NCBI RefSeq assembly: GCF_015476655.1
Contig: NZ_JABFHF010000019.1
Location: 1-64,000, forward strand
Direction of reading: 5' to 3'
Source of the DNA: Aquiflexum lacus
GTDB taxonomy: Bacteria > Bacteroidota > Bacteroidia > Cytophagales > Cyclobacteriaceae
DNA: 64,000 nucleotides
Shown here one piece after another: positions 1 to 64,000 of this stretch. Position 1 is the first letter of the stretch. Each line of letters starts with the position of its first letter. The notes under the pieces are model-generated. The model did no database searches and had not been told where the DNA came from. It was given only the letters and a program-made list of their open reading frames with translations. The position numbers and the translations under genes were made by a program.

Positions 1-1
1 T

Positions 2-205
2 AATCCAGGATTTACAACTCGTCAAAGAGGCTGGGGTCTTGGACTCACTTTGGCAAAAAGGATCATTGAAGGATATCATGATGGCAAAATATTTGTAAAA
101 AATTCTGAACCTGGTAAAGGCACAACATTCAGAATTGTACTCAATGGAACCAAAGAAGGAATTTCCGGATTCAAGAGAGAAGATTTTTTGGGACAAAAAG
201 CCTAA
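2..205 (+). CDS. Sensor histidine kinase, C-terminal end (partial)
   Basis: Only the last 67 codons lie in the window; the gene runs in from the left edge. The peptide carries the glycine-rich G2 box of the HATPase_c fold (RGWGLGLTLAKRI), then the usual closing strands of the ATP-binding domain (KNSEPGKGTTFRIVL). This is the end of the catalytic domain of a two-component histidine kinase. About 20 residues follow the domain, ending FLGQKA. The sensor part and any partner regulator cannot be seen. prfC follows after about 120 nt with its own promoter-like box. Confidence 0.85.
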   Translation, partial: NPGFTTRQRGWGLGLTLAKRIIEGYHDGKIFVKNSEPGKGTTFRIVLNGTKEGISGFKREDFLGQKA

Positions 206-284
206 TTCAAATTCCTAACCATAGCACCTTGTCGTATATAATTGATTAAAGTTTCATAACCTTCCAACCTACAAATTAAAACCT

Positions 285-292
285 TACCTTTG
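285..292 (+). promoter_or_regulatory. Probable -7 promoter box of prfC
   Basis: TACCTTTG fits the Bacteroidota -7 consensus TAnnTTTG. It lies 32 nt before the prfC ATG, which leaves a short leader. I see no clear TTTG -33 box at the expected 19-21 nt spacing, so the call rests on the -7 element and its position. Confidence 0.45.
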
Positions 293-324
293 CAGCCTGA
301 AAAATTACAGAATCAGTAAATTAC

Positions 325-1905
325 ATGAGCCTGACCAAAGAAATTCAAAAAAGGAGAACATTTGCCATCATCGCCCACCCCGATGCCGGAAAGACAACAC
401 TGACCGAAAAATTATTGCTTTTTGGGGGGGCAATCCAGACTGCTGGCGCCGTCAAGTCCAACAAAATAGATACTGCCACCAAGTCAGATTGGATGGAAAT
501 TGAAAAACAAAGAGGCATTTCAGTAGCTACTTCGGTGATGGGATTTGAATATAAAGGGGTCAAAATCAATTTATTGGATACCCCTGGTCACCAGGACTTT
601 GCGGAAGACACCTACAGGACTTTGACAGCAGTGGATTCGGTCATAATGGTTATTGACTGCGTGAAAGGTGTTGAAATCCAGACCGAAAAACTCATGGAAG
701 TCTGCCGTATGAGAAATACACCTGTAATTTGCTTCATCAATAAACTGGATCGGGAAGGCAGAGATCCTTACGAATTGTTGGATGAGGTGGAAGAAAAACT
801 CAATATTCAAGTTAGGCCTTTGTCATGGCCGATCGGAATGGGAAAAGGCTTTAAGGGTGTTTATAATCTTTATGATAAGAAACTGAATCTTTTTACGCCC
901 AGCCAAAGAAAATTAAGCGATGCAAGGGAGACTTTCGATAACCTCGATAACGAAGAATTAGATAAGCTGATAGGAACAACCAACGCCAATCAGCTCAGAG
1001 AAGATGTGGAATTAATTGAAGGTGTATATCCGGATTTTGACCCAAAAGAATATTTAGAAGGGAAAATTGCTCCGGTATTTTTTGGTTCAGCGGTGAACAA
1101 CTTCGGTGTAAATGAAATGCTCGATACATTTATCAAAATTGCACCTACCCCGAAAAGTAGACATACAGAAGAAAGAGAAGTGTTGCCTGAAGAACCTAAA
1201 TTCTCAGGTTTTGTATTCAAAATCCATGCAAACATGGACCCCAATCATAGAAACAGAATTGCATTCCTGCGCATTTGTTCAGGAAAATTTGAAAGAAACA
1301 AACCCTATAACCACGTTCGCGGGCCAAAACCTTTAAGATTTTCCAATGTAACCCAATTTATGGCCCAGGACAGGGAAATTGTGGATGAAGCTTTCCCAGG
1401 AGATATTGTAGGCCTTTTTGATACAGGAAACCTCAAAATTGGAGATACCCTTACAGAAGGCGAAAACATGACTTTCAAAGGAATCCCAAGTTTTTCTCCC
1501 GAAATTTTCAAAGAGGTAATCAACAAAGATGCTATGAAAACCAAGCAATTGGAGAAAGGGCTGAAACAGTTGATGGAAGAAGGAGTCGCCCAATATTTTA
1601 CCTATGAAATGGGAAATAGAAAGGTTGTTGGAACAGTGGGACAATTGCAGTTTGAGGTCATTCAATTCAGATTGAAAAATGAATACAATGCCTCTGTGGA
1701 GTTTGCACCAATGAACCTGTACAAAGCCTGCTGGATCAGCAGTAAGGACAAAAAGCAGTTGGATGAATTCGTAAGATCAAAAAATCGGCATATTGCCTAT
1801 GATAAGGATGGGAAATTAGTCTTTATGGCCGAATCCAAATCCTGGCTTCAAATGGTGCAGGAAAACTATCCTGAAATTGAATTCCATTTCACTTCTGAGT
1901 TTTAA
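325..1905 (+). CDS. prfC: Peptide chain release factor 3 (RF3)
   Basis: A translational GTPase of 526 residues, the normal RF3 length. RF3 is known to release RF1/RF2 from the ribosome after termination. The G1 loop AHPDAGKT is at residues 17-24, the G3 motif DTPGHQDF near residue 85 and G4 NKLD near residue 139. The start region ([20 protein letters not shown]) and the [11 protein letters not shown] segment are typical of RF3 rather than EF-G. It appears monocistronic: an inverted repeat follows the stop codon, and the next gene is 126 nt away. Confidence 0.97.
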
Positions 1906-1913
1906 CAAAAAAA

Positions 1914-2008
1914 TCCCACAAAGAAACTGAGACACAAAGTTTTGGTTTGTTTAAATTTAGTAATCAATTAAATCAAATTTTCCTTCGTGACTTTGTGTCT
2001 TTGTGGGA
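1914..2008. repeat. Inverted repeat built from a dispersed CTTTGTG-type motif
   Basis: The left arm at 1915-1939 has CCCACAAAG, a 7-nt insertion, then GACACAAAG. The right arm at 1990-2007 reads ACTTTGTGTCTTTGTGGG, its near complement. The pair could fold in the prfC-to-pseudouridine synthase gap and may end prfC transcription. The same sequence family occurs at 39181-39205 and 54997-55017, so this is a dispersed repeat rather than a gene-specific terminator. Confidence 0.6.
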
Positions 2009-2031
2009 GGAAAACCTTTCGGTCAATAAAT

Positions 2032-2766
2032 ATGAAAAAGAAACCCTTCAATGTTGTTTATGAAGACAATCACCTATTGGTAGTCAATAAGGCTGCGGGT
2101 ATTTTGGTTCAGGGTGACAAAACAAAAGACAAAACCCTTACAGACTATTGCAGGGACTACATCAAAAAAAAATACGATAAACCGGGAGATGTATTTCTTC
2201 ATCCAGTCCACAGATTAGATAGGCCGGTAAGCGGCCTCGTAGTATTTGCCCGTACTTCCAAAGGTTTGGAAAGGATGATGGAGCTTTTTCGCAAACGTGA
2301 AATCCACAAGGTCTATTGGGCGATTGTCAAATCCAAACCTAAAGAGGAAATTGGAAAACTGACGCATTATCTGGTAAAAGATGAACAACGCAACGTGGTG
2401 ACTGCATACGAAAAGGAAGTAGACGGTTCTCAGAAAGCCGAATTGAATTATAAAAGAATGGGTAAACTCAATGACCATTGGTTGGTAGAAGTAAGACCTG
2501 TTTCAGGGCGCCCACATCAAATCAGAGTTCAATTGGCCAGCATAGGATGTCCTATTCGAGGTGATTTGAAATATGGTTTTTCCAAAGCTAATCCGGATGC
2601 CAGTATCAATTTGCATGCTTTCCATTTGGTATTTGTCCACCCGATCAAAAAAGAAAAACTATACCTCCGCGCTGCATTACCCGAAGAACCATTCTGGGAA
2701 CAGTATTTGGAATTTGAACCGCATAAGGGAAAGGATCAACATATTGACAACAGTTACAGTGGTTAG
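2032..2766 (+). CDS. RluA-family RNA pseudouridine synthase
   Basis: A protein of 244 residues that converts uridine to pseudouridine in rRNA or tRNA. The family motif HRLDRPVSGL is at residues 60-69, with the catalytic Asp at residue 63. The later GRPHQIRVQLA block is the RluA-family motif III. The frame is open 15 codons further upstream, but that stretch is the dispersed CTTTGTG repeat. I therefore start at the ATG followed by KKKPFNVVYEDNHLLVVNK, where family similarity begins. There is no S4 domain. Which uridine is modified cannot be told from sequence; the C-terminal part resembles TruC/RluA-like enzymes. Confidence 0.9.
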   Translation: MKKKPFNVVYEDNHLLVVNKAAGILVQGDKTKDKTLTDYCRDYIKKKYDKPGDVFLHPVHRLDRPVSGLVVFARTSKGLERMMELFRKREIHKVYWAIVKSKPKEEIGKLTHYLVKDEQRNVVTAYEKEVDGSQKAELNYKRMGKLNDHWLVEVRPVSGRPHQIRVQLASIGCPIRGDLKYGFSKANPDASINLHAFHLVFVHPIKKEKLYLRAALPEEPFWEQYLEFEPHKGKDQHIDNSYSG

Positions 2767-2844
2767 ATCTTGAAAAACTTACCCTTGGCAGATTCAAATC
2801 ATAGTTTCATTCTTCAATTTAGTTTATTAAACCACTCCAAAATT

Positions 2845-3345
2845 ATGAAAAGCCACCTGATTCTTATCATTTTATTTCTAGCAATGTTTTCTTGTGAATC
2901 CAGTCAGGAACCAAAAACAATCTATATTGTAAGACATGCTGAGAAATTATTGAGTGGAGACGATCCTGAATTGAGTGTTGCAGGAACTGTAAGATCCAAA
3001 AAACTTGCTCAAATTCTTGAAGAGAAAGATATCCAGCATATTTACAGCACCAACACCATCAGAACAAAAGCTACTGTTCAGTCTTTGGCCGATAAACTGG
3101 GAATAACAATTGAGATATATGATGTCAAAAATCATGATGACCTTGTTAAAAATTTGAGAAAAAATAAAGGCGATGCCCTTGTGGTCGGGCACAGCAATTC
3201 TATTCAAAATGTTGTCAATTATTTTGTGGGATCCGAGGAAAAATACCCAGAACTTGAAGATATTGAGTATGATTATATTTTTGTAGTGGATTTATTCAAA
3301 GATGGAGGTTCCAAGGTAAAAAGGGCTATCTACAAAGAATTTTAA
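2845..3345 (+). CDS. Histidine phosphatase family lipoprotein (SixA-like)
   Basis: A protein of 166 residues. A short hydrophobic signal peptide ends at a lipobox-like MFSC (Cys17), so it is probably a lipid-anchored envelope protein. The mature part has the RHG-type motif VRHAEK (Arg30, His31 phospho-acceptor), a second Arg at about 73 and the second core His in VVGHSN (His116). This is the phosphoglycerate mutase/SixA fold, a phosphatase acting on an unknown small molecule or phosphoprotein. An in-frame upstream TTG at 2770 would put 25 non-signal residues before the signal, so the ATG at 2845 is preferred. Confidence 0.82.
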   Translation: MKSHLILIILFLAMFSCESSQEPKTIYIVRHAEKLLSGDDPELSVAGTVRSKKLAQILEEKDIQHIYSTNTIRTKATVQSLADKLGITIEIYDVKNHDDLVKNLRKNKGDALVVGHSNSIQNVVNYFVGSEEKYPELEDIEYDYIFVVDLFKDGGSKVKRAIYKEF

Positions 3346-3600
3346 AATTTAGTATCAGCTTTTTAACAAAAAAGTTAGTACACAAATATTTGAGTTAGTT
3401 ACAATATCGACTCATATTATCGTCGATGTTCCCAGCCGACCGCAAGTCAGGCAACTTTTAGCACATGCAGCAGGGCAAATTAGATTACCGGCATTATAGC
3501 AGATATTCATTCTTTTCGATATGTTGAATTGAGAATATTCACAATGATTCGATTTTATTTTGGTGATTTTTTGATAACTTGAAAACAAAAATTTTTCGTT

Positions 3601-5169
3601 ATGAATAGGTCATTAAGCCTAAATAGGTTAAAAGAAAGTCAGGAAAAAATCTGGGACGTAGCAATTATTGGAGGAGGAGCCTCGGGCTTCGGTGTGGCAT
3701 TGGATGCCTTGTCCCGCGGCCTATCAGTTGTTTTATTGGATAAATCCGATTTTGCCAAAGGCACATCTAGCAGAAGTACAAAACTGCTGCATGGTGGTGT
3801 CCGCTACTTGGCACAGGGAGATGTTGGACTAGTGTTGGAAGCACTGAAGGAAAGAGGAAGGCTTTTGGCAAATGCTCCCCACCTTACCTACAACCAGCCA
3901 TTTATCATACCGATTTATACTTGGTTTGATAAACTTCAATACAGTGTAGGGCTTAAGCTTTACGATTGGATGGCAGGAAAATGGCGTCTGGGAAAATCCA
4001 AATTTATCAATAAAAAAGAAACCATTGCCAGACTTCCCCAAATCAATCAGGATGGACTGAAAGGCGGAGTGGTTTATCACGATGGTCAGTTTGACGATGC
4101 CAGAATGATCATTGCCGTTGCCCAGACTTGTGATGAGTTGGGTGGATGCGTCCTCAATTATGCAAAAGTGACAGGCTTGACCAAGGACGAAAATGGAAAA
4201 GTAAACGGACTGATGTTCGATGATCAGATTGGGAATAACCATTTTCAAATCAAAGCAAAAATGGTGGTCAATGCTACCGGTGTTTTTGCTGACAAAATCC
4301 TGCAAATGGACCAACCTGGAGTTAGAAAAAGCATCCAACCAAGTCAGGGAATTCATCTTGTCTTTGATCAATCTTTTCTTGGTGGAAAAGATGCCTTGAT
4401 GATTCCAAAAACCTCTGATGGCAGAGTGCTCTTTGCCGTTCCTTGGCAGGGGAAACTGGTAGTCGGTACCACAGATACCCTTGTGGACAAAGCCAAACTC
4501 GAACCTGAAGCTTTGGAAAAAGAGATCAATTTTGTGCTTGAAACGGCACAAGCTTACTTGACCAAAAAACCTTTGAGATCGGATGTTTTATCCGTTTTTG
4601 CTGGTTTAAGACCATTGGCAGCTCCAAAAGAAAAGGGTGCTAAAACCAAAGAAATTTCAAGAAGCCATAAAGTAATTGTTTCAGACTCTAATTTGGTTAC
4701 CATTACAGGCGGAAAATGGACCACTTTTAGAAAAATGGGGGAAGATACAGTAGATTATTTCACTAAAGTCACCGGTGAATCCATGAAAGCCAGTAAGTCT
4801 GCCGATCAAAAACTCCATGGTTTTACAGAAAATCCAGAGGAAGGGCACATGTCTGTTTATGGCTCGGATGCCTCTCAGATCAAGTTCATGATTAAAGATC
4901 ATCCTGATTGGGCTGAAAAATTGCACCCTAACCATACCTATACTGTAGCAGAACTGATTTGGATGGTGAGAAATGAAATGGCTGTAACACTCGAGGACAT
5001 CCTGTCGCGAAGATTCCGAATCTTGCTTTTGGATGCAAAAGCAGCTAAAGAAATGGGGCCAAAGATAGCTAGGTTAATGGCTAATGAAATGGGACATGGA
5101 GAAGAATGGATTGCAACAGAGTTGGAAGAATTTGAAAAAACAGTCAATAAATACATCATAACCCAATAA
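3601..5169 (+). CDS. glpD: Glycerol-3-phosphate dehydrogenase (FAD)
   Basis: A membrane-associated flavoprotein of 522 residues that oxidises sn-glycerol-3-phosphate to dihydroxyacetone phosphate and feeds electrons to quinone. The dinucleotide-binding GGGASG is at residues 24-29. It is followed by the family signatures [18 protein letters not shown] and, further on, VVGTTDT and [10 protein letters not shown]. It is the first gene of glpD-glpK-glpF; glpK starts 2 nt after its stop. A 255-nt gap before it holds no other gene, so the operon promoter should lie there. Confidence 0.96.
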
Positions 5170-5171
5170 CC

Positions 5172-6671
5172 ATGAGCCAAAAAGAACAATACATCATGGC
5201 GCTGGACCAAGGAACAACCAGCTCCAGATCTATTATTTTTAACAAAAAAGGTCAGATAGTCTCTGTAGCTCAAAAAGATTTCAAGCAATACTTTCCTAAA
5301 TCAGGTTGGGTAGAGCATGACCCGCAGGAAATCTGGACAAGTCAATCTGCTGTACTGATAGAATCTCTTGCTAATGAGGGTATCAAAGCCAGTGATATCG
5401 CTGCGATTGGGATTACTAATCAAAGGGAAACAACAATTCTATGGGATAGAAAAAACGGAAAACCTATATACAACGCCATAGTCTGGCAGGATCGTAGGAC
5501 TTCAGCTTATTGTGACAAATTGAAAGCAACAGGGAAAGCAGAAATGATTACATCAAAAACCGGTTTGATTATAGATGCCTACTTTTCTGCAACCAAAATC
5601 AAATGGATACTGGATAATGTGGAAGGTGCTAGGGATAAAGCTGATAAAGGAGAATTGGCGTTTGGTACAGTGGACACTTGGTTGGTATGGAAACTTACCG
5701 GTGGAAAACATCACCTCACCGATATAACCAATGCCAGCAGGACAATGATTTATAATATCCATAATAAGGAATGGGACAAAGAGTTGTTGGATTTATTCGG
5801 AATCCCGAAATCCATCCTGCCTGAGGTCAAATCAAGCTCAGAAGTGTATGGAGAAACAACAGGGGACATTCTATCAGTCAAAATCCCAATAGCGGGAATT
5901 GCAGGAGATCAGCAGGCAGCACTTTTTGGCCAACTCTGCACACAACCCGGCATGACAAAAACTACTTATGGTACGGGTTGCTTTTTGGTAATGAACACAG
6001 GAGAGAAACCTGTAAAATCCAACAACAGATTATTAACAACTGTGGCATGGGAAGTGAATGGGAAAGTGAATTATGCATTGGAGGGATCGGTTTTTATAGG
6101 AGGTGCTGCCATTCAATGGCTGAGAGATGGCATAGAGTTTTTTGGGCATGCCAAAGAGAGTGAAAAATTAGCAATCAGCTTAGAGGACAATGATGGAGTT
6201 TATTTTGTACCTGCCTTGGCAGGACTTGGTGCACCACATTGGGATCAGGATGCCAGAGGAGCATTTTTTGGTATTACAAGAGGAACCACCATCGCGCATA
6301 TGACCCGTGCTGCATTGGAAGCCATCGCCTATCAGGTCTATGATGTACTCAAAGCCATGGAAAAAGATAGTGGTGAACCTACCAAGGAACTCCGCGTAGA
6401 TGGCGGTGCCACAGCGAATAACTTCCTGATGCAATTCCAATCAGATATCTTGGATTGCAAAATTACCAGACCAAAAATTATCGAAACTACAGCTATTGGA
6501 GCTGCATTTTTGGCCGGATTAGCCGTTGGGTTTTGGAAAGATGAAGAAGAACTCAAATCACTATGGGAGGCAGACAAAAGTTTTGAACCAAAGATGAACA
6601 AAGATAAAGTGGAAAAATATTTACATTTTTGGCACAAAGCAGTTGAAAGGTCTAAAAACTGGGTAGAATAA
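5172..6671 (+). CDS. glpK: Glycerol kinase
   Basis: A protein of 499 residues that phosphorylates glycerol to sn-glycerol-3-phosphate, the substrate of the upstream GlpD. It is an FGGY-family kinase. The phosphate-binding start [13 protein letters not shown] is at about residues 11-23, and the FGGY signature regions (TYGTGCF, and GLGAPHWD followed by [12 protein letters not shown]) are complete, as is the C-terminal [16 protein letters not shown]. It lies 2 nt after glpD and 1 nt before glpF, so translation is probably coupled. Confidence 0.97.
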
Positions 6672-6672
6672 T

Positions 6673-7425
6673 ATGGATGCATTTGTAGCAGAATTTGTAG
6701 GTACCTCCCTGCTGATTACCATGGGTTCGGGAGTAGTAGCAAATGTGGTATTGAAAGGTACAAAAGGAAACAATAGTGGCTGGATCGTGATAACAACTGC
6801 ATGGGCTTTAGGCGTATTTATAGGAGTAGTGGTGGCCGGTCCCTACAGCGGTGCACATCTCAATCCAGCTGTAAGTATTGGTTTGGCCATTGCCGGGTAT
6901 TTTGAATGGGCTATGGTACCCAGTTATGTCCTGGCCCAAATCTTGGGTGCCATGTTTGGTGCCACGATATCTTGGTTAGTATACAAAGATCATTTTGATG
7001 CAACAGAAGAGGCAGGTCTCAAATTCGCTCCATTCGGAACTGCGCCTGCTATCAGAAACCTCCCCTCTAATCTCTTTTCCGAAATCATCGGAACTTCCGT
7101 TTTGATTATTGTGATTCTTTATTCAACAAATCCTGTGATACAATATACCGACGGGGAGGAAATCCCGATAGGCCTTGGCGCACTTGGGGCTTTGCCTGTC
7201 GCATTTTTGGTTTGGGTAATCGGCTTGTCACTTGGAGGCACAACAGGATACGCCATCAATCCGGCCCGGGATTTTGGTCCTAGACTGATGCACCAATTGC
7301 TCCCGATCAAAGGAAAGGGAACAAGTGATTGGGCCTACAGTTGGGTACCTATCTTGGGACCAATCATTGGAGCTTCTATGGCTGCTGGGATTTACTTATT
7401 GTTGGGAGCTGGGGGAATGGTTTAA
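6673..7425 (+). CDS. glpF: Glycerol uptake facilitator (aquaglyceroporin)
   Basis: A six-helix MIP channel of 250 residues. The two pore loops carry NPA at residues 64-66 (SGAHLNPAVS) and NPARD at residues 196-200 (GYAINPARDFGPR). The Asp after the second NPA is typical of glycerol facilitators rather than pure water channels. It lies one base after the glpK stop, so import, phosphorylation and oxidation of glycerol sit in one operon. A palindromic repeat overlaps its stop codon and may end the transcript. Confidence 0.95.
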   Translation: MDAFVAEFVGTSLLITMGSGVVANVVLKGTKGNNSGWIVITTAWALGVFIGVVVAGPYSGAHLNPAVSIGLAIAGYFEWAMVPSYVLAQILGAMFGATISWLVYKDHFDATEEAGLKFAPFGTAPAIRNLPSNLFSEIIGTSVLIIVILYSTNPVIQYTDGEEIPIGLGALGALPVAFLVWVIGLSLGGTTGYAINPARDFGPRLMHQLLPIKGKGTSDWAYSWVPILGPIIGASMAAGIYLLLGAGGMV

Positions 7426-7520
7426 TGGAACACTGATGACAATGATTGGGCTGATTTTCGCTGATTTTTTATCTGCGAAAATCTGCTACATCTGCGTTAT
7501 CAGCGTTATCAGCGTTCCAT
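7425..7520. repeat. Nested palindromic repeat after glpF
   Basis: Outer arms of 16 nt at 7425-7440 and 7505-7520 pair at 14 positions. Inner 9-nt arms GATTTTCGC (7453-7461) and GCGAAAATC (7475-7483) are perfect. The loop contains several GCTGAT/ATCTGC/ATCAGCG words. The left arm begins on the last base of the glpF stop. It looks like a REP-type element of the kind common in Bacteroidota, and it may also act as the glp operon terminator. Confidence 0.65.
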
Positions 7521-7583
7521 TGTATTTCGATAAGCGGTGATTTATTATTTACTAAGTTTCTGAAACAGCAACTTAATTCATTC

Positions 7584-8789
7584 ATGAATATGAATTTCAA
7601 TAAAATCATAGCAGTACTGTTTCTCTTTGCATTTTCCTGTAGTCAAAAAGAAGATTCCGATTATTCAACCGAAAAATATCCCTTCCAAATCATCCCGACT
7701 GACAGCATCACAGTCGATAATATTTTGGCAGCTTTGTTCCTATTTCAAAATGTCAATAAAGAACATATATTTTTCAGGGATGCTGGTGCTTCCAAAATAT
7801 TTGTATTTGATAGAAGCGGAAACCTTGTGAATGACTGGACAAAATCGGGAGATGTTCCCGGTGCATTTAGCATGATAGCCGATAACCTGGTGCTCACTTC
7901 AAAAGGAGACATTGTTGTTTCAGATAATCTGAATGGAGTAAAAGTATTCAGCTTAGATGGTACCTTGTTACTGGATGGCAAACCTTTTCAATATCAGACA
8001 GGAATCTATGGAGATGTCAAGCTTTTCAGAAAATCACAGGTCATCAGAAAATCAGGACATGATTATTTATTGCACCATCTGGATTTGATGGATGAGGTGC
8101 AAACCATCGGGGAAAGCTTTTACAAAAGAAGAAAAAACCTGCTTTTGACAAGCCTGAGTACCGGTGAAAGCAGCCAACATTTATATTTTCCAACAGAAAG
8201 TAAATTCTACCAATCCGGTAAGGCTTTTCCATTTGAGGACTTCAGACCGGCATTTTATTTTGAAGAAGAGGAGTCCAAATTATACCTGATATTCCAAAAT
8301 GAACCTGTACTCTATGAGTATGACTGGTCTGGATATGAACCTAAACTCACGAATCACAACAGGTTAGATTTGGAAGGTTTTCATGAACATGAAGGCTGGG
8401 ATTACAACCAAATTCCCTATGGAAAATTAAATACGGAAAACTTGGACAGCCATTATTCCTCAAAGATTTACAGTTTGGAAAAAGTCGGAGATTATTTTTT
8501 GATCAATTATAAACCTGGCCCCCCTAAGTCTGATGTCGAAAAATGGAAGCATGCATTTTCCAAAGATGCTCCTAAAAATCTTAAGGAAGAATATCTCCAA
8601 AAAGCTGAACCGAGAACGGTAGTGGTTAAAGATGGCGAAATCATCAGCCAAGGAATCCATCATCCTAAAATGCACTACGACAGTTACGGCGTGATCGATG
8701 ATGAAATCTGGTGGATGAAGCCTCTCAACAAGGATAAAGAAGATGAGTCCTACACCATATACAAAGGCAAACTGAAGGAAATAATGTGA
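7584..8789 (+). CDS. Lipoprotein, probably beta-propeller (DUF4221/6-bladed type)
   Basis: A protein of 401 residues. The signal peptide ends in the lipobox FAFSC (Cys19), so it is probably lipid-anchored in the envelope. The sequence has short propeller-like blades (KIFVFDRSGNLVNDW, then GDVPGAF, then KVFSLDGTLLLDGK). These fit the 6-bladed beta-propeller/DUF4221 lipoproteins common in this phylum. No catalytic motif is visible. A second in-frame ATG two codons in is an equally good start. It follows the glp operon across a palindromic repeat and is probably transcribed alone. Confidence 0.7.
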   Translation: MNMNFNKIIAVLFLFAFSCSQKEDSDYSTEKYPFQIIPTDSITVDNILAALFLFQNVNKEHIFFRDAGASKIFVFDRSGNLVNDWTKSGDVPGAFSMIADNLVLTSKGDIVVSDNLNGVKVFSLDGTLLLDGKPFQYQTGIYGDVKLFRKSQVIRKSGHDYLLHHLDLMDEVQTIGESFYKRRKNLLLTSLSTGESSQHLYFPTESKFYQSGKAFPFEDFRPAFYFEEEESKLYLIFQNEPVLYEYDWSGYEPKLTNHNRLDLEGFHEHEGWDYNQIPYGKLNTENLDSHYSSKIYSLEKVGDYFLINYKPGPPKSDVEKWKHAFSKDAPKNLKEEYLQKAEPRTVVVKDGEIISQGIHHPKMHYDSYGVIDDEIWWMKPLNKDKEDESYTIYKGKLKEIM

Positions 8790-8813
8790 TTTTGGGGATT
8801 ATAATCCCTAAAT

Positions 8814-9094
8814 ATGCATATCACTAGAATCCTTGAGGAAAAGCTAGCTGCAAAAGTAGATTGGAAAAAAGCCCTGATTTTGCTTGGTCCCCGGGAAATC
8901 TACCTTGGTCAATAGATTGGCCCGTGATCTTGATCCTGACTTTCTTTTTTTGAATGGGGATGAAATCCAAATGGAATCCTAAAGCCAAAGGAAAAATCCC
9001 TAACTCATTTATCGAAACCTATATTCCCAAGACTGTAAAAATCATACATCGGGAAAACTTTTGGGAGTGGTTGGGGGCTTATCCTTACAGTTGA
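8814..9094 (+). pseudogene. Decayed AAA/DUF4143-type ATPase
   Basis: The first part reads HITRILEEKLAAK...ALILLGPR, the start of the AAA_14/DUF4143 ATPases. At the P-loop a few bases are missing, and the frame resumes with KSTLVNRLARDLDPDFLFLN. About 280 codons are then gone. The sequence jumps to KWNPKAKGKIPNSFIETY and ends in the typical tail VIHRENF-like KIIHRENFWEWL before TGA. This is an internally deleted, frameshifted remnant. A 14-nt palindrome (8795-8808) lies just before it. The region from 9095 to the next gene (270 nt) shows nothing I can name. Confidence 0.75.
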
Positions 9095-9364
9095 ATATGA
9101 AAAAATTTCCCCCATCTAGGCATAGAGTTGACTTTCAGTGGTGGCTGGGTGTAGCCCCGTACAGATGTACACATAAAATACAACTTATCAAGATGTTACA
9201 TTACCTTTAAAACCCCGATCAACCACACTTAATTTCTTAACCGTTTTTAAACTAATTATTCTTTTTGAAAATAATTGGCTTTAAATTGTAGCAGATTGAA
9301 AGTTAAATTCGTACTGGCATAAAAATCAATTTTAAATTTTCCAGCATTAATAACAATTTAACTC

Positions 9365-9856
9365 ATGTATTGCAGAACAACTGATAAATCAACTTTATTG
9401 AAATCTAGCCCAAGATACATCAAGATTGTCATTTTGTTGTTCTGTTTGGCATGTGTCAATTCGCCCGGTCCGGAGGATTGTATAGGTCAAGAAATAGAAT
9501 CGGATTCGTTTTGGGTATATGAAGGTACATGCCTTAAAAATTCCGAATTGGGATTGGATGAAGATGGAGTCCGGAAAGTCACAAAGGAAGAACAATACAA
9601 GGTTTTTTCAGAATGTTTACCGGACAATCCCGAAGTTGATTTTAACACAAGTTATGTAATAGTCATCAAAGTGCCTCCAAGGAATTCTTTCCCATTTATA
9701 CAGGAGATTAAACTTATTGAAAACTGTGACAAGCAATTCAAAATTGAAATTGAAATTATTGAAACGATGTTTCAAGAAGCTAATGTATTCAAATTTGCAT
9801 TTGTCACCTTACCTGTTGAAATCCCTGAACCTAAAATTGAAATAATATGGCTTTAA
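9365..9856 (+). CDS. Hypothetical lipoprotein
   Basis: A protein of 163 residues that I do not recognise. A hydrophobic stretch at about residues 20-30 ends in FCLAC, a good lipobox, so it is probably lipid-anchored. The n-region before it is long (about 19 residues), so the true start may be internal. The mature part has three further cysteines in its N-terminal half and is otherwise acidic and beta-rich. It stands alone between a pseudogene and a repeat-flanked toxin-antitoxin pair, which suggests accessory content. Confidence 0.6.
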   Translation: MYCRTTDKSTLLKSSPRYIKIVILLFCLACVNSPGPEDCIGQEIESDSFWVYEGTCLKNSELGLDEDGVRKVTKEEQYKVFSECLPDNPEVDFNTSYVIVIKVPPRNSFPFIQEIKLIENCDKQFKIEIEIIETMFQEANVFKFAFVTLPVEIPEPKIEIIWL

Positions 9857-9989
9857 GATTACTCTTGAAAAGGGTACGCATGTAGGGATATCACATCTCT
9901 TTACTGTAAACCATAGATACCGGGAAACAGAAAAATGGGTTATATTACCTTCATATTCATTATAAAGGCGGTGTGATCAGAAGGCAGAT

Positions 9990-10050
9990 CAGGGTGGAGA
10001 GGTAGGAGAAGGGAGAAAGGACGGCAGAAGGATGAAAGTTGAAGGAACAA
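9990..10050 (+). repeat. Purine-rich low-complexity tract
   Basis: A strand-biased run of AGGAGAAGGGAGAAAGGA- and AAGGATGAAAGTTGAAGGA-type words in the gap before the toxin-antitoxin pair. Its reverse complement resembles the pyrimidine tract at 33431-33520, so the two look like copies of one simple repeat family. No coding potential. Confidence 0.5.
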
Positions 10051-10059
10051 TGAATTGCG

Positions 10060-10117
10060 TCCTGCTTTAGCTGGACGATTAGAGAAGACTATTGTTTTCT
10101 CTCGGCTTTAGCCAAAT
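10060..10117 (+). repeat. Dispersed hairpin repeat, copy 1 (left of TA pair)
   Basis: It begins TCCTGCTTTAGCTGGACGAT and ends GGCTTTAGCCAAAT; about 80% of positions match copy 2 at 10744-10800. The centre folds as AGAGAA with TTCTCT. Copy 2 has a different but equally paired stem, so the structure rather than the sequence appears conserved. It lies 50 nt before the antitoxin gene. Confidence 0.75.
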
Positions 10118-10166
10118 AAATTCCATTTACTGAATTTTATGTAAATTTGGTAAAAGTTAAATTCCA

Positions 10167-10400
10167 ATGAATATAGAAAGCAGAAAAATCAAATTTGTAC
10201 AGGAGTTTTTAAAACTTCAGAATGAGAAGGCAATTTCAAAACTTGAAAAATTATTGAATAAAGAAAAAGAGGAATTGAATGGAATTTCTCATTCTCCATT
10301 TGAACAAGAGGGACTAAATAACAGGATTGAAATATCTGAACTGGATTTTAAAAAAGGAATGTTCAAAAGTAGTGATGAACTTTTGGAAAAATTTCAATAA
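10167..10400 (+). CDS. Probable antitoxin of a ParE/RelE-type pair
   Basis: A charged, mostly helical protein of 77 residues (QEFLKLQNEKAISKLEKLLN) that ends 8 nt before a ParE/RelE-like toxin gene. Size, order and spacing fit the antitoxins that precede ParE toxins in Bacteroidota. I see no classical ribbon-helix-helix or PhD motif, so the assignment rests on context. Such antitoxins usually bind the toxin and repress their own operon. Confidence 0.65.
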   Translation: MNIESRKIKFVQEFLKLQNEKAISKLEKLLNKEKEELNGISHSPFEQEGLNNRIEISELDFKKGMFKSSDELLEKFQ

Positions 10401-10408
10401 ATGAATAG

Positions 10409-10720
10409 ATGAAAGTCATTTGGTCTGAATTTGCAGAAAAACAATTGGACGAAATTTTTGATTATTATGCTAAAGAATCAAGTTTAAGTTTTGCTGCCAA
10501 GCATATCCGTCAAATTATTAAAGTCCCGAACAAATTGAAAAGAACACCATTCATTGGTCAAGTTGAGGAATTTTTAAAGGAACGACCAATTATCTACCGA
10601 TATTTGTTATTTAAAAACTACAAAATCATCTATTCAATTGACGAGAAAAAGAAGTTGATTAAAATTGCTGATGTTTTTGATACGAGACAAAACCCTTCAA
10701 AAATCAAAAGGAAAAAATAA
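10409..10720 (+). CDS. ParE/RelE-type toxin
   Basis: A basic protein of 103 residues. MKVIWSEFAEKQLDEIFDYY is the typical start of ParE-family toxins, and the end (YKIIYSIDEKKKLIKIADVFDTRQNP) has the closing beta strands with the RQNP-like tail. ParE toxins poison gyrase and RelE toxins cut mRNA; the sequence does not decide which. It pairs with the upstream gene (8 nt apart). The module lies between two copies of a hairpin repeat, which suggests acquisition. Confidence 0.85.
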   Translation: MKVIWSEFAEKQLDEIFDYYAKESSLSFAAKHIRQIIKVPNKLKRTPFIGQVEEFLKERPIIYRYLLFKNYKIIYSIDEKKKLIKIADVFDTRQNPSKIKRKK

Positions 10721-10743
10721 CAAATCTATCTGGTGAAATGCCA

Positions 10744-10800
10744 TCCTGCTTTAGCTGGACGATTACAGGAGACCCTATTCTCCCAAGGCTTTAGCCAAAT
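10744..10800 (+). repeat. Dispersed hairpin repeat, copy 2 (right of TA pair)
   Basis: A direct copy of 10060-10117. It has the same left edge (TCCTGCTTTAGCTGGACGAT) and right edge (GGCTTTAGCCAAAT), with central stem GGAGA/TCTCC instead of AGAGAA/TTCTCT. It starts 24 nt after the toxin stop. Confidence 0.75.
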
Positions 10801-10837
10801 TAATATTTTATCCATCTAATTCAATTTAGGATAAAGA

Positions 10838-10859
10838 ATGCCTGTGAAGACACAGGCAT
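10838..10859. repeat. Perfect 9-bp hairpin
   Basis: ATGCCTGTG, loop AAGA, CACAGGCAT. It is followed by a GC-richer stretch up to about 10880 that does not code. No U-run follows on either strand, so it is not an obvious terminator. It may be part of another dispersed element. The rest of the gap to the acyl-CoA dehydrogenase gene holds only the terminator at 10989-11025. Confidence 0.5.
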
Positions 10860-10988
10860 CGGCGTGAAACCCGGCATAAGACCTTTGTATCCGACTTTTT
10901 ATGAAAAGGGGGTTTTATGCAGTCTTTTCGGGATTAGAAAAGCAAATGACCTGAAAGTACATTTTGCGAGGGGGCCATTGTTTTAAAA

Positions 10989-11025
10989 GAAACTTTTCCA
11001 AAGTTTCTAACTTTGGGAAAGTTTC
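10989..11025 (-). terminator. Rho-independent terminator of acyl-CoA dehydrogenase
   Basis: A 15-bp stem with one G-U pair (10989-11003 with 11011-11025) and a 7-nt loop. On the minus strand a TTTTAAAA tract follows. It begins 3 nt after the stop of the minus-strand acyl-CoA dehydrogenase gene and so most likely ends that transcript. Confidence 0.8.
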
Positions 11026-11027
11026 AA

Positions 11028-12170
11028 TTACTTCAACACTTCCCTTGAAATCACAATCTTTTGAATCTCAGAAGTTCCTTCACCAATGGTACACAACTTA
11101 GAATCCCTATAAAATTTCTCCACCGGATAATCTTTGGTAAAGCCATAACCTCCAAAAATCTGTACTGCTTCATTAGAAACACTTACAGCTACTTCGGAAG
11201 CAAAATATTTGGCCTGGGCACCTGCCAAAGTCACTTTTTCACCCCGGTTCTTAAGATCCGCAGCTTTGAAAGTCAGTAATTTTGCAGCTTCCACTTGAGT
11301 TGCCATATCTGCAAGCTTGAAAGAAATACCCTGGAAACTGTTGATTGGTTTATTGAATTGATGCCGCTCTTTGGAATACTGAATAGAAGCTTCCAAAGCC
11401 CCCTCGGCTATTCCCAGGGAAAGGGCCGCGATGGATATTCTTCCGCCATCCAATATTTTCATGGACTGTATAAATCCATCTCCCACCTCTCCCAAGACCT
11501 GGCTTTCATGAACCCGGCAATCTTCAAATATCATCTCGGCTGTCTCAGAAGCACGCATACCAAGCTTGTCCTCTTTTCTTCCACCTTTGAATCCGGGAGT
11601 GCCTTTCTCAATCACAAATGCTGTCATCCCATGGGAATCCCCTACCTCGCCTGTTCTTGCAATCAAAACAGCAACATCACCTGAAACGCCATGCGTGATA
11701 AAGTTCTTTGCACCATTGATGATATAATGATCCCCATCTTTTACAGCTACGGTCCGCATATTCCCTGCATCCGAACCGGTATTGGGTTCAGTCAAACCCC
11801 AAGCTCCCAAAAATTCACAGGTAGCCAATTTTGGCAGATACTTTTTCTTTTGCGCTTCATTGCCAAACATCATAATATGTCCGGTGCAAAGGGAATTATG
11901 GGCAGCCATAGAAAGCCCAACCGATGGATCCAATTTGGTCAATTCTGCAATAGCAGTCACATATTCAAAATAGCTGAACCCTGACCCGCCATACTCAGTA
12001 GGAACAAGAACTCCCATGAGACCGAGTTCTCCAAGTTTTTTAAAAAGGTCCTTGGGAAAGTGTTGATTGTCGTCCCATTCTTTTCTGAAAGGAGTGATCT
12101 CCTTTGCTCCAAAATCACGGACCATCTGAGCAATCATCACTTGATTTTCGTTGAGCTTAAAATTCATCAT
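11028..12170 (-). CDS. Acyl-CoA dehydrogenase
   Basis: A FAD enzyme of 380 residues that makes the 2,3-enoyl-CoA in fatty-acid or branched-chain acyl-CoA breakdown. Visible are the flavin/substrate segment GLTEPNTGSDAGNM, the GRISIAALSLGIAEGALE region, FGGYGFTKDYPVEKFYRD and, near the end, GEGTSEIQ. The Glu at about residue 364 of that last motif is the catalytic base, placed as in short-chain (butyryl-CoA) dehydrogenases. Two adjacent ATG codons leave the start uncertain by one residue. It is monocistronic with a strong terminator; the chain-length preference cannot be read. Confidence 0.93.
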   Translation of the reverse strand: MMNFKLNENQVMIAQMVRDFGAKEITPFRKEWDDNQHFPKDLFKKLGELGLMGVLVPTEYGGSGFSYFEYVTAIAELTKLDPSVGLSMAAHNSLCTGHIMMFGNEAQKKKYLPKLATCEFLGAWGLTEPNTGSDAGNMRTVAVKDGDHYIINGAKNFITHGVSGDVAVLIARTGEVGDSHGMTAFVIEKGTPGFKGGRKEDKLGMRASETAEMIFEDCRVHESQVLGEVGDGFIQSMKILDGGRISIAALSLGIAEGALEASIQYSKERHQFNKPINSFQGISFKLADMATQVEAAKLLTFKAADLKNRGEKVTLAGAQAKYFASEVAVSVSNEAVQIFGGYGFTKDYPVEKFYRDSKLCTIGEGTSEIQKIVISREVLK

Positions 12171-12401
12171 AATTATACTTCTGATTTATATTTGGGTTTA
12201 TTTCACTAAAGTACAAACTTCTTGTGTAAGGTATAGGTTTACAAAGTTTTACAAGGTTTAGCACTTACGCTGCTTATATTCAAAAGACCTTCAAAAACAG
12301 ATTAAGACCCATAGAAATCACAAAATAATCAAACAATAAATTGGACTATACTAAAATAAAATTTTGAATAAAATATTTTTAATTTTTCCCGCATCTTCGA
12401 A

Positions 12402-14036
12402 TCAACGCAAAAAAACATCCACAAACTCAAACTTTTGCCCATCAAACAATCCTTTATCGCTGAGTTTAAGATCAGGAATCACCAACAAAGCCATAAAACT
12501 CAATGTCATAAAAGGAGACTGAAGTGTTGACCCCATCTTTTTTGCCATTTGGTCTATTTTGGTATAAGCCGCTGCTACTTGATACCCATCCTCATTGGAC
12601 ATAATTCCACCCACGGGAAGGGCTAATACCATTTCTTCCTCCTTGCTTACTGCCGATACCCCACCTTTTTTTTCAATCAATAAATTCACTGCCCTACAAA
12701 TGGAATCATCATCCACACCAACTGCAATGATATTATGCGAATCATGACCAACAGAAGAGGCAATAGCACCTTCCCTCAAACCAAAATTTTTGATAAATGC
12801 CATTGCTGGCTTAACATCCTCATACCTGTTGACAACGGTGATTTTTAATATATCCGATTCGGGATTGGATTGGGCAAAGCCATCATTAACCAATATGTCA
12901 CCATGTACTTCCGGGGTTATCAATTGGCCATCCAAAGCTTCAATTAGCCTTACTTTATTCCCTTTTGCGGGAAGCCTGAATTCTTCGATTTCTTTTTTAT
13001 TGGTATTAAAATTATTGATGATTTCATTGTTGACCTTTCGGATTAATGTCTTGCCATTTTCAGCAACTTTTTGCCCATCAATGAAGGTTTGGATTACCTT
13101 GAAGTCTTTCAGGTCCTCCACCACAATAAAATCGGCAGGGTCTCCAACCTTTAACTGACCTACCTCCATATTATAATGTTGAACAGGGTTTATACATGCA
13201 GCTTTTAACACATCAAAAACATCTTTCCCTTTGGCTACGGCTCTTTTTACCAATTCATTGATATGGCTTAGGGCAAGGTTATCGGGATGCTTGTCATCCG
13301 AGCAAAACATGATCATATCAGGGTAATCATCAATAAGGTCAATCAAAGCTTCAAAATTTTTGGCAGCACTACCTTCTCTGATGGCGATTTTCATTCCTAA
13401 ATGGATTTTATCCAAGGCTTCTTCCATGGTGAAACATTCATGATCTGTTGTGATTCCCGCAGAAGCATATTTTGCAGCCAATTCTCCTTTCAGACCGGGG
13501 GCATGTCCGTCCACAGGTTTCCCGTATTTTTTGGCCAAAGCAATCTTCTCCATGACGATTGGATCTTTATTGACAGTACCGGGCCAGTTCATCATTTCAG
13601 CCAAATAGCTGATTTCTTTTCTTTCCAATAGGTCATGTATGTCTTTTACCGTAATCTCCCCTCCTGCTGTTTCAAATGGAGTAGCCGGAACACAGGACGG
13701 AGCTCCAAAATAAAACTTGAAAGGAACCTGCTTCCCGTTATCAATCATGTAGTTCACTCCTTCCATACCGCAGACGTTCGCGATTTCATGAGGATCAGAG
13801 ACAGTGGCAACAGTGCCATGGGGCACAGCCAATCTTGCAAACTCTGATGGAACCAGCATAGAAGACTCAATATGTACATGGGCATCTATAAAACCTGGCA
13901 AAATAAAAGGCAAAGTTTTATCCTCTCTAATCATCTGAATGGAAACAATTGCACCTTTTTCAATTTGGACTTCGATACAGTAAATGGTTTTATCTAGAAT
14001 ATCAACAAACTGTCCTGAAATACTAAAAACACTCAT
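12402..14036 (-). CDS. ade: Adenine deaminase
   Basis: A metal-dependent amidohydrolase of 544 residues that converts adenine to hypoxanthine and ammonia in purine salvage. The metal-binding entry motif is [13 protein letters not shown], followed by the family-specific [16 protein letters not shown]. Near the end come the Ade C-terminal domain features [11 protein letters not shown] and LPVGGIMS. It is transcribed divergently from cmk across a 155-nt gap and has no obvious partner genes. Confidence 0.95.
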
Positions 14037-14145
14037 AAAATACAGGTTTTAAATTATTTATTTTCAAATTTCAACAGGAAAATGAATTACCCTTACAAGA
14101 AAGCGGAATACATCTTTTTGTCAAAGGATTTAGATTTAAAACTAC

Positions 14146-14153
14146 TATATTTG
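14146..14153 (+). promoter_or_regulatory. Probable -7 box of cmk-ispH
   Basis: TATATTTG fits the Bacteroidota -7 consensus and lies 38 nt before the cmk ATG. A TTTG at 14117-14120 is 25 nt upstream, farther than the usual 19-21, so the -33 element is doubtful. Confidence 0.45.
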
Positions 14154-14191
14154 CGCCTGAAATTAAATAATGCCAGGGTTACTTATATTAG

Positions 14192-14899
14192 ATGCAAAAA
14201 ATTGTAATTGCTATAGATGGATATTCAGGATGTGGCAAAAGCTCCACTGCCAAAGCGGTAGCTAAAATTTTGAATTATACTTATATTGATTCAGGAGCAA
14301 TGTACCGTGCTGCAACCCTTCATTTTTTAAATAACCATGTAACACTTTCAAACACAGAGGATGTTGAGAAGAACCTTGAAAGCCTTCGGATATCTTTTCA
14401 TATCAATCAGGAGAACGGGAAACAAGAGACCTTTCTCAATGACGAAAATGTAGAAGCTGAGATCCGAAGCATGAAAGTTTCTGAATATGTCAGTGAAGTC
14501 AGTAAAATCAAAGAAGTGAGAACTGCTTTAGTGGCACAACAACAGCATTTGGGAAGAAATAAAGGTGTGGTAATGGATGGTAGGGATATTTCTACCGTTG
14601 TGTTCCCAAATGCCGAATTGAAAGTTTTTATGACAGCTGACCTAAATATCAGAGCAAAGAGACGCCAAAAAGAATTGATGGAAAAAGGTGATATGGTTGA
14701 TTTGGATAAAATCTTACAAAACCTTTCAGAAAGAGACAAAACTGATTCCAATAGAAAGGAAAGTCCTCTTTTAAAGGCTAAAGACGCTATAGCATTAGAT
14801 ACAAGTAACCTTGACTTTGAGGAACAGGTAAATCAAATTGTGGAATTGGCCAAAGTAAGAATCGGCACTTATTATAACGAATATGGAAGTAACCATTGA
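14192..14899 (+). CDS. cmk: Cytidylate kinase
   Basis: A protein of 235 residues that phosphorylates CMP/dCMP using ATP. The P-loop is in IDGYSGCGKSSTAKAVAKIL (about residues 7-26). Then follow the CMP-kinase signatures YIDSGAMYRA and VVMDGRDISTVVFP and the lid region RAKRRQKEL. Its last 17 nt overlap ispH, so the two are probably translationally coupled; this gene pairing recurs in Bacteroidota. Confidence 0.95.
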   Translation: MQKIVIAIDGYSGCGKSSTAKAVAKILNYTYIDSGAMYRAATLHFLNNHVTLSNTEDVEKNLESLRISFHINQENGKQETFLNDENVEAEIRSMKVSEYVSEVSKIKEVRTALVAQQQHLGRNKGVVMDGRDISTVVFPNAELKVFMTADLNIRAKRRQKELMEKGDMVDLDKILQNLSERDKTDSNRKESPLLKAKDAIALDTSNLDFEEQVNQIVELAKVRIGTYYNEYGSNH

Positions 14900-15785
14900 T
14901 AAAAATTCAGGCTATTGTTTTGGGGTAGAGTTTGCCATCAAAATGGCCGAAGACGAAATGGAAAGCTCTGATAGACTTTATTGCCTCGGAGACATAGTCC
15001 ATAATGATATGGAGGTTAAAAGACTCTCCGAAAAAGGTCTAATTGTAATTGATAGAGATCAATTGCAGGAATTGAATGATTGCAAGGTACTGATCCGGGC
15101 TCATGGAGAGCCACCTGAAACCTACAGGACGGCTATTGAAAACAACATCGAACTCATAGATGCTTCCTGTCCGGTGGTACTAAAGCTGCAGCACCGGGTG
15201 AAGACAGCATTTGATAAAATGGAAAAAGAAAATGGCCAAATTGTCATTTATGGAAAAAAAGGACATGCAGAAGTAATTGGCTTGACCGGACAAACATTGG
15301 AAAAAGCCATTGTGGTCATGGAGGACAAAGATTTGGAAAAAATTGATTTTGCAAAGCCTGTGACCCTTTTCAGTCAGACGACCAAAAGCACTAAGGGTTT
15401 TTATGAGCTCAAGTCCAAAATAGAAGAAAAAATCAAGAACGAAAAAGGAATTCTAAATGAATTGGATTTTAATGCCAATGATTCCATTTGCCGTCAAGTT
15501 TCGAACAGGGAACCACAACTCGCAAATTTTGCCAAAGAGAATGATATAATCATTTTTGTTTCAGGTAAAAAAAGTTCAAATGGGAAAGCATTGTTTCAAG
15601 TTTGCAAAGGAGTCAATGAAAGAAGTTATTTCGTAGAGAACGAAACGGAAATTGATCCAATTTGGCTCAATTCGAATGACAGAGTGGGCATCTGTGGGGC
15701 GACCTCAACTCCTATGTGGCTGATGGAACAGGTGATGAAACATCTAAAATCCATGGAAGAAAACCTTATTTTGGAGAATAATTAA
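14883..15785 (+). CDS. ispH: 4-hydroxy-3-methylbut-2-enyl diphosphate reductase
   Basis: The last enzyme of the non-mevalonate (MEP) isoprenoid pathway, making IPP and DMAPP; 300 residues. The three iron-sulfur cysteines are visible: GYCFGV (Cys12), SCPVVLKLQ, and the C-terminal half ICRQVSNREPQL region. The substrate-binding HGEPP and GHAEVIGLTGQ motifs are present. The ATG at 14883 lies inside the end of cmk. The enzyme implies an MEP-pathway organism and oxygen-sensitive cluster maturation elsewhere. Confidence 0.95.
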   Translation: MEVTIDKNSGYCFGVEFAIKMAEDEMESSDRLYCLGDIVHNDMEVKRLSEKGLIVIDRDQLQELNDCKVLIRAHGEPPETYRTAIENNIELIDASCPVVLKLQHRVKTAFDKMEKENGQIVIYGKKGHAEVIGLTGQTLEKAIVVMEDKDLEKIDFAKPVTLFSQTTKSTKGFYELKSKIEEKIKNEKGILNELDFNANDSICRQVSNREPQLANFAKENDIIIFVSGKKSSNGKALFQVCKGVNERSYFVENETEIDPIWLNSNDRVGICGATSTPMWLMEQVMKHLKSMEENLILENN

Positions 15786-15872
15786 TGATTAATTGAAAAA
15801 ATAATCCAAATAGTCGGTGATCAACCTCACAAATATTCCCAAAATTATCTTCTTATAACTGATCTATTTTAT

Positions 15873-15880
15873 TAGATTTG
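15873..15880 (+). promoter_or_regulatory. Possible -7 box of the nqr operon
   Basis: TAGATTTG matches TAnnTTTG and lies 37 nt before the nqrA ATG in a 132-nt gap. No convincing -33 box was seen. Confidence 0.4.
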
Positions 15881-15917
15881 AGGCGTTTTTCAAAAGACCA
15901 TACAGTTCAAAAATCAT

Positions 15918-17303
15918 ATGTCAAAAACAGTAAAGCTTAAGAAAGGATTCGATATTAAGCTCGTAGGCAAAGCTGAAAAACAGCTTGCAGACTTCAAGCC
16001 GTCCAAGACTTTTGCAATCAAGCCTACCGATTTCATCGGGATGCTGAGGCCAAAAGTTACTGTAAACGAGGGAGACGTTGTAAAAGCGGGAACTCCGATT
16101 TTGTTCGACAAATCCATGGAAAAGGTTCAATATGTTGCACCAGTTTCCGGAGAAATTGTAGAGATCAAAAGAGGAGATAGAAGAAAATTATTGGAAATAA
16201 AGATTCTCGCTGATTCAGAAATCAGTTATGAATCGTTCGATAAATTCTCTGAATCCACGATAAAATCCCTAACCAGGGAAGATGCAATCAACCAAATGAC
16301 AAAAGGTGGTGTTTGGCCTCAATTAATTCAAAGGCCATTTGGCGTAGTAGCCAATCCTGATGACAACCCAAAATCTATTTTTATATCAGGATTTGATACT
16401 CATCCTCTAGCGCCTGATTACGGATTTTTATTGAGTGGAGAAGAAAAATATTTCCAAGCAGGAATTGATATTCTTGGAAAACTCACATCCGGGAAAGTCC
16501 ACTTAAATGTAAGCGCCGATACAGAATTGCCCTCAGTTTATGCCAATTTGAATGGTGCTGAGCTCAATAAATTCAGTGGACCTCATCCAGCAGGAAATGT
16601 AGGAGTCCAGATACACCATCTTGATCCAATTAATAAGAATGACATTGTTTGGACAGTAAAGCCTTATGGGGTTGTACAAATCGGCAAGTTATTTCTTGAA
16701 GGACATTACGATGCTTCAAAAGTGATTGCCATTACTGGTTCGAGAGCAAAAAAAGCTGCTTACACCAAAACATTTATTGGTGCTTGTGTGGACACTTTTG
16801 TAAACGGTAATATTGGAACTGATGCAAAGTCCGACCTTGCACCTGAAACAAGAATAGTTTCCGGAAATGTCCTTACAGGCGAAAAAATCAATAAAGATGG
16901 ATATTTGGGTTATTATGATAATCAAATTACCATGTTGCCTGAAGGTGAATATTACGAGTTTCTGGGCTGGATGAAGCCTACTGCAGAAAAATTAAGCTAT
17001 CATAGAGCATTGGGTCTTCTGTCGTTTCTTAGTCCCAAAAAAGAATTTGTTTTGGATACGAACGTTAGAGGAGAGGAAAGGGCATTTGTACAAACAGGCG
17101 TATTTGAAAGTGTAACTCCTATGGACATCTTGCCTGTCTATCTCCTTAAAGCCATCATGGCTGAGGACTTTGATGAAATGGAAGAATTGGGGATATATGA
17201 AATAGTGGAAGAAGATCTTGCATTGTGCGAATTTGTAGATGTTTCCAAACACCCAGTACAGGAAATAGTTAGAAAAGGGATAGATTTAATTCAATACAGT
17301 TAA
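15918..17303 (+). CDS. nqrA: Na+-translocating NADH:quinone reductase subunit A
   Basis: The cytoplasmic subunit of the six-subunit sodium pump Na+-NQR, thought to help bind quinone; 461 residues, near the family's usual 445-465. The start LKKGFDIKLVGKAEKQL and the segments IKPTDFIGMLRPKVTVNEGD and FISGFDTHPLAPDYGF are typical NqrA. It is the first gene of a tight nqrABCDE run; nqrB begins 5 nt after its stop. Confidence 0.96.
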   Translation: MSKTVKLKKGFDIKLVGKAEKQLADFKPSKTFAIKPTDFIGMLRPKVTVNEGDVVKAGTPILFDKSMEKVQYVAPVSGEIVEIKRGDRRKLLEIKILADSEISYESFDKFSESTIKSLTREDAINQMTKGGVWPQLIQRPFGVVANPDDNPKSIFISGFDTHPLAPDYGFLLSGEEKYFQAGIDILGKLTSGKVHLNVSADTELPSVYANLNGAELNKFSGPHPAGNVGVQIHHLDPINKNDIVWTVKPYGVVQIGKLFLEGHYDASKVIAITGSRAKKAAYTKTFIGACVDTFVNGNIGTDAKSDLAPETRIVSGNVLTGEKINKDGYLGYYDNQITMLPEGEYYEFLGWMKPTAEKLSYHRALGLLSFLSPKKEFVLDTNVRGEERAFVQTGVFESVTPMDILPVYLLKAIMAEDFDEMEELGIYEIVEEDLALCEFVDVSKHPVQEIVRKGIDLIQYS

Positions 17304-17308
17304 TCAAT

Positions 17309-18523
17309 ATGAAATTTCTAAGAGATCTGTTAGATAAGCAGAAACCTCTTTTTCACAAAGGAGGAAAATTAGAGGGCCTTTATTATGCTTTTGAGGCTGG
17401 TGAAACATTTTTGTTTTCGCCAAAGCACACCAACGGTATAAAGGGTGCTCAAGTAAAAGATGCCATCGACCTTAAAAGGATGATGATCACGGTAGTAATT
17501 GCAATGATCCCGTGTTTATTATTTGGTATTTACAATACAGGACATCAGCATTTTCTCGCCACAGGCCAAACGGCAGGATTGTGGGAAGATTTTGGACCAA
17601 AGTTACTAATTGGACTTGAATTGGTTCTTCCAATCGTAATCGTAGCTTATGCAGCTGGAGGATTAGTTGAAGCAGGATTTGCGGTAATCAGAAAACACCC
17701 TATCAATGAAGGCTTTCTTGTTACGGGTATGTTGATTCCTTTGGTTGTGCCTGCAACATTGCCTTTGTGGCAGGTTGCGTTAGCCACTATATTTGCTGTA
17801 GTGATTGCAAAGGAAGTTTTTGGTGGAACAGGGATGAATATCCTAAATGTCGCCATGACTGCAAGGGCATTTCTATACTTTGCTTACCCTGCACAAATTT
17901 CTGGAGATCAGGTTTGGACCTATCTAGGAGATAAGGCCGCTGTGGATGGTTTCTCTGGAGCGACAGCTTTAGCAGTTGCGTATAATGCAGGTGTGGACGG
18001 AGACCCGGTTACTCAGGCATTAGCAGAACATAATACTGCCTTAGGAGATGGAATTTACAGTCTTTCTAATATGTTTATGGGTTGGATTCCAGGTTCAATT
18101 GGTGAAACATCCACCTTGATGGCCTTAATAGGTGCATTGATATTGATTGGAACAGGAGTTGCCAGCTGGAAGATCATTGTGAGTGGATTTGCAGGAGCCT
18201 ATATCATGGGTTTCATCATGAACCTTTTTGCAGTAAATGAATACATGGCTATGGGTCCAGAGTACCATTGGGTAGTTGGAGGCCTTGCATTCGGTATCGT
18301 ATTCATGGCAACTGACCCAGTTTCAGCTGCACAGACAGAAACTGGAAAATGGATTTATGGATTGCTGATTGGTGTACTTACTGTCATCATTAGGGTTACT
18401 AACCCAGCTTATCCGGAGGGTATAATGCTTGCCGTTCTTTTCATGAACGTCTTCGCCCCATTAATTGATTATTATATAGTTAAAGCAAATAAGAACAGGA
18501 GGTTACAACGTGCAACAGTCTAA
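17309..18523 (+). CDS. nqrB: Na+-translocating NADH:quinone reductase subunit B
   Basis: A multi-span membrane subunit of 404 residues carrying covalently bound FMN. The flavinylation motif is visible as DGFSGATALAVA, with the Thr of SGAT as the expected FMN attachment site. There are about ten hydrophobic segments. Transfer of the FMN needs an ApbE-type enzyme, which is not in the window. Its last 14 nt overlap the GTG start of nqrC. Confidence 0.96.
   Translation: MKFLRDLLDKQKPLFHKGGKLEGLYYAFEAGETFLFSPKHTNGIKGAQVKDAIDLKRMMITVVIAMIPCLLFGIYNTGHQHFLATGQTAGLWEDFGPKLLIGLELVLPIVIVAYAAGGLVEAGFAVIRKHPINEGFLVTGMLIPLVVPATLPLWQVALATIFAVVIAKEVFGGTGMNILNVAMTARAFLYFAYPAQISGDQVWTYLGDKAAVDGFSGATALAVAYNAGVDGDPVTQALAEHNTALGDGIYSLSNMFMGWIPGSIGETSTLMALIGALILIGTGVASWKIIVSGFAGAYIMGFIMNLFAVNEYMAMGPEYHWVVGGLAFGIVFMATDPVSAAQTETGKWIYGLLIGVLTVIIRVTNPAYPEGIMLAVLFMNVFAPLIDYYIVKANKNRRLQRATV
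18497..18502 (+). promoter_or_regulatory. Canonical Shine-Dalgarno site of nqrC
   Basis: AGGAGG lies 7 nt before a GTG start inside the end of nqrB. Strong Shine-Dalgarno sites are rare in Bacteroidota, and this one fixes the otherwise weak GTG start of nqrC at 18510. Confidence 0.75.
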
Positions 18524-19283
18524 CGCTTATATCATCACATTTTCAATAATCCTCACAGTAGTTTTGGGATTGTTGTTGTCAGGAACTTCTCAGGTATTGG
18601 GACCTCTTCAGAAAAAAGCAGAGGAATTAGATACCAAGAAGCAAATTTTAGGTGCGGTATTGGAACCTGAAAAACTCAGTGCCATGAATCCCGAAGAAGT
18701 ACTTTCATTCTACGAAAACAGAATCGCATCTAAGGTAGTGAATATTGAAGGCCTGGAAGTGGAAAATGATGCCGATGGAAATCCCATCGTGGCCGAGAAA
18801 GTCAATGTAGCCAAGAACTATAAAATGGCTCCAGAAAACAGGCTTTTCCCTATATTTATGTATCATGCTGACGGAAATCCAGAAGATGTTGAGTCTTATG
18901 TTTTTCCAGTCTATGGTTCAGGCCTTTGGGATGAAATCTGGGGATACCTTGCACTTCAAACTGATCTGAATACCATTGAAGGCGTGACATTCTCCCATAA
19001 AGGAGAAACACCGGGATTAGGAGCGAGGATTACCAATCAAGGAATTCAACAACGCTATCAAGGAAAGGAGATTTTTGATGAATCCGGAGAACTTCAATCT
19101 GTCTATATGCAAAAAGGAGAGGGAAGAGATTATTCTTCAGATAAACATAAAGTAGATGGATTGTCAGGCGCAACAATTACAGCTAATGGAGTCAACGATA
19201 TGTTGAAGAATTATCTCAACTATTATATTGCTTACATGGAAAAGCAAAAATCCGCCAAAACAGAAATTGCCGCTTTAAATTGA
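18510..19283 (+). CDS. nqrC: Na+-translocating NADH:quinone reductase subunit C
   Basis: A protein of 257 residues with one N-terminal membrane anchor (residues 6-24) and a periplasmic FMN-binding domain. The second flavinylation motif of the complex, DGLSGATIT, is near residue 215, with Thr as FMN acceptor. The start is GTG, chosen because AGGAGG lies 7 nt upstream and the membrane anchor begins right after it. It overlaps nqrB by 14 nt; nqrD follows after 25 nt. Confidence 0.95.
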   Translation: MQQSNAYIITFSIILTVVLGLLLSGTSQVLGPLQKKAEELDTKKQILGAVLEPEKLSAMNPEEVLSFYENRIASKVVNIEGLEVENDADGNPIVAEKVNVAKNYKMAPENRLFPIFMYHADGNPEDVESYVFPVYGSGLWDEIWGYLALQTDLNTIEGVTFSHKGETPGLGARITNQGIQQRYQGKEIFDESGELQSVYMQKGEGRDYSSDKHKVDGLSGATITANGVNDMLKNYLNYYIAYMEKQKSAKTEIAALN

Positions 19284-19308
19284 TTAAGAACGTTTCATCT
19301 TTAAAATA

Positions 19309-19992
19309 ATGAGTACAGAAACAGCACAAGTTGCAGAAGTAAAAAAGCCCGAAGAGGCGCTTCTGTCAAAAAGAAGAAAAAAGTTAGTAACCGATCCATT
19401 AATTGACGACAATCCAATTACCATACAGGTATTGGGGATTTGTTCAGCCTTAGCCGTTACTACCCAGCTGCAACCTACATTGGTTATGGCTATATCAGTA
19501 ATATTTGTTATTGTAATGGCCAACCTTACCATTTCATTATTAAGGAATACTATCCCGACCAGGGTAAGGATTATTGTACAACTCGCTGTAGTAGCCACAT
19601 TGGTAACTTTGGTAAATGAGTTTTTAAAAGCTTTTGCTTTTGACATGTACAAAGAGCTTTCTGTTTTTGTAGGATTGATCATTACAAACTGTATCGTAAT
19701 GGGACGTCTCGAGGCATTTGCTTTGGGAAATAAACCATATGATTCAATTTTAGATGGTTTCGGTTCTGCATTGGGTTACGCATGGATTATTCTGGCAGTA
19801 GCATTCTTTAGAGAATTACTTGGGTCAGGGTCTTTGTTTGGTGTACCCATCTATGATGCGATATCAGGGTTATTTGGAGAAGATTTCAATTTAGCGACAA
19901 ATGGCTTGATGGTATCTCCAGTTGGAGCATTTATTATCTTAGGACTGATCATTTGGGTACAGCGTACCAAAACCGGTTATGTTGAACATTAA
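19309..19992 (+). CDS. nqrD: Na+-translocating NADH:quinone reductase subunit D
   Basis: A six-helix membrane subunit of 227 residues. The segment DNPITIQVLGICSALAVT and the later FVGLIITNCIVMGRLEAFA are the NqrD/RnfE-type signatures. The Cys in TNCIVMGR is the kind that helps hold the intramembrane iron centre together with NqrE. It has a somewhat long charged N-terminus (about 30 residues, KKPEEALLSKRRKKL) before the first helix. It lies between nqrC and nqrE with short gaps. Confidence 0.95.
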   Translation: MSTETAQVAEVKKPEEALLSKRRKKLVTDPLIDDNPITIQVLGICSALAVTTQLQPTLVMAISVIFVIVMANLTISLLRNTIPTRVRIIVQLAVVATLVTLVNEFLKAFAFDMYKELSVFVGLIITNCIVMGRLEAFALGNKPYDSILDGFGSALGYAWIILAVAFFRELLGSGSLFGVPIYDAISGLFGEDFNLATNGLMVSPVGAFIILGLIIWVQRTKTGYVEH

Positions 19993-20007
19993 TAACTAAA
20001 GACAGAC

Positions 20008-20619
20008 ATGGAATTATTTAATTTAGCTATAAAATCAATATTTATTGAAAACATGGTTTTCGCTTACTTTTTGGGAATGTGCTCATTTTTGGCAGTTTCC
20101 AAAAAAGTGAGTACGGCTTTAGGTTTGGGTGCTGCAGTTATTTTCGTACTGACGGTAACTGTTCCAACCAACTGGCTTTTGAATGAATTTATTTTAAAAG
20201 AAGGTGGGTTATCCTGGTTAGGCGAATCTTTTGCCACAATCGATCTTTCCTTTTTAAGGTTTATTATGTTCATAGCCATTATCGCTGCCATGGTGCAGTT
20301 GGTAGAAATGGTTGTTGAAAAATTTGCCCCTGCTCTTTATGGTGCATTGGGAATATTTCTTCCTCTGATTGCAGTAAACTGTGCCATTTTAGGTGGTTCT
20401 CTATTTATGGCCACAAGAGACTATACTTTAGCTGAAGCGACAGTTTATGGTTTTGGTTCAGGAACAGGTTTCTTTTTGGCAATCATTGCCCTGGCTGCAA
20501 TTCGTGAAAAACTGAAATATTCCAATGTTCCTAATGGTCTGAAAGGCTTGGGCATCACCATGCTTTTGACAGGATTAATGGGGATCGCATTTATGTCCTT
20601 TATGGGAATTGATTTATAA
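20008..20619 (+). CDS. nqrE: Na+-translocating NADH:quinone reductase subunit E
   Basis: A six-helix membrane subunit of 203 residues, paired with NqrD. Typical NqrE segments are the start [20 protein letters not shown] and, further on, [17 protein letters not shown], with the conserved Cys. It is the last gene of the operon here: a terminator follows 20 nt after the stop, and no nqrF (the NADH/FAD/2Fe-2S subunit) follows. Confidence 0.95.
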
Positions 20620-20639
20620 TTTGTCATAAATAAAAAATT

Positions 20640-20669
20640 AAGCCCTGGAAGAAATTCCGGGGCTTTTTT
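20640..20669 (+). terminator. Rho-independent terminator of nqrABCDE
   Basis: An 11-bp stem with one wobble (20640-20650 with 20655-20665) and loop GAAA, running into TTTTTTG. It ends the nqr operon right after nqrE. Confidence 0.9.
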
Positions 20670-20814
20670 GTTATTTTTAGTTTACAAACAGTGTGTTCAT
20701 TTTTACAAATAAAATATTTCCTTAAACTTATCTTTAAGTCCAGAAGAAAGTAACCTTCCCAATTCAGGAATATATCTCCTGATTGTCTATTTTTACATAT
20801 CTAAAAATCAATTT

Positions 20815-21378
20815 ATGGCCTTTACATACAAAAGATTCCTTACCTATTTCTTCAGAGGGCTACTTTTTGTGGTTCCAATTGCCCTGACCATTTATGTGAT
20901 AGTATTGATCATTCAGTTTTTGGATGGGATATTACCCATTCCCATTCCGGGATTGGGGATTTTAATCATGCTGGCCTTTATCACTTTTGTTGGTTTTTTG
21001 GCAAGTATCTTTATCACAAAACCTCTATTTGAAATATTTGAAAGATGGGTATTTAAAATCCCATTAATTAATATCCTTTATACCAGTATTAAAGACCTAA
21101 TGTCTGCTTTTGTTGGGGACAAGAAAAAATTCAATATCCCAGTGATCGTAAAACTTTCTGAGGGAATGTCAAGGCTGGGATTTATCACTCAGGATGACCT
21201 TTCTGTTTTGGAAGAAGAAAATCTTGTAGCCATTTACTTCCCACATAGTTATAATTTCTCAGGTAATTTATATCTGGTACCTCAAGAAAATGTGCGTATC
21301 TTGAAAAATGTAAAGAGCGCTGACATGATGAAATTTATTGTTTCCGGAGGAGTCTCCCTGTTGCCAAAAGTTGAATAA
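20815..21378 (+). CDS. DUF502 family membrane protein
   Basis: A protein of 187 residues. It has two N-terminal membrane segments (about residues 12-35 and 45-68) joined by a short PIPIPGLG loop, then the DUF502 signature KIPLINILYTSIKDLMSAF and a soluble C-terminal domain. The function of the family is unknown. It lies alone between the nqr terminator and a DUF1080 gene, with about 145 nt upstream that hold the terminator and presumably its promoter. Confidence 0.85.
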   Translation: MAFTYKRFLTYFFRGLLFVVPIALTIYVIVLIIQFLDGILPIPIPGLGILIMLAFITFVGFLASIFITKPLFEIFERWVFKIPLINILYTSIKDLMSAFVGDKKKFNIPVIVKLSEGMSRLGFITQDDLSVLEEENLVAIYFPHSYNFSGNLYLVPQENVRILKNVKSADMMKFIVSGGVSLLPKVE

Positions 21379-21454
21379 CTATCAATAAACATCACCATCG
21401 TGATTCTAATTAAATAAAAAAATCAAAACTTAAACCCTAAAACCAAATCAAATC

Positions 21455-22081
21455 ATGAAACGATTCTTAGGCCTATTTACTTTAATCCTTTTCTCTACGG
21501 TGGTCTTCGCCCAAGAGGATGGTTGGTTTCCATTGTTCAACGGAAAAAATCTTGACGGTTGGAAAGTTTCAGAAAATCCATCCTCCTTTACTGTGGTGAA
21601 TGGAGAGATCAAAATAGACGGCCCACGTGCCCACGCTTTTTATGTTGGGGAAGTCAACAATGCAGATTTCAAAAATTTTGAATTCAGTGCTGAAGTAAAA
21701 ACCATGCCCAAAGCCAATTCAGGAATTTTTTTCCATACCAAATACCAAGAAACCGGTTGGCCGGACAAAGGTTATGAAGTTCAGGTAAACCAAAGTCACA
21801 GTGATTGGAGAAAGACAGGCAGTTTATATTCCTTCAATGATGTAAAAGAAGTCTATGTAAAAGATGGGGAATGGTATACCGAACACATCATAGTCAAAGG
21901 AGACCATGTAACTGTGAAAATAAACGGTAAAACTGTTATGGAATACATTGAGTCAGAAGACAAGAACAGACCAGAAAATGCAGGTGAAAAGAAAATTGAT
22001 AGAGGCACTTTTGCATTGCAAGCACATGACCCCGAAAGCGTGATCTATTACAGAAATATCAAAGTAAAAGTCCTTGACTAA
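21455..22081 (+). CDS. Secreted DUF1080 (3-keto-disaccharide hydrolase-like) protein
   Basis: A protein of 208 residues with a cleavable signal peptide (cut near FAQ-EDGW, residue 20). The mature part is one DUF1080 jelly-roll domain: FPLFNGKNLDGWKVSENP, then SGIFFHTKYQETGWPDKGYEVQV, then IYYRNIKVK at the end. Members act in carbohydrate turnover and some hydrolyse 3-keto-glycosides. It is convergent with selD: the two stop codons overlap by 4 nt. Confidence 0.87.
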   Translation: MKRFLGLFTLILFSTVVFAQEDGWFPLFNGKNLDGWKVSENPSSFTVVNGEIKIDGPRAHAFYVGEVNNADFKNFEFSAEVKTMPKANSGIFFHTKYQETGWPDKGYEVQVNQSHSDWRKTGSLYSFNDVKEVYVKDGEWYTEHIIVKGDHVTVKINGKTVMEYIESEDKNRPENAGEKKIDRGTFALQAHDPESVIYYRNIKVKVLD

Positions 22082-23118
22082 AGGACCTTTACACTGACGG
22101 CTGATTGGGCATAAAACTCCCCAATCAGCCATGCTTTTTGTTCTTGTTTTTCCAATATAGCTTCAAACTCTTTTTGAAATCCAGGTTCCACAGCGACCAA
22201 TAAGCCTCCATTGGTCTGAGGATCGCAGAATTTTACCAACTCCATCCCGATAATGCCTTCCGATTTGCTACTGTAGGCATTCCAGTTTCTGTAAGTATTG
22301 TCAGGGAAAATAAACTGTGAAATATATTCCTGCACACCATCGATCAATGGAATACCACTTCCTTGGATGTTTGCCGTAAGCCCTGCTCCTTCTGCCATTT
22401 CCATCAAATGTCCCAAAATCCCGAAACCTGTCACATCGGTCATGGCATGGACAAAATTCAAATTGCCAAAATCCTTTCCAATGGTATTGATTTGGGTAGC
22501 ATGTTGGATCATGCTTGCGTAATCCGCTGACTTGATTTTATCCCTTTTCAATGCCGTAGCCAATATGCCAATCCCCAATGGCTTGGTGATATAAATCAAA
22601 TCTCCTTCACGAGCACCCATATTGGTTTTGATATTCTTCGGATGAACGATCCCATTGACTGACAGCCCAAAGATTGGATCTTTTGCAGCGATACTATGAC
22701 CCCCCGCCAAAGGGATTCCAGCCAAATGACAAATCTCCCGCCCTCCTTCCAATACTTCTCCTGCCAGTAATGGATCTATTTTTTCTACAGGCCAACTCAA
22801 AATTGCATTGGCAAAAACCGGCTTCCCTCCCATCGCGAACACGTCGGACAAAGCATTTGCAGCTGCAATTCTTCCAAAATCAAAAGCATCATCAACAATT
22901 GGGGTAAAAAAATCAACTGTATTGATCATGGCTAAATCTTCGCTGATCTGATAAACAGCTGCGTCGTCCTTTGAGGAGTTTCCAACCAAAAGTTTGGGGT
23001 CTAGCAAATCAACAGTTTTTCTATTGGCTAGGATACTGTCCAGAACTGCAGGAGGGATTTTGCAGCCACAGCCCGAACCCTCACTGAATTGGGTTAGTTT
23101 GATTACTTGGTCTTCCAT
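22078..23118 (-). CDS. selD: Selenide, water dikinase
   Basis: A protein of 346 residues that makes selenophosphate from selenide and ATP. The active-site segment GSGCGCKIPP places Cys17 and Lys20 at the same residue numbers as in E. coli SelD, so this is the Cys form and not the selenocysteine form. Later motifs are DDAAVYQ, NTVDFFTPIVDDAFDFG and DVTGFGILGHLMEMA. It starts immediately after the mnmH stop (TAA then ATG). With no selA/selB/selC nearby, the selenophosphate is most simply meant for tRNA selenouridine. Confidence 0.96.
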   Translation of the reverse strand: MEDQVIKLTQFSEGSGCGCKIPPAVLDSILANRKTVDLLDPKLLVGNSSKDDAAVYQISEDLAMINTVDFFTPIVDDAFDFGRIAAANALSDVFAMGGKPVFANAILSWPVEKIDPLLAGEVLEGGREICHLAGIPLAGGHSIAAKDPIFGLSVNGIVHPKNIKTNMGAREGDLIYITKPLGIGILATALKRDKIKSADYASMIQHATQINTIGKDFGNLNFVHAMTDVTGFGILGHLMEMAEGAGLTANIQGSGIPLIDGVQEYISQFIFPDNTYRNWNAYSSKSEGIIGMELVKFCDPQTNGGLLVAVEPGFQKEFEAILEKQEQKAWLIGEFYAQSAVSVKVL

Positions 23119-24147
23119 TTACCTTTTAGTCTTAATATTTAAAAGCTTTTCTATAGCGCCTTCTTGATTTTCATTGCTCAAGTCCAGTTTTACTATTTGA
23201 TCTCTTTGGTTTTTTTCAAGGTCAAAATCATAAGACTTATCATAATATTGAAGTAAATAATTAATCCAAACTTCGGGCTGATTGTTTTGGATTGCCTCAA
23301 TGGATTCTGAAGTCCTCAGACCTCCCAGTTTTTTTTGAAGTCTACCAACCGCAGCAATAAGATCACCCTTTGGCAATGAAGCATATTCCTCTTGTATATG
23401 TGATATCCTTTGAACCAAAGATTTATGGATTTCAACCAAAGGAGCATTTATAATTGATGCGTACAATTCATTTGCAAGAATCACTTTGCCTATTCTCCTA
23501 CTTTCATTTTCAATCCATATAGTAGCTCCCTTTGGGATTTTAAAAAACTCTTCAGCTAAAAGATTCTCAAATTGCTCAATACTTGGCTGTGGACGCATTC
23601 CAATCCCTCCAAAAGACGATCCTTTATGTCCTGCGAGGGATTCAAGATCTATAACATGCTCTCCTGATTCCTTAAGCAATTTTAAAAGTCTGGTTTTGCC
23701 CACACCTGTTTTCCCACCTAGAGTCAAAAAATCCCTTTTTTCCCTGACGGTCACATAAGTATATGTACGATAAGACTTATACCCTCCTTTTAATCGGAAA
23801 ATTTCAAAACCAGCCATTCCCAATAACCAAGAAAGTATCTCACTTCTCATTCCACCTCGCCAACAATAAATCAATACTTTTCTCTCCGGAAAAAGATCTA
23901 AAGCATTTTTGATAATCAAATGGAATCTCGGACCAACAAGCTCAAAACCTTCTATGACTGCCTGCTGATTTCCTTGCTGCTTGTAGGTAGTCCCAATTAT
24001 TTTTCTTTCCTCATTATTCAGAATGGGCAAGTTGATGGCTCCGGGAATGTGGCTTTTCCCGTACTCCATTTCGCTTCTTGCATCTATAATGGGTGCTGTT
24101 TTCCTCAATTCCAGAAATTCTTCCAGCCCGATCTGTACCTCTTTCAT
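23119..24147 (-). CDS. mnmH: tRNA 2-selenouridine synthase
   Basis: A protein of 342 residues (also called SelU). It replaces sulfur in 2-thiouridine-34 of tRNA with selenium, using selenophosphate from SelD. The N-terminal rhodanese domain has the active-site Cys95 in YCWRGGMRSE. The C-terminal P-loop domain has GGKTGVGKT at residues 144-152. A start 12 codons upstream is possible but adds an unusual hydrophobic tail, so the ATG before KEVQIGLEEF is used. It abuts selD with no gap, so the two form one operon. Confidence 0.94.
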   Translation of the reverse strand: MKEVQIGLEEFLELRKTAPIIDARSEMEYGKSHIPGAINLPILNNEERKIIGTTYKQQGNQQAVIEGFELVGPRFHLIIKNALDLFPERKVLIYCWRGGMRSEILSWLLGMAGFEIFRLKGGYKSYRTYTYVTVREKRDFLTLGGKTGVGKTRLLKLLKESGEHVIDLESLAGHKGSSFGGIGMRPQPSIEQFENLLAEEFFKIPKGATIWIENESRRIGKVILANELYASIINAPLVEIHKSLVQRISHIQEEYASLPKGDLIAAVGRLQKKLGGLRTSESIEAIQNNQPEVWINYLLQYYDKSYDFDLEKNQRDQIVKLDLSNENQEGAIEKLLNIKTKR

Positions 24148-24174
24148 TAAATTGAATTTGGTTAAAAATAAAAA

Positions 24175-24203
24175 TAGCCACAAAGAATGAATCTTTGTGG
24201 CTA
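24175..24203 (-). terminator. Rho-independent terminator of trxA
   Basis: A perfect 12-bp stem (24175-24186 with 24192-24203) and a 5-nt loop. On the minus strand it is followed by TTTTTATTTTT. It lies just after the trxA stop and separates trxA from mnmH. Confidence 0.9.
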
Positions 24204-24223
24204 CTACTTGAAATATTCAAATA

Positions 24224-24544
24224 TTATAATTGTGCGTCAAGTTTTTGGGCCAATACAGCTTTTGGAACTGCTCCAACCTGTTTGTCCACGATTTCACCAC
24301 CTTTGAAGAACAAAAGGGTGGGGATACTTCTGATGCCGAATTGTTGTGCAACACCAGGGTTAGCGTCTACATCAACTTTGCCGATGATGGCTTTGCCATC
24401 GTAATCTCCGGCCAATTCTTCTACCAAGGGTCCGATCATCTTACAGGGGCCACACCATTCTGCCCAAAAATCGACCAAGATGGGCTGGTCAGAATTCATT
24501 ATTTCCTTAAAATTTGCGTCAGTAATTTCTATTGCTTTTGCCAT
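24224..24544 (-). CDS. trxA: Thioredoxin
   Basis: A thioredoxin of 106 residues with the redox site WCGPC (Cys31, Cys34) and the conserved DFWAEWCGPC approach and cis-Pro segment RSIPTLLFF. It is a cytosolic protein disulfide reductase. There is no signal peptide. It is transcribed alone, with its own terminator. Confidence 0.97.
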   Translation of the reverse strand: MAKAIEITDANFKEIMNSDQPILVDFWAEWCGPCKMIGPLVEELAGDYDGKAIIGKVDVDANPGVAQQFGIRSIPTLLFFKGGEIVDKQVGAVPKAVLAQKLDAQL

Positions 24545-24678
24545 TGTAATATATTTTTAATTTGTTTCTTGAATTTCTAAATATAGTAGGTAAGTGTATT
24601 CACTGCTAATAAGTTCCTCAACTGGATTAAATATGATTGATAAAATCTATGGCACATATTTAAATTTATACCAAGACT

Positions 24679-24711
24679 ATTCATACCATGACTCAAAGTC
24701 GTGGCATGAAT
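24679..24711 (-). terminator. Hairpin after dnaE, possible terminator
   Basis: A 14-nt stem with one mismatch and one wobble (24679-24692 with 24698-24711) and loop TCAAA. It lies 6 nt after the dnaE stop. No clear U-run follows, so termination is a guess from position. Confidence 0.45.
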
Positions 24712-24717
24712 TTGATA

Positions 24718-27700
24718 CTATAAAATTTGATAAACCACTTCCGGAATCTGCCCCAAATCATTGATCATTTCATTAGAGGGATCTACTGTGAATTTTTTAG
24801 ACATCAAGTCCAAAGTAATGTTTTCCTTGCTGTCAATGACATTGATATACAACTTTGCTTCGCCTTTATACTTTTGGGTAATCGTCTCCAATTTTTCCAT
24901 CAGATCCAGAGTCAGGTCATCTAAGTCAATATTGACCCGCAACCCTTTGATCATTTTGCCCCTCACCTCATTGAGCAATAAAATGGTGTTGATCTTGAAT
25001 TCAAACTCATTTTCCTTCCATTTATTGGGATGTACAGAACCTGTAAGGTACAAAAACCATCCCGTCATAAAATATTCTTTGAACCGGATATAATCCTCGC
25101 CGAATAAAAAGAAGGTATGTCCGCCATGGTAATCTTCCATGGTCAGCGTACCGAAAGGTTTTCCTGTTTTTGTGGTCCGATGGGCAAAAGTGGTTACCAT
25201 CCCTGCTGCTTTGATTTCACCTTTCTTCCTCAATGAATCCATATCAGGAAATTCCGTCATGGGTGTATTGGTAAAGGATTCTATTTCTACCCTGAACTGA
25301 TCCAAAGGATGCCCTGAAATATATAGACCGACCACTTCCTTTTCAATGTTGAGTTGTTGCAACTGACTGAAAGGTTCAAGAGGGGGCACAGAAGGTAGCG
25401 GCACTTCCATACCGGCACCACCACCGAATAAACTCACCTGTGAGCTATCCGCTTCCTGTTGTACCTTCTGAGCATATTTAACTGCCTTTTCCAGCAAATT
25501 GGCATCTCCATCAGCCGCCTCCAGATATTGCCTTCTGTGGTGCTCAGGAAAGCAATCAAAACCTCCTGCCATCGCCAATGCCTCTAAGGTTTTTTTGTTG
25601 ACTGCCCTTGAATTGACTCTTTTACAAAACTCAAAGATATTCTTGTAAGTACCTGATTTCTCTCTTTCGGCAATAATTGCCTCCACTGCAGCTCCTCCAG
25701 CACCTTTGATTGCCGCAAGACCAAATCTAATCTGACCTTCTTTGTTGACAGTGAATCCACTGTTAGACTCATTGATATCAGGTCCCAATACTGCTATTCC
25801 ACCACGCTTGCATTCTTCCATAAAGAACGTCACTTGGGTAATGTCATTCATGTTGTTGCTCAACACCGAAGCCATATACTCCGCAGGGTAGTGGGCTTTG
25901 AGGTAGGCAGTTTGATAAGCAATCCAAGCGTAACAGGTCGAGTGGGATTTATTGAATGCATAGGAAGCAAAAGCTTCCCAATCCGTCCAGATTTTTTCCA
26001 GTTTTTTGGCATCATGTCCTTTTGATGCGGCTTGCTCGACAAACTTGGGTTTCATCTTATCCAAAACATCCTTCTGCTTTTTCCCCATTGCTTTACGGAG
26101 GACATCTGCCTCACCTTTGGTAAAACCAGCCAGCTTTTGAGAAAGCAACATCACCTGTTCCTGATAGACAGTGATGCCATAAGTTTCCTCAAGGTATTCC
26201 TTCATATCCTCAAGGTCATACGCAATTGGTTCTGTGCCATGCTTTCTTTTGATAAATGAAGGAATGTAGGCCAATGGGCCGGGTCTATACAAAGCATTCA
26301 TGGCAATTAAATCCCCAAAAACCGTAGGCTTAAGATCCCTCATGTGCTTTTGCATCCCTGGAGATTCATATTGAAAAATACCAACTGTTTCACCCCTTTG
26401 AAATAACTCATATGTCTTGACGTCATCCATAGGAAAACTGTCCGGATCAAGTTCAATCCCATGCCTTTGCTTGACAATCCTGACAGCATCTTTGATCAGT
26501 GTCAGGGTTTTCAAACCCAAAAAATCCATTTTCAACAGACCGGCACTTTCCACCACTGAGTTATCAAACTGTGTACATACCATATCAGAATCCTTGGCCA
26601 ATGCCACAGGAACATAATCTGTTATATCTCCAGGTGTGATGATAACACCACAGGCATGAATCCCCAAATTCCTTACGGAGCCTTCAAGTATGGTAGCTTG
26701 ATTGATGGTTTTGGACAGTTCATCATGCCCTTTGGAAATACGGATAAGCTCATCGGCCTTACCCAAATCCTCCCCGTTTCCTTTGAGTTTGTCGGCTAAC
26801 TTTGCCCGATCCTTTGTCAGATCAAAAAGTGCTTTCAATTTGATATCCGGTACCAATTTGGCCAATTTATCTGCTTCGGATAAAGGTAAGTTCAAAACCC
26901 TTGCCGTATCCCTGATCGCCGATTTGGCTGCCATGGTACCATAAGTAATGATTTGAGCTACTTGGTTGGATCCATATTTATTGATCACATAGTCGATGAC
27001 TTTTTGACGGCCTTCGTCATCAAAGTCAATATCAATATCGGGAAGGGAAACCCTATCCGGATTCAGGAATCTCTCAAATAGTAGATCATAAGCAATTGGA
27101 TCCACATTGGTGATTCTTGTACAATAAGCGACAGCTGAACCAGCGGCTGAACCCCTACCCGGCCCTACCGATACGCCCATTTCCCGAGCAGCGCCTGTAA
27201 AATCCTGAACAATCAAAAAATATCCGGGATATCCGGTATTTTCAATGGTTGCCAATTCAAAGTCTAGCCTTTCCCTGATTTCTTCAGTAAGTTCAGGATA
27301 TCGTTTTTTCGCTCCTTCATACGTGAGGTATCTCAAGTAGGCATTTTCACCTCTTTTACCCCCATCCTCCTCATCCATGGGATCTTTAAACTCTTCAGGA
27401 ATATCAAATTTGGGGAGCAAAACTTCTCTTGCCAGTTTATAGGTTTCGATCTTATTGACTATTTCATTGGTACAGGCAATTGCCTCAGGAAGATCTGCGA
27501 AGAGTTTTTTCATCTCCTCGGGACTCTTCAGGTAGAATTCATCATTGGGAAAACCATAGCGGAATTCCCTCCCACGTTTTCCTACATACTTTTTGGGTTT
27601 CTCTACCAACTCCCCGTCTTTTACACAAAGCAGAATATCATGTGCCTTGGCATCTACCTTATGGTTGTAATAGGTGTTATTTGCAGCAAAATATTTGACA

Positions 27701-29010
27701 CCATATTTTTCAGCAAAATGGAGTAAAACCTCATTGACCTTTTCCTCCTCAGGAATGCCATGCCTGTTTAACTCTACATAAAAATCCTCTCCAAATTGCT
27801 CTTTCCACCAAATAAAGGCTTCTTCAGCTTGAGTATCCCCAACATTCAAAATCAAGTAAGGGATTTCTCCCCAAAGTCCGCCAGTAGTGGCAATCAAATC
27901 TCCTTTATACTGTTCCAATAGTACCCTGTCAATCCTGGGCAGGTAGTAATATCCCTGAATATTGGCATAGGAGGACAACTTGGCCAGGTTATGGTAACCA
28001 GCTTTGTTTTTTGCTAAAAGGACAGTTTGATAGCCATCGTCTTTTTGGCTTTTATTATTTCTGTCATTGGTCAAGTTAAATTCACATCCTATGATCGGTT
28101 TGATATCATGGGCCAATGCAGTCTTTACAAAATTAAATGCCGCCATCATGTTGCCGTGGTCTGTCATGGCTATGGCGGGCATCTTCATCTGCTTGGCCAA
28201 GGCAATCATAGCCGGGATTTCCGAGGTAGCCTGCAAGACGGAATATTGAGTGTGCACATGCAAATGGGAAAAAGGCATATCCGTCATATCGGATATATCC
28301 GCTGTTCCCGCTGCTTTCAATACGTCTTTGGCAGCTATTTTCTGTTCATCCTTGGCATTGGCAAAATTGGCAATGTCCAGTTTTGGAGCCTCGTAAATGA
28401 CTTCAGATACTTCCACTCCTTTTGCAGGTGCCAATACCTTCTGGGTAATCAGTCCAAAGAAACATTTGGCAGTAGCATCCACATCATATGCTGCATCGTG
28501 GGCATCTGCGAATCCGTTCCCAAAAAGTTTATGGTGAAGTTCAGTCAAGGTAGGCCATTTGAATTTTCCACCTTTACCTCCGGGCAATGCACAGAAATCC
28601 GTAGAGATATCCTTGGTATCCAATTCCTTCATTTCGCGAAGTTTCATTGGAACTCCCTTTCTCAAAAATTCAGAACCCACCACATTGATATCAAAACCGA
28701 TGTTATGCCCGACTAAATAATTTGCCTTTTCTACATCTTCATGAAAAATCGCCAGCACTTTTTCCAATTCATGCCCTTCTTTCTTGGCCCTTGCCGTGGA
28801 TATCCCGTGTACTTTTTCTGCATTGTAGGGAATGGTAAAACCCTCCGGCCTGACAATAAAATTGTTGTTGGAAAGTAACTTGCCTTTGGCATCATGAAGC
28901 TGCCAGGCAATCTGAACCAATCGTGGCCAATTGTCCAAGTCGGTCATCGGGGCATTATAATTCCTTGGTAATCCGGTGGTTTCGGTATCAAAAATAATGT
29001 ACATGCTCAA
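24718..29010 (-). CDS. dnaE: DNA polymerase III alpha subunit with fused N-terminal exonuclease
   Basis: The replicative polymerase, 1430 residues against about 1160-1180 for a plain DnaE. The extra length is an N-terminal DEDDh proofreading exonuclease of about 190 residues: FDTETTGLP (Asp8, Glu10), then VGHNIGFDINV, then HDAAYDVDATAKC. After a linker comes the PHP domain (FSHLHVHTQYS, near residue 245). The polymerase palm contains the PDIDIDFDDEGR aspartates near residue 650, followed by the fingers and the C-terminal OB-fold part. The whole frame is intact. The fused exonuclease could replace or supplement a separate DnaQ. Confidence 0.96.
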   Translation of the reverse strand: MSMYIIFDTETTGLPRNYNAPMTDLDNWPRLVQIAWQLHDAKGKLLSNNNFIVRPEGFTIPYNAEKVHGISTARAKKEGHELEKVLAIFHEDVEKANYLVGHNIGFDINVVGSEFLRKGVPMKLREMKELDTKDISTDFCALPGGKGGKFKWPTLTELHHKLFGNGFADAHDAAYDVDATAKCFFGLITQKVLAPAKGVEVSEVIYEAPKLDIANFANAKDEQKIAAKDVLKAAGTADISDMTDMPFSHLHVHTQYSVLQATSEIPAMIALAKQMKMPAIAMTDHGNMMAAFNFVKTALAHDIKPIIGCEFNLTNDRNNKSQKDDGYQTVLLAKNKAGYHNLAKLSSYANIQGYYYLPRIDRVLLEQYKGDLIATTGGLWGEIPYLILNVGDTQAEEAFIWWKEQFGEDFYVELNRHGIPEEEKVNEVLLHFAEKYGVKYFAANNTYYNHKVDAKAHDILLCVKDGELVEKPKKYVGKRGREFRYGFPNDEFYLKSPEEMKKLFADLPEAIACTNEIVNKIETYKLAREVLLPKFDIPEEFKDPMDEEDGGKRGENAYLRYLTYEGAKKRYPELTEEIRERLDFELATIENTGYPGYFLIVQDFTGAAREMGVSVGPGRGSAAGSAVAYCTRITNVDPIAYDLLFERFLNPDRVSLPDIDIDFDDEGRQKVIDYVINKYGSNQVAQIITYGTMAAKSAIRDTARVLNLPLSEADKLAKLVPDIKLKALFDLTKDRAKLADKLKGNGEDLGKADELIRISKGHDELSKTINQATILEGSVRNLGIHACGVIITPGDITDYVPVALAKDSDMVCTQFDNSVVESAGLLKMDFLGLKTLTLIKDAVRIVKQRHGIELDPDSFPMDDVKTYELFQRGETVGIFQYESPGMQKHMRDLKPTVFGDLIAMNALYRPGPLAYIPSFIKRKHGTEPIAYDLEDMKEYLEETYGITVYQEQVMLLSQKLAGFTKGEADVLRKAMGKKQKDVLDKMKPKFVEQAASKGHDAKKLEKIWTDWEAFASYAFNKSHSTCYAWIAYQTAYLKAHYPAEYMASVLSNNMNDITQVTFFMEECKRGGIAVLGPDINESNSGFTVNKEGQIRFGLAAIKGAGGAAVEAIIAEREKSGTYKNIFEFCKRVNSRAVNKKTLEALAMAGGFDCFPEHHRRQYLEAADGDANLLEKAVKYAQKVQQEADSSQVSLFGGGAGMEVPLPSVPPLEPFSQLQQLNIEKEVVGLYISGHPLDQFRVEIESFTNTPMTEFPDMDSLRKKGEIKAAGMVTTFAHRTTKTGKPFGTLTMEDYHGGHTFFLFGEDYIRFKEYFMTGWFLYLTGSVHPNKWKENEFEFKINTILLLNEVRGKMIKGLRVNIDLDDLTLDLMEKLETITQKYKGEAKLYINVIDSKENITLDLMSKKFTVDPSNEMINDLGQIPEVVYQIL

Positions 29011-29092
29011 TTGTCAATTTTAGGTCTTCCAAATTAACACATATAAGCGTGGGGTACTAAGTCAGTGGCGGAAATTGTCGGGAAAAATTTAC

Positions 29093-29100
29093 TAAATTTG
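29093..29100 (+). promoter_or_regulatory. Possible -7 box of the MNT/HEPN pair
   Basis: TAAATTTG matches TAnnTTTG, and only three bases separate it from the ATG at 29104. If used, the mRNA would be essentially leaderless. Confidence 0.35.
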
Positions 29101-29103
29101 AAA

Positions 29104-29439
29104 ATGGACTTATCGACACTGATAAAGGAAAGGTACATTGACTTTATAGACTTATGCCGCTCGCATAAAGTTGCTAATATCTATGCTTTTGGTTCATCCA
29201 TTACGGATCATTTTGATCCAAAAACCAGCGATATTGACCTTGTAGTTACCATTGATATTGACGATCCAGCTGATCGAGGAGAGGCATTAATTTCCTTGTG
29301 GGACAATCTCGAAGTACTTTTTGGTAGAAAAGTGGATCTATTGACAGAAGATTCTATACGAAACCCATATCTCAAATCAAATATCGACAGAACAAAAAAA
29401 CTGATCTATGACGGAAAAAGAGAAAAAGTTTTTGTCTGA
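29104..29439 (+). CDS. mntA: MNT-type nucleotidyltransferase antitoxin
   Basis: A minimal nucleotidyltransferase of 111 residues. The metal-binding motif is visible from Gly30-Ser31 (FGSSITDHF) to Asp43 and Asp45 (SDIDLVV), with a third acidic site in KVDLLTED. In known MntA/HepT systems this enzyme adds AMP to a Tyr of the HEPN toxin and silences it. An upstream GTG in frame (29065) is possible, but the ATG gives the usual family start. The end overlaps the HEPN gene by 32 nt, so expression is coupled. Confidence 0.85.
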   Translation: MDLSTLIKERYIDFIDLCRSHKVANIYAFGSSITDHFDPKTSDIDLVVTIDIDDPADRGEALISLWDNLEVLFGRKVDLLTEDSIRNPYLKSNIDRTKKLIYDGKREKVFV

Positions 29440-29749
29440 TATTTTTACTTCAATTACTCTAATTGAAGAATTTATTATGGATCTGGGGTCATTTGCTGAA
29501 TATCAAAAAGACCTTAAGACAAAAGGAGCAGTAGAACGCCATTTGGGAATTATTGGAGAAGCAGTAAATAAGTTTTTGAAGGAGTCAAAAACAAATAAGC
29601 TTAAAAATGCCTCGCATATAATTAGCCTGAGAAATAGATTAATTCATTCTTATGACAATATTGATGATTCTATCATTTGGTCAATTATAACCAGAAATCT
29701 GGGATCCCTTAAAGATGAAGTGTTAGAATCTATTGGAAAATCAACATGA
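29408..29749 (+). CDS. hepT: HEPN (DUF86) toxin
   Basis: An all-helical protein of 113 residues. The HEPN RNase motif is exact: RNRLIHSY gives R75-x4-H80-x-Y82. This is the RX4HXY form in which Tyr82 is the expected AMPylation site for MntA. It overlaps the nucleotidyltransferase gene by 32 nt. HepT proteins cut RNA, including tRNA; the target here is unknown. Confidence 0.88.
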   Translation: MTEKEKKFLSDIFTSITLIEEFIMDLGSFAEYQKDLKTKGAVERHLGIIGEAVNKFLKESKTNKLKNASHIISLRNRLIHSYDNIDDSIIWSIITRNLGSLKDEVLESIGKST

Positions 29750-29834
29750 AACTAATCGGGACATCAACTCAATTATCCAAAGAGGTTAAGCGGTTAATGC
29801 GATCATACAATAATTTTTTAAGGCAATAGTCTAA

Positions 29835-29967
29835 CCCTACTTTGTCAAATTAAACATTGTTAAAAGAAACCTACCAGGTTTATTAACTGTACATGCAAAG
29901 GATTAACAGTTTAAAGGTTATAAAACCTGGCAGGTTTTAGCCCTTTCCCAAACATGACAAAGTAGGG
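29835..29967. mobile_element. MITE-like element with nested inverted repeats
   Basis: Perfect 13-bp outer arms, CCCTACTTTGTCA (29835-29847) and its complement (29955-29967), enclose 107 nt. Inside, two self-complementary 15-mers, AAACCTACCAGGTTT (29867-29881) and AAACCTGGCAGGTTT (29923-29937), sit nearly symmetrically. It has no coding capacity. It fills the convergent gap between hepT and the ATPase gene, so it could also work as a bidirectional terminator. No clear target-site duplication was seen. Confidence 0.55.
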
Positions 29968-29975
29968 GTAATCCC

Positions 29976-31172
29976 TCAATACAAAAACCCAAAAAGATAC
30001 AATGGGATTTTATTGCCCAATCCGTATTCCAAATCATCTGCAGCGATGAATGAATCGGGGAGGTTTGCGATTTGGGAAAAGTCTTTGTTTTTGCCGCCAA
30101 CCTCAAATACATACCTGTCATTGATCAAAAAATCACCTTGTTGAGGATACGTGACGGAATGGCCACTGTTAGCCAATTGGTTATAAAAAAATGTTTCCCT
30201 AACATTTCCCTTGTTTTGATTTTCATGTGCCAATGCGTAAATGAGGTTGGTGTTGGACAGGAAGATTTTATCAGGCTTATTCATCATACTGACCCCATGG
30301 GAAGAATTTCTTAGGTTCCTGATCAATCTTGAAGTTTCCAACAGATGCAGCAATTCCAAAAGTCTTGGTCTGGTGGTTTCGGTTTTTTCTGCCAATTTGG
30401 TAATGTTCGGGCTAAAAGGGACTGCGGTTGAAAGGATATAAAGCAACTTTTTCAGTTTTGCCTGGGTCGACGTGGAGATGTCCTTGCCCTCGGGAAGGTC
30501 ATAATCAATAATGACATTGATCAATTGGTTGATTTTGGTGATATAATCTTTTTCTCCTTCTTTGAAGAATGGGTAAGCTCCGTAATGCAAATATTGTTCA
30601 AACTGGGCTAAAGGATGCGGTAAAACATTCGTTACCTTGCTTGAAATTTCTTGATGATTCTGAAGGAGGTTTAGAAAGTCTATTGGAGGAATATCAATTT
30701 GAAGCTTAAGTCCCAGGTATTCCCTGAATGACAATTCCGATAGTTCATAGTATACCAGTCTCCTGCTAAGGTCAATTTGGGACTTTTGAAGGGGGAGTAT
30801 GGAAGAACCTGAGATAACCAATTTCAATTCAGGATAAAAATCATACAGGTTTTTGACCGCTGCCTGCCAATCCCCATACTTGTGCACTTCATCCAAAAAT
30901 AGATACTTCCCTCCCAACTGCAGAAACCTCTCCGCTACTTCAACAAGATCATTCTGCTTGAAATAGAGGTCATCCAAGGAAATATAAAGAGATTGGGTTA
31001 CTGGTAAATTCTCTTTCAAATATTGAAGCATAAGCGTAGATTTACCTGTACCCCTTGCGCCAAGGATACATATTGCTCTTGCCTCCCAATTGATTTGATG
31101 GTAGAGATTTCTTTTAAAGTCCAAATTGATAGACTTCAAAAGGTTTTGATATCTTGATATTAATGATTCCAT
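29976..31172 (-). CDS. AAA_14/DUF4143-like ATPase
   Basis: A protein of 398 residues with Walker A GARGTGKST near residue 37 and Walker B YLFLDEVHKYGDW near residue 95, followed by SGSS (sensor). The C-terminal half resembles the DUF4143 domain (FFYNQLANSGHSVTYP, then DFLINDRYVFEVGGKNKDF), which has a nuclease-like fold. Members are scattered accessory ATPases of unclear role. It is a different subfamily from the pseudogene at 8814-9094: it lacks the HRENF tail. It is divergent from the sialidase-like gene across a 98-nt palindromic region. Confidence 0.85.
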   Translation of the reverse strand: MESLISRYQNLLKSINLDFKRNLYHQINWEARAICILGARGTGKSTLMLQYLKENLPVTQSLYISLDDLYFKQNDLVEVAERFLQLGGKYLFLDEVHKYGDWQAAVKNLYDFYPELKLVISGSSILPLQKSQIDLSRRLVYYELSELSFREYLGLKLQIDIPPIDFLNLLQNHQEISSKVTNVLPHPLAQFEQYLHYGAYPFFKEGEKDYITKINQLINVIIDYDLPEGKDISTSTQAKLKKLLYILSTAVPFSPNITKLAEKTETTRPRLLELLHLLETSRLIRNLRNSSHGVSMMNKPDKIFLSNTNLIYALAHENQNKGNVRETFFYNQLANSGHSVTYPQQGDFLINDRYVFEVGGKNKDFSQIANLPDSFIAADDLEYGLGNKIPLYLFGFLY

Positions 31173-31173
31173 T

Positions 31174-31257
31174 GTATCTTCAAAGGTACAAATTTAATAA
31201 ATATTTGTATTTTTGAAAATACATATTTATTCATTTTTCGTATCTTCAAAAGTACAA
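31174..31257. promoter_or_regulatory. Divergent control region with duplicated motif and palindrome
   Basis: Two 18-mers match at 17 positions: GTATCTTCAAAGGTACAA (31174-31191) and GTATCTTCAAAAGTACAA (31240-31257). Between them lies the palindrome GTATTTT-TG-AAAATAC (31207-31222), which extends to about 31196-31231 with a small bulge. Read on the minus strand, each 18-mer contains a TAnnTTTG box (TACCTTTG at 31181-31188 and TACTTTTG). The region lies between the divergent ATPase and sialidase-like genes and is a good operator candidate. Confidence 0.5.
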
Positions 31258-31270
31258 TTTCAAAATACCT

Positions 31271-32308
31271 ATGAAAAAACTTATTCTTGCATCCCTTTAT
31301 TCCCTCTGCTTTGGGACTTTTGCCCAGAATGTCAACTTACAGGTAGTATCCGATGAATTCATCTTTGGGGATAACCGTCCTTTTGCCCAATGCCATGCTT
31401 CCTCCATCGAAAGTCTGGGGGAAGGGAATTATATGATCGTTTGGTTTGCAGGTACCAGAGAGAAGGATGATGATGTAGGGATTTGGTTTTCAAAAGGCAG
31501 TCCCGGCAGTTGGTCTCCTCCAAAAATGTTGGTCAAAGTAAGGGAAGATGCCCATTGGAATCCTGTACTTTTTAATGCCCCGGACGGGAGGCTTCATCTG
31601 TATTTCAAAGTGGGAAAGGAAATCGATGATTGGGAAACCTGGGTAATGTATTCTGAAGATAGGGGGAGCACTTGGACTCAGGCTGTAGAGTTAGTCGAAG
31701 GGGACAAGGGCGGCAGAGGTCCAGTAAGAAACCATATGCTGGTTCTTTCTGACGGAACATGGCTAGCACCTGCCTCAATCGAAAAAAACAGAGTATGGAA
31801 TGCTTTTGTGGACCGGTCCGAAGATGGCGGAAGTACTTGGCTGAATACAGAAACGCTGATTTTGGACCGTAGTATTATTACAGGAGAGGGAGTAATACAA
31901 CCAGCATTATGGGAATCTAAACCTGGACATATTCATATGCTGCTGAGAACCTCAGCTGGAAGAATCGGGAGAAGTGACTCCAAGGACAATGGATTTACAT
32001 GGTCACCAGTAGAATTGACCGATCTTCCCAATAATAACAGCGGCATAGATTTGGTCAAAATCCAAGATGAGACCATTGCTTTGGTCTATAATCCGGTCGG
32101 TGAAAATTGGGGCAAGCGCTATCCCATGCAATTGGCCATTTCATTTGACAATGGTAATTCTTGGCCCATCAAAGAAGTGATTGAATCCGGGGAAGGTAAC
32201 AATGAGTTTTCTTATCCTTCAATCATTTATGAAGATGGCCATTTGATTTTTTGCTATACTTGGAACCGGGAAAAAATTAAGTTTGTGAAAATCAAAGTAT
32301 CATTCTAA
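31271..32308 (+). CDS. Sialidase-like BNR/Asp-box protein
   Basis: A secreted protein of 345 residues with a signal peptide cut near FAQ (residue 19). It has at least four Asp-boxes (SEDRGSTW, SEDGGSTW, SKDNGFTW, SFDNGNSW), marking a six-bladed sialidase-type propeller. The early block CHASSIESLGEGNYMIVWFA matches the BNR_2 sialidase-like family, many members of which act on sugars other than sialic acid. Substrate unknown. It stands alone, with no sialic-acid catabolic genes nearby. Confidence 0.85.
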   Translation: MKKLILASLYSLCFGTFAQNVNLQVVSDEFIFGDNRPFAQCHASSIESLGEGNYMIVWFAGTREKDDDVGIWFSKGSPGSWSPPKMLVKVREDAHWNPVLFNAPDGRLHLYFKVGKEIDDWETWVMYSEDRGSTWTQAVELVEGDKGGRGPVRNHMLVLSDGTWLAPASIEKNRVWNAFVDRSEDGGSTWLNTETLILDRSIITGEGVIQPALWESKPGHIHMLLRTSAGRIGRSDSKDNGFTWSPVELTDLPNNNSGIDLVKIQDETIALVYNPVGENWGKRYPMQLAISFDNGNSWPIKEVIESGEGNNEFSYPSIIYEDGHLIFCYTWNREKIKFVKIKVSF

Positions 32309-32512
32309 AAACCGAACATATGAATATGGATTAAATTAAATCAAAAAAGGTTTTATTTACCCTGAAAATCTCAAAACGAGCAGAATTTTCATTTTTCTAT
32401 CTTTAAATTGTGATTTTTAAAAAAAAAACGTTAAAATTAAACGGGATTTTATAAGACCCTCATAATGAACCATTTCAAATTTTATTGAGCTTTTAACACC
32501 AATTAAATTGCC

Positions 32513-33379
32513 ATGAAGTATTTATTTAACAAAGTATCACCTCTGGTTTTCGTTTTATTATTCGTATTTATTACCAGTTCTTTTGCTCAGGATAAAATCA
32601 CTTTATTGAGCGGAGAGGTTAAAGAGGGGATAATAACAGGAATTACAGATACGGTTATTAAACTTAGGTATGCCGGAGAAGATTTTGACAATGAAATCGG
32701 TAAAAAGAATGTTGAAAAAATAGAATTCTCCAGTGGAAGAGTGGAAATCATCAACAGTCAATCTGGAAGCCAATCTAAAGTCCCCAATAAGCAAACAGTA
32801 CCAAGTGGCGACTTTAGCACAAAAAATAAAATTGCTGTATTGCCATTTGAGTTTGTCACCAATGATCCCGGAATGACGGTCGAATCCATGAGAATCCTCA
32901 CCCAAAACAACACCGCTAATATTGTTAAAAAGGAATATGAGCTATTGTCACTTCAGGATCCCATGACTACCAATGCTATTCTGACCAAAAACAATATCAA
33001 TCACAATAATATATCCGGTTTTGCCCCCAATGAAATTGCCCAAATATTGGGTGTTGAATTTGTGATTTTTGGAATGCTAAATATTGTTAACAAAGGTTCT
33101 ACTACCCATGGCTCAACGGTTACATCCTATAAGGAAAAAGAAAGCAATAACTCTCAGAATGACAAGAAAAACTCAGCAGGAAAGGCTGTTTCCTCAAATT
33201 CATCTAGCACGAAATTGAATTATGACACCACTGTTGATTTTAGGTTGTTTAATGATCGGGGAGAAAACCTTTACTCAGAATCAAGACACGCCTTTGGCAG
33301 CAGTGTAGATTCATATACAGGAAGTATTCAGTATATGGTAAGAAGGACTCCCTTTGGATCTAAATATGGTAAAAAATAG
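32513..33379 (+). CDS. Secreted two-part protein of unknown function
   Basis: A protein of 288 residues with a signal peptide cut near FAQ (residue 26). The first part (about residues 27-80) is a small beta domain, DKITLLSGEVKEGIITGI followed by KKNVEKIEFSSGRVEI. The second part (from about residue 103) starts KIAVLPFEFVTNDPG and continues IAQILGVEFVIFGML, which resembles the TolB-N/CsgG-like fold of envelope proteins. Then come a Ser/Asn/Lys-rich linker and a beta-rich tail. I do not recognise it as a named family. The upstream gap has A-rich runs. Confidence 0.65.
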   Translation: MKYLFNKVSPLVFVLLFVFITSSFAQDKITLLSGEVKEGIITGITDTVIKLRYAGEDFDNEIGKKNVEKIEFSSGRVEIINSQSGSQSKVPNKQTVPSGDFSTKNKIAVLPFEFVTNDPGMTVESMRILTQNNTANIVKKEYELLSLQDPMTTNAILTKNNINHNNISGFAPNEIAQILGVEFVIFGMLNIVNKGSTTHGSTVTSYKEKESNNSQNDKKNSAGKAVSSNSSSTKLNYDTTVDFRLFNDRGENLYSESRHAFGSSVDSYTGSIQYMVRRTPFGSKYGKK

Positions 33380-33430
33380 TTTCAGATATCAAAATCACCC
33401 TTGGACCCCCGATTCTCCGAACAAGCTTTG

Positions 33431-33520
33431 ACTCTTGTTTCTTGATTCTTGTTTCTTGTTTCTTGTTTCTCCCTTCTTGTCTCTTAGCTCTTCATCCTTT
33501 TTCCTTCATCCCTCATCCTT
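33431..33520 (-). repeat. Pyrimidine-rich simple repeat
   Basis: Tandem CTTGTTT/CTTGATT-type heptamers (about 33434-33470) pass into CTTCATCCTTTTTCC-like tracts just after the rsmG stop. It is strongly strand-asymmetric, and its reverse complement resembles the purine tract at 9990-10050. Confidence 0.6.
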
Positions 33521-33525
33521 CCCCA

Positions 33526-34158
33526 TCACCTTTTCCCTTCCCAAGGAACATAGACCACCTTTTTGGTTTCAAAAAATTCCTCATTGAAGTAATCATCCAA
33601 ATGATAGGATACGTAACTTAAGTCCCTTTCTTCCATTTCCTCGTCCACATCCCCACCTTTGAGCAGTAGCATGCCATTCTGGAATTCATTGAAATCTTCT
33701 CTTTTGAATTTCCCTTTGACCCATGGAAGGAAATTGGCGAATCTGGTAACTGCCCTACTGACAATAAAATCATACCTTCTTACCAAATCTTCAGCCCTAG
33801 TTTGTTGGGCTTCTACATTTGTAAGTTGGAGTTGTCTGGCCACATCTTTGACCACAGTTATTTTTTTGCCAATGGAATCCACCAAATGAAAATGGGTGTC
33901 GGGAAATAAAATGGCCAACGGAATCCCTGGGAAACCACCTCCGGTACCGATATCCAATATTTTTGTCCCTGGCTTGAATTCAATCACCTTGGCAATTCCC
34001 AAAGAATGAAGCACATGCTTTTCATAGAAATGCTCCATGTCTTTCCTGCTGATCACATTGATCTTCTCATTCCATTCTTCATGAATGGGTTTGAGTTTGG
34101 TAAATTTCTCTAGCTGCTCAAGAGTGAGGTCAGGAAAGTACTTTAGGATAATGTCCAT
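33526..34158 (-). CDS. rsmG: 16S rRNA (guanine-527-N7)-methyltransferase
   Basis: A SAM-dependent enzyme of 210 residues (GidB) that methylates G527 of 16S rRNA. The SAM-binding loop ILDIGTGGGFPGIPLA is at residues 68-83. Then follow HLVDSIGKKITVV and the family motif SRAVTRFANFLPW. Length and order are normal. It is preceded by a possible -7 box and stands alone downstream of the haloperoxidase-like gene's terminator. Confidence 0.96.
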   Translation of the reverse strand: MDIILKYFPDLTLEQLEKFTKLKPIHEEWNEKINVISRKDMEHFYEKHVLHSLGIAKVIEFKPGTKILDIGTGGGFPGIPLAILFPDTHFHLVDSIGKKITVVKDVARQLQLTNVEAQQTRAEDLVRRYDFIVSRAVTRFANFLPWVKGKFKREDFNEFQNGMLLLKGGDVDEEMEERDLSYVSYHLDDYFNEEFFETKKVVYVPWEGKR

Positions 34159-34181
34159 GAATTTGATTTTTATTTAAACCA

Positions 34182-34189
34182 CAAAATTA
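34182..34189 (-). promoter_or_regulatory. Possible -7 box of rsmG
   Basis: On the minus strand the bases read TAATTTTG, a TAnnTTTG match, 23 nt before the rsmG ATG. No clear -33 box. Confidence 0.4.
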
Positions 34190-34291
34190 AGAGATAAATT
34201 TGATATCGATGATTGGACTGAGGAATTAAAGGATATGTATATGTCTTCTAAAAAGCCCAAATGTTTGAAAATTTTGAAATGAAAATAAAGA

Positions 34292-34317
34292 AGGCTGCCA
34301 ATTAAATTGGACAGCCT
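34292..34317 (-). terminator. Terminator of the haloperoxidase-like gene
   Basis: An 11-bp stem with one bulged A (34292-34302 with 34306-34317) and loop TAA. On the minus strand it is followed by a T-rich stretch. It lies just after the stop at 34346 and marks the end of the SusCD/FG-GAP locus. Confidence 0.7.
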
Positions 34318-34345
34318 CTTCAAAGATTTTCTTTAAGCACTTCAC

Positions 34346-35695
34346 CTATTCCACTTTTGCAAGATTTTCATTTTTTGTAGAAACCCTGCCCAGAAGATGA
34401 TGGCCTACCTTTTGGCCTTTGGTTGCGCCATTGACAATCGCAGGCATGTAATGGATTCCTCCATACAATCTACTGATTGCTGCTTCATCTGCTGCCTGTC
34501 TAAATGAATCAAATTCCCTTACTGGCAGTCCATAAGCCACTTCAGTCGAATCTACAAAATGAAATGGCTCGCCAAAAAGTTTGGTCAAAGTTTCAGCAGC
34601 GGCATTGGAAATAACAGAATGTCCACTTGTATATTCAGGAAAAGGTGGCGTTTGTAAAAGCGGCAACCACTCCTCGTCAATGTATTTGTTGATGTATGTC
34701 TCAGGTCTGATCAAAACACTTCTGTATTTCTCATCCCAACAGGCAATAAAACCATCGAACAATGCAACTCCTGTCATTGCCAAAGTTTCGGCTGTACCCT
34801 TCCAGTCCTGACCAGCTGTTTTGGAGGATATGGCCGCAATCCCCATCCAGTGTCCACCGGGAGTGATTTTCTTTTCAGCAAACATGACGTGGCCCTTGAC
34901 ATTAACTTTATAAGGATTGCAATCCCAAAACATGGCAATGTCTTTTTGCTCAGCAGAAAGATTTTGGGTAGTCACAAAAACTTCCTCGGCTTCTTTAAAA
35001 AACTGACTGCTTTTATCACTTGAAAATTCAGTGGGGGGAGCAGATTTGTATTGTCCTGCTGAGTCCAGTGCAAATGACCTGATTTTATTCCAATGAGGCT
35101 CTATACCTTCCATATAAGCGGGGGGGGTAGGCTGCCAGGTATTTGGAGCATTGCTCACCGTGTATTTTTCAAAAGAGCGGCTTTGGTGGTAATTGTCTTT
35201 TTTACTGTATGCAATCACATGGTCCGCTACTTCCTCACCCAATTGAACAGACCGATTGAAAACTTTCTTGGGAATTCCTTTTGACTTGATTTCTTTCAAT
35301 GCCTCCTCCTTATGAGTATCCATCTTTTCCTCAGAAAAAATCAATGCAGTGGCCACCTTATAATAGGCGATCAAAGAGGCCAAAGGAAAATAAATTTCAC
35401 CTTCAGTGTCAAATTCAGTGGATTCAAAACCATTCAATTGACCCATCAGACTCTTGTATTGGGGATCAGCCAAAACTGCTACTTCGTAGGCGGCTATGGA
35501 TGGATAGGCATAAATCCTACTGGCTACAGGAGGGGAAAAAATATCGTGAATGATGACATTGGTCAATCTGATTTGAGCAGCAGTTTGGTAGGAACCATCT
35601 GTTATGATTTCCTGATAATCACTATTGTCCTGACAGGCTACAATACCAGCAATGAGTGATAAAGTGAAAAGAAATTTTGGGAAGATATTTTTCAT
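34346..35695 (-). CDS. Vanadium-haloperoxidase-like (PAP2 fold) lipoprotein
   Basis: A protein of 449 residues. The signal peptide ends in AGIVAC, a lipobox. The three oxyanion-binding blocks of the vanadium-haloperoxidase/PAP2 superfamily are readable: KYRSVLIRP (Lys-x6-Arg-Pro), YTSGHS, and SRLYGGIHYMPA (Ser-Arg-x5-His). The Asp expected three residues after that His is Ala here, so the site is not a textbook haloperoxidase. It could be a haloperoxidase, a phosphatase or a binder. It is the last gene of the co-directional FG-GAP/SusCD locus, 159 nt after the last FG-GAP gene. The ATG before KNIFPKF is preferred to one seven codons upstream. Confidence 0.85.
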   Translation of the reverse strand: MKNIFPKFLFTLSLIAGIVACQDNSDYQEIITDGSYQTAAQIRLTNVIIHDIFSPPVASRIYAYPSIAAYEVAVLADPQYKSLMGQLNGFESTEFDTEGEIYFPLASLIAYYKVATALIFSEEKMDTHKEEALKEIKSKGIPKKVFNRSVQLGEEVADHVIAYSKKDNYHQSRSFEKYTVSNAPNTWQPTPPAYMEGIEPHWNKIRSFALDSAGQYKSAPPTEFSSDKSSQFFKEAEEVFVTTQNLSAEQKDIAMFWDCNPYKVNVKGHVMFAEKKITPGGHWMGIAAISSKTAGQDWKGTAETLAMTGVALFDGFIACWDEKYRSVLIRPETYINKYIDEEWLPLLQTPPFPEYTSGHSVISNAAAETLTKLFGEPFHFVDSTEVAYGLPVREFDSFRQAADEAAISRLYGGIHYMPAIVNGATKGQKVGHHLLGRVSTKNENLAKVE

Positions 35696-35854
35696 TATGA
35701 GGCAATTCTTATACAATAGGACTTCAAATTTAACAATTCTCTTTTTCTAAGACAAAAAGGGAATGTTTTGTGTGGGTTTTGGACATCAAATCTAATTATT
35801 AATACGTGATTCCAAAGTTTTTGTACAGGCAAATAAGCTGATTTTTAGCAGGTT

Positions 35855-38800
35855 TTATGGATTGATTTTCAGAAAAACAGGTTTTCCATTGTTTCTGACA
35901 GCTATGAGGTGTGGGGTATCACCAATGTTGATGCGCTCCACTTTTCTAAATTCCCCCCAATAGTCAATGGCAGGAATACCAATAGGTAAATTTTCCCAAG
36001 TTCCATTCGACCATTTCAGCAAGGTCAGCGGTTGCGCCCCGTTTTTCCCCAAGTCATTTCTGAATCCATAAAAATTACCTACACCCAAAAGATACTGATT
36101 ACCATCTTTGCCTGTGAAAGATTTGAAATCTTTGATGGGAGCAAATTGGGCTTCTATAGGAAAGGGATCAAATTCAAAAGCACCACTTCCAGAATTCCTC
36201 AATACACCCGATCTCAATGTTGTCACTTGATATTTATTGGCCTGTTTCAATTGATTGTCATCAAATAGATCTTTCGGGGACTTTAATTTGGAGTAAGAAA
36301 CATAAGAGTCGTGTTTTCTTTTTAGTGCCGGTATCTGTTTGATCAAATCATCCCTGCTTGCGAATGGTACCAATTTCCCATCCATATAATGAAAAATCAG
36401 GGGGTCAGTCTGTCCATTTCCATCAAAATCATGATGGTATAACCATACAGGTTGGTCCTGACTTGCTTTCAGTTTGGAGTTCAATCCCAAGTTACCCAAG
36501 ACGATATCCTGAAGTCCATTGCCATCAACATCTATAACTGACATTCCGAAATACCAACCTGCCTGATCCAAACCTGAAATATTTAACCTTTCAAATTTTT
36601 GCTGGTCATTTAAGGAATATGCCATCACGGGCGTCCATTCTCCGGACAGCAACAGCTCCTTTTGACCATTACCGGTGATATCTGCCCAAAGGGCATTTTG
36701 GATCATACCCGGCCTCAATTCCTCTCCAAAGTAACTTTGAGTGGCATCTTGGAATTTACCATCTCCATCATTGAGCAGTAAATAACTTCTCGGAAGGGCA
36801 CCGTAATTTCCTGTAACCACCGATGCGCCAACAAAAATATCCGGATTCCCATCCCCATTGACATCATGCACTGCTACAGTTGAGGTATTCTCTCCAAAGG
36901 GAGGAAGTGAATTCATGGAAAAAACCAGATTTCCCTTTCCGTCATTCAAAAACAACCTATCGAAATTGTAAATCTCCCCTCTCCCATATTCATTTCCCCC
37001 ACTGCCAACATATAGATCCAAATAACCATCCTGATTGAAGTCTTCCATCACGGCGACAACATCTTCCGCTGTTTTCAATTGTTCAAAGAAGGGGTTTTCA
37101 ACTTTATAAAAACCACCATTCACTTCTTGAAAAAACAAAGCACTTGGCTGACCATTTGCGCCACCCAAATAGATATCATCCAACCCATCTCCATTGATAT
37201 CCCCGACAGCCAAAGCCGGTCCTTCTGTTCCATACCTTCTTGGCATCAGGTATTCCCTTCTAAATTCATCTATGATGGACCTTTCTTCATGCTCCCAATC
37301 CAAAGAAATATCAGCAATTTCCAATACAGACTCTATTTTTTGAATAGGTAGTCTACTTTCATTTCCTTGACCTTTTACAAGCAAATGTCTTTGGTCAAGA
37401 TCTAGATTTTGAAAGACCTCAATTTCTCTTGAATTCCATGATACAAAGACAGAGTCAATTTTTTCTGTATTTCCCAATCCAAAAGTCAAAGTGGTAGAAG
37501 TTCCGGACTGAAAGCCTCTAGAGGTACTCAAGGTTTGATAATAAGTCTCCCCATTTGCAAAAACCCATACTTGGGCACCTATTCCAAAAACATTTTTGAC
37601 ATCTGATCTGAGATCTACTTGAACAAACTGGTTAGAGGTCATTTCTGAGGAATTGTTTCTGTACACAAATGCTTCTTGGTCAGTATTGTTGACCACCAAG
37701 TCCAAATCCCCATCATTGTCCAGGTCCGCATAAGCAGACCCGTTGGAATAGGAAAGCTGATCCAATCCCCAAAGCTTGGAAGCGTTGGTAAACTTTAACC
37801 CGCCATCATTTTTGTATGTGAAGTTTGAAAGTTTGACAGTGGGTAACATGTCGATCTGTTGCTTCTCTTTTTCCTTATCGGTCAATCCCGGTGTGAGTTC
37901 CTGACTGTATTGGACAAAATCAAGGTCATTGGGTCTCTTGACAATGCCATTGGTCACATGGATATCCTTTTTGCCATCATTGTCCATGTCAAAAATCAAT
38001 GGTGACCAACTCCAGTCTGTAGCAAAGGTTTCTGTCAACAATCCGATTTCACTGAACCTCCCGTCACCCCTATTGAGTTGGAGGTGATTTCGCACATATT
38101 GATCTCCATATCCCAATTTCTGTTTGATATCATATACCTCCTGCTTGTCTTCACCGAGTGATTTCATCCATATCCCCGGGTCTTCCGGTAACATGTCTGT
38201 GGTGAAAATATCAGGTAGTCCGTCATTGTTGATATCTGCAATGTCATTGCCCATGCTGTACCGGCTGGTGTTTTCAATGAAATCCTTCAGGGATTCTTTA
38301 AATGTACCATCAGCTTGGTTGATATACAGGTAATCATCTTCCGTGAAATCATTGGACACATAAATATCCAGCCAACCATCGCCATTCACGTCCGCAACGC
38401 CAACACCCAACCCAAAACCCAAACTGCTGGATAAGATTCCTGCTTCATCGGTTACTTCAATCATCCTTTCTTCTCCTTCCGTGATGAGGCTTTTGTACAA
38501 TTTATCCCCACCTTTTTCGTCCTGATTGGTGAATTTGGTATCGGCATGGGAAAAGACTTCTGGTTTTTTGATCGAATGGTTTAAGAGGTAAAGGTCTAAA
38601 TCTCCGTCTTGGTCATAGTCAAAAAACACGGCATGTGTGGAGAAGCCAATAAAATCAATCCCGTATTCTTCAGCCTTTTCACTGAATGTCAGGTCACCAT
38701 TGTTGATGTATAATTTGTTCTTTCCGGAGATACCTTTGTAATCCCCTACTTGGCAAACATAAATATCCAACAAGCCGTCCCCATTCATATCCACCATCGT

Positions 38801-39217
38801 GACACCTGTAGACCAGCCTCCATCACCGGTAACTTTGGCAGCAACGGTAATATCTTCAAACCGGAAATCCCCTTTGTTCAAATAGAGTTTGTTTTCTCCC
38901 TGATTGGAGGTGAAATAGATATCCACCAATCCATCGTTATTGATATCGCCCAAAGCCACACCACCTCCATTATAAAAATACAGGTATTCCAGAATATTCA
39001 TTTCTTCCGTAGAAGTCAGGTCATTCCTGAAATCAATACCGGTTTGATCGGAGGGCAGAAGGGTGAAAAGAGTTTCTTCTTGGGGTTTGGAGCAATAGAT
39101 TAGATTAAAAATTAAGAATGAAAGCAGTCCAATTCCAACAAATTCCGAAAATTTGCTATTTAGTTTCTCATTTAACTCAGCTTTGCGTCTTTGCGCCTTT
39201 GTGGGAAAATTCTTCAT
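35855..39217 (-). CDS. FG-GAP/VCBS plus ASPIC/UnbV lipoprotein (paralogue C)
   Basis: About 1120 residues. It holds two sets of FG-GAP/VCBS blades with calcium loops of the form DxNxDGxxD (DINNDGLVDIY, DMNGDGLLDIY, DYDQDGDLDLY and many more), separated by an ASPIC/UnbV domain (GIGAQVWVFANGE, then SRGFQSGTSTTLTFGLG). The start is fixed by an ATGA overlap with the upstream paralogue's stop. That start lies inside a dispersed repeat, so the first 15 or so residues (MKNFPTKAQRRKAEL) are repeat-derived. They precede a hydrophobic stretch ending LIYC, a likely lipobox. A large surface lipoprotein of unknown ligand. Confidence 0.9.
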   Translation of the reverse strand: MKNFPTKAQRRKAELNEKLNSKFSEFVGIGLLSFLIFNLIYCSKPQEETLFTLLPSDQTGIDFRNDLTSTEEMNILEYLYFYNGGGVALGDINNDGLVDIYFTSNQGENKLYLNKGDFRFEDITVAAKVTGDGGWSTGVTMVDMNGDGLLDIYVCQVGDYKGISGKNKLYINNGDLTFSEKAEEYGIDFIGFSTHAVFFDYDQDGDLDLYLLNHSIKKPEVFSHADTKFTNQDEKGGDKLYKSLITEGEERMIEVTDEAGILSSSLGFGLGVGVADVNGDGWLDIYVSNDFTEDDYLYINQADGTFKESLKDFIENTSRYSMGNDIADINNDGLPDIFTTDMLPEDPGIWMKSLGEDKQEVYDIKQKLGYGDQYVRNHLQLNRGDGRFSEIGLLTETFATDWSWSPLIFDMDNDGKKDIHVTNGIVKRPNDLDFVQYSQELTPGLTDKEKEKQQIDMLPTVKLSNFTYKNDGGLKFTNASKLWGLDQLSYSNGSAYADLDNDGDLDLVVNNTDQEAFVYRNNSSEMTSNQFVQVDLRSDVKNVFGIGAQVWVFANGETYYQTLSTSRGFQSGTSTTLTFGLGNTEKIDSVFVSWNSREIEVFQNLDLDQRHLLVKGQGNESRLPIQKIESVLEIADISLDWEHEERSIIDEFRREYLMPRRYGTEGPALAVGDINGDGLDDIYLGGANGQPSALFFQEVNGGFYKVENPFFEQLKTAEDVVAVMEDFNQDGYLDLYVGSGGNEYGRGEIYNFDRLFLNDGKGNLVFSMNSLPPFGENTSTVAVHDVNGDGNPDIFVGASVVTGNYGALPRSYLLLNDGDGKFQDATQSYFGEELRPGMIQNALWADITGNGQKELLLSGEWTPVMAYSLNDQQKFERLNISGLDQAGWYFGMSVIDVDGNGLQDIVLGNLGLNSKLKASQDQPVWLYHHDFDGNGQTDPLIFHYMDGKLVPFASRDDLIKQIPALKRKHDSYVSYSKLKSPKDLFDDNQLKQANKYQVTTLRSGVLRNSGSGAFEFDPFPIEAQFAPIKDFKSFTGKDGNQYLLGVGNFYGFRNDLGKNGAQPLTLLKWSNGTWENLPIGIPAIDYWGEFRKVERINIGDTPHLIAVRNNGKPVFLKINP
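39181..39205 (-). repeat. Dispersed CTTTGCG-type repeat inside a gene start
   Basis: CTTTGCGTCTTTGCG followed by CCTTTGTGGG, the same family as 1990-2007 and 54997-55017. Here its reverse complement encodes the FPTKAQRRKA residues at the N-terminus of the FG-GAP paralogue that begins at 39217. Confidence 0.75.
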
Positions 39218-42200
39218 TTCTTTATCTCCCAAAACTCCACATTTTCTCCATTTTTAACCACCATCAGGATTTTTTGTCCTTCTCTATCAATGACATGGAG
39301 GTCTCGGATATCACCGTTCAGCTTTAGACCATGGTCTCTGTTGTGCCAATATTCGAATGTTCCATCCCCTTTTCCCAAAAGCACCTCACCATATGATCCA
39401 TCATATTGTCCTACTTCCGGCTTTGCTCCTTTGAGATTACCACCCATTATCAGGTCTTCAATGCCATCTCCATTGAGGTCCGTGACCACAATACTATACA
39501 TCCATGACCTTTGGGACATTCTTGGTAATTCGATAGGCTTAAATCTACCGCTGCCTTCATTGAGCAATACCGTTGAAACCAAATTGTTTACTTCCTGAAT
39601 AACAGCCTTTTCAAGTTCGGCAGGACTGAAGATATCCTCCATGGTTTGGTTATTGTAGGCACTGTATTTTAAATAACGTTTCTTGATTGAGGGCAACTGT
39701 GCTTCCAATTGATGTTTCAATGTGAAAGGAACATGCTTATCCCCTACCTTTTGTACAAAGACATGCTCAACCGATCCATTTTGATCAAAATCATTGACAA
39801 ACATTTTGATGGGCTTTTCAATGGATGCCTTAAACCTTGTATTCAACCCATGATTGCCCAATATAAAATCGGGTTTACCATCCCCATTGAAATCACCTAC
39901 AGCAATAGACTGATACCATCCTTTCAATTCTTCCATCTCGGACATGGCTATCTTTTCAAGCTTTCCACCTGTATTTCTGAGAAAGGTCGGTGCCATCCAT
40001 TCACCTACCAAAACAATGTCTTCTTTACCATCTCCATCATAATCCACCACAGCTGCATCCGTCACCAAACCGATTTCCTTTAATTCCGGGGCATATTGGG
40101 AGGTCCCATCTGTAAAGTTTCCTTGGCCGTCATTGATCAAAACGAAACTGTTTGCATTTACACCATATAAAAAAGGAATAACCCTGGAGCCTACAAAAAT
40201 ATCCAAGGCTCCGTCTCGGTTGATATCCAAGATTTTCACCACAGAGGTACTGTTTCGAAAACTTACCAAACCTGAATTCTCGGCTTTGGTGAAATTACCC
40301 TTGCCATCGTTGAAGTAAAGTCTATCTGCCAGGTCCAAAGCACCAAATCCTGATTCATTTCCACCCGAGGTGACAAATAGATCCAAATGACCATCACCAT
40401 TGGCATCAAAAAACACCGCATCAGTATCTTCGGAGATTTTGTCAGCTTCAAATACACTTTGGGAAGAAGCTTGGTAATTGCCGTTTCTACTCTGAATAAA
40501 TAATTGCCCTGCAAAGCCTTTGGCCCCTCCAATATAAACATCTTCCAAACCATCACCATTGACATCTCCAAAAGCTGCCTTTGGCCCTTCGGTTGACAGC
40601 ATGTGATACGTCAACCGATCTCTATCAAAATCAACCATGGTATTTTCCTGATGACGGTATTCCAGCAGTGGTTTGATTTTGGTGAATGTAGGTGCTGGTA
40701 AATTTGGAAAAAATTCAAAATCAGCTGGGGAGTCACCTGCCTCAGCCCAATTCAAAGTCAACATCTGATCGGGGGGCACATCTGTAAGAACGCTTAACTG
40801 ACCATCAGGCCACCTTACCTGGACCTGATCGACTTTTTCAATATTCCCCAATCCGAAGTTGAGTCTGGAGTCCACAGAAGACTGAAATCCCCTATTGGGC
40901 ATATTTTCCTGATAGAATATCTGATCGCCTACTAACAATCTCACTTGTGTGCCAATAGCGGAAGTGTTATTACCCTTGCCTATCAATTCTATCTTCAAGA
41001 AACGGTTTTCAGGATGGAATTCCCTGCTGCGGTTTTTGAAAATCAAAACCTCTTTGTTGACATTGTTGACGACAAGGTCCAAAGCACCGTCATTATTAAG
41101 GTCTCCATAAGCGGAACCATTGGAATGGATGGGGTCACCCATCCCCCATTCGTGGACCACGTTTTCAAACACCAGGTCCCCTTTGTTCTTATAGGCATAA
41201 TTAGAAACCGGATTGATGGGCATCGGGTCAATCAATGCCTTGTAATTGACGCCACTTTGGGAAATGATCTTCTTTTTGGTCTCATCATTGTCAATGAAAT
41301 TCAGATAATCCAGATCAGTGAGGTCTTGGTAAATACCATTGGCCACAAAAATATCTTTCAGACCATCATTGTCCATATCAAACATCAAAGCCGCCCAACT
41401 CCAATCCGTCGCCTCAACATTGGCCAAACGACCCATATCGCTGAAGGTACCATCTCCGTTGTTGACATGGAGCATGTTGCGGGTATATTGGTAGTGGTAT
41501 CCATGTTCCACATTGAACTGAAACTTGTCCCAACTTTCGAAAGTGGTGATCTGCTTGAGCCTCTCGGATGGTTCAGGAAGCATTTCAGTCACAAAAATAT
41601 CCAAGTGCCCATTGTTGTTGATATCCGCTATATCCGCCCCCATGGATGCTGCGGACGTTGATCTCATATAATCAGTCAGGCTTTCGCTAAATGTTCCGTC
41701 CTGATTGTTGATGTATAGGTAATCCCTTTCGAAGAAATCATTGGAAATAAAAATATCCATCCAACCATCCTGATTGACATCTCCTACTGTAATTCCAAGA
41801 CCGAAGCCAATGACACTTCCATAAATCCCGGCTTCCTCAGAAATATCGGTAAACTTATCACCGTCATTTCTGAAAAACTTATCACCGCCAACCGGATCTC
41901 TTTTAGGCCTTTCATTCTGCATTTTGTTGAAACTGCCAATGGCCTGATAACTGTTGTTGAGTAGGTACACATCTAGGTCTCCGTCATTGTCAAAATCAAA
42001 AAAAACAGCATGCGTGGAATATCCTTCGTCGGCTAGACCATAGGCTTCTGCCATTTCGGTAAATGTCCCATCACCGTTATTAATGAAAAGTTCGTTCTGT
42101 TTGTTGTCACCTTGGATATCACCGGAATTACAGACATAGATATCCAACAGCCCATCACCATTAACATCTGCCATGGCTACTCCTGTACTCCATGCACGGG

Positions 42201-42540
42201 TTCCCGCGACTCCTGCTTCTTCGGTTACATCTCTGAATTTGAAATCACCCTCATTGATATATAACTTGTTTTTACCAAGGTTTGCAGTCAGGTACATATC
42301 CAAAAGTCCGTCATTATTGACATCCCCCAATGCTACGCCCCCACCATTATAGTAATTTCTATACGTGAAGATATTGAAGCTCTCGTCAAATTGGAGGTCG
42401 TTTCTAAAAGTCACTCCTGATTCAGCAGATGAGACTATCTGAAATAAAGTATCCTTTTTCTCAATTTCTTTTTGCTGACAGGATACCAACAAAACTGAAC
42501 CAAGGAGGAAAATTAATAGACTTATGCTAAGCTTCATCAT
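39214..42540 (-). CDS. FG-GAP/VCBS plus ASPIC/UnbV lipoprotein (paralogue B)
   Basis: A protein of 1108 residues with a clean lipoprotein signal (LLVSC, about Cys21). It has the same plan as its neighbours: N-terminal FG-GAP blades (VALGDVNNDGLLDMYLTANL), a middle ASPIC/UnbV domain (SAIGTQVRLLVGDQIFYQ, then FGLGNIEKVDQVQVRWPDG), then a second set of FG-GAP blades (AAFGDVNGDGLEDVYIGGA). The calcium loops are complete, which suggests a functional propeller. It overlaps the small lipoprotein gene upstream by 14 nt (or 11 nt from the second ATG) and paralogue C downstream by 4 nt, so the set is translationally coupled. Confidence 0.92.
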   Translation of the reverse strand: MMKLSISLLIFLLGSVLLVSCQQKEIEKKDTLFQIVSSAESGVTFRNDLQFDESFNIFTYRNYYNGGGVALGDVNNDGLLDMYLTANLGKNKLYINEGDFKFRDVTEEAGVAGTRAWSTGVAMADVNGDGLLDIYVCNSGDIQGDNKQNELFINNGDGTFTEMAEAYGLADEGYSTHAVFFDFDNDGDLDVYLLNNSYQAIGSFNKMQNERPKRDPVGGDKFFRNDGDKFTDISEEAGIYGSVIGFGLGITVGDVNQDGWMDIFISNDFFERDYLYINNQDGTFSESLTDYMRSTSAASMGADIADINNNGHLDIFVTEMLPEPSERLKQITTFESWDKFQFNVEHGYHYQYTRNMLHVNNGDGTFSDMGRLANVEATDWSWAALMFDMDNDGLKDIFVANGIYQDLTDLDYLNFIDNDETKKKIISQSGVNYKALIDPMPINPVSNYAYKNKGDLVFENVVHEWGMGDPIHSNGSAYGDLNNDGALDLVVNNVNKEVLIFKNRSREFHPENRFLKIELIGKGNNTSAIGTQVRLLVGDQIFYQENMPNRGFQSSVDSRLNFGLGNIEKVDQVQVRWPDGQLSVLTDVPPDQMLTLNWAEAGDSPADFEFFPNLPAPTFTKIKPLLEYRHQENTMVDFDRDRLTYHMLSTEGPKAAFGDVNGDGLEDVYIGGAKGFAGQLFIQSRNGNYQASSQSVFEADKISEDTDAVFFDANGDGHLDLFVTSGGNESGFGALDLADRLYFNDGKGNFTKAENSGLVSFRNSTSVVKILDINRDGALDIFVGSRVIPFLYGVNANSFVLINDGQGNFTDGTSQYAPELKEIGLVTDAAVVDYDGDGKEDIVLVGEWMAPTFLRNTGGKLEKIAMSEMEELKGWYQSIAVGDFNGDGKPDFILGNHGLNTRFKASIEKPIKMFVNDFDQNGSVEHVFVQKVGDKHVPFTLKHQLEAQLPSIKKRYLKYSAYNNQTMEDIFSPAELEKAVIQEVNNLVSTVLLNEGSGRFKPIELPRMSQRSWMYSIVVTDLNGDGIEDLIMGGNLKGAKPEVGQYDGSYGEVLLGKGDGTFEYWHNRDHGLKLNGDIRDLHVIDREGQKILMVVKNGENVEFWEIKK

Positions 42541-43111
42541 TTTGTTCGATCATATCTTTTAGGTCTTTGATCCGTAAATCAAGGATTTCAACCCTTACTG
42601 TTTTAATATCTTTTTTGAATACCCTGACATGTCTGTTACCATCTATTTTTACTTGAGCAGTTACAGTTTTAGCTTTGTTGCTGACTGGAAAAAATCCTGT
42701 ACCAAACCAATTCTCCAACAATCCTACAGTATCTTCCATTAGCTTATCATTGGAGTAGGCATCATTGGTCGGAAACCAATCTGTGTAGGTCAGTTCAATG
42801 GGCATATAATACAACTTGTTTTCTTCAAATTTAGGATAGAAATGCATATTTACTTTCTTTCCCGAGGGTAGTTCAGGATGATATAAAATCTGCAAATAGT
42901 GCGCTCCATTGGTCAGTATTCCATTTTTGTTATGTTCCCAACAGGTTCCATAAAAGGTTTTTCTATCCATTCCAAACTGGATATCCAGAAAAAGATCTTC
43001 AAATACCTTTCCCGAGGCCAATTCCGTTTCTTTCACTTTGTCATATTCCGTTTGAGGCTGACAAGCTAATGCAACACAGAGGAAAATTATAAAATATTGT
43101 ATTTTAGGCAT
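42527..43111 (-). CDS. Small lipoprotein of unknown function
   Basis: A protein of 194 residues; the signal peptide ends in VALAC (lipobox). I do not recognise the family. The mature part has an aromatic-rich centre (NMHFYPKFEENKLYYMPIEL) and a basic, helical C-terminus (LRIKDLKDMIEQ). It is placed between two giant FG-GAP paralogues and overlaps the next one by 14 nt, so it is likely a dedicated partner of that system. Confidence 0.8.
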   Translation of the reverse strand: MPKIQYFIIFLCVALACQPQTEYDKVKETELASGKVFEDLFLDIQFGMDRKTFYGTCWEHNKNGILTNGAHYLQILYHPELPSGKKVNMHFYPKFEENKLYYMPIELTYTDWFPTNDAYSNDKLMEDTVGLLENWFGTGFFPVSNKAKTVTAQVKIDGNRHVRVFKKDIKTVRVEILDLRIKDLKDMIEQNDEA

Positions 43112-43197
43112 TGTTTATTTTAATTTCAGCCAATTTTTTGTACCAATAAGCTTAATAGTTGAAACTTCAAAGTGCATGGACTTAAATTGATTTGGCT

Positions 43198-46100
43198 TCA
43201 TTTCTTTTCATCAATTTCAAACAAAGCTGGTTCTTTGTCATTTCTCCCCACTACAATTTGATTTCCTTTATTTGTCTTTACAATTTTAATACTTCTGACT
43301 TCTCCTCTGACAAAGAACCCTGATTCCTTTGCAGATAACACATCAAACCCTCCTTTTGTATTGGATACCAAATGCCATCCAAAACTACCCATGTTTATTC
43401 CCAATTCGGGCTTTATTTTACTTTGATTTCCTCCAAACAACATATGTAGCTTTCCTGATTCATCTTTGAATGAATGAATGGCATAAACCGGGCTGTGCTG
43501 GAGTTCGTTAGGTAATTGAGACTTGGCAAAAGTACCATTTCCTTGATTGATATACAGACTTGTTTCCAAAGTATGTACGTTCAAAATCAAATTTCTTTTC
43601 AGTATTTCATCAAGAAATAAATCTGATAGCTTTTTATCCTTATAATCATCATAAGTCAACAACTGTTTTCTCAATCCGGGCAATTGTTTGAGAAGTGTAG
43701 ATTTCAAAACCAAAGGATAAGCATGGTCACCCTCATAAATGGTCATAATCTGCTCAATGCTCCCATTCTGGTCAAAATCATTGACATGCAATTGAAGTGG
43801 TCTTTTATCAGTAGCAAACAAACGGGTATTTAATCCCATATTTCCTGCCAGTATATCCGGAAATCCATCACCATTGACATCTGTGACATGAAGTGTATTC
43901 CAAAGGCCGCCCGTATTTTCAAAGCCAAATGAAGCAGAAACATCTGAATATTTACCTTCAAAAAATTTAAATACTTTGATACCCATCCAATCCCCCAATA
44001 GCACAATCTCTTCCTTCCCATCCCCATCAAGATCACCTATCCAAGATTCTCTAGTCATTCCCAAATCTTTGAAGCCGGGCGCTAGTTGAGATGTCTTGTC
44101 TACAAAAACTGCATCTCCCTGATTTTCAAAAATCCGAATATCAGTGGGTATTCCATAAGCAAAAGGAATTGTCCTAGTCCCAACCAATAGGTCTAAATTA
44201 CCATCACCGTTGTGGTCAAAAGCCCGGACAAAAGAAGAACTTTCGAACCTAACTGGGATTGTATTTTCTGATTTTTTGAATTTTCCTTTTCCATCATTGA
44301 GATAAAGTCTGTCCTGGTAGTTTGTGTTTTTATTACCAAACTCAAGACTGCCACTCAATGCATATAAATCCAAATCCCCATCTCCATCTGCATCAAAAAA
44401 CAAACCTCCAATATCTTCAGACAACTGTTCGCCATCAAAAGATTGGGACTTTTGAAATGAACCATCCATTCTTTGCGTCCAAACAGAAGAAGCTTGACCC
44501 CTAGCCCCCGGTAAAAACAGGTCATCCAAACCATCGCCGTTCACATCTCCTACCTCAATCACAGGACCCTCATTGGAAGCCATGTGGAAACGCAGCCTAT
44601 CCCTGTCAAAATCAACAAAATCACTTTCCTCATGTTTCCATGAAATTAAGTCTTGAAGCTCAGTGAAATATTTTTTCCCGATTTCCTTTTCTCTTTTCCA
44701 TTCCAAACCAACTGAAGCGGGATCAAGTTGAATTAGCTGATCCACATCCACATCCTGAAGTTTGGTCGTTTTGCCATTTGGCCATAAAACCAAAATTGAA
44801 TCCAATTTACTGATTTCGCCCAAACCAAAATGCAGCTTATGATCCACCGAAGACATATAACCCTTAACAGGATTGTGTTCGGCGAAAAACAGTTGATCAC
44901 CTGCATACAAGGTGACCTGGGTCCCAAACTGCCCTTTCAGGTCAAACTGCAAAAAATGGTAGCCATTGATTTCACGGCTATTGTTTTTGAATATAAAAAC
45001 CTCCCCCTTCAGGTTGTTGACAACTAGGTCCAAATCTCCGTCATTATCCAAATCGGCGTAAGCCGCACCGGTAGAGAAAGTCAACTGTTCCATACCCATT
45101 TGTGCAGCAATATTTTCAAACTTAAAATCACCCAGATTTTTAAACAGAAAATTCTGCTGGGGCACAGAAGGAAATTCATCGATCATTTTGGTCAGCAAAA
45201 CACTGTCCTTACGGAATTGGGCAATCAGATTCTGATTGTTGACATAATAATCCACATAGTCAAAATCTGTCAAATCCTTGACGATTCCGTTTGCCACAAA
45301 AATGTCCTTTAATCCATCATTGTCAGCATCGAAGATCAATGCTCCCCAACTCCAATCGGTGGCATGAACACCCGACTGCCTTGCAACATCAACAAAATAA
45401 ACCTGATCTGAATTAGGCTGAAAACCCAAATTTCTTTGCAAAGTATTTCTTGTAAATTGATGAAAATATCCGGTATTGACATTCGCCTGGTATTTATCCC
45501 ATTCTTCAAAAGGTGTTTTGGTTTTGACCCTTTCCAATGTAGCAGGTAACATTTCTGTCACAAAAATATCCTGCCAACCATTGTTGTTGAGATCAGCAAT
45601 GTCTGCGCCCATAGAGCCCATGCTGATTTCATTCAACATGTTCTCCAGAGATTCTGTGAAGGTCCCGTCTCCATTATTGATGTAGAGGTAATCTTTTTCA
45701 AAAAAATCATTGGATACATATAGGTCAGGCCAACCATCCTTATTGATATCTGCGACTGTTACACCCAAACCATATCCGATCGCCGAACCATATATACCTG
45801 CGGCTTCACTGATATCCACAAACATTCCATCGTCATTTCTGTAAAGTTTATTTCCTCCAAATGGATCTCTGACATCTCTTTGTCCTGTTCTCAGGTCATT
45901 GATACCCACCGACCTTGCTGAATTATTGAGCAGATACATATCCAAGTCACCATCCTTGTCAAAATCAAAAAAGACCGCATGCTGAGAAAGTCCCTCATCT
46001 GCAATCCCATATTCCTTTGCCATTTCGGTAAAAGTCAGGTCGCCGTTGTTGATGAAAAGTTCATTATACCTTTGTTCACCTCCCAATGGACCGGATTTAC

Positions 46101-46545
46101 AGATATAAATATCCAACAAACCATCTCCATTGACATCCGCCATGCTGACACCGGTAGACCAAATTCCAGGAACTGCCAAACCAGCTTTCTCGGTAATATC
46201 TTCGAATTGGAAATTTCCTTTGTTGAGATAAAGTCTGTTTTCGGACTGATTTCCTGCAAGAAAAATATCAACAAGTCCATCATTATTGATGTCTCCAAGA
46301 GCTACCCCTGCTCCATTATAAAAATTCCGGAAAGTATAAGGGTTGAACTGCTCATTATATTCTAGATCATTTCTGAAATCAACACCTGTCCGAGTCTTAT
46401 CCATCAACTCGAAAAGCTTTTTATCCTCCTGTTGTTTTTTGGAACAGGAAAAGATGATCAAACCTAAAATGAATATAACGGTAAATGGGCGTTTCAAGGT
46501 ATGGAGTTGATTCTGATATCTATTTATGAATCGTAATATTAACAA
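43198..46545 (-). CDS. FG-GAP/VCBS plus ASPIC/UnbV lipoprotein (paralogue A)
   Basis: A protein of 1115 residues from the first ATG. The hydrophobic signal ends LIIFSC (lipobox). A TTG at 46497, just before KRPFTVIFILGL, would give a more usual signal-peptide length, so the start is uncertain. Domain plan as in paralogues B and C: FG-GAP blades (VALGDINNDGLVDIFLAGN), ASPIC/UnbV (FGTQVTLYAGDQLFF, then HFGLGEISKLDSILVLWPNG), then FG-GAP blades (IEVGDVNGDGLDDLFLPGAR). It is the first FG-GAP gene after the SusD terminator, only 29 nt downstream of it, so either read-through or a very close promoter is needed. Confidence 0.92.
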   Translation of the reverse strand: MLILRFINRYQNQLHTLKRPFTVIFILGLIIFSCSKKQQEDKKLFELMDKTRTGVDFRNDLEYNEQFNPYTFRNFYNGAGVALGDINNDGLVDIFLAGNQSENRLYLNKGNFQFEDITEKAGLAVPGIWSTGVSMADVNGDGLLDIYICKSGPLGGEQRYNELFINNGDLTFTEMAKEYGIADEGLSQHAVFFDFDKDGDLDMYLLNNSARSVGINDLRTGQRDVRDPFGGNKLYRNDDGMFVDISEAAGIYGSAIGYGLGVTVADINKDGWPDLYVSNDFFEKDYLYINNGDGTFTESLENMLNEISMGSMGADIADLNNNGWQDIFVTEMLPATLERVKTKTPFEEWDKYQANVNTGYFHQFTRNTLQRNLGFQPNSDQVYFVDVARQSGVHATDWSWGALIFDADNDGLKDIFVANGIVKDLTDFDYVDYYVNNQNLIAQFRKDSVLLTKMIDEFPSVPQQNFLFKNLGDFKFENIAAQMGMEQLTFSTGAAYADLDNDGDLDLVVNNLKGEVFIFKNNSREINGYHFLQFDLKGQFGTQVTLYAGDQLFFAEHNPVKGYMSSVDHKLHFGLGEISKLDSILVLWPNGKTTKLQDVDVDQLIQLDPASVGLEWKREKEIGKKYFTELQDLISWKHEESDFVDFDRDRLRFHMASNEGPVIEVGDVNGDGLDDLFLPGARGQASSVWTQRMDGSFQKSQSFDGEQLSEDIGGLFFDADGDGDLDLYALSGSLEFGNKNTNYQDRLYLNDGKGKFKKSENTIPVRFESSSFVRAFDHNGDGNLDLLVGTRTIPFAYGIPTDIRIFENQGDAVFVDKTSQLAPGFKDLGMTRESWIGDLDGDGKEEIVLLGDWMGIKVFKFFEGKYSDVSASFGFENTGGLWNTLHVTDVNGDGFPDILAGNMGLNTRLFATDKRPLQLHVNDFDQNGSIEQIMTIYEGDHAYPLVLKSTLLKQLPGLRKQLLTYDDYKDKKLSDLFLDEILKRNLILNVHTLETSLYINQGNGTFAKSQLPNELQHSPVYAIHSFKDESGKLHMLFGGNQSKIKPELGINMGSFGWHLVSNTKGGFDVLSAKESGFFVRGEVRSIKIVKTNKGNQIVVGRNDKEPALFEIDEKK

Positions 46546-46573
46546 TTTGACAGAACAGAAGGGTATTAAATCA

Positions 46574-46602
46574 AAAAGAAGTGCACAATGTGCACTTCTT
46601 TT
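46574..46602 (-). terminator. Rho-independent terminator of susC-susD
   Basis: A perfect 13-14-bp stem (46574-46587 with 46589-46602) around AAT. On the minus strand it leads into TTTTTGATTT. It lies 25 nt after the susD stop and only 29 nt before the paralogue A start, so it may attenuate rather than fully separate the two parts of the locus. Confidence 0.85.
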
Positions 46603-46627
46603 ATTGATTATTTTTAAAATTATATAA

Positions 46628-48121
46628 TTAATAACCAGGATTTTGAGTCAAGTTTGGATTGGCCAAAAGTTGTGCTTCAGGTACTGGGAAAAGATTTCTG
46701 AAAGGTTCAGAAGGACTTTTCTCCCACCAAGCGTCATTAAACCTACCAAATCGGATCAAATCAGATCTTCTATGACCTTCAGCAAACATTTCTCTTCCCC
46801 TTTCTGCCAACAATACGTCCGCATCAATTGAGGTAAGTGGAGCTACATTGGCTCTTTCGCGTACTTGATTGACAAAGCTTAGGGCTTCAGCAGTTTCTCC
46901 TAACCTCCAACTTGCTTCGGCTCTCATCAAAAGCACATCAGCAAATCTGAAAATTGGGAAATCATTATTCAAATTAGGACCTGAACCCAATGGAATTTCA
47001 AATTTATTAACCCTTGTCCCTGCCTGTCTAAATGCATTCGGAGCCAATTCATTGATATTTGGCGTGAAATTTATTTCCGGTCCATCAGGATCACCGGCTT
47101 CCGCGGAAGCATCGATAATCGGGGTAACTCCATCAGAACGGAATTGAGGACCTTCTCTTAAACTGTTTTTCCTCACATCACCATCTTCGTAACTGTTATA
47201 GAATTCTTCCAATGCAGCATAGCCGTTCCATGGCTGCTCCTGCAATTCGAAAGTCTGCTGAGTGCTATAATGGAAAGTCATCTGATGAATGTTAAATCCT
47301 CCTGCGTTATTGGCATCATAAGGAAGTGTAAACATGTTTTCGGGAGAATTGGAATTACTGTTGGCAAAATTTGCAAAGAAGTTAGGAGCCAAGCTATAAG
47401 GTCCCTCATTGATAATCACATCAAGGGCTGCTTTTGCTTCCGCCCATCTTGGCTGACCAATGTATACCTCAGCATTGAGATACAATTTGGCCAGAATCAT
47501 ATGGGCAGTCCAATAATTCAAGTTTGTCCTGGTATTGTTTCTGGTCAATAGATCTGCGTTTTCAAGAATACTGCTCTCAATGAAAGCAAAAACTTCTGCC
47601 CTGCTATTTGTCGGTGGATTTGGCGCCACGTCTGTCTCTACGACTATTGGCACATTACCAAAGTTATCAATGAGCCAAAGGTATCCTAAAGCTCTCAAAA
47701 CCTTTAATTCAGCAACCAATTCCTCAAGATCAGGAAACTGAATAATCAAAAGGTTAGCTTCGGCTACCACACCAAAAGCATACTGCCAAGCTCCATTGTA
47801 AGGGCCATCAGTATTGATCCAAGCATGTCTGTGTGCTCTCAGCCATATGCCGCCATCTTCCCAGTCAGCACCCTTTTGTGGTATCGACAATTCATCTGAA
47901 GATACTTCTATTGCACTGTAGAGACCACCATGACCTCCCCAATTGCCCACAACCGCACTATAAGCTGATTGCTTTAACACTTCTATCAGTTCCGGCGTAA
48001 CATTGGCATCCAATTGTTCTTGGGTGATTCCCGAAAGAACATCTTGCTCCAGTTCCCAGCATGACCCCATCGTCAATGCGACGAGGCCTCCAACACATAA
48101 TGATTTAATTGATCGTAACAT
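46628..48121 (-). CDS. SusD/RagB-type nutrient-binding outer-membrane lipoprotein
   Basis: A protein of 497 residues; the signal peptide ends in LTMGSC (Cys21). The SusD start ITQEQLDANVTPEL, the middle VLRALGYLWLIDNFGNVPIV and the C-terminal FRFADVLLMRAEASWRLG and FAEGHRRSDLIRFGRF are hallmark RagB/SusD segments. It lies 18 nt after susC. In such pairs SusD caps the SusC barrel and captures the ligand at the cell surface. There are no glycoside hydrolases nearby, so the ligand need not be a glycan. Confidence 0.95.
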   Translation of the reverse strand: MLRSIKSLCVGGLVALTMGSCWELEQDVLSGITQEQLDANVTPELIEVLKQSAYSAVVGNWGGHGGLYSAIEVSSDELSIPQKGADWEDGGIWLRAHRHAWINTDGPYNGAWQYAFGVVAEANLLIIQFPDLEELVAELKVLRALGYLWLIDNFGNVPIVVETDVAPNPPTNSRAEVFAFIESSILENADLLTRNNTRTNLNYWTAHMILAKLYLNAEVYIGQPRWAEAKAALDVIINEGPYSLAPNFFANFANSNSNSPENMFTLPYDANNAGGFNIHQMTFHYSTQQTFELQEQPWNGYAALEEFYNSYEDGDVRKNSLREGPQFRSDGVTPIIDASAEAGDPDGPEINFTPNINELAPNAFRQAGTRVNKFEIPLGSGPNLNNDFPIFRFADVLLMRAEASWRLGETAEALSFVNQVRERANVAPLTSIDADVLLAERGREMFAEGHRRSDLIRFGRFNDAWWEKSPSEPFRNLFPVPEAQLLANPNLTQNPGY

Positions 48122-48139
48122 ATATTATTTGAGTTTATG

Positions 48140-51112
48140 TTATTTAAAGGTTAATGTTAATCCCATTGTCCAGATTCTTGGCAAGAAGTAAGTGTTTCTT
48201 CTTTCAATACCTGGAGCAAGTGGATTATCGCCATCTTGCCATCTTACTTCAGGATCGACACCGGAGAATTGGGTAATTGTAAATAGATTTTGAACACCTC
48301 CATATACCCTAAGGTTATTTATACTGGCAGATCCTGTTGGAATATTATAGCCAATCTGAAGGTTATCCAATCTTGCAAAATCACCCCTTTCCAAATAAAG
48401 ATCTGAGAAAGAAGGCGTAGATGTAACAAGCGGAGCGGTCGGAGTGTTTTTGGTCAACACAGAATTCCATGTAAGAGATGCTCCATCGGCGTTTTCATAG
48501 AACCCTCTGAAGGAGTTGTAAATCAAATGTCCCCAACTGCCTCTCAGCAAGAAATTCAAGTCCCAATTGCCATACACAAAGGTGTTGGAGAATCCAAAAT
48601 CACCTGTTGGCAAAGCACTTCCCAATCTTTCAAATTCTCCTGGAGTTTCGCCTGAAAGAATATATTCTCCTCCATCCGTTAACCCCAGTAATCTCGGACC
48701 ATAGAAATCACCGATTCTTTCTCCTTCTCTATTCCAAATCATCGGGTTGTCATTCTGACCTGGGGAACCTGGCACACCCTGTCTAATTTCACCAATACTC
48801 AAGCTTCCTGCACCTAGATCCGAAATTCTGGTCCTTTTGTAAATGGTGAAGTTCAAGGTTGGAGACCAAGAAACAGGTCCTAACTTGACATCATTGACAG
48901 TAGCCAAAAATTCAAAACCAGCACTGGATAGTGAGGCAACATTCGCCCAAACATTATCTGCAGTGTATGGTCTTCCTGGCTCAACTGCACTTGGGAATCC
49001 CCTACCTACTGTTACATTGAAAATCAAATCAGAAATATTCCTTTGGTAGTAATCCATCTGACCAGTCACTCTACCATTAAAAAGGCCATAATCCAAACCA
49101 ACTGTAAATTCCTGAGTTGTTTCCCATTGCAATTGAGGATTAGGATTGCTCAATCTTCTTGGACCAACAAACACTGAACCAATAGGATCATCAGGATTTA
49201 ATGGAATTCTATTGCCATTGCCAAAGATTCCCAAAGCCAAAGTTGGAGAAGGTGGCAACTGACCCACTATACCAAACGAAGCCCTAGGCTTAAACTGACT
49301 GAATATACCCATATCAAAAATCTGCGTAAAGTCAGCACCTGCACTGACTGCAGGAAAATATCCTGTTTGGTTATCTCTACCGAATCCTGAATAGGTCTCA
49401 GCTCTTAATGAAGCTGATAAGAAATAGGTGTTGCTGTAGTTGAAGTTCGCTCTTCCAAAGAAAGAATTCAATACCGCTCTGGAAGCAAAAGAGTCCATTC
49501 CTGTTCCCGGGCCAAACCTTAATCCACCTGCTCCAAGATTATTTGGGCCTAGGTCAAATAGAAACCTAGCGGTGGAAGCATTCATACCCCTTTCAGCAAA
49601 AGTTTGGGTTTCACCACCCAATAAGAAAGTGAAGTTCATCCTATCGAAGATTTCGTCTTCAAACCTGATGGTTCCGTTCCAGATGGATTGTGTCCTGTCA
49701 AACATGTTCTGTCCAGCCTGACCACTTCGACCAAATCCTGTCTGAAAATCCTGACGGGAAAAAAACTGAGTACTCAATACAGTCAGTTTATCCTGAGAAA
49801 ACTGGGATGCAACCGTGATTTTATCTGAAATATCATACTCTACTCTATAGGAATACAGGGCAGCCCTAACTTCCGTTGTAAATTTTTGTTGGTTGATCAA
49901 TGCCACCGGATTGTAGAAATCAAACAACGGTCTTTGGAAATATCCTCCGAAATTTCTTTCTGCTTCTTCACCTGACTCCCTGATAGGGGCAGTGGGATTG
50001 AAAACCGTGGCATATCTTACCGCCTCACTATTGACATCTTGGGCCTCAGTATCTGTGTAGGAAAGAGAAAGGTTCATTCTTAACCTATTATTCAGGGCAC
50101 CATGATTCATATTAAATCTTGTGTTCAAAGTTTCCCTATTGGTTCCTTTGATGATACCATCGTTGTTACGATAGTTGACAGAAGCCAAATAAGAAGTATT
50201 TTCAAATCCTCCAGTTACCGAAGCATTGACAGTACCATTATAAGCAGTCTGAAGTATTTCGTCTCTCCAATCAGTCTTTGATCCATAATCCACGCCACCT
50301 CTTTCTACAAATTGCTCAGGGGAAAGGATAGGGATAAGATTAGTAGCTACATCAGCAGAGCCAAAAGAATTGATCGTCACATTAGAGACACCTTTTCTGG
50401 AAGATCCTCTCTTGGTAGTGATCAGGATTACACCTGCCGCTCCCCTTGTACCATATATGGCAGCAGCAGAGGCATCTTTCAAAACATCAAAAGTCTCAAT
50501 GTCATTTGGATCGACTGCATCAATAGAGGCTCCAATCACGCCATCCAATACAATCAGTGGAGACTGAGTAGCGCCAAAAGATGATATACCTCTCAATCTG
50601 ACCGTTGGTTGCGAATTAGGATTACCACCTGGACGGGTCACAGATAGACCTGCAACTTTTCCCTGCAACAATTGAGTTGGGTTGGTGAAGTTACCTCGGT
50701 TAAATTGTTCGGACCCAACAGAAGCCACCGCAGAAGTGATTTCCTTTTTATCCTGAGTACCGTAACCAATCACAACTGATTCCTGAAGACTCATGATGTC
50801 TTCTTCTAACTCTACATTAAAAACCGATTGATTTCCAATTGGTAATTCTTGGGGAGTAAAGCCCACGAACGAGATCACCAAGGTTTCATCACCTGGCTGA
50901 ACGTTTAGTCTGAATTGACCATCCAGATCAGTAGTCGTACCTCTTGTAGTACCTTTGATCAGAACAGTTACACCTGGCAAAGGATCTTTAAGCGTGGCAT
51001 CGAGGATTGTTCCTGACACCTCCCGACCTTGCGCATTTGCAGTTGCCATACTGATGATCATCAGCGTAGCAATCATCAAAAATGCTTTCTTTTTAAGTAA
51101 ATAATTTCTCAT
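48140..51112 (-). CDS. SusC/RagA-type TonB-dependent outer-membrane receptor
   Basis: A protein of 990 residues. A signal peptide (cut near ANAQ) is followed by a carboxypeptidase-regulatory-like domain (VSGTILDATLKDPLPGVTVL). Then come the TonB plug with SusC signatures (VIGYGTQDKKE, LLQGKVAGLSVTRPGG, LRGISSF, DASAAAIYGTRGAAGVILIT) and a long beta-barrel ending in an aromatic-type strand. It imports a ligand using TonB energy. An open frame extends 31 codons upstream, but the ATG before RNYLLKKKAFL starts a proper signal peptide. It is the first gene of the locus. Confidence 0.95.
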   Translation of the reverse strand: MRNYLLKKKAFLMIATLMIISMATANAQGREVSGTILDATLKDPLPGVTVLIKGTTRGTTTDLDGQFRLNVQPGDETLVISFVGFTPQELPIGNQSVFNVELEEDIMSLQESVVIGYGTQDKKEITSAVASVGSEQFNRGNFTNPTQLLQGKVAGLSVTRPGGNPNSQPTVRLRGISSFGATQSPLIVLDGVIGASIDAVDPNDIETFDVLKDASAAAIYGTRGAAGVILITTKRGSSRKGVSNVTINSFGSADVATNLIPILSPEQFVERGGVDYGSKTDWRDEILQTAYNGTVNASVTGGFENTSYLASVNYRNNDGIIKGTNRETLNTRFNMNHGALNNRLRMNLSLSYTDTEAQDVNSEAVRYATVFNPTAPIRESGEEAERNFGGYFQRPLFDFYNPVALINQQKFTTEVRAALYSYRVEYDISDKITVASQFSQDKLTVLSTQFFSRQDFQTGFGRSGQAGQNMFDRTQSIWNGTIRFEDEIFDRMNFTFLLGGETQTFAERGMNASTARFLFDLGPNNLGAGGLRFGPGTGMDSFASRAVLNSFFGRANFNYSNTYFLSASLRAETYSGFGRDNQTGYFPAVSAGADFTQIFDMGIFSQFKPRASFGIVGQLPPSPTLALGIFGNGNRIPLNPDDPIGSVFVGPRRLSNPNPQLQWETTQEFTVGLDYGLFNGRVTGQMDYYQRNISDLIFNVTVGRGFPSAVEPGRPYTADNVWANVASLSSAGFEFLATVNDVKLGPVSWSPTLNFTIYKRTRISDLGAGSLSIGEIRQGVPGSPGQNDNPMIWNREGERIGDFYGPRLLGLTDGGEYILSGETPGEFERLGSALPTGDFGFSNTFVYGNWDLNFLLRGSWGHLIYNSFRGFYENADGASLTWNSVLTKNTPTAPLVTSTPSFSDLYLERGDFARLDNLQIGYNIPTGSASINNLRVYGGVQNLFTITQFSGVDPEVRWQDGDNPLAPGIERRNTYFLPRIWTMGLTLTFK

Positions 51113-51641
51113 AGGGTTTGTTGTTTTGAAAAAAACGAAATGGTTTCTATAGTTAATTTCAATTCTAAATTGATTGTTTAAATTTGATTTTGCAATTTTT
51201 AACAATTGTCACTGATCGGTTTTGGGACAACCTCTGTTAACAGAATTATGGTATTTTTCATCAATCATTAATAAAAAGAGCTTTCTGTTGCTGATTCAAC
51301 AAAGGAAAACGATTGAACTTTTCGAATAGTTAAAATTTTTGGATTTTATTAAAAAAGTGAAAATCAGCCTCACCTCACCATTGCTATATTTCAAGATTTT
51401 CGATTTTAGCAATTTCCAAGTTGTCAAAATCAAATGTTCAATGTTGAGTTTAGATATCATCTTATTTATAGTCAGAGTCAATAATTTTATAAGCAGGATT
51501 TTAAATCTTTAAACTTATAAATGAAAAACCTAATTGCATCAGCATAGCATTATTTACGTTTTATTTTGATTTTTACCTTTATTTACTAAAATTCCCTTTT
51601 TAACCTTGCAACCAAAAGCACTCCTTTTGTATCTTAGCTGT
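51113..51641. other. Long upstream gap of susC
   Basis: 529 nt without a gene, between the divergent susC and the small gene at 51642. It is A+T-rich and contains a 12-nt perfect palindrome, TCTGTTAACAGA (51233-51244), that could be a regulator site for susC. No sigma/anti-sigma gene, riboswitch or repeat was recognised. Confidence 0.4.
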
Positions 51642-51878
51642 ATGGAAACTTTTAGGAAAAAAAGATTGGCTAGAGATAGAAAAAAATGGGCTGTCATTTT
51701 TTTGATCTGTTTTTTGATGGTTTCTATCCTTTCACCCAATTCATTCAACAAAAACCTCAGCTATTTTATTAACAATCCTATTGCTCTTTTGAAGGCTGAA
51801 CAAGAAAACCCCATCAGGTTTATCTTCACCAAGCTCTTTTCTCCAGAAATTCCGGATAGATTTAAAGAGTGGCGGTAA
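51642..51878 (+). CDS. Small single-span membrane protein
   Basis: A protein of 78 residues: a strongly basic N-terminus (KKRLARDRKKW), one membrane helix (residues 16-31) and a polar tail ending FKEWR. I do not recognise it. Upstream, TTG at about 51608 and TATCTTAG at about 51631 make a weak promoter-like pair 21 nt apart. It reads in the same direction as the MOSC gene 39 nt later. Coding is likely but not certain. Confidence 0.55.
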   Translation: METFRKKRLARDRKKWAVIFLICFLMVSILSPNSFNKNLSYFINNPIALLKAEQENPIRFIFTKLFSPEIPDRFKEWR

Positions 51879-51917
51879 CAAGTATTTAGATTAGATTTGA
51901 AAATCATTTCACACCAA

Positions 51918-52718
51918 ATGCAATTACAGGACATTTACGTTTATCCCATCAAATCATTGGGAGGTATAAGATTGGAGGAAGCCGTTTTAGAAGAAAGAGG
52001 GCTAAAATATGACCGAAGATGGATGCTGGTTGACAATCAGGGAGACTTCTTGAGCCAAAGGAAACATCCAAGCATGGCTTTGCTGCAAACAAACATAATT
52101 GATAGCGGCATTGAGATTTTCCTTAAAAACCAACAGGAAAAAAAGATTCATATCCCACTTGAGCCAAAAAGTAAGGAAATGATACCTGTAAGAATATGGG
52201 ATGATGAGGTAATCGGTCAAGTGGTGGACAAAAAAATAAGCGATTGGTTTTCTGATGTTTTTGGATTACCCTGCGAATTGGTATACATGCCCATTTCCAC
52301 AAATCGAAAAGTCCCGTCAAAATATGCCGTAAAAAATGAATCTGTCAGTTTTGCGGATGGGATGCCTTATTTGCTGATAGGTCAGTCATCTTTGGATGAT
52401 TTGAACAGCAGGCTTGACCAACCTGTACCCATGGACCGATTCAGACCAAACTTGGTTTTTGCCGGAGGGAAAGCTTTTGAAGAGGATGAATGGGGTCAGG
52501 TGAAAATTGGAGAAGCTATTTTTAGAATCACAAAACCATGTGCCCGGTGCGTGATGACCACAGTTGACCAAACTACCGGAGAGAAAGGCAAAGAACCGCT
52601 TAAAACCCTTTCAGGATATCGGAATTTTGGAGATAAAGTGTTGTTTGGACAAAACATGTCTCTTTTGGAAGGGGAAAAAATCAAAATAGGAGATCAAGTG
52701 ACTTCATACAAAAGGTAA
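51918..52718 (+). CDS. MOSC domain protein (molybdenum cofactor-binding type)
   Basis: A protein of 266 residues. The N-terminal MOSC_N beta-barrel starts LQDIYVYPIKSLGGIRLEEA; the MOSC domain has FRPNLVFAGG and the conserved Cys region KPCARCVMTTVD with GYR after it. The family (related to mARC/YcbX) reduces N-hydroxylated compounds using a molybdenum cofactor bound by the conserved Cys. The start is the ATG before QLQDIYVYP; an upstream TTG adds nothing conserved. It is convergent with the next gene across a shared terminator. Confidence 0.9.
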   Translation: MQLQDIYVYPIKSLGGIRLEEAVLEERGLKYDRRWMLVDNQGDFLSQRKHPSMALLQTNIIDSGIEIFLKNQQEKKIHIPLEPKSKEMIPVRIWDDEVIGQVVDKKISDWFSDVFGLPCELVYMPISTNRKVPSKYAVKNESVSFADGMPYLLIGQSSLDDLNSRLDQPVPMDRFRPNLVFAGGKAFEEDEWGQVKIGEAIFRITKPCARCVMTTVDQTTGEKGKEPLKTLSGYRNFGDKVLFGQNMSLLEGEKIKIGDQVTSYKR

Positions 52719-52745
52719 AGTGGCCGGAAAATAAACCGGCCACTT
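52718..52745. terminator. Bidirectional terminator
   Basis: A perfect 10-bp stem (AAGTGGCCGG at 52718-52727 with its complement at 52736-52745) and an 8-nt loop, with T-rich stretches on both sides. It lies between the convergent MOSC gene and the outer-membrane protein gene and overlaps the last base of the MOSC stop. Confidence 0.8.
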
Positions 52746-52753
52746 GATTGTTT

Positions 52754-53509
52754 TTAGAAGCTATATCCAACCGTTAATTTAAAGAAAGAAGGCTGTCTCC
52801 ATTCACTTTTTGCAACCATCTCTTCCGGTCTTAAGTCACCGCCCGCTGTGAATCTAGTAAAGGCGCCTCCTTTAGGATTTGCAAACTGAATGTATGGGCC
52901 CAAGGCTACATAGTAATTATAAGCCGCGTCAGGTTCTTGTTCGCTTCCACCTGTAAACCTTAATTGCTCAAAATGCAATCCAGCAGAAAACAATGGGCTT
53001 ACTTTAACGCCACCATTGACCCAATAGTGTAAAAAGTTTAAGGTTGAGGCGTTACCATGGTTCAAACCATAATAGTATCCCAAATAAATCTCTCCTTCAA
53101 ATTTTGATTTGTCTATCCCTACAGTAAGGTTTGGCACAATACCTTCTCCCAATACAGGAACACCAAGACCTGATGTCAAACTTCCGTTCAACAATCCGAT
53201 TTGTGGGGTGACGGAGATACCTTCGGAGACTTCTGAACTGAACCCTATACCGAATTCAGTCCAATTTCCCCAACCACTTCCTGTTCCTCCTGACCAAAGG
53301 ATACCGTAAAATGTGAAATCAGTTTTATCACTGATACTGTAGGCACCTTGGAAGAAAGGATAAAAGCCAAAGAAGATATCTGAGTTAAGCGTGACATCCA
53401 TACTGAATTTGCTTTCCTCTTGGGCTTTGGCATCTTGAATCAAGGTCGAAATGCTCAGCAATCCAACCAACATTAGGGCTGCCCCTAATTTTGTAAATGT
53501 GTTTTTCAT
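52754..53509 (-). CDS. Outer-membrane beta-barrel-like protein
   Basis: A protein of 251 residues with a signal peptide cut near AKAQ (residue 30). The rest alternates polar and aromatic residues in short strands (SDIFFGFYPFFQGAYSI, GEIYLGYYYGLNHGN, YNYYVALGPYIQFA) and ends in a Phe (LTVGYSF), the usual outer-membrane insertion signal. Family not recognised. It has its own promoter region upstream and ends at the shared terminator. Confidence 0.75.
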   Translation of the reverse strand: MKNTFTKLGAALMLVGLLSISTLIQDAKAQEESKFSMDVTLNSDIFFGFYPFFQGAYSISDKTDFTFYGILWSGGTGSGWGNWTEFGIGFSSEVSEGISVTPQIGLLNGSLTSGLGVPVLGEGIVPNLTVGIDKSKFEGEIYLGYYYGLNHGNASTLNFLHYWVNGGVKVSPLFSAGLHFEQLRFTGGSEQEPDAAYNYYVALGPYIQFANPKGGAFTRFTAGGDLRPEEMVAKSEWRQPSFFKLTVGYSF

Positions 53510-53713
53510 AGGTTTAATAGGTTTTGTGAGTAAATAGGTTTGTTTTTAAACCAGTTTAAAAGTTTTTTACATTTTTATACTGATTATGAGTTCGAAAATT
53601 AACACATTTTTTCAAAAATACAATGATTATAGAGTTATATAGCTTAAAAATTAACCTAATACTTATTTTTTTGTAGAATTTTCAAAATACCAGCTGAAAT
53701 TTTGACAAAAACA

Positions 53714-53744
53714 AAAAAAGGAAGGTGCAACACCTTCCTTTTTT
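53714..53744 (-). terminator. Rho-independent terminator of hemE
   Basis: A perfect 14-bp stem (53714-53727 with 53731-53744) and loop CAA. On the minus strand it is followed by TTTTTTTGTTTTTG. It lies 24 nt after the hemE stop. Confidence 0.9.
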
Positions 53745-53768
53745 AATGATTATTCACAGATTTTATGA

Positions 53769-54794
53769 TTATCTGTAATTTTTAACTGTTTGTATAAAGA
53801 TTTTGACCATTTCCGGATCAATATCTGGATAAACTCCATGTCCTAGGTTAGCAATATGCCTACAACCCTTAAATTGATCCATCATTGCATTGGTAGCATC
53901 CTCAACTTGCTTCGGACTTCCATAAAGTGCTGCAGGGTCTAAATTCCCTTGTAATGTTTTATCCGGGCCAATCATTTTTCGGGATTCTGCTATCCCTATA
54001 TTCCAATCCAAGCCAATCGTTTCACAATTCAATTGGCCCATCTCTTCCCTAACAAAAAAAGCTCCTTTGGCAAAAACTGTCTTCGGTACCTCATGAATAG
54101 CATCACAGATTTGGGTTATGTAAGGTAAAGAAAACTCCTTGTAATGATCAGGCGGCAAAATTCCCGCCCAACTGTCAAAAACCTGAACCAAGTTGACCCC
54201 TGCATCAATCTGTGCTTTCAGGTAATTGATTGTACTGTCGGTGATCATTTGAAGAAGCTTATGAGACAAAATCGCTTCCCTGTACAGCATCGCCCTGGCT
54301 TTAGAAAAAGTCTTACTTCCGGAACCTTCGATCATGTAGGCGAAAATTGTCCATGGCGCTCCAGCAAAACCTATCAGTGGAACCCTTCCATTCAATGCTT
54401 TTTTGGTAATACTGATGGCATCAATTACATACCTCAAGTCATCTGTCCCATTGGCAACCCGCAATTTTTTAAGGTCTGAAGCAGACTGTATTGTTTCAGG
54501 GAAAAAAGGCCCTCTTTTCTCAACCATTTCATAAGGAAGCCCCATGGCTTCGGGAATCACCAGAATATCCGAAAAAATAATGGCTGCATCTACACCTAAA
54601 AGATCAACAGGCTGAATGGTTACTTCAGCTGCAAGTTCAGGCGTTTGAGCCAATTCTATGAATCCACTTACACTTTCCCTTACTGCTCTATATTCAGGCA
54701 GTATTCTACCTGCCTGACGCATCAACCAAACAGGCGTCCTTTCTACAGATTCACCTTTGGCTGCCCTTATCAATAAATCATTTTTCAATTGCAT
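53769..54794 (-). CDS. hemE: Uroporphyrinogen decarboxylase
   Basis: A protein of 341 residues that decarboxylates uroporphyrinogen III to coproporphyrinogen III in heme synthesis. The signature [18 protein letters not shown] spans residues 19-36, with the key Arg26 and Arg30. Later come [14 protein letters not shown] and the [16 protein letters not shown] block. The frame stays open another 15 codons upstream, but that stretch is the stem of a long hairpin, and family similarity begins at [13 protein letters not shown]. It stands alone, with no other hem genes around. Confidence 0.96.
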
Positions 54795-54798
54795 GCCG

Positions 54799-54806
54799 CA
54801 AAGATA
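54799..54806 (-). promoter_or_regulatory. -7 box abutting the hemE start
   Basis: On the minus strand TATCTTTG is followed by four bases and then the ATG, so a transcript from this box would be leaderless or nearly so. The long hairpin at 54814-54866 lies where a -33 box would be expected. Confidence 0.5.
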
Positions 54807-54813
54807 GAACAAA

Positions 54814-54866
54814 AAATCTCTCAGCAGGTGATTCCCCAAAAAAGGGAATCACCTGCTGAGAGATTT
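54814..54866 (-). terminator. 23-bp perfect hairpin upstream of hemE
   Basis: Two 23-nt perfectly complementary arms (54814-54836 and 54844-54866) around a 7-nt loop CAAAAAA. On the minus strand the 3' arm runs into TTTTTTG. It resembles a very strong terminator that would isolate hemE from the collagen-like lipoprotein gene upstream, but its length and closeness to the hemE start suggest an additional role. Confidence 0.7.
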
Positions 54867-54996
54867 GGTAAATAATTGGATTAGTTCATTAAATACATCT
54901 CATCCTTATAAATGTAGATGACCTGCATTTAGCACCTCGTGTTATGTTAATTCTAATATCAAAGGTTATTACCATCGCAAAAAGATTCAAGTTATC

Positions 54997-55033
54997 CTTC
55001 TTTACGTCTTTGCGTCTCCCGAATGAATCGGGA
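54997..55033. repeat. CTTTGCG-type dispersed repeat with hairpin
   Basis: CTTCTTTACGTCTTTGCGTC (54997-55016) belongs to the family seen at 1990-2007 and 39181-39205. It is directly followed by the hairpin TCCCGA-ATGAA-TCGGGA (55017-55033). It lies in the 305-nt gap between the lipoprotein gene and hemE; apart from this and the 23-bp hairpin I see nothing else there. Confidence 0.6.
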
Positions 55034-55099
55034 CAAGTTCTGCAGGAAAGATTGTCAATTCATCTTTAACATAGCACTGGTAATTTAACTGCATCCAAT

Positions 55100-55633
55100 T
55101 TAATTTTCTTTTTTTGATTTCAACTTTACGATATCACTTTCTGACAAGCCAAGCAGACTCATCACCCCGTCATAGTCATTGTAATCAATTCTTGCACTTC
55201 CAAACTCAGCAGGAATTATTACAATTCTGAACCTTTGGTTTCTAGTCCATGAATTATCAAGTAATGCTGGATCAAAAGTAGTTTCCATGAAAATTTCGAA
55301 ATCACCTTCGGTAAAATCGAAATTATACACTAATATACCTTCATCAAAAAAGACTGATTGAGGTAGATGTCTCCAGATGGGCGTTCCATTGTCTACTTCC
55401 CACCTGACATATACAAGAAGAACATCGCTTGGCTCAATAGGAGGGTTAAGGGTAAATATGTCTGCGTAACCGTTTGCCTCTGTGAAATTAATATCCACCT
55501 CAAAAGCCTCACCTAATAACACCAGTCCATCTCGACCTTGGGGGCCTGGAGGTCCTGGAGGTCCTACAGGACCAACACAAGCGTGAAGGAAGGCAAAGCT
55601 TCCCAAAAATATTAATACAAGTAATTTTTTCAT
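55100..55633 (-). CDS. Lipoprotein with short collagen-like stretch
   Basis: A protein of 177 residues; the signal peptide ends in FLHAC (Cys19). Right after the lipid-anchored Cys comes a collagen-type run of five Gly-x-y triplets (GPVGPPGPPGPQGRDG, residues 21-36). A beta-rich domain of about 140 residues of unknown family follows. The collagen-like run is much too short for a stable triple helix and probably acts as a stiff spacer. The start is the ATG before KKLLVLIFLG; the frame is open 12 codons further. Confidence 0.8.
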   Translation of the reverse strand: MKKLLVLIFLGSFAFLHACVGPVGPPGPPGPQGRDGLVLLGEAFEVDINFTEANGYADIFTLNPPIEPSDVLLVYVRWEVDNGTPIWRHLPQSVFFDEGILVYNFDFTEGDFEIFMETTFDPALLDNSWTRNQRFRIVIIPAEFGSARIDYNDYDGVMSLLGLSESDIVKLKSKKEN

Positions 55634-55738
55634 GGGTTGATTATTTAGATGAAAGAGAATTAAGTTCAAGACGAATTTTTTTTATATTGGTTGTGGGCTA
55701 ATAGAAAGTCATTCCAACAAAACTATTCCATATATTTT

Positions 55739-56254
55739 TCAATTACCAACAGCAATAACTTTTACTTCATTGGGACCAATGATCTGATCCACAAAAATTT
55801 CAGGCTTTGGCAGCTCTTGATCTTTGGCAAATGCTTCTAATCTGGCTTTAACTTTCATAGGACCTGGCATCACAAAACGATGGGCAGTAATAGTTGCTAC
55901 AACAGCTTTTTGGGCTTGCAACGAAATCATTTGCAATCCCTCCTCCTTCTTGACCCATTTTGATTCCAATCCAACAAATACTTCCATAGTATCCATTTTC
56001 CCAGCAGGTTCTGAATAATAAATGGTATGCAGCCTGGCCTCGGGGTAAAGCTTTTTCAAATCTTCTATTTTTTGGAAGGCCTCTCTCAATGCTTCATCCT
56101 GAGGCCTACCCCTGAAATGGACGCCAGAAAGGTCTATCTCTCCAAGATTCTCAGCTTCAATTTCAATAGGGTTGAAACCACCCAAAATATAAAACAATAA
56201 CATTCCTCCCAAAATAAGGAAAACTAACAAGCTACCAATTGTTTTTTTCTTCAT
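55739..56254 (-). CDS. Membrane-anchored protein of unknown function
   Basis: A protein of 171 residues with one N-terminal membrane helix (residues 6-27) and a soluble domain. The domain has alternating strands and a helix (ALREAFQKIEDLKKLYPEAR) and ends EVKVIAVGN. The layout is loosely like GyrI/effector-binding domains, but I cannot assign it. It starts 3 nt after the upstream beta-barrel gene's stop, so the two are one operon. Confidence 0.7.
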   Translation of the reverse strand: MKKKTIGSLLVFLILGGMLLFYILGGFNPIEIEAENLGEIDLSGVHFRGRPQDEALREAFQKIEDLKKLYPEARLHTIYYSEPAGKMDTMEVFVGLESKWVKKEEGLQMISLQAQKAVVATITAHRFVMPGPMKVKARLEAFAKDQELPKPEIFVDQIIGPNEVKVIAVGN

Positions 56255-56257
56255 CCC

Positions 56258-56839
56258 TTAAAACAAATACCTGACACCCAATGCCCCCTGAAATCTCAAA
56301 TGCCCAAACCTGTCAATCAATTCCATAAACAATCCAGCTTCTCCAAAAACACTGATTGGCAATTCATCAAAATAGTATTCGGCTCCTCCAAAGATTTCAG
56401 GGCCAAAATCCATGTTTCTCCTACTTTCCCTCAGCAAGTTGGCTGAAATAGATGTGTCGGTGTATGTATAATCTACCATCACAGACCTCAATTGGGCACC
56501 AACTCCCGCATAACCCAATAAGTATCCAACTTCAATTCCTAAATCACTGGTGAAATCTTCGTGATAAGCACCCCTGATATTGAAGGATACTGAATTGGAC
56601 GTGCTGTGTCCAAAATAAAAGGCATTGGAACTTGGCCGGTTATTGTCAAAAGAACGCCTGTAATATTGAGCACTATTTGGACCTCCGCGACCAATCATGC
56701 CCTCAATAGAAATCTGATCGTCAAGAAATGTCTTGTAGGTGATCGATAAAGGCTCTCCCAATCTAAGCCCAATACCGGGCTCTTGAGCAATTGCCATCAA
56801 TGGGAGAAAGGCTATTGCCAAAAGAATAATTTTTTTCAC
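56258..56839 (-). CDS. Outer-membrane beta-barrel-like protein (GTG start)
   Basis: A protein of 193 residues. I place the start at a GTG (minus strand 56839) because it is directly followed by a normal signal peptide (KKIILLAIAFLPLMAIAQ). The longer open frame to 57052 would put 71 non-signal residues before it. The mature part shows amphipathic strands, Gly-rich turns and a terminal Phe (FQGALGVRYLF), typical of outer-membrane barrels. First gene of a two-gene operon with the membrane protein at 55739; divergent from the DUF2851 gene. Confidence 0.7.
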   Translation of the reverse strand: MKKIILLAIAFLPLMAIAQEPGIGLRLGEPLSITYKTFLDDQISIEGMIGRGGPNSAQYYRRSFDNNRPSSNAFYFGHSTSNSVSFNIRGAYHEDFTSDLGIEVGYLLGYAGVGAQLRSVMVDYTYTDTSISANLLRESRRNMDFGPEIFGGAEYYFDELPISVFGEAGLFMELIDRFGHLRFQGALGVRYLF

Positions 56840-56970
56840 AATAATGTTGGTTTGTTTTTCTTTTGAATTTAAGAAAGCAAAATTAAGGCCTTTGTTGAAA
56901 AAGACATTATAGAAGCCATGTTTTATGTGTTTTAGTTTTGCTAAGTATTCAACATATTTAAAATGTTGGT

Positions 56971-57570
56971 AACTACCATTGACAGACTTTGAAATTGATG
57001 GTTTAGGACTACAAATAGCATTCAATTCTATTACAGGACTTTGCCTTGTCACCTCGACGTCAGGAGAGGTCTGCAGCCCACCTAGATGTCACAACCTTTT
57101 CTGTAAATGCTAATTTTCATAACTACCAATGACAGATTTTGAAATCGAGTGTTTAGAACTACAGATAGCATTAAATCTATAATAAAACTTTGCCTTGTCA
57201 CCTCGACGTCAGGAGAGGTCTACTGCCCATTTTGATGTCATTTCCTTTCTGTAAATGCCAAATTTTCTCCACTACCAATGACATAAATGTAAAATACCCC
57301 TCGGCAAGCTCGGGGAACGGAGAATCTGGTTAATAAAGGTGGGGGTGGGAAAAGCGGCGCCGCCGCTTTTCCCACCCCCACCTCCCAACTAGACAACCCC
57401 GGTGGCCGAGCTTGCCGAGGCCAGAATGATATATCCTAAATGTCATTACCCTTTCTGAACATTTTTAAAATGTTAGGGACTCGGAATGACGTAGAAACCG
57501 ATGTCATTCCCTTTCTGTAAATGCCAATTTTCTCCACTCGGAATGACGGGGAACCGGACGTCATTCCTTT
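56971..57570. repeat. Array of palindromic intergenic repeats
   Basis: Fills most of the 859-nt divergent gap. Two full tandem units of about 150 bp start at 56971 and 57121 and a third begins at 57271. Each has ACTACCAATGACAG-like starts, a shared CCTTGTCACCTCGACGTCAG core and GTAAATGC-AATTTT ends. From 57441 shorter units of about 60 bp follow. In them TGTCATT...CCTTTCTG alternates with CGGAATGAC, and GGAATGAC and GTCATTCC form hairpins. The units degrade towards 57600. No spacers of even length, so it is not a CRISPR. Confidence 0.8.
57300..57419. repeat. GC-rich nested cruciform element
   Basis: An outer 14-bp perfect inverted repeat (CTCGGCAAGCTCGG at 57300-57313 with 57406-57419) encloses a perfect 22-bp inner stem (57337-57358 with 57362-57383) with a 3-nt GCC loop. 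The inner arms are a G-run/C-run pair with an AAAAGCGGC tip. Base composition is strikingly GC-rich against the A+T-rich surroundings. It interrupts the third unit of the repeat array and has no coding potential. Confidence 0.85.
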
Positions 57571-57698
57571 TCTGAATGTTTTTCCGGTCAAATGCTGGCT
57601 TAATTTTATTTGCTTTAGTTTCAAACTAAACAAAAACTTATTAAATTAAAGGTGCCTTTCAATTTTATGTTTCACTTATTTTTAAATCAATTTTTAAC

Positions 57699-58994
57699 AT
57701 GGATTTTCAGGAAGATTTTCTACAGCGGGTATGGAAACACCAATATTTTGATAAAAGTCAGTTGAGGACAACAGATGGACTGCCCATTGAAGTGAAAAAA
57801 ATCGGGTTTCATAATTTTCATGAAGGCCCTGATTTTTTGGAATCCCGAATCAAAATCGGCAAACTGGAACATGCAGGGCATGTAGAAGTGCACCGCAAAT
57901 CTTCTGATTGGAAGCATCATGACCATGATGCCGACCTAAGATACGATTCAGTGGTTTTACATGTGGTATGGGAGGATGACCGACCCATTCACAGAACAGA
58001 TGGCAGTTTGATCCCTACCTTGGAGTTAAAAGGGAAAATCTGGTTGGATGTATTGCGTAACTATGAGAGACTGGTTAGCCGCAAGGATGAGATTCTTTGT
58101 GGTCAGGAACTAAAAGAAATTAAGCCTATCATTAAGTTCTCCATGTTGGAGAAAGCTCTTGTAGAACGGTTGGAAAAAAAATCTGAACAATTTAATGGGA
58201 TTTTACAAAACATAAACAATGATTGGGAAGAAAGTACCTATCGATGGCTGTTTCAATGTTTTGGATTCAAAACCAATGCCCTGCCCATGCTGAGATTAGC
58301 GGAAAGCATTCCTTACAGAACTTTACAAAAACATGGACCTCAGTCCACCATCATTGAGGCCATCTTGTTTGGACAAGCAGATCTGATCCCGGAAAACCCA
58401 CAAGACGAGTATGGAAAGTTTCTGAAGAAAGAGTATGATTTTTATCAGAAAAAATATGGGTTAAAAAAAAACATCCACCATCATGAATGGAAGTTGATGG
58501 GTGTGAGACCCCATAATTTCCCTGCAGTAAGGATTGCACAATTAGCACAGATTCTCTGTCAAAATCCAAGTCTTTTTTCGGCTATTATCAATTTTTCCGG
58601 AAATTATGAATTGTTCAAAAAGATATTCGATATAGATATCCCGGAATATTGGCAACAACATTTTGGAATAGACAAACCTGCACAAAAAAGATTGTCCAAA
58701 AAACTCAGCAACAACACTTTAACCTTACTCACTATTAACTTTATAAGCCCCTTATGGTTTGCTTATGGTCAATACATTCAGGAACCTGAATGGAAAGAAA
58801 AATCATTTGACCTGCTTCAGGAAGTATCTGCCGAAGACAACTTTATCATAAGGAAGTATTCAGTTCATTTATGGGTGGCGCAAAACGCTTTTGATACGCA
58901 GGGAATGATCGGTCTTTATCAAGATTATTGCAAACCAAAAAAATGTCTGGACTGCAAAATTGGACAAAACCTCCTCAAACCGGAAAGGAAATGA
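57699..58994 (+). CDS. DUF2851 family protein
   Basis: A protein of 431 residues, a Bacteroidota-typical family of unknown function. The start MDFQEDFLQRVWKHQYFD and the segments GHVEVHRKSSDWKHHDHDAD and YDSVVLHVVWEDD are characteristic. The C-terminus has a Cys cluster (CKPKKCLDCKIGQNLL). It appears cytosolic. The repeat array occupies its upstream region; the acetyltransferase gene follows after 56 nt. Confidence 0.88.
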   Translation: MDFQEDFLQRVWKHQYFDKSQLRTTDGLPIEVKKIGFHNFHEGPDFLESRIKIGKLEHAGHVEVHRKSSDWKHHDHDADLRYDSVVLHVVWEDDRPIHRTDGSLIPTLELKGKIWLDVLRNYERLVSRKDEILCGQELKEIKPIIKFSMLEKALVERLEKKSEQFNGILQNINNDWEESTYRWLFQCFGFKTNALPMLRLAESIPYRTLQKHGPQSTIIEAILFGQADLIPENPQDEYGKFLKKEYDFYQKKYGLKKNIHHHEWKLMGVRPHNFPAVRIAQLAQILCQNPSLFSAIINFSGNYELFKKIFDIDIPEYWQQHFGIDKPAQKRLSKKLSNNTLTLLTINFISPLWFAYGQYIQEPEWKEKSFDLLQEVSAEDNFIIRKYSVHLWVAQNAFDTQGMIGLYQDYCKPKKCLDCKIGQNLLKPERK

Positions 58995-59050
58995 TTTTTG
59001 GTTAGAAGTCCAATAAACTGTACTTTTGCCATCCGAATATTAAGAAAAAC

Positions 59051-59686
59051 ATGGATAAACCTGTCATTATACTTGGTGCTAAAGGAATTGCCCATCCCGC
59101 ACTCGAAATCTTCAACAGCAATAAGGTTATTGTTTATGGTTTTCTGGATGAGGATGAAAAATTACACGGTACTGAGATCAATGTGGTCCCCGTACTCGGA
59201 AACCCCGAGGATGATGGATTCCTCAAATTGATTGGACAAAAAACTGAAGCATTCGTAGCTGTGGATGATAACAAATACCGTCAGTTTCTGGTCAAAATGC
59301 TCCAAGACAAACGGAAAGTACAACCCATTAATGCCATTCACGAAACTTCTTACATCTCCACTGACACCATCATAGGACATGGGAATTTCATCAATGCAAA
59401 AGTCAACATTGGCGCAGGAGCAAAAATCGGAAGTCACTGCATTTTCAATTCAGGTTCAATAATTGATCATGGTGCAGAAATAGGTGATTTTGTGCAGATC
59501 GGTGCGGGTGCAGTTGTCAACTCCAATGCCACTGTCAAAGAAGGTGCATTTATAGGTTCAGGGGTGATTGTAGTATCAGGAGTCACCTTGGGCAAAAACT
59601 CAAGAGTCGGAGCTGGTTCGGTGGTCATATCAGATGTCAAAGATGGCGAAACCGTCTTCGGAAATCCTGCCGTAAAAGTCAAATAA
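59051..59686 (+). CDS. NeuD/PglD-like hexapeptide acetyltransferase
   Basis: A protein of 211 residues. The N-terminal part is a Rossmann-like PglD_N domain (VIILGAKGIAHPALEIFN). The C-terminal left-handed beta-helix has isoleucine-rich hexapeptides (NIGAGAKIGSHCIFNSGSII, then VTLGKNSRVGAGSVV). It would use acetyl-CoA to O- or N-acetylate a sugar nucleotide or related compound. No polysaccharide cluster is adjacent, so the substrate is open. Confidence 0.88.
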   Translation: MDKPVIILGAKGIAHPALEIFNSNKVIVYGFLDEDEKLHGTEINVVPVLGNPEDDGFLKLIGQKTEAFVAVDDNKYRQFLVKMLQDKRKVQPINAIHETSYISTDTIIGHGNFINAKVNIGAGAKIGSHCIFNSGSIIDHGAEIGDFVQIGAGAVVNSNATVKEGAFIGSGVIVVSGVTLGKNSRVGAGSVVISDVKDGETVFGNPAVKVK

Positions 59687-59805
59687 GAGCATTTAGTTCA
59701 TATATCTCATCCAAAGTCAAAAAATAAATTACATTAAAAAGAAAGGATCAAGGGCAACCAATCTAAAATCTACCTTCTAAATTCTAAAATCTTTTTACCA
59801 AAACA

Positions 59806-59822
59806 CCCTGCTTGAAACAGGG
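59806..59822 (+). promoter_or_regulatory. Hairpin just before trhO
   Basis: CCCTG, 7-nt loop, CAGGG, ending 8 nt before the trhO ATG. It could lie in the 5' leader and influence translation, or be a small dispersed palindrome. The preceding 60 nt contain repeated TCTAAAATCT words. Confidence 0.4.
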
Positions 59823-59830
59823 CTTCAGTT

Positions 59831-60826
59831 ATGGAAAAAAATCAATACAACATCCTACTTTACTATTGCTACGCCGCTATCGAAGATACGGAAGCATACC
59901 GGGAAGAGCATCACCTCTTCTGCATCGAAAACAACATCCGAGGCCGTATTATCATTTCTCCTGAAGGACTGAACGGAACTGTTTCCGGTCTGAAGGAAGA
60001 CTGTGATAAATATATGACCTACATTCATTCAGATGATCGCTTTGCCAAAACCGAATTCAAAATAGATGCGCATGATACGCATGCCTTTGCAAAAATCCAT
60101 GTGCGTGTCAAACCTGAAATCGTCCACAGCAGCCTTCGGCATCTTGATCCAAACGTAAAAACAGGCAAGCATCTTGAACCCGAAGAATTCAAAGCCTTCA
60201 AAGATCGAGATGATGTTGTGATTCTCGATGTAAGGTCCAATTATGAACATGAACTTGGTAGATTTAAAAACGCACTGACCTTGGACATGGAAAATTTCAG
60301 GGATTTTCCGGAAAAGGTAAAAGAACTTGAACACCTCAAAGACAAAAAGGTATTGACCTATTGTACAGGTGGCATCAAATGCGAAAAGGCATCTGCCTTT
60401 CTTTTGGAACAGGGTTTCAAAGATGTATATCAACTTCATGGCGGCATCATCAAATATGGCATAGAGGCTGGCGGAGAAGACTTTGAAGGTAAATGCTATG
60501 TTTTTGACAACAGGATTGCAGTGGACATCAATAAGGTCAATCCCAAAGTGATTTCGACCTGTCATATTTGCGGTACTGATTGTGATAGAATGGTCAACTG
60601 TGCCAACCCAAGCTGTAACGAACACTTGCCAATCTGTGAAAAATGTGGGTGGAAAATGGACGGTGCTTGTTCGGCTGAATGCAAAGATCATCCTGAAAAA
60701 AGACCTTATAACGGCACAGGTTATTACCAGAAAAATACCAACGGTTACAATCCATTGAAGGGATTAATTAGACGTCAGGACAAAGAAAAAGTAAAACAAA
60801 CCAATCATGGACAAAAGAATTCCTGA
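59831..60826 (+). CDS. trhO: tRNA uridine-34 hydroxylase
   Basis: A rhodanese-type protein of 331 residues (formerly YceA) that makes 5-hydroxyuridine at tRNA position 34. The N-terminal part has ARGRI-like RGRIIISPEGLNGTVSG. The rhodanese active site is LTYCTGGIKCEKA with Cys178. The C-terminus carries eight cysteines in CxxC-like pairs (CHICGTDC, NCANPSC, CEKCGWK, CSAEC), a metal-binding tail. Its last 20 nt overlap the phosphorylase gene. Confidence 0.94.
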   Translation: MEKNQYNILLYYCYAAIEDTEAYREEHHLFCIENNIRGRIIISPEGLNGTVSGLKEDCDKYMTYIHSDDRFAKTEFKIDAHDTHAFAKIHVRVKPEIVHSSLRHLDPNVKTGKHLEPEEFKAFKDRDDVVILDVRSNYEHELGRFKNALTLDMENFRDFPEKVKELEHLKDKKVLTYCTGGIKCEKASAFLLEQGFKDVYQLHGGIIKYGIEAGGEDFEGKCYVFDNRIAVDINKVNPKVISTCHICGTDCDRMVNCANPSCNEHLPICEKCGWKMDGACSAECKDHPEKRPYNGTGYYQKNTNGYNPLKGLIRRQDKEKVKQTNHGQKNS

Positions 60827-61673
60827 GTCGGAACTGATCATCAATCCTGATGGGAGCATTTACCATTTGAATTTGAAGCCAGAACACCTGGCTTCAACTG
60901 TTATAGCTGTAGGTGATCCGGACAGGGTTCAGAAGGTATCCCAGTATTTTGACGAAATTGAGTTTAAGATTTCCAAAAGAGAATTTGTGACACACACGGG
61001 GACTTATAAAGGAAAAAGAATCACTGCCATCAGTACAGGCATGGGGACCGACAATATCGAGATCTTTATGACTGAATTGGATGCCTTGGTCAATATTGAC
61101 CTGCAAACCCGTATGCCAAAAAAAGATCACACCAGTCTTCAAATTATCCGAATAGGTACTTCTGGAAGTATGAGATCCGAGATCCCAACCGGTTCATTGT
61201 TGGCCTCAAAGTACGGTATAGGGTTAGATTCATTAATGTCCTTCTATAGTATAGAAAAGACAGCAATGGAAAGTGAAGTAGGTAAAAAGATCAAGGAAAA
61301 ACTTGGCCTTTCATTTGAGCCCTACTGTATCGAAGGTTCAGCGGCTTTATTAAAGCTTCTGGGTTCAGATATGATTCAAGGAAATACAGTCACATGCCCT
61401 GGATTTTTTGGTCCTCAAGGTCGGGAAGTAAGACTTAAGCCCGCTATTCCAGATATTATCGAGAAATTGGCGGCGATCAATCTTGATGGTTTCCAAATGA
61501 CAAATTTTGAAATGGAGACCGCAGGGTATTATGCCATGGGTAGGTTATTGGGCCATGAAATGCTCAGTCTGAATGCCATTGTAGCCAATAGGATTACCCA
61601 TGAATTTGCAAAGAATGGCTATAAAATTGTGGACAATTTGATTAAAGAGACACTGAAAAAACTAGTAGCTTAA
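60807..61673 (+). CDS. Nucleoside phosphorylase (uridine phosphorylase-like)
   Basis: A protein of 288 residues of the PNP_UDP_1 family. Visible are the phosphate site VIAVGDPDRVQKVS, FVTHTGTYKGKRITAISTGM, RIGTSGSM and the base/ribose site QMTNFEMETAGYYAMGR. It splits a nucleoside with phosphate to the free base and ribose-1-phosphate, probably uridine, though purine use cannot be excluded. It starts inside the end of trhO (20-nt overlap). Confidence 0.92.
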   Translation: MDKRIPESELIINPDGSIYHLNLKPEHLASTVIAVGDPDRVQKVSQYFDEIEFKISKREFVTHTGTYKGKRITAISTGMGTDNIEIFMTELDALVNIDLQTRMPKKDHTSLQIIRIGTSGSMRSEIPTGSLLASKYGIGLDSLMSFYSIEKTAMESEVGKKIKEKLGLSFEPYCIEGSAALLKLLGSDMIQGNTVTCPGFFGPQGREVRLKPAIPDIIEKLAAINLDGFQMTNFEMETAGYYAMGRLLGHEMLSLNAIVANRITHEFAKNGYKIVDNLIKETLKKLVA

Positions 61674-61709
61674 TTTTTAGCCGATTTTTCAATCTGATTC
61701 TTGAAAAGG

Positions 61710-61979
61710 CTATTGTTTAGCTATCAATTGGTCACTTCCTAAATGTAGATGGTCCCAATCCTTATAATCAATATTTTTGATCAGCTCGCTAATGGTTTCC
61801 AAACACTCCTTTTTATTGAGATAGACTCCGAAAACTGCTTCTTTCTGATTGACCAGGAAAATCCTGCTACTGGCAAAAAAATTTTTAAGACAATCCCATT
61901 TTGAAAGAATTAATAATTCTTCATCATCAGCAACAGTTTGAATAATTTTAAATTTCCCAAAAGTACATTCAATATTCAT
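61710..61979 (-). CDS. Small hypothetical protein
   Basis: A cytosolic-looking protein of 89 residues that I do not recognise: a beta-rich start (FGKFKIIQTVADDEELLIL), a WDCLKNFFASSR segment and a helical C-terminal half. It is preceded by one of the best promoter matches in the window (62005-62036), which supports it as a real gene. It is convergent with the phosphorylase gene 36 nt away. A second ATG two codons upstream is possible. Confidence 0.65.
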   Translation of the reverse strand: MNIECTFGKFKIIQTVADDEELLILSKWDCLKNFFASSRIFLVNQKEAVFGVYLNKKECLETISELIKNIDYKDWDHLHLGSDQLIAKQ

Positions 61980-62004
61980 AGTCAAAATAATTTTAAAACT
62001 AATT

Positions 62005-62036
62005 CAAAAGTAATGGAATTGTTTGGACTAAACAAT
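62005..62036 (-). promoter_or_regulatory. Promoter with overlapping palindrome
   Basis: On the minus strand TTG (62035-62033), a 20-nt spacer and TACTTTTG (62012-62005) match the Bacteroidota -33/-7 pattern with normal spacing. The palindrome ATTGTTT-GGACT-AAACAAT (62018-62036) covers the -33 element and half the spacer, an operator-like position. It drives the small gene ending at 61710. Confidence 0.6.
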
Positions 62037-62519
62037 CCCTTACAGTAGTTATTTTTATATAATTATTGGATTTTCAATTGCTTAACTGAATATGTGCCTG
62101 GTTTTTTTTTAAACCTGAATAGCATGATGCCACCCTGATTTAAAATAATATACCCTCAATTATCCAAAATATAATTGATCCATTGGTTTCTACTGAGACA
62201 ATTGTTACTTCTCAGCTGATTTACCCTTACCATTCATGTAAGGCATATACAGCCCAAAGAAATTAATTGTATATACACATATCTCTCGAACCAAATGACT
62301 TCCCAGGCGTTTCTTTATATGTAACGACATTGAATATATTCAAGAAAAATTTAAGTGAAACTGATTTATCCATTTTAAAGGTATTCATCAATAAACCAAT
62401 AAAATTTAGTTAATTCTAAAAAAATAAATCAAATTCCTAATTATTTTGTTATATAAATCAATTTTAAAAAATTATATTCTGTTTATCAATACTATTTTAA
62501 ATATTAAAAAAATCAAAAA
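62037..62519. other. A+T-rich gap before the beta-barrel gene
   Basis: 483 nt, very A+T-rich near the right end, with no open frame or recognisable repeat. It should contain the promoter of the gene at 62520. I see no convincing TAnnTTTG/-33 pair on the plus strand, and no RNA gene. Confidence 0.4.
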
Positions 62520-64000
62520 ATGAAATCTGTTTTATCTTATTTGTCTATTTTAATTTTCATACTTTTTGGTACTGAATCCTTTGCCCAGACGCACATCATA
62601 AAAGGAAAGGTAACTGATGCAACATCAAATCAACCCATGGAGTTTGCCAATATTGCGCTACTTAGTCCTGGAGATTCTTCTCTTGTGACAGGAGTCATGA
62701 GCGATTTGGATGGTACATTTTCTTTCGAATCCGAAATAGGTGACTATATTTTAAGAATAGGTTTTATTGGGTATGAAAGTGCTTTCAAATACATATCTGT
62801 CGGTGATAAGAATATACTCAATGTAGGGAATATCCAAATCAAGACAGATGCAACCAACTTACAGGAGGTGGTTGTGGAAGGTGTTTCCTCGATTTTCACC
62901 AGTGATATAGATAAACGAACCTACAATGTGGAAAATAGTATTGTAGCTGAAGGGGCAACCGCAGCTGAACTTCTTGGTACATTACCTTCTATTCAAGTCG
63001 ATGAAGAAGGCGGAATATCAATGCGGGGAAGTGGTGAGGTATTGATCTACATTAATGGAAGACCTTCAAACCTTTCATCTTCTGACACGGATAACATCCT
63101 TTCTCAATTTCCTGCAAATAGCATAAAATCTGTAGAATTGATTACGAACCCTTCCTCAAGATACGATGCTGCAGGAGTAGGCGGTATCATTAATATTATT
63201 CTAAAAAAGAATCAGGACATAGGATTTAATGGTCAAGTGAATGCATCAATCGGAACTAGAGATAAATATCAAGCTGGAATAAACCTTAATTACAGAACGG
63301 ATAAAGTAAATTATTATGCTGCTTTTGATTTTCAGGACAGGAGAAGGTTTAGAATTGCTGAAGGGAGAAGAGAAAATTTTGTACCAGGCATTTCCAGATT
63401 TCTAGTTCAGGAAGGCGATGAAATCGAGAAACGCAGGGGATCATTGTTTAGAACAGGAATGGATTACAATATTTCCGAAAAATCCGTTTTCGGAGTATAT
63501 GCTCAGGCCAATTTTGGAAGTGAAACAGAAGACGAGCTTACCTTTCAGAACAATCTTAATATTAATAATGAATTGGACAGTATTTTTAGTAGGGATAGGT
63601 TTGAGACAAGTGATAGACTCAATTTCGAAACAGGTGTTTATTACACTTTAAATTTGGATTCATCAGGTCAAAAATTATTCACTTCTTTTTCATACGCCTA
63701 CGATAATAGAGAACAATCACAGTTTACAGAGCAGACATTCTACAATTCCTTTAATGAATTTGTACCTGAAAACAGCTTGAACCAATTGGATGGAAGCTTA
63801 AGGGAAAGCAATTTTTCTATATTTCAGGTAGATTACGAAAATCCTCTCGGAGAAAATGGTAAAATAGAGGCTGGAGTGAAAGGGACTTTTGGAAAATGGA
63901 TGAGAGACCAATCATTTTCTCAAGGAACAGCATCAAATGAATTCATTCCTGTCCCAATAGATTCTTTGAACGACATTTACACCTTTAATGAAGATGTATA
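62520..64000 (+). CDS. Outer-membrane beta-barrel/TonB-receptor-like protein (partial)
   Basis: The first 493 codons; it runs off the right edge. A signal peptide (cut near SFAQ) is followed by a carboxypeptidase-regulatory-like domain (IIKGKVTDATSNQPMEFANI). Then comes a plug-like domain with YNVENSIVAEGATAAELL, RGSGEVLIYINGRPSNLSS and SSRYDAAGVGGIINIILKK. The start of a long barrel of the outer-membrane beta-barrel family (OMP_b-brl_3) type follows. It lacks the SusC insertion motifs and has no SusD partner in view. Probably imports or binds a small ligand; substrate unknown. Confidence 0.85.
   Translation, partial: MKSVLSYLSILIFILFGTESFAQTHIIKGKVTDATSNQPMEFANIALLSPGDSSLVTGVMSDLDGTFSFESEIGDYILRIGFIGYESAFKYISVGDKNILNVGNIQIKTDATNLQEVVVEGVSSIFTSDIDKRTYNVENSIVAEGATAAELLGTLPSIQVDEEGGISMRGSGEVLIYINGRPSNLSSSDTDNILSQFPANSIKSVELITNPSSRYDAAGVGGIINIILKKNQDIGFNGQVNASIGTRDKYQAGINLNYRTDKVNYYAAFDFQDRRRFRIAEGRRENFVPGISRFLVQEGDEIEKRRGSLFRTGMDYNISEKSVFGVYAQANFGSETEDELTFQNNLNINNELDSIFSRDRFETSDRLNFETGVYYTLNLDSSGQKLFTSFSYAYDNREQSQFTEQTFYNSFNEFVPENSLNQLDGSLRESNFSIFQVDYENPLGENGKIEAGVKGTFGKWMRDQSFSQGTASNEFIPVPIDSLNDIYTFNEDV

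Follow-up and report, generated by a model that had tools for sequence, protein, structure and literature searches.

The seven genes lying between positions 34,346 and 51,112 of the window, the whole 64,000-nucleotide stretch of DNA that was analysed, were found on the basis of gene order to form a conserved unit, closely spaced on one strand. It joins a SusC/SusD outer-membrane import pair to three giant FG-GAP/ASPIC lipoproteins (hereafter giants), an orphan lipoprotein and a lipoprotein of PAP2 fold. This last protein groups with a vanadium iodoperoxidase and is likely to be iodine-oxidising.

The seven genes and their products

The genes run on the minus strand in the order SusC, SusD, FG1, LP194, FG2, FG3 and PAP2-fold lipoprotein, and were assigned as follows, with the basis for each assignment given last.

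48140..51112, minus strand: SusC/RagA-type TonB-dependent outer-membrane receptor (ATG at 51112); TIGR04056, TIGR04057 signature
46628..48121, minus strand: SusD/RagB-type surface lipoprotein; PF07980 (SusD_RagB), PDB SusD matches
43198..46545, minus strand: FG1, giant FG-GAP/ASPIC lipoprotein, class A; Pfam domains, trees, 11 Dx[DN]xDG motifs
42527..43111, minus strand: LP194, 194-aa orphan lipoprotein; no family match, conserved beside giants
39214..42540, minus strand: FG2, giant FG-GAP/ASPIC lipoprotein, class A; Pfam domains, structure model
35855..39217, minus strand: FG3, giant FG-GAP/ASPIC lipoprotein, class B, adjoining the peroxidase gene; Pfam domains, trees
34346..35695, minus strand: vanadium haloperoxidase-type (iodoperoxidase-like) lipoprotein; 4CIT homology, vanadate-site motifs

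An earlier note on this DNA had described the frames, order, strand and coupled starts of these genes, and all were matched on re-reading: SusC and SusD are separated by an 18-nt gap, LP194 and FG2 overlap by 14 nt, and the FG3 start and FG2 stop share an ATGA overlap. The note called all seven products exported; lipobox-like cysteines are readable in six of them, SusC being the exception. Promoter and terminator signals were no commoner than in shuffled sequence (44 versus 47.5 and 13 versus 14.7, respectively); the sigma-70 pattern may not suit the host phylum.

Both members of the importer pair scored above cut-off: SusC matched TIGR04056 at 601.9 bits (cut-off 368.25) and carries Plug, barrel and CarboxypepD_reg-like Pfam domains, and the adjoining SusD matched PF07980 at 96.7 bits (cut-off 23.1). 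As in SusCD (RagAB) utilisation loci, a SusC-SusD pair heads a single gene run and lipoproteins come after it; unlike in those loci, the window's seven genes include no CAZyme, and the accessory lipoproteins are the ASPIC giants, the orphan LP194 and the haloperoxidase. A Pfam domain search of the seven proteins found no glycan-cleaving or CAZyme domain, in agreement with the earlier note, and the seven genes therefore do not make up a polysaccharide utilisation locus (PUL), defined as SusCD with glycan-degrading enzymes in one cluster. The nearest candidate for glycan cleavage outside the run is encoded on the opposite strand at 31271-32308 and has a BNR_2 (sialidase-type repeat) domain.

FG1, FG2 and FG3 are each about 1,110 residues long and 40-47% identical to one another over their length; together with the domain search, this identity confirmed that they are paralogues of one FG-GAP - ASPIC/UnbV - FG-GAP plan. 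Each has FG-GAP repeats flanking a single UnbV_ASPIC domain at about residues 528-616, which scored 59-77 bits in all three (cut-off 23.4), and each contains 10-12 Dx[DN]xDG motifs. The order typical of CRTAC1 / ASPIC-UnbV proteins, an FG-GAP propeller and then an ASPIC domain, was thus seen in every giant. A structure model of FG2 (pLDDT 92.5) superposed over residues 29-615 on CRTAC1 (cartilage acidic protein 1, PDB 9ETN) with a Z score of 39.2 over 472 residues, and residues 616-1108 formed a second propeller. In this model of one giant, a second propeller is joined to a complete CRTAC1 fold. The bacterial giants differ from CRTAC1 in being lipoproteins and in the extra propeller of about 490 residues. 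To our knowledge, this family of surface lipoproteins of about 1,100 residues has so far been known by domain names only; it now gains a structural identity, and its members a division into two recurring classes.

LP194 had no Pfam or NCBIfam match at E<=0.001. Its family has 62 members in the loci studied, the window's included, and 61 of them adjoin a giant-type ORF. Cys17 of its lipobox is invariant in the family alignment and is the better candidate for the lipid cysteine. The LP194 model (pLDDT 91.6) gave no Foldseek match at E<=0.001, and VIA-align scored it at Z 6.5 to 6xtd, 5.6 to DcrB 6e8a and 4.4 to Mog1 5yfg; neither comparison yielded a secure match to a DcrB/Mog1-like fold.

The protein encoded at 34346-35695 matched PAP2 in Pfam below that database's cut-off (22.4 versus 27.2 bits), and it aligned over its full length with the solved vanadium haloperoxidase 4CIT (469 bits, phmmer 1.1e-139), with identity at 218 of 439 positions (50%). 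It is therefore a full-length homolog of the characterised iodoperoxidase of Zobellia galactanivorans (4CIT/4USZ, which we take to be VIPO1), and the two are alike in their vanadate-site motifs. KxxxxxxRP, SGH and SR...H are all present, in the forms KYRSVLIRP, YTSGH and SRLYGGIH; the roles of the residues are presumed. Across an alignment of 136 sequences, the K, R and P of the first motif, the H of SGH, and the R and last H of the third were invariant, and the S and G of SGH were kept in 133 and 134 sequences, respectively. The earlier proposal that the PAP2-fold protein is the enzyme of the locus was upheld and sharpened to kinship with vanadium iodoperoxidase, and this protein is the one likely enzyme of the seven, as judged from homology. 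We know of no settled role for bacterial vanadium iodoperoxidase, for which a structure has been solved.

Conservation of the locus in related genomes

The earlier note had held that the functional link would fall if related genomes showed these genes unlinked and the trio scattered. The neighbourhood comparison retained the linkage: among 148 Bacteroidota genomes, 34 of the 45 close peroxidase genes (matches above 300 bits, weaker ones being left out of the count) had an ASPIC gene no more than 10 kb away, where chance would give about 1.0, and 11 had no giant within that distance. Five of the 34 were counted by giants read directly in their loci; these five include one case in which the giant is cut by a contig end (G114) and one with three intervening genes, one of them on the opposite strand (G123:C94). 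Also among the 34 is G014:C10, with the linked genes on opposite strands. A second set comprised 75 ASPIC-seeded loci, hand-picked from the best matches listed and blind to SusD and peroxidase, of which 65 had a giant (900 aa or more), 8 had a shorter ASPIC-type protein and 2 had neither. SusD was found in 43 of the 65 giant-bearing loci (chance at most 4.7) and the peroxidase in 24 (chance 0.6), leaving 41 without it.

Gene order was followed in the named peroxidase loci, which are the best 80 of 401. Of the 70 with sufficient upstream DNA, 46 had the exact order FG-LP-FG-FG-VHPO, 3 more had this order plus one extra gene, and 67 had a giant upstream of the peroxidase. The giant was on the upstream side in 101 of 102 adjacent same-strand giant-peroxidase pairs. 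A SusD ortholog (54-80% identical) was found in 24 of the 28 relatives searched, which represent 28 of the 80 named loci, and it lay at the expected distance, 10.6-12.5 kb upstream of the peroxidase, in all 24.

Direct adjacency of giant and peroxidase occurred in six families of the sample by a hand-made tally. GidB lies downstream only in nearer relatives, so that the flanks vary around a constant core. Chance, or hitchhiking among close relatives, was ruled out by these changing flanks and constant core, the six-family adjacency and the low chance expectations. Distances between peroxidases correlated with those between their adjacent giants (r 0.68, 24 non-redundant loci; reached in 0 of 2000 permutations). 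Across 17 loci, the correlation with SusD distances was similar to that with giant distances (0.65 and 0.66), and co-inheritance of the locus is therefore enough to explain it.

A Zobellia-type peroxidase gene (98% identical) lies right behind three ASPIC giants, as in the window, with gaps of 1, 0 and 7 nt when frames are taken from the first start codon; in that genome SusD/SusC differ in lying about 10.7 kb past the first giant, separated from it by other genes (L201/L202). Searches of the open-licence PMC literature turned up no description of this gene cluster, and text there that bears on FG-GAP, SusD and operons offers general remarks on FG-GAP and adhesion.

Two classes of giants

The giants of most such loci split into classes A and B in trees. 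A smaller tree (70 giants from 30 hand-picked loci) placed both classes in 24 of 24 multi-giant loci within its A/B part, and in 21 of 21 the giant closest to the peroxidase was B. A strict pairing rule fell on re-checking with the full set of 279 giants (950 aa or longer, 165 loci), where 73 of 96 multi-giant loci held both classes and the giant nearest the peroxidase was class B in 71 of 83 and not B in 12. As these trees place the giants, A/B pairing with B on the peroxidase side is a tendency with exceptions: A occurred without B in 15 of the 96 loci, B without A in 4, and neither in 4. Many loci that conform come from close relatives, which makes the counts non-independent.

Two A, no B: L055, L057, L070, L071, L074, L079 (with peroxidase), L220 (peroxidase nearby but divergent), L148, L169
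One A and one giant outside both classes: L101, L104, L108, L125, L198, L199
B without A: L111, L114, L143, L144
Neither A nor B: L127, L162, L172, L204

Where class B ends depends on the tree: two trees (support 100 and 99) placed the deep pair-mates from L101 and L125 within it, and the 279-giant tree, in which B is narrower (support 85), left them out. The third giant is of class A in the window (where FG1 and FG2 are both A), in near relatives and in G135 of another family, and of class B in Zobellia-like genomes and in L126 and L135 of the window's own family. The window's FG3 may match either the first or the third Zobellia-like giant (support 82-89 in two trees). The idea that three giants are essential was discarded, one- and two-giant loci being common.

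Possible function of the locus

The reading tentatively preferred, and given rather less than an even chance, is that the locus encodes a SusCD-type surface capture-and-import complex with its own haloperoxidase acting on a giant-held ligand. Stabilised by calcium and often heteromeric, the giants' scaffold would stand next to the SusD lid, bind the ligand, which is probably a glycan or a sugar-linked aromatic, and hold the peroxidase. With H2O2 and a halide, most likely iodide, the enzyme would oxidise or halogenate the bound ligand, and the modified product would pass in via SusC. We infer contact among giant, SusD and peroxidase. The peroxidase would be an add-on module, because giants and SusCD also occur without it. 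The earlier note had favoured a substrate other than an ordinary polysaccharide; this is argued against by relatives whose clusters contain or adjoin genes for xylose isomerase, a kojibiose hydrolase, GH5/GH30/GH35 or a GH116-like protein, and the ligand may thus well be a glycan or sugar conjugate. Linkage over several families points to a concrete setting for iodoperoxidases, surface import, with partner proteins named. Many related bacteria have the same combination, close kin of the crystallised enzyme's source among them, which suggests a testable purpose for such enzymes. A stronger version, in which CRTAC1-like giants dock a vanadium iodoperoxidase on SusCD as an oxidative capture machine and this is a main physiological setting of Bacteroidota iodoperoxidases, is considered unlikely; if true, halogen chemistry would be coupled to outer-membrane nutrient import. 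The exceptions to A/B pairing lowered confidence in both of these readings and raised that in a protective role for the enzyme.

Under that protective explanation, regarded as doubtful, the locus would serve ordinary glycan uptake and the haloperoxidase would merely consume H2O2 or produce antimicrobial hypohalite during grazing on algal or detrital glycans. The same glycoside hydrolase and xylose genes in some relatives are in its favour, as are the 41 giant loci without peroxidase and the higher expression of Z. galactanivorans vIPO3 on Ascophyllum nodosum (PMC9296495, in passages that do not tie vIPO3 to the cluster). A generic enzyme need not sit behind a giant, yet the giant is almost invariably upstream in adjacent pairs, and the ASPIC linkage of most close peroxidase relatives likewise counts against it. 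Iodine acquisition, in which the peroxidase would make hypoiodous acid or I2 from iodide, the giants would hold iodinated organic matter and SusCD would import it, is judged quite unlikely. It would account for iodine-accumulating Bacteroidota and is consistent with the kinship of the window enzyme to Zobellia iodoperoxidase and with the Dx[DN]xDG motifs of the giants; the xylose and kojibiose genes of relatives, without obvious iodine role, speak against it. Also in its favour, iodine uptake by Arenibacter sp. C-21, an iodine-accumulating member of the Flavobacteriaceae, required glucose, oxygen and calcium, generated H2O2 could replace glucose, and the genome encodes at least 5 homologues of 4USZ (PMC5064120); the likeness to the window lies in these enzyme homologues.

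A surface phosphatase that dephosphorylates the ligand ahead of SusCD import is the least probable reading and very unlikely. PAP2 phosphatases and vanadium haloperoxidases share vanadate-site residues and active-site chemistry, and the sub-cut-off PAP2 match would fit; half of all positions over the full length are nevertheless identical to an enzyme deposited as a vanadium-dependent haloperoxidase.

Among the neighbours of the cluster, a sodium/solute symporter was observed in several relatives.

Gene cluster and identity of the PAP2-fold protein

The cluster comprises seven genes on the minus strand, listed in the order in which they are read (51112 to 34346).

48140-51112, minus strand: SusC
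46628-48121, minus strand: SusD
43198-46545, minus strand: FG1, FG-GAP/ASPIC lipoprotein ("giant", ~1,110 residues)
42527-43111, minus strand: LP194, 194-aa lipoprotein (LP)
39214-42540, minus strand: FG2, giant
35855-39217, minus strand: FG3, giant
34346-35695, minus strand: PAP2-fold lipoprotein (putative peroxidase, VHPO)

The junctions named in the earlier note were confirmed, namely an 18-nt gap between SusC and SusD, a 14-nt overlap between LP194 and FG2, and an ATGA overlap between FG2 and FG3. The giants are 40-47% identical in pairwise comparison, carry 10-12 Dx[DN]xDG motifs each, and account for three of the six ASPIC matches in the host genome (5.94 Mb, 110 contigs).

The top solved match of the PAP2-fold protein, at 469 bits and far above every other, was PDB 4CIT/4USZ (218/439 identical residues for 4CIT), which was deposited as a vanadium-dependent haloperoxidase and has been named the vanadium iodoperoxidase of Zobellia galactanivorans (PMC5064120). 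Across 136 aligned relatives, the K, R, and P of KxxxxxxRP, the H of SGH, and the R and last H of SR...H were invariant, and the S and G of SGH were kept in 133 and 134 sequences, respectively. The motifs are those of the vanadate site, and the PAP2-fold protein is a putative haloperoxidase of this type. The host genome carries a second close peroxidase relative (G000:C17:44201-45406, locus L096), with SusC/SusD in the stretch and without a giant, and a third, more distant one of 513 aa (L097, contig C33).

Linkage across Bacteroidota

The association of SusCD, giants, and peroxidase is real and conserved, and no description of it turned up in the open-licence PMC literature searched. In a phylum-wide set of 148 Bacteroidota genomes, ASPIC matches were found in 73 and peroxidase relatives in 39, and an ASPIC gene lay within 10 kb of 34 of the 45 close peroxidase relatives (>300 bits; ~1.0 expected). 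The neighbourhood of giants with SusD and peroxidase proposed earlier was borne out in 65 giant-bearing loci picked by giants alone, which held SusC in 50 cases, SusD in 43 (at most 4.7 expected by chance), the peroxidase in 24 (0.6 expected; 20 directly adjacent on the same strand), and LP194 in 6. From these counts, SusCD is a general companion of the giants and the peroxidase a frequent add-on.

A peroxidase-seeded search gave 401 loci, of which the best 80 were used and 10 with less than 9 kb of upstream DNA left out. Among the 70 counted, the exact order FG-LP-FG-FG-VHPO was found in 46 and with one extra gene in 3 more, and a giant lay directly upstream of the peroxidase in a same-strand run in 67 (exceptions L056, L072, and L058). 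A SusD ortholog (54-80% identical) was located on the same strand 10.6-12.5 kb upstream of the peroxidase in 24 of 28 genomes searched; L037, L073, L082, and L086, which lack it, are variant loci, and profiles recognised another SusC/SusD pair upstream in all of these except L082. The giant preceded the peroxidase in 101/102 adjacent same-strand pairs, and the downstream flanks vary from genus to genus. Across 24 non-redundant loci, peroxidase distances correlate with those of the adjacent giant (r 0.68); in 17 loci with SusD, the SusD-peroxidase correlation (0.65) about equals that of giant and peroxidase (0.66). Tandem pairs of different peroxidase genes were seen in L073, L083, L086, L087, and L092 (SusC-SusD-FG-VHPO-VHPO) and also in L082.

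Sample family f6 is presumably Flavobacteriaceae, because Zobellia-like genomes belong to it, and 128 of its 299 genomes hold a peroxidase relative at E<=1e-100. The best match to the Zobellia gene (98% identical) lies in L201, where three giants (1116, 1119, and 1101 aa) and the peroxidase follow one another at gaps of 1, 0, and 7 nt (frames taken from the first start codon), with a 299-aa GyrI-like relative 7 nt further on; SusD/SusC of that genome lie 10.7 kb past the first giant (L202). In L203, an 88% relative, SusD stands past one opposite-strand gene. The order SusC-SusD-FG-FG-FG-VHPO occurs in L212 and L213, and in L210 and L219 with one and two opposite-strand genes, respectively, after SusD. 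A giant was directly beside the peroxidase in 13 of the 19 peroxidase loci fetched from f6; L206, L208, L214, and L215 have none there, the giants of L207 are some genes off, and the peroxidase of L220 is divergent from a SusC-SusD-FG-LP-FG cluster.

Fold and classes of the giants

FG2, the sole window giant so modelled, was predicted with AlphaFold2 from 47 aligned relatives (mean pLDDT 92.5, pTM 0.92). Murine CRTAC1 aligns structurally with residues 29-615 of the model (Z 39.2, 472 residues, 2.8 A). FG2 differs from it by an added second propeller (616-1108), for which LGI1 EPTP (Z 30) and aldos-2-ulose dehydratase (Z 27) were the closest folds among those listed. These modelled likenesses are of fold only and show no function.

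In trees, the giants of most loci split into class A (window FG1 and FG2) and class B (window FG3). In the largest tree (all 279 giants, 165 loci), both classes occurred together in 73 of 96 multi-giant loci. In the 83 multi-giant loci that include a peroxidase, a class B giant lay nearest to it in 71, a class A giant in 7, and one of neither class in 5. These counts are not independent, as the set includes many closely related loci. An exceptionless pairing in a smaller tree of hand-picked loci (24/24, 21/21) was overturned by this set and, since the larger tree has exceptions, reflected selection; the two classes are a tendency. L055, L057, L070, L071, L074, and L079 have two class A giants and a peroxidase, no class B giant, and an opposite-strand SusC upstream, as if the B giant had been lost or the locus rearranged.

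Neighbouring genes and possible function

Neighbouring genes hint at sugars in some lineages and perhaps to aromatics in another, and do not fix the ligand. Xylose isomerase relatives were found in six loci: in L205 (name from NCBIfam), L209, and L120 (whose SusD sits in adjoining L178) they lie between SusD and the giants, accompanied by a xylulokinase relative, and in L206-L208 two genes ahead of the peroxidase. Nine loci carry a kojibiose hydrolase relative. It is the gene just upstream of the peroxidase in L107, L126 (NF053734, 1109 bits), and L135 and lies two genes upstream of it in L185 and L187; in L088 it is a 156-aa piece. A GH116-like protein is immediately upstream of the peroxidase in L125, L198, and L199; L105 holds GH5, GH30, and GH35; and a sugar-isomerase-like TIM barrel directly follows the peroxidase in 17 loci. 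In family f22, a PaaA/PaaC relative lies one gene past the giant-peroxidase pair in six loci, in five of which no SusC/SusD was recognised within the stretch examined.

Our tentative reading is a SusCD importer to which CRTAC1-like giants and a haloperoxidase belong, the latter possibly acting on the captured ligand. The gene set, the protein families, one fold, the linkage, and the class tendency are demonstrated; complex formation, halide, ligand, and transport direction are what we infer. Against this reading, 11 of the 45 close peroxidase genes lack a nearby giant and 41 of the 65 giant loci lack a peroxidase. Of the main rivals, a peroxidase serving as protection during glycan grazing is rather doubtful, and iodine acquisition is unlikely.

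A ~300-aa protein that begins with a hydrophobic stretch, and that Pfam marks as GyrI-like in L126, was found in 15 loci (L119, L120, L147, L153, L201, L203, L205, L209-L213, L219, L126, and L135), directly after the peroxidase in 13, and may be a sensor of a product. A BNR_2 sialidase-type repeat protein (31271-32308, plus strand) is near the cluster also in L019-L023, L026, and L098. L017, L018, and L088 have relatives of the genes in the window's glycerol-type block (3601-7425; FAD oxidoreductase with DAO_C, FGGY kinase, MIP channel) on the downstream side of the peroxidase, a few genes away. Elsewhere in the window, DNA polymerase III alpha (24718-29010) has an N-terminal RNase_T exonuclease domain before PHP, an exonuclease-polymerase fusion.
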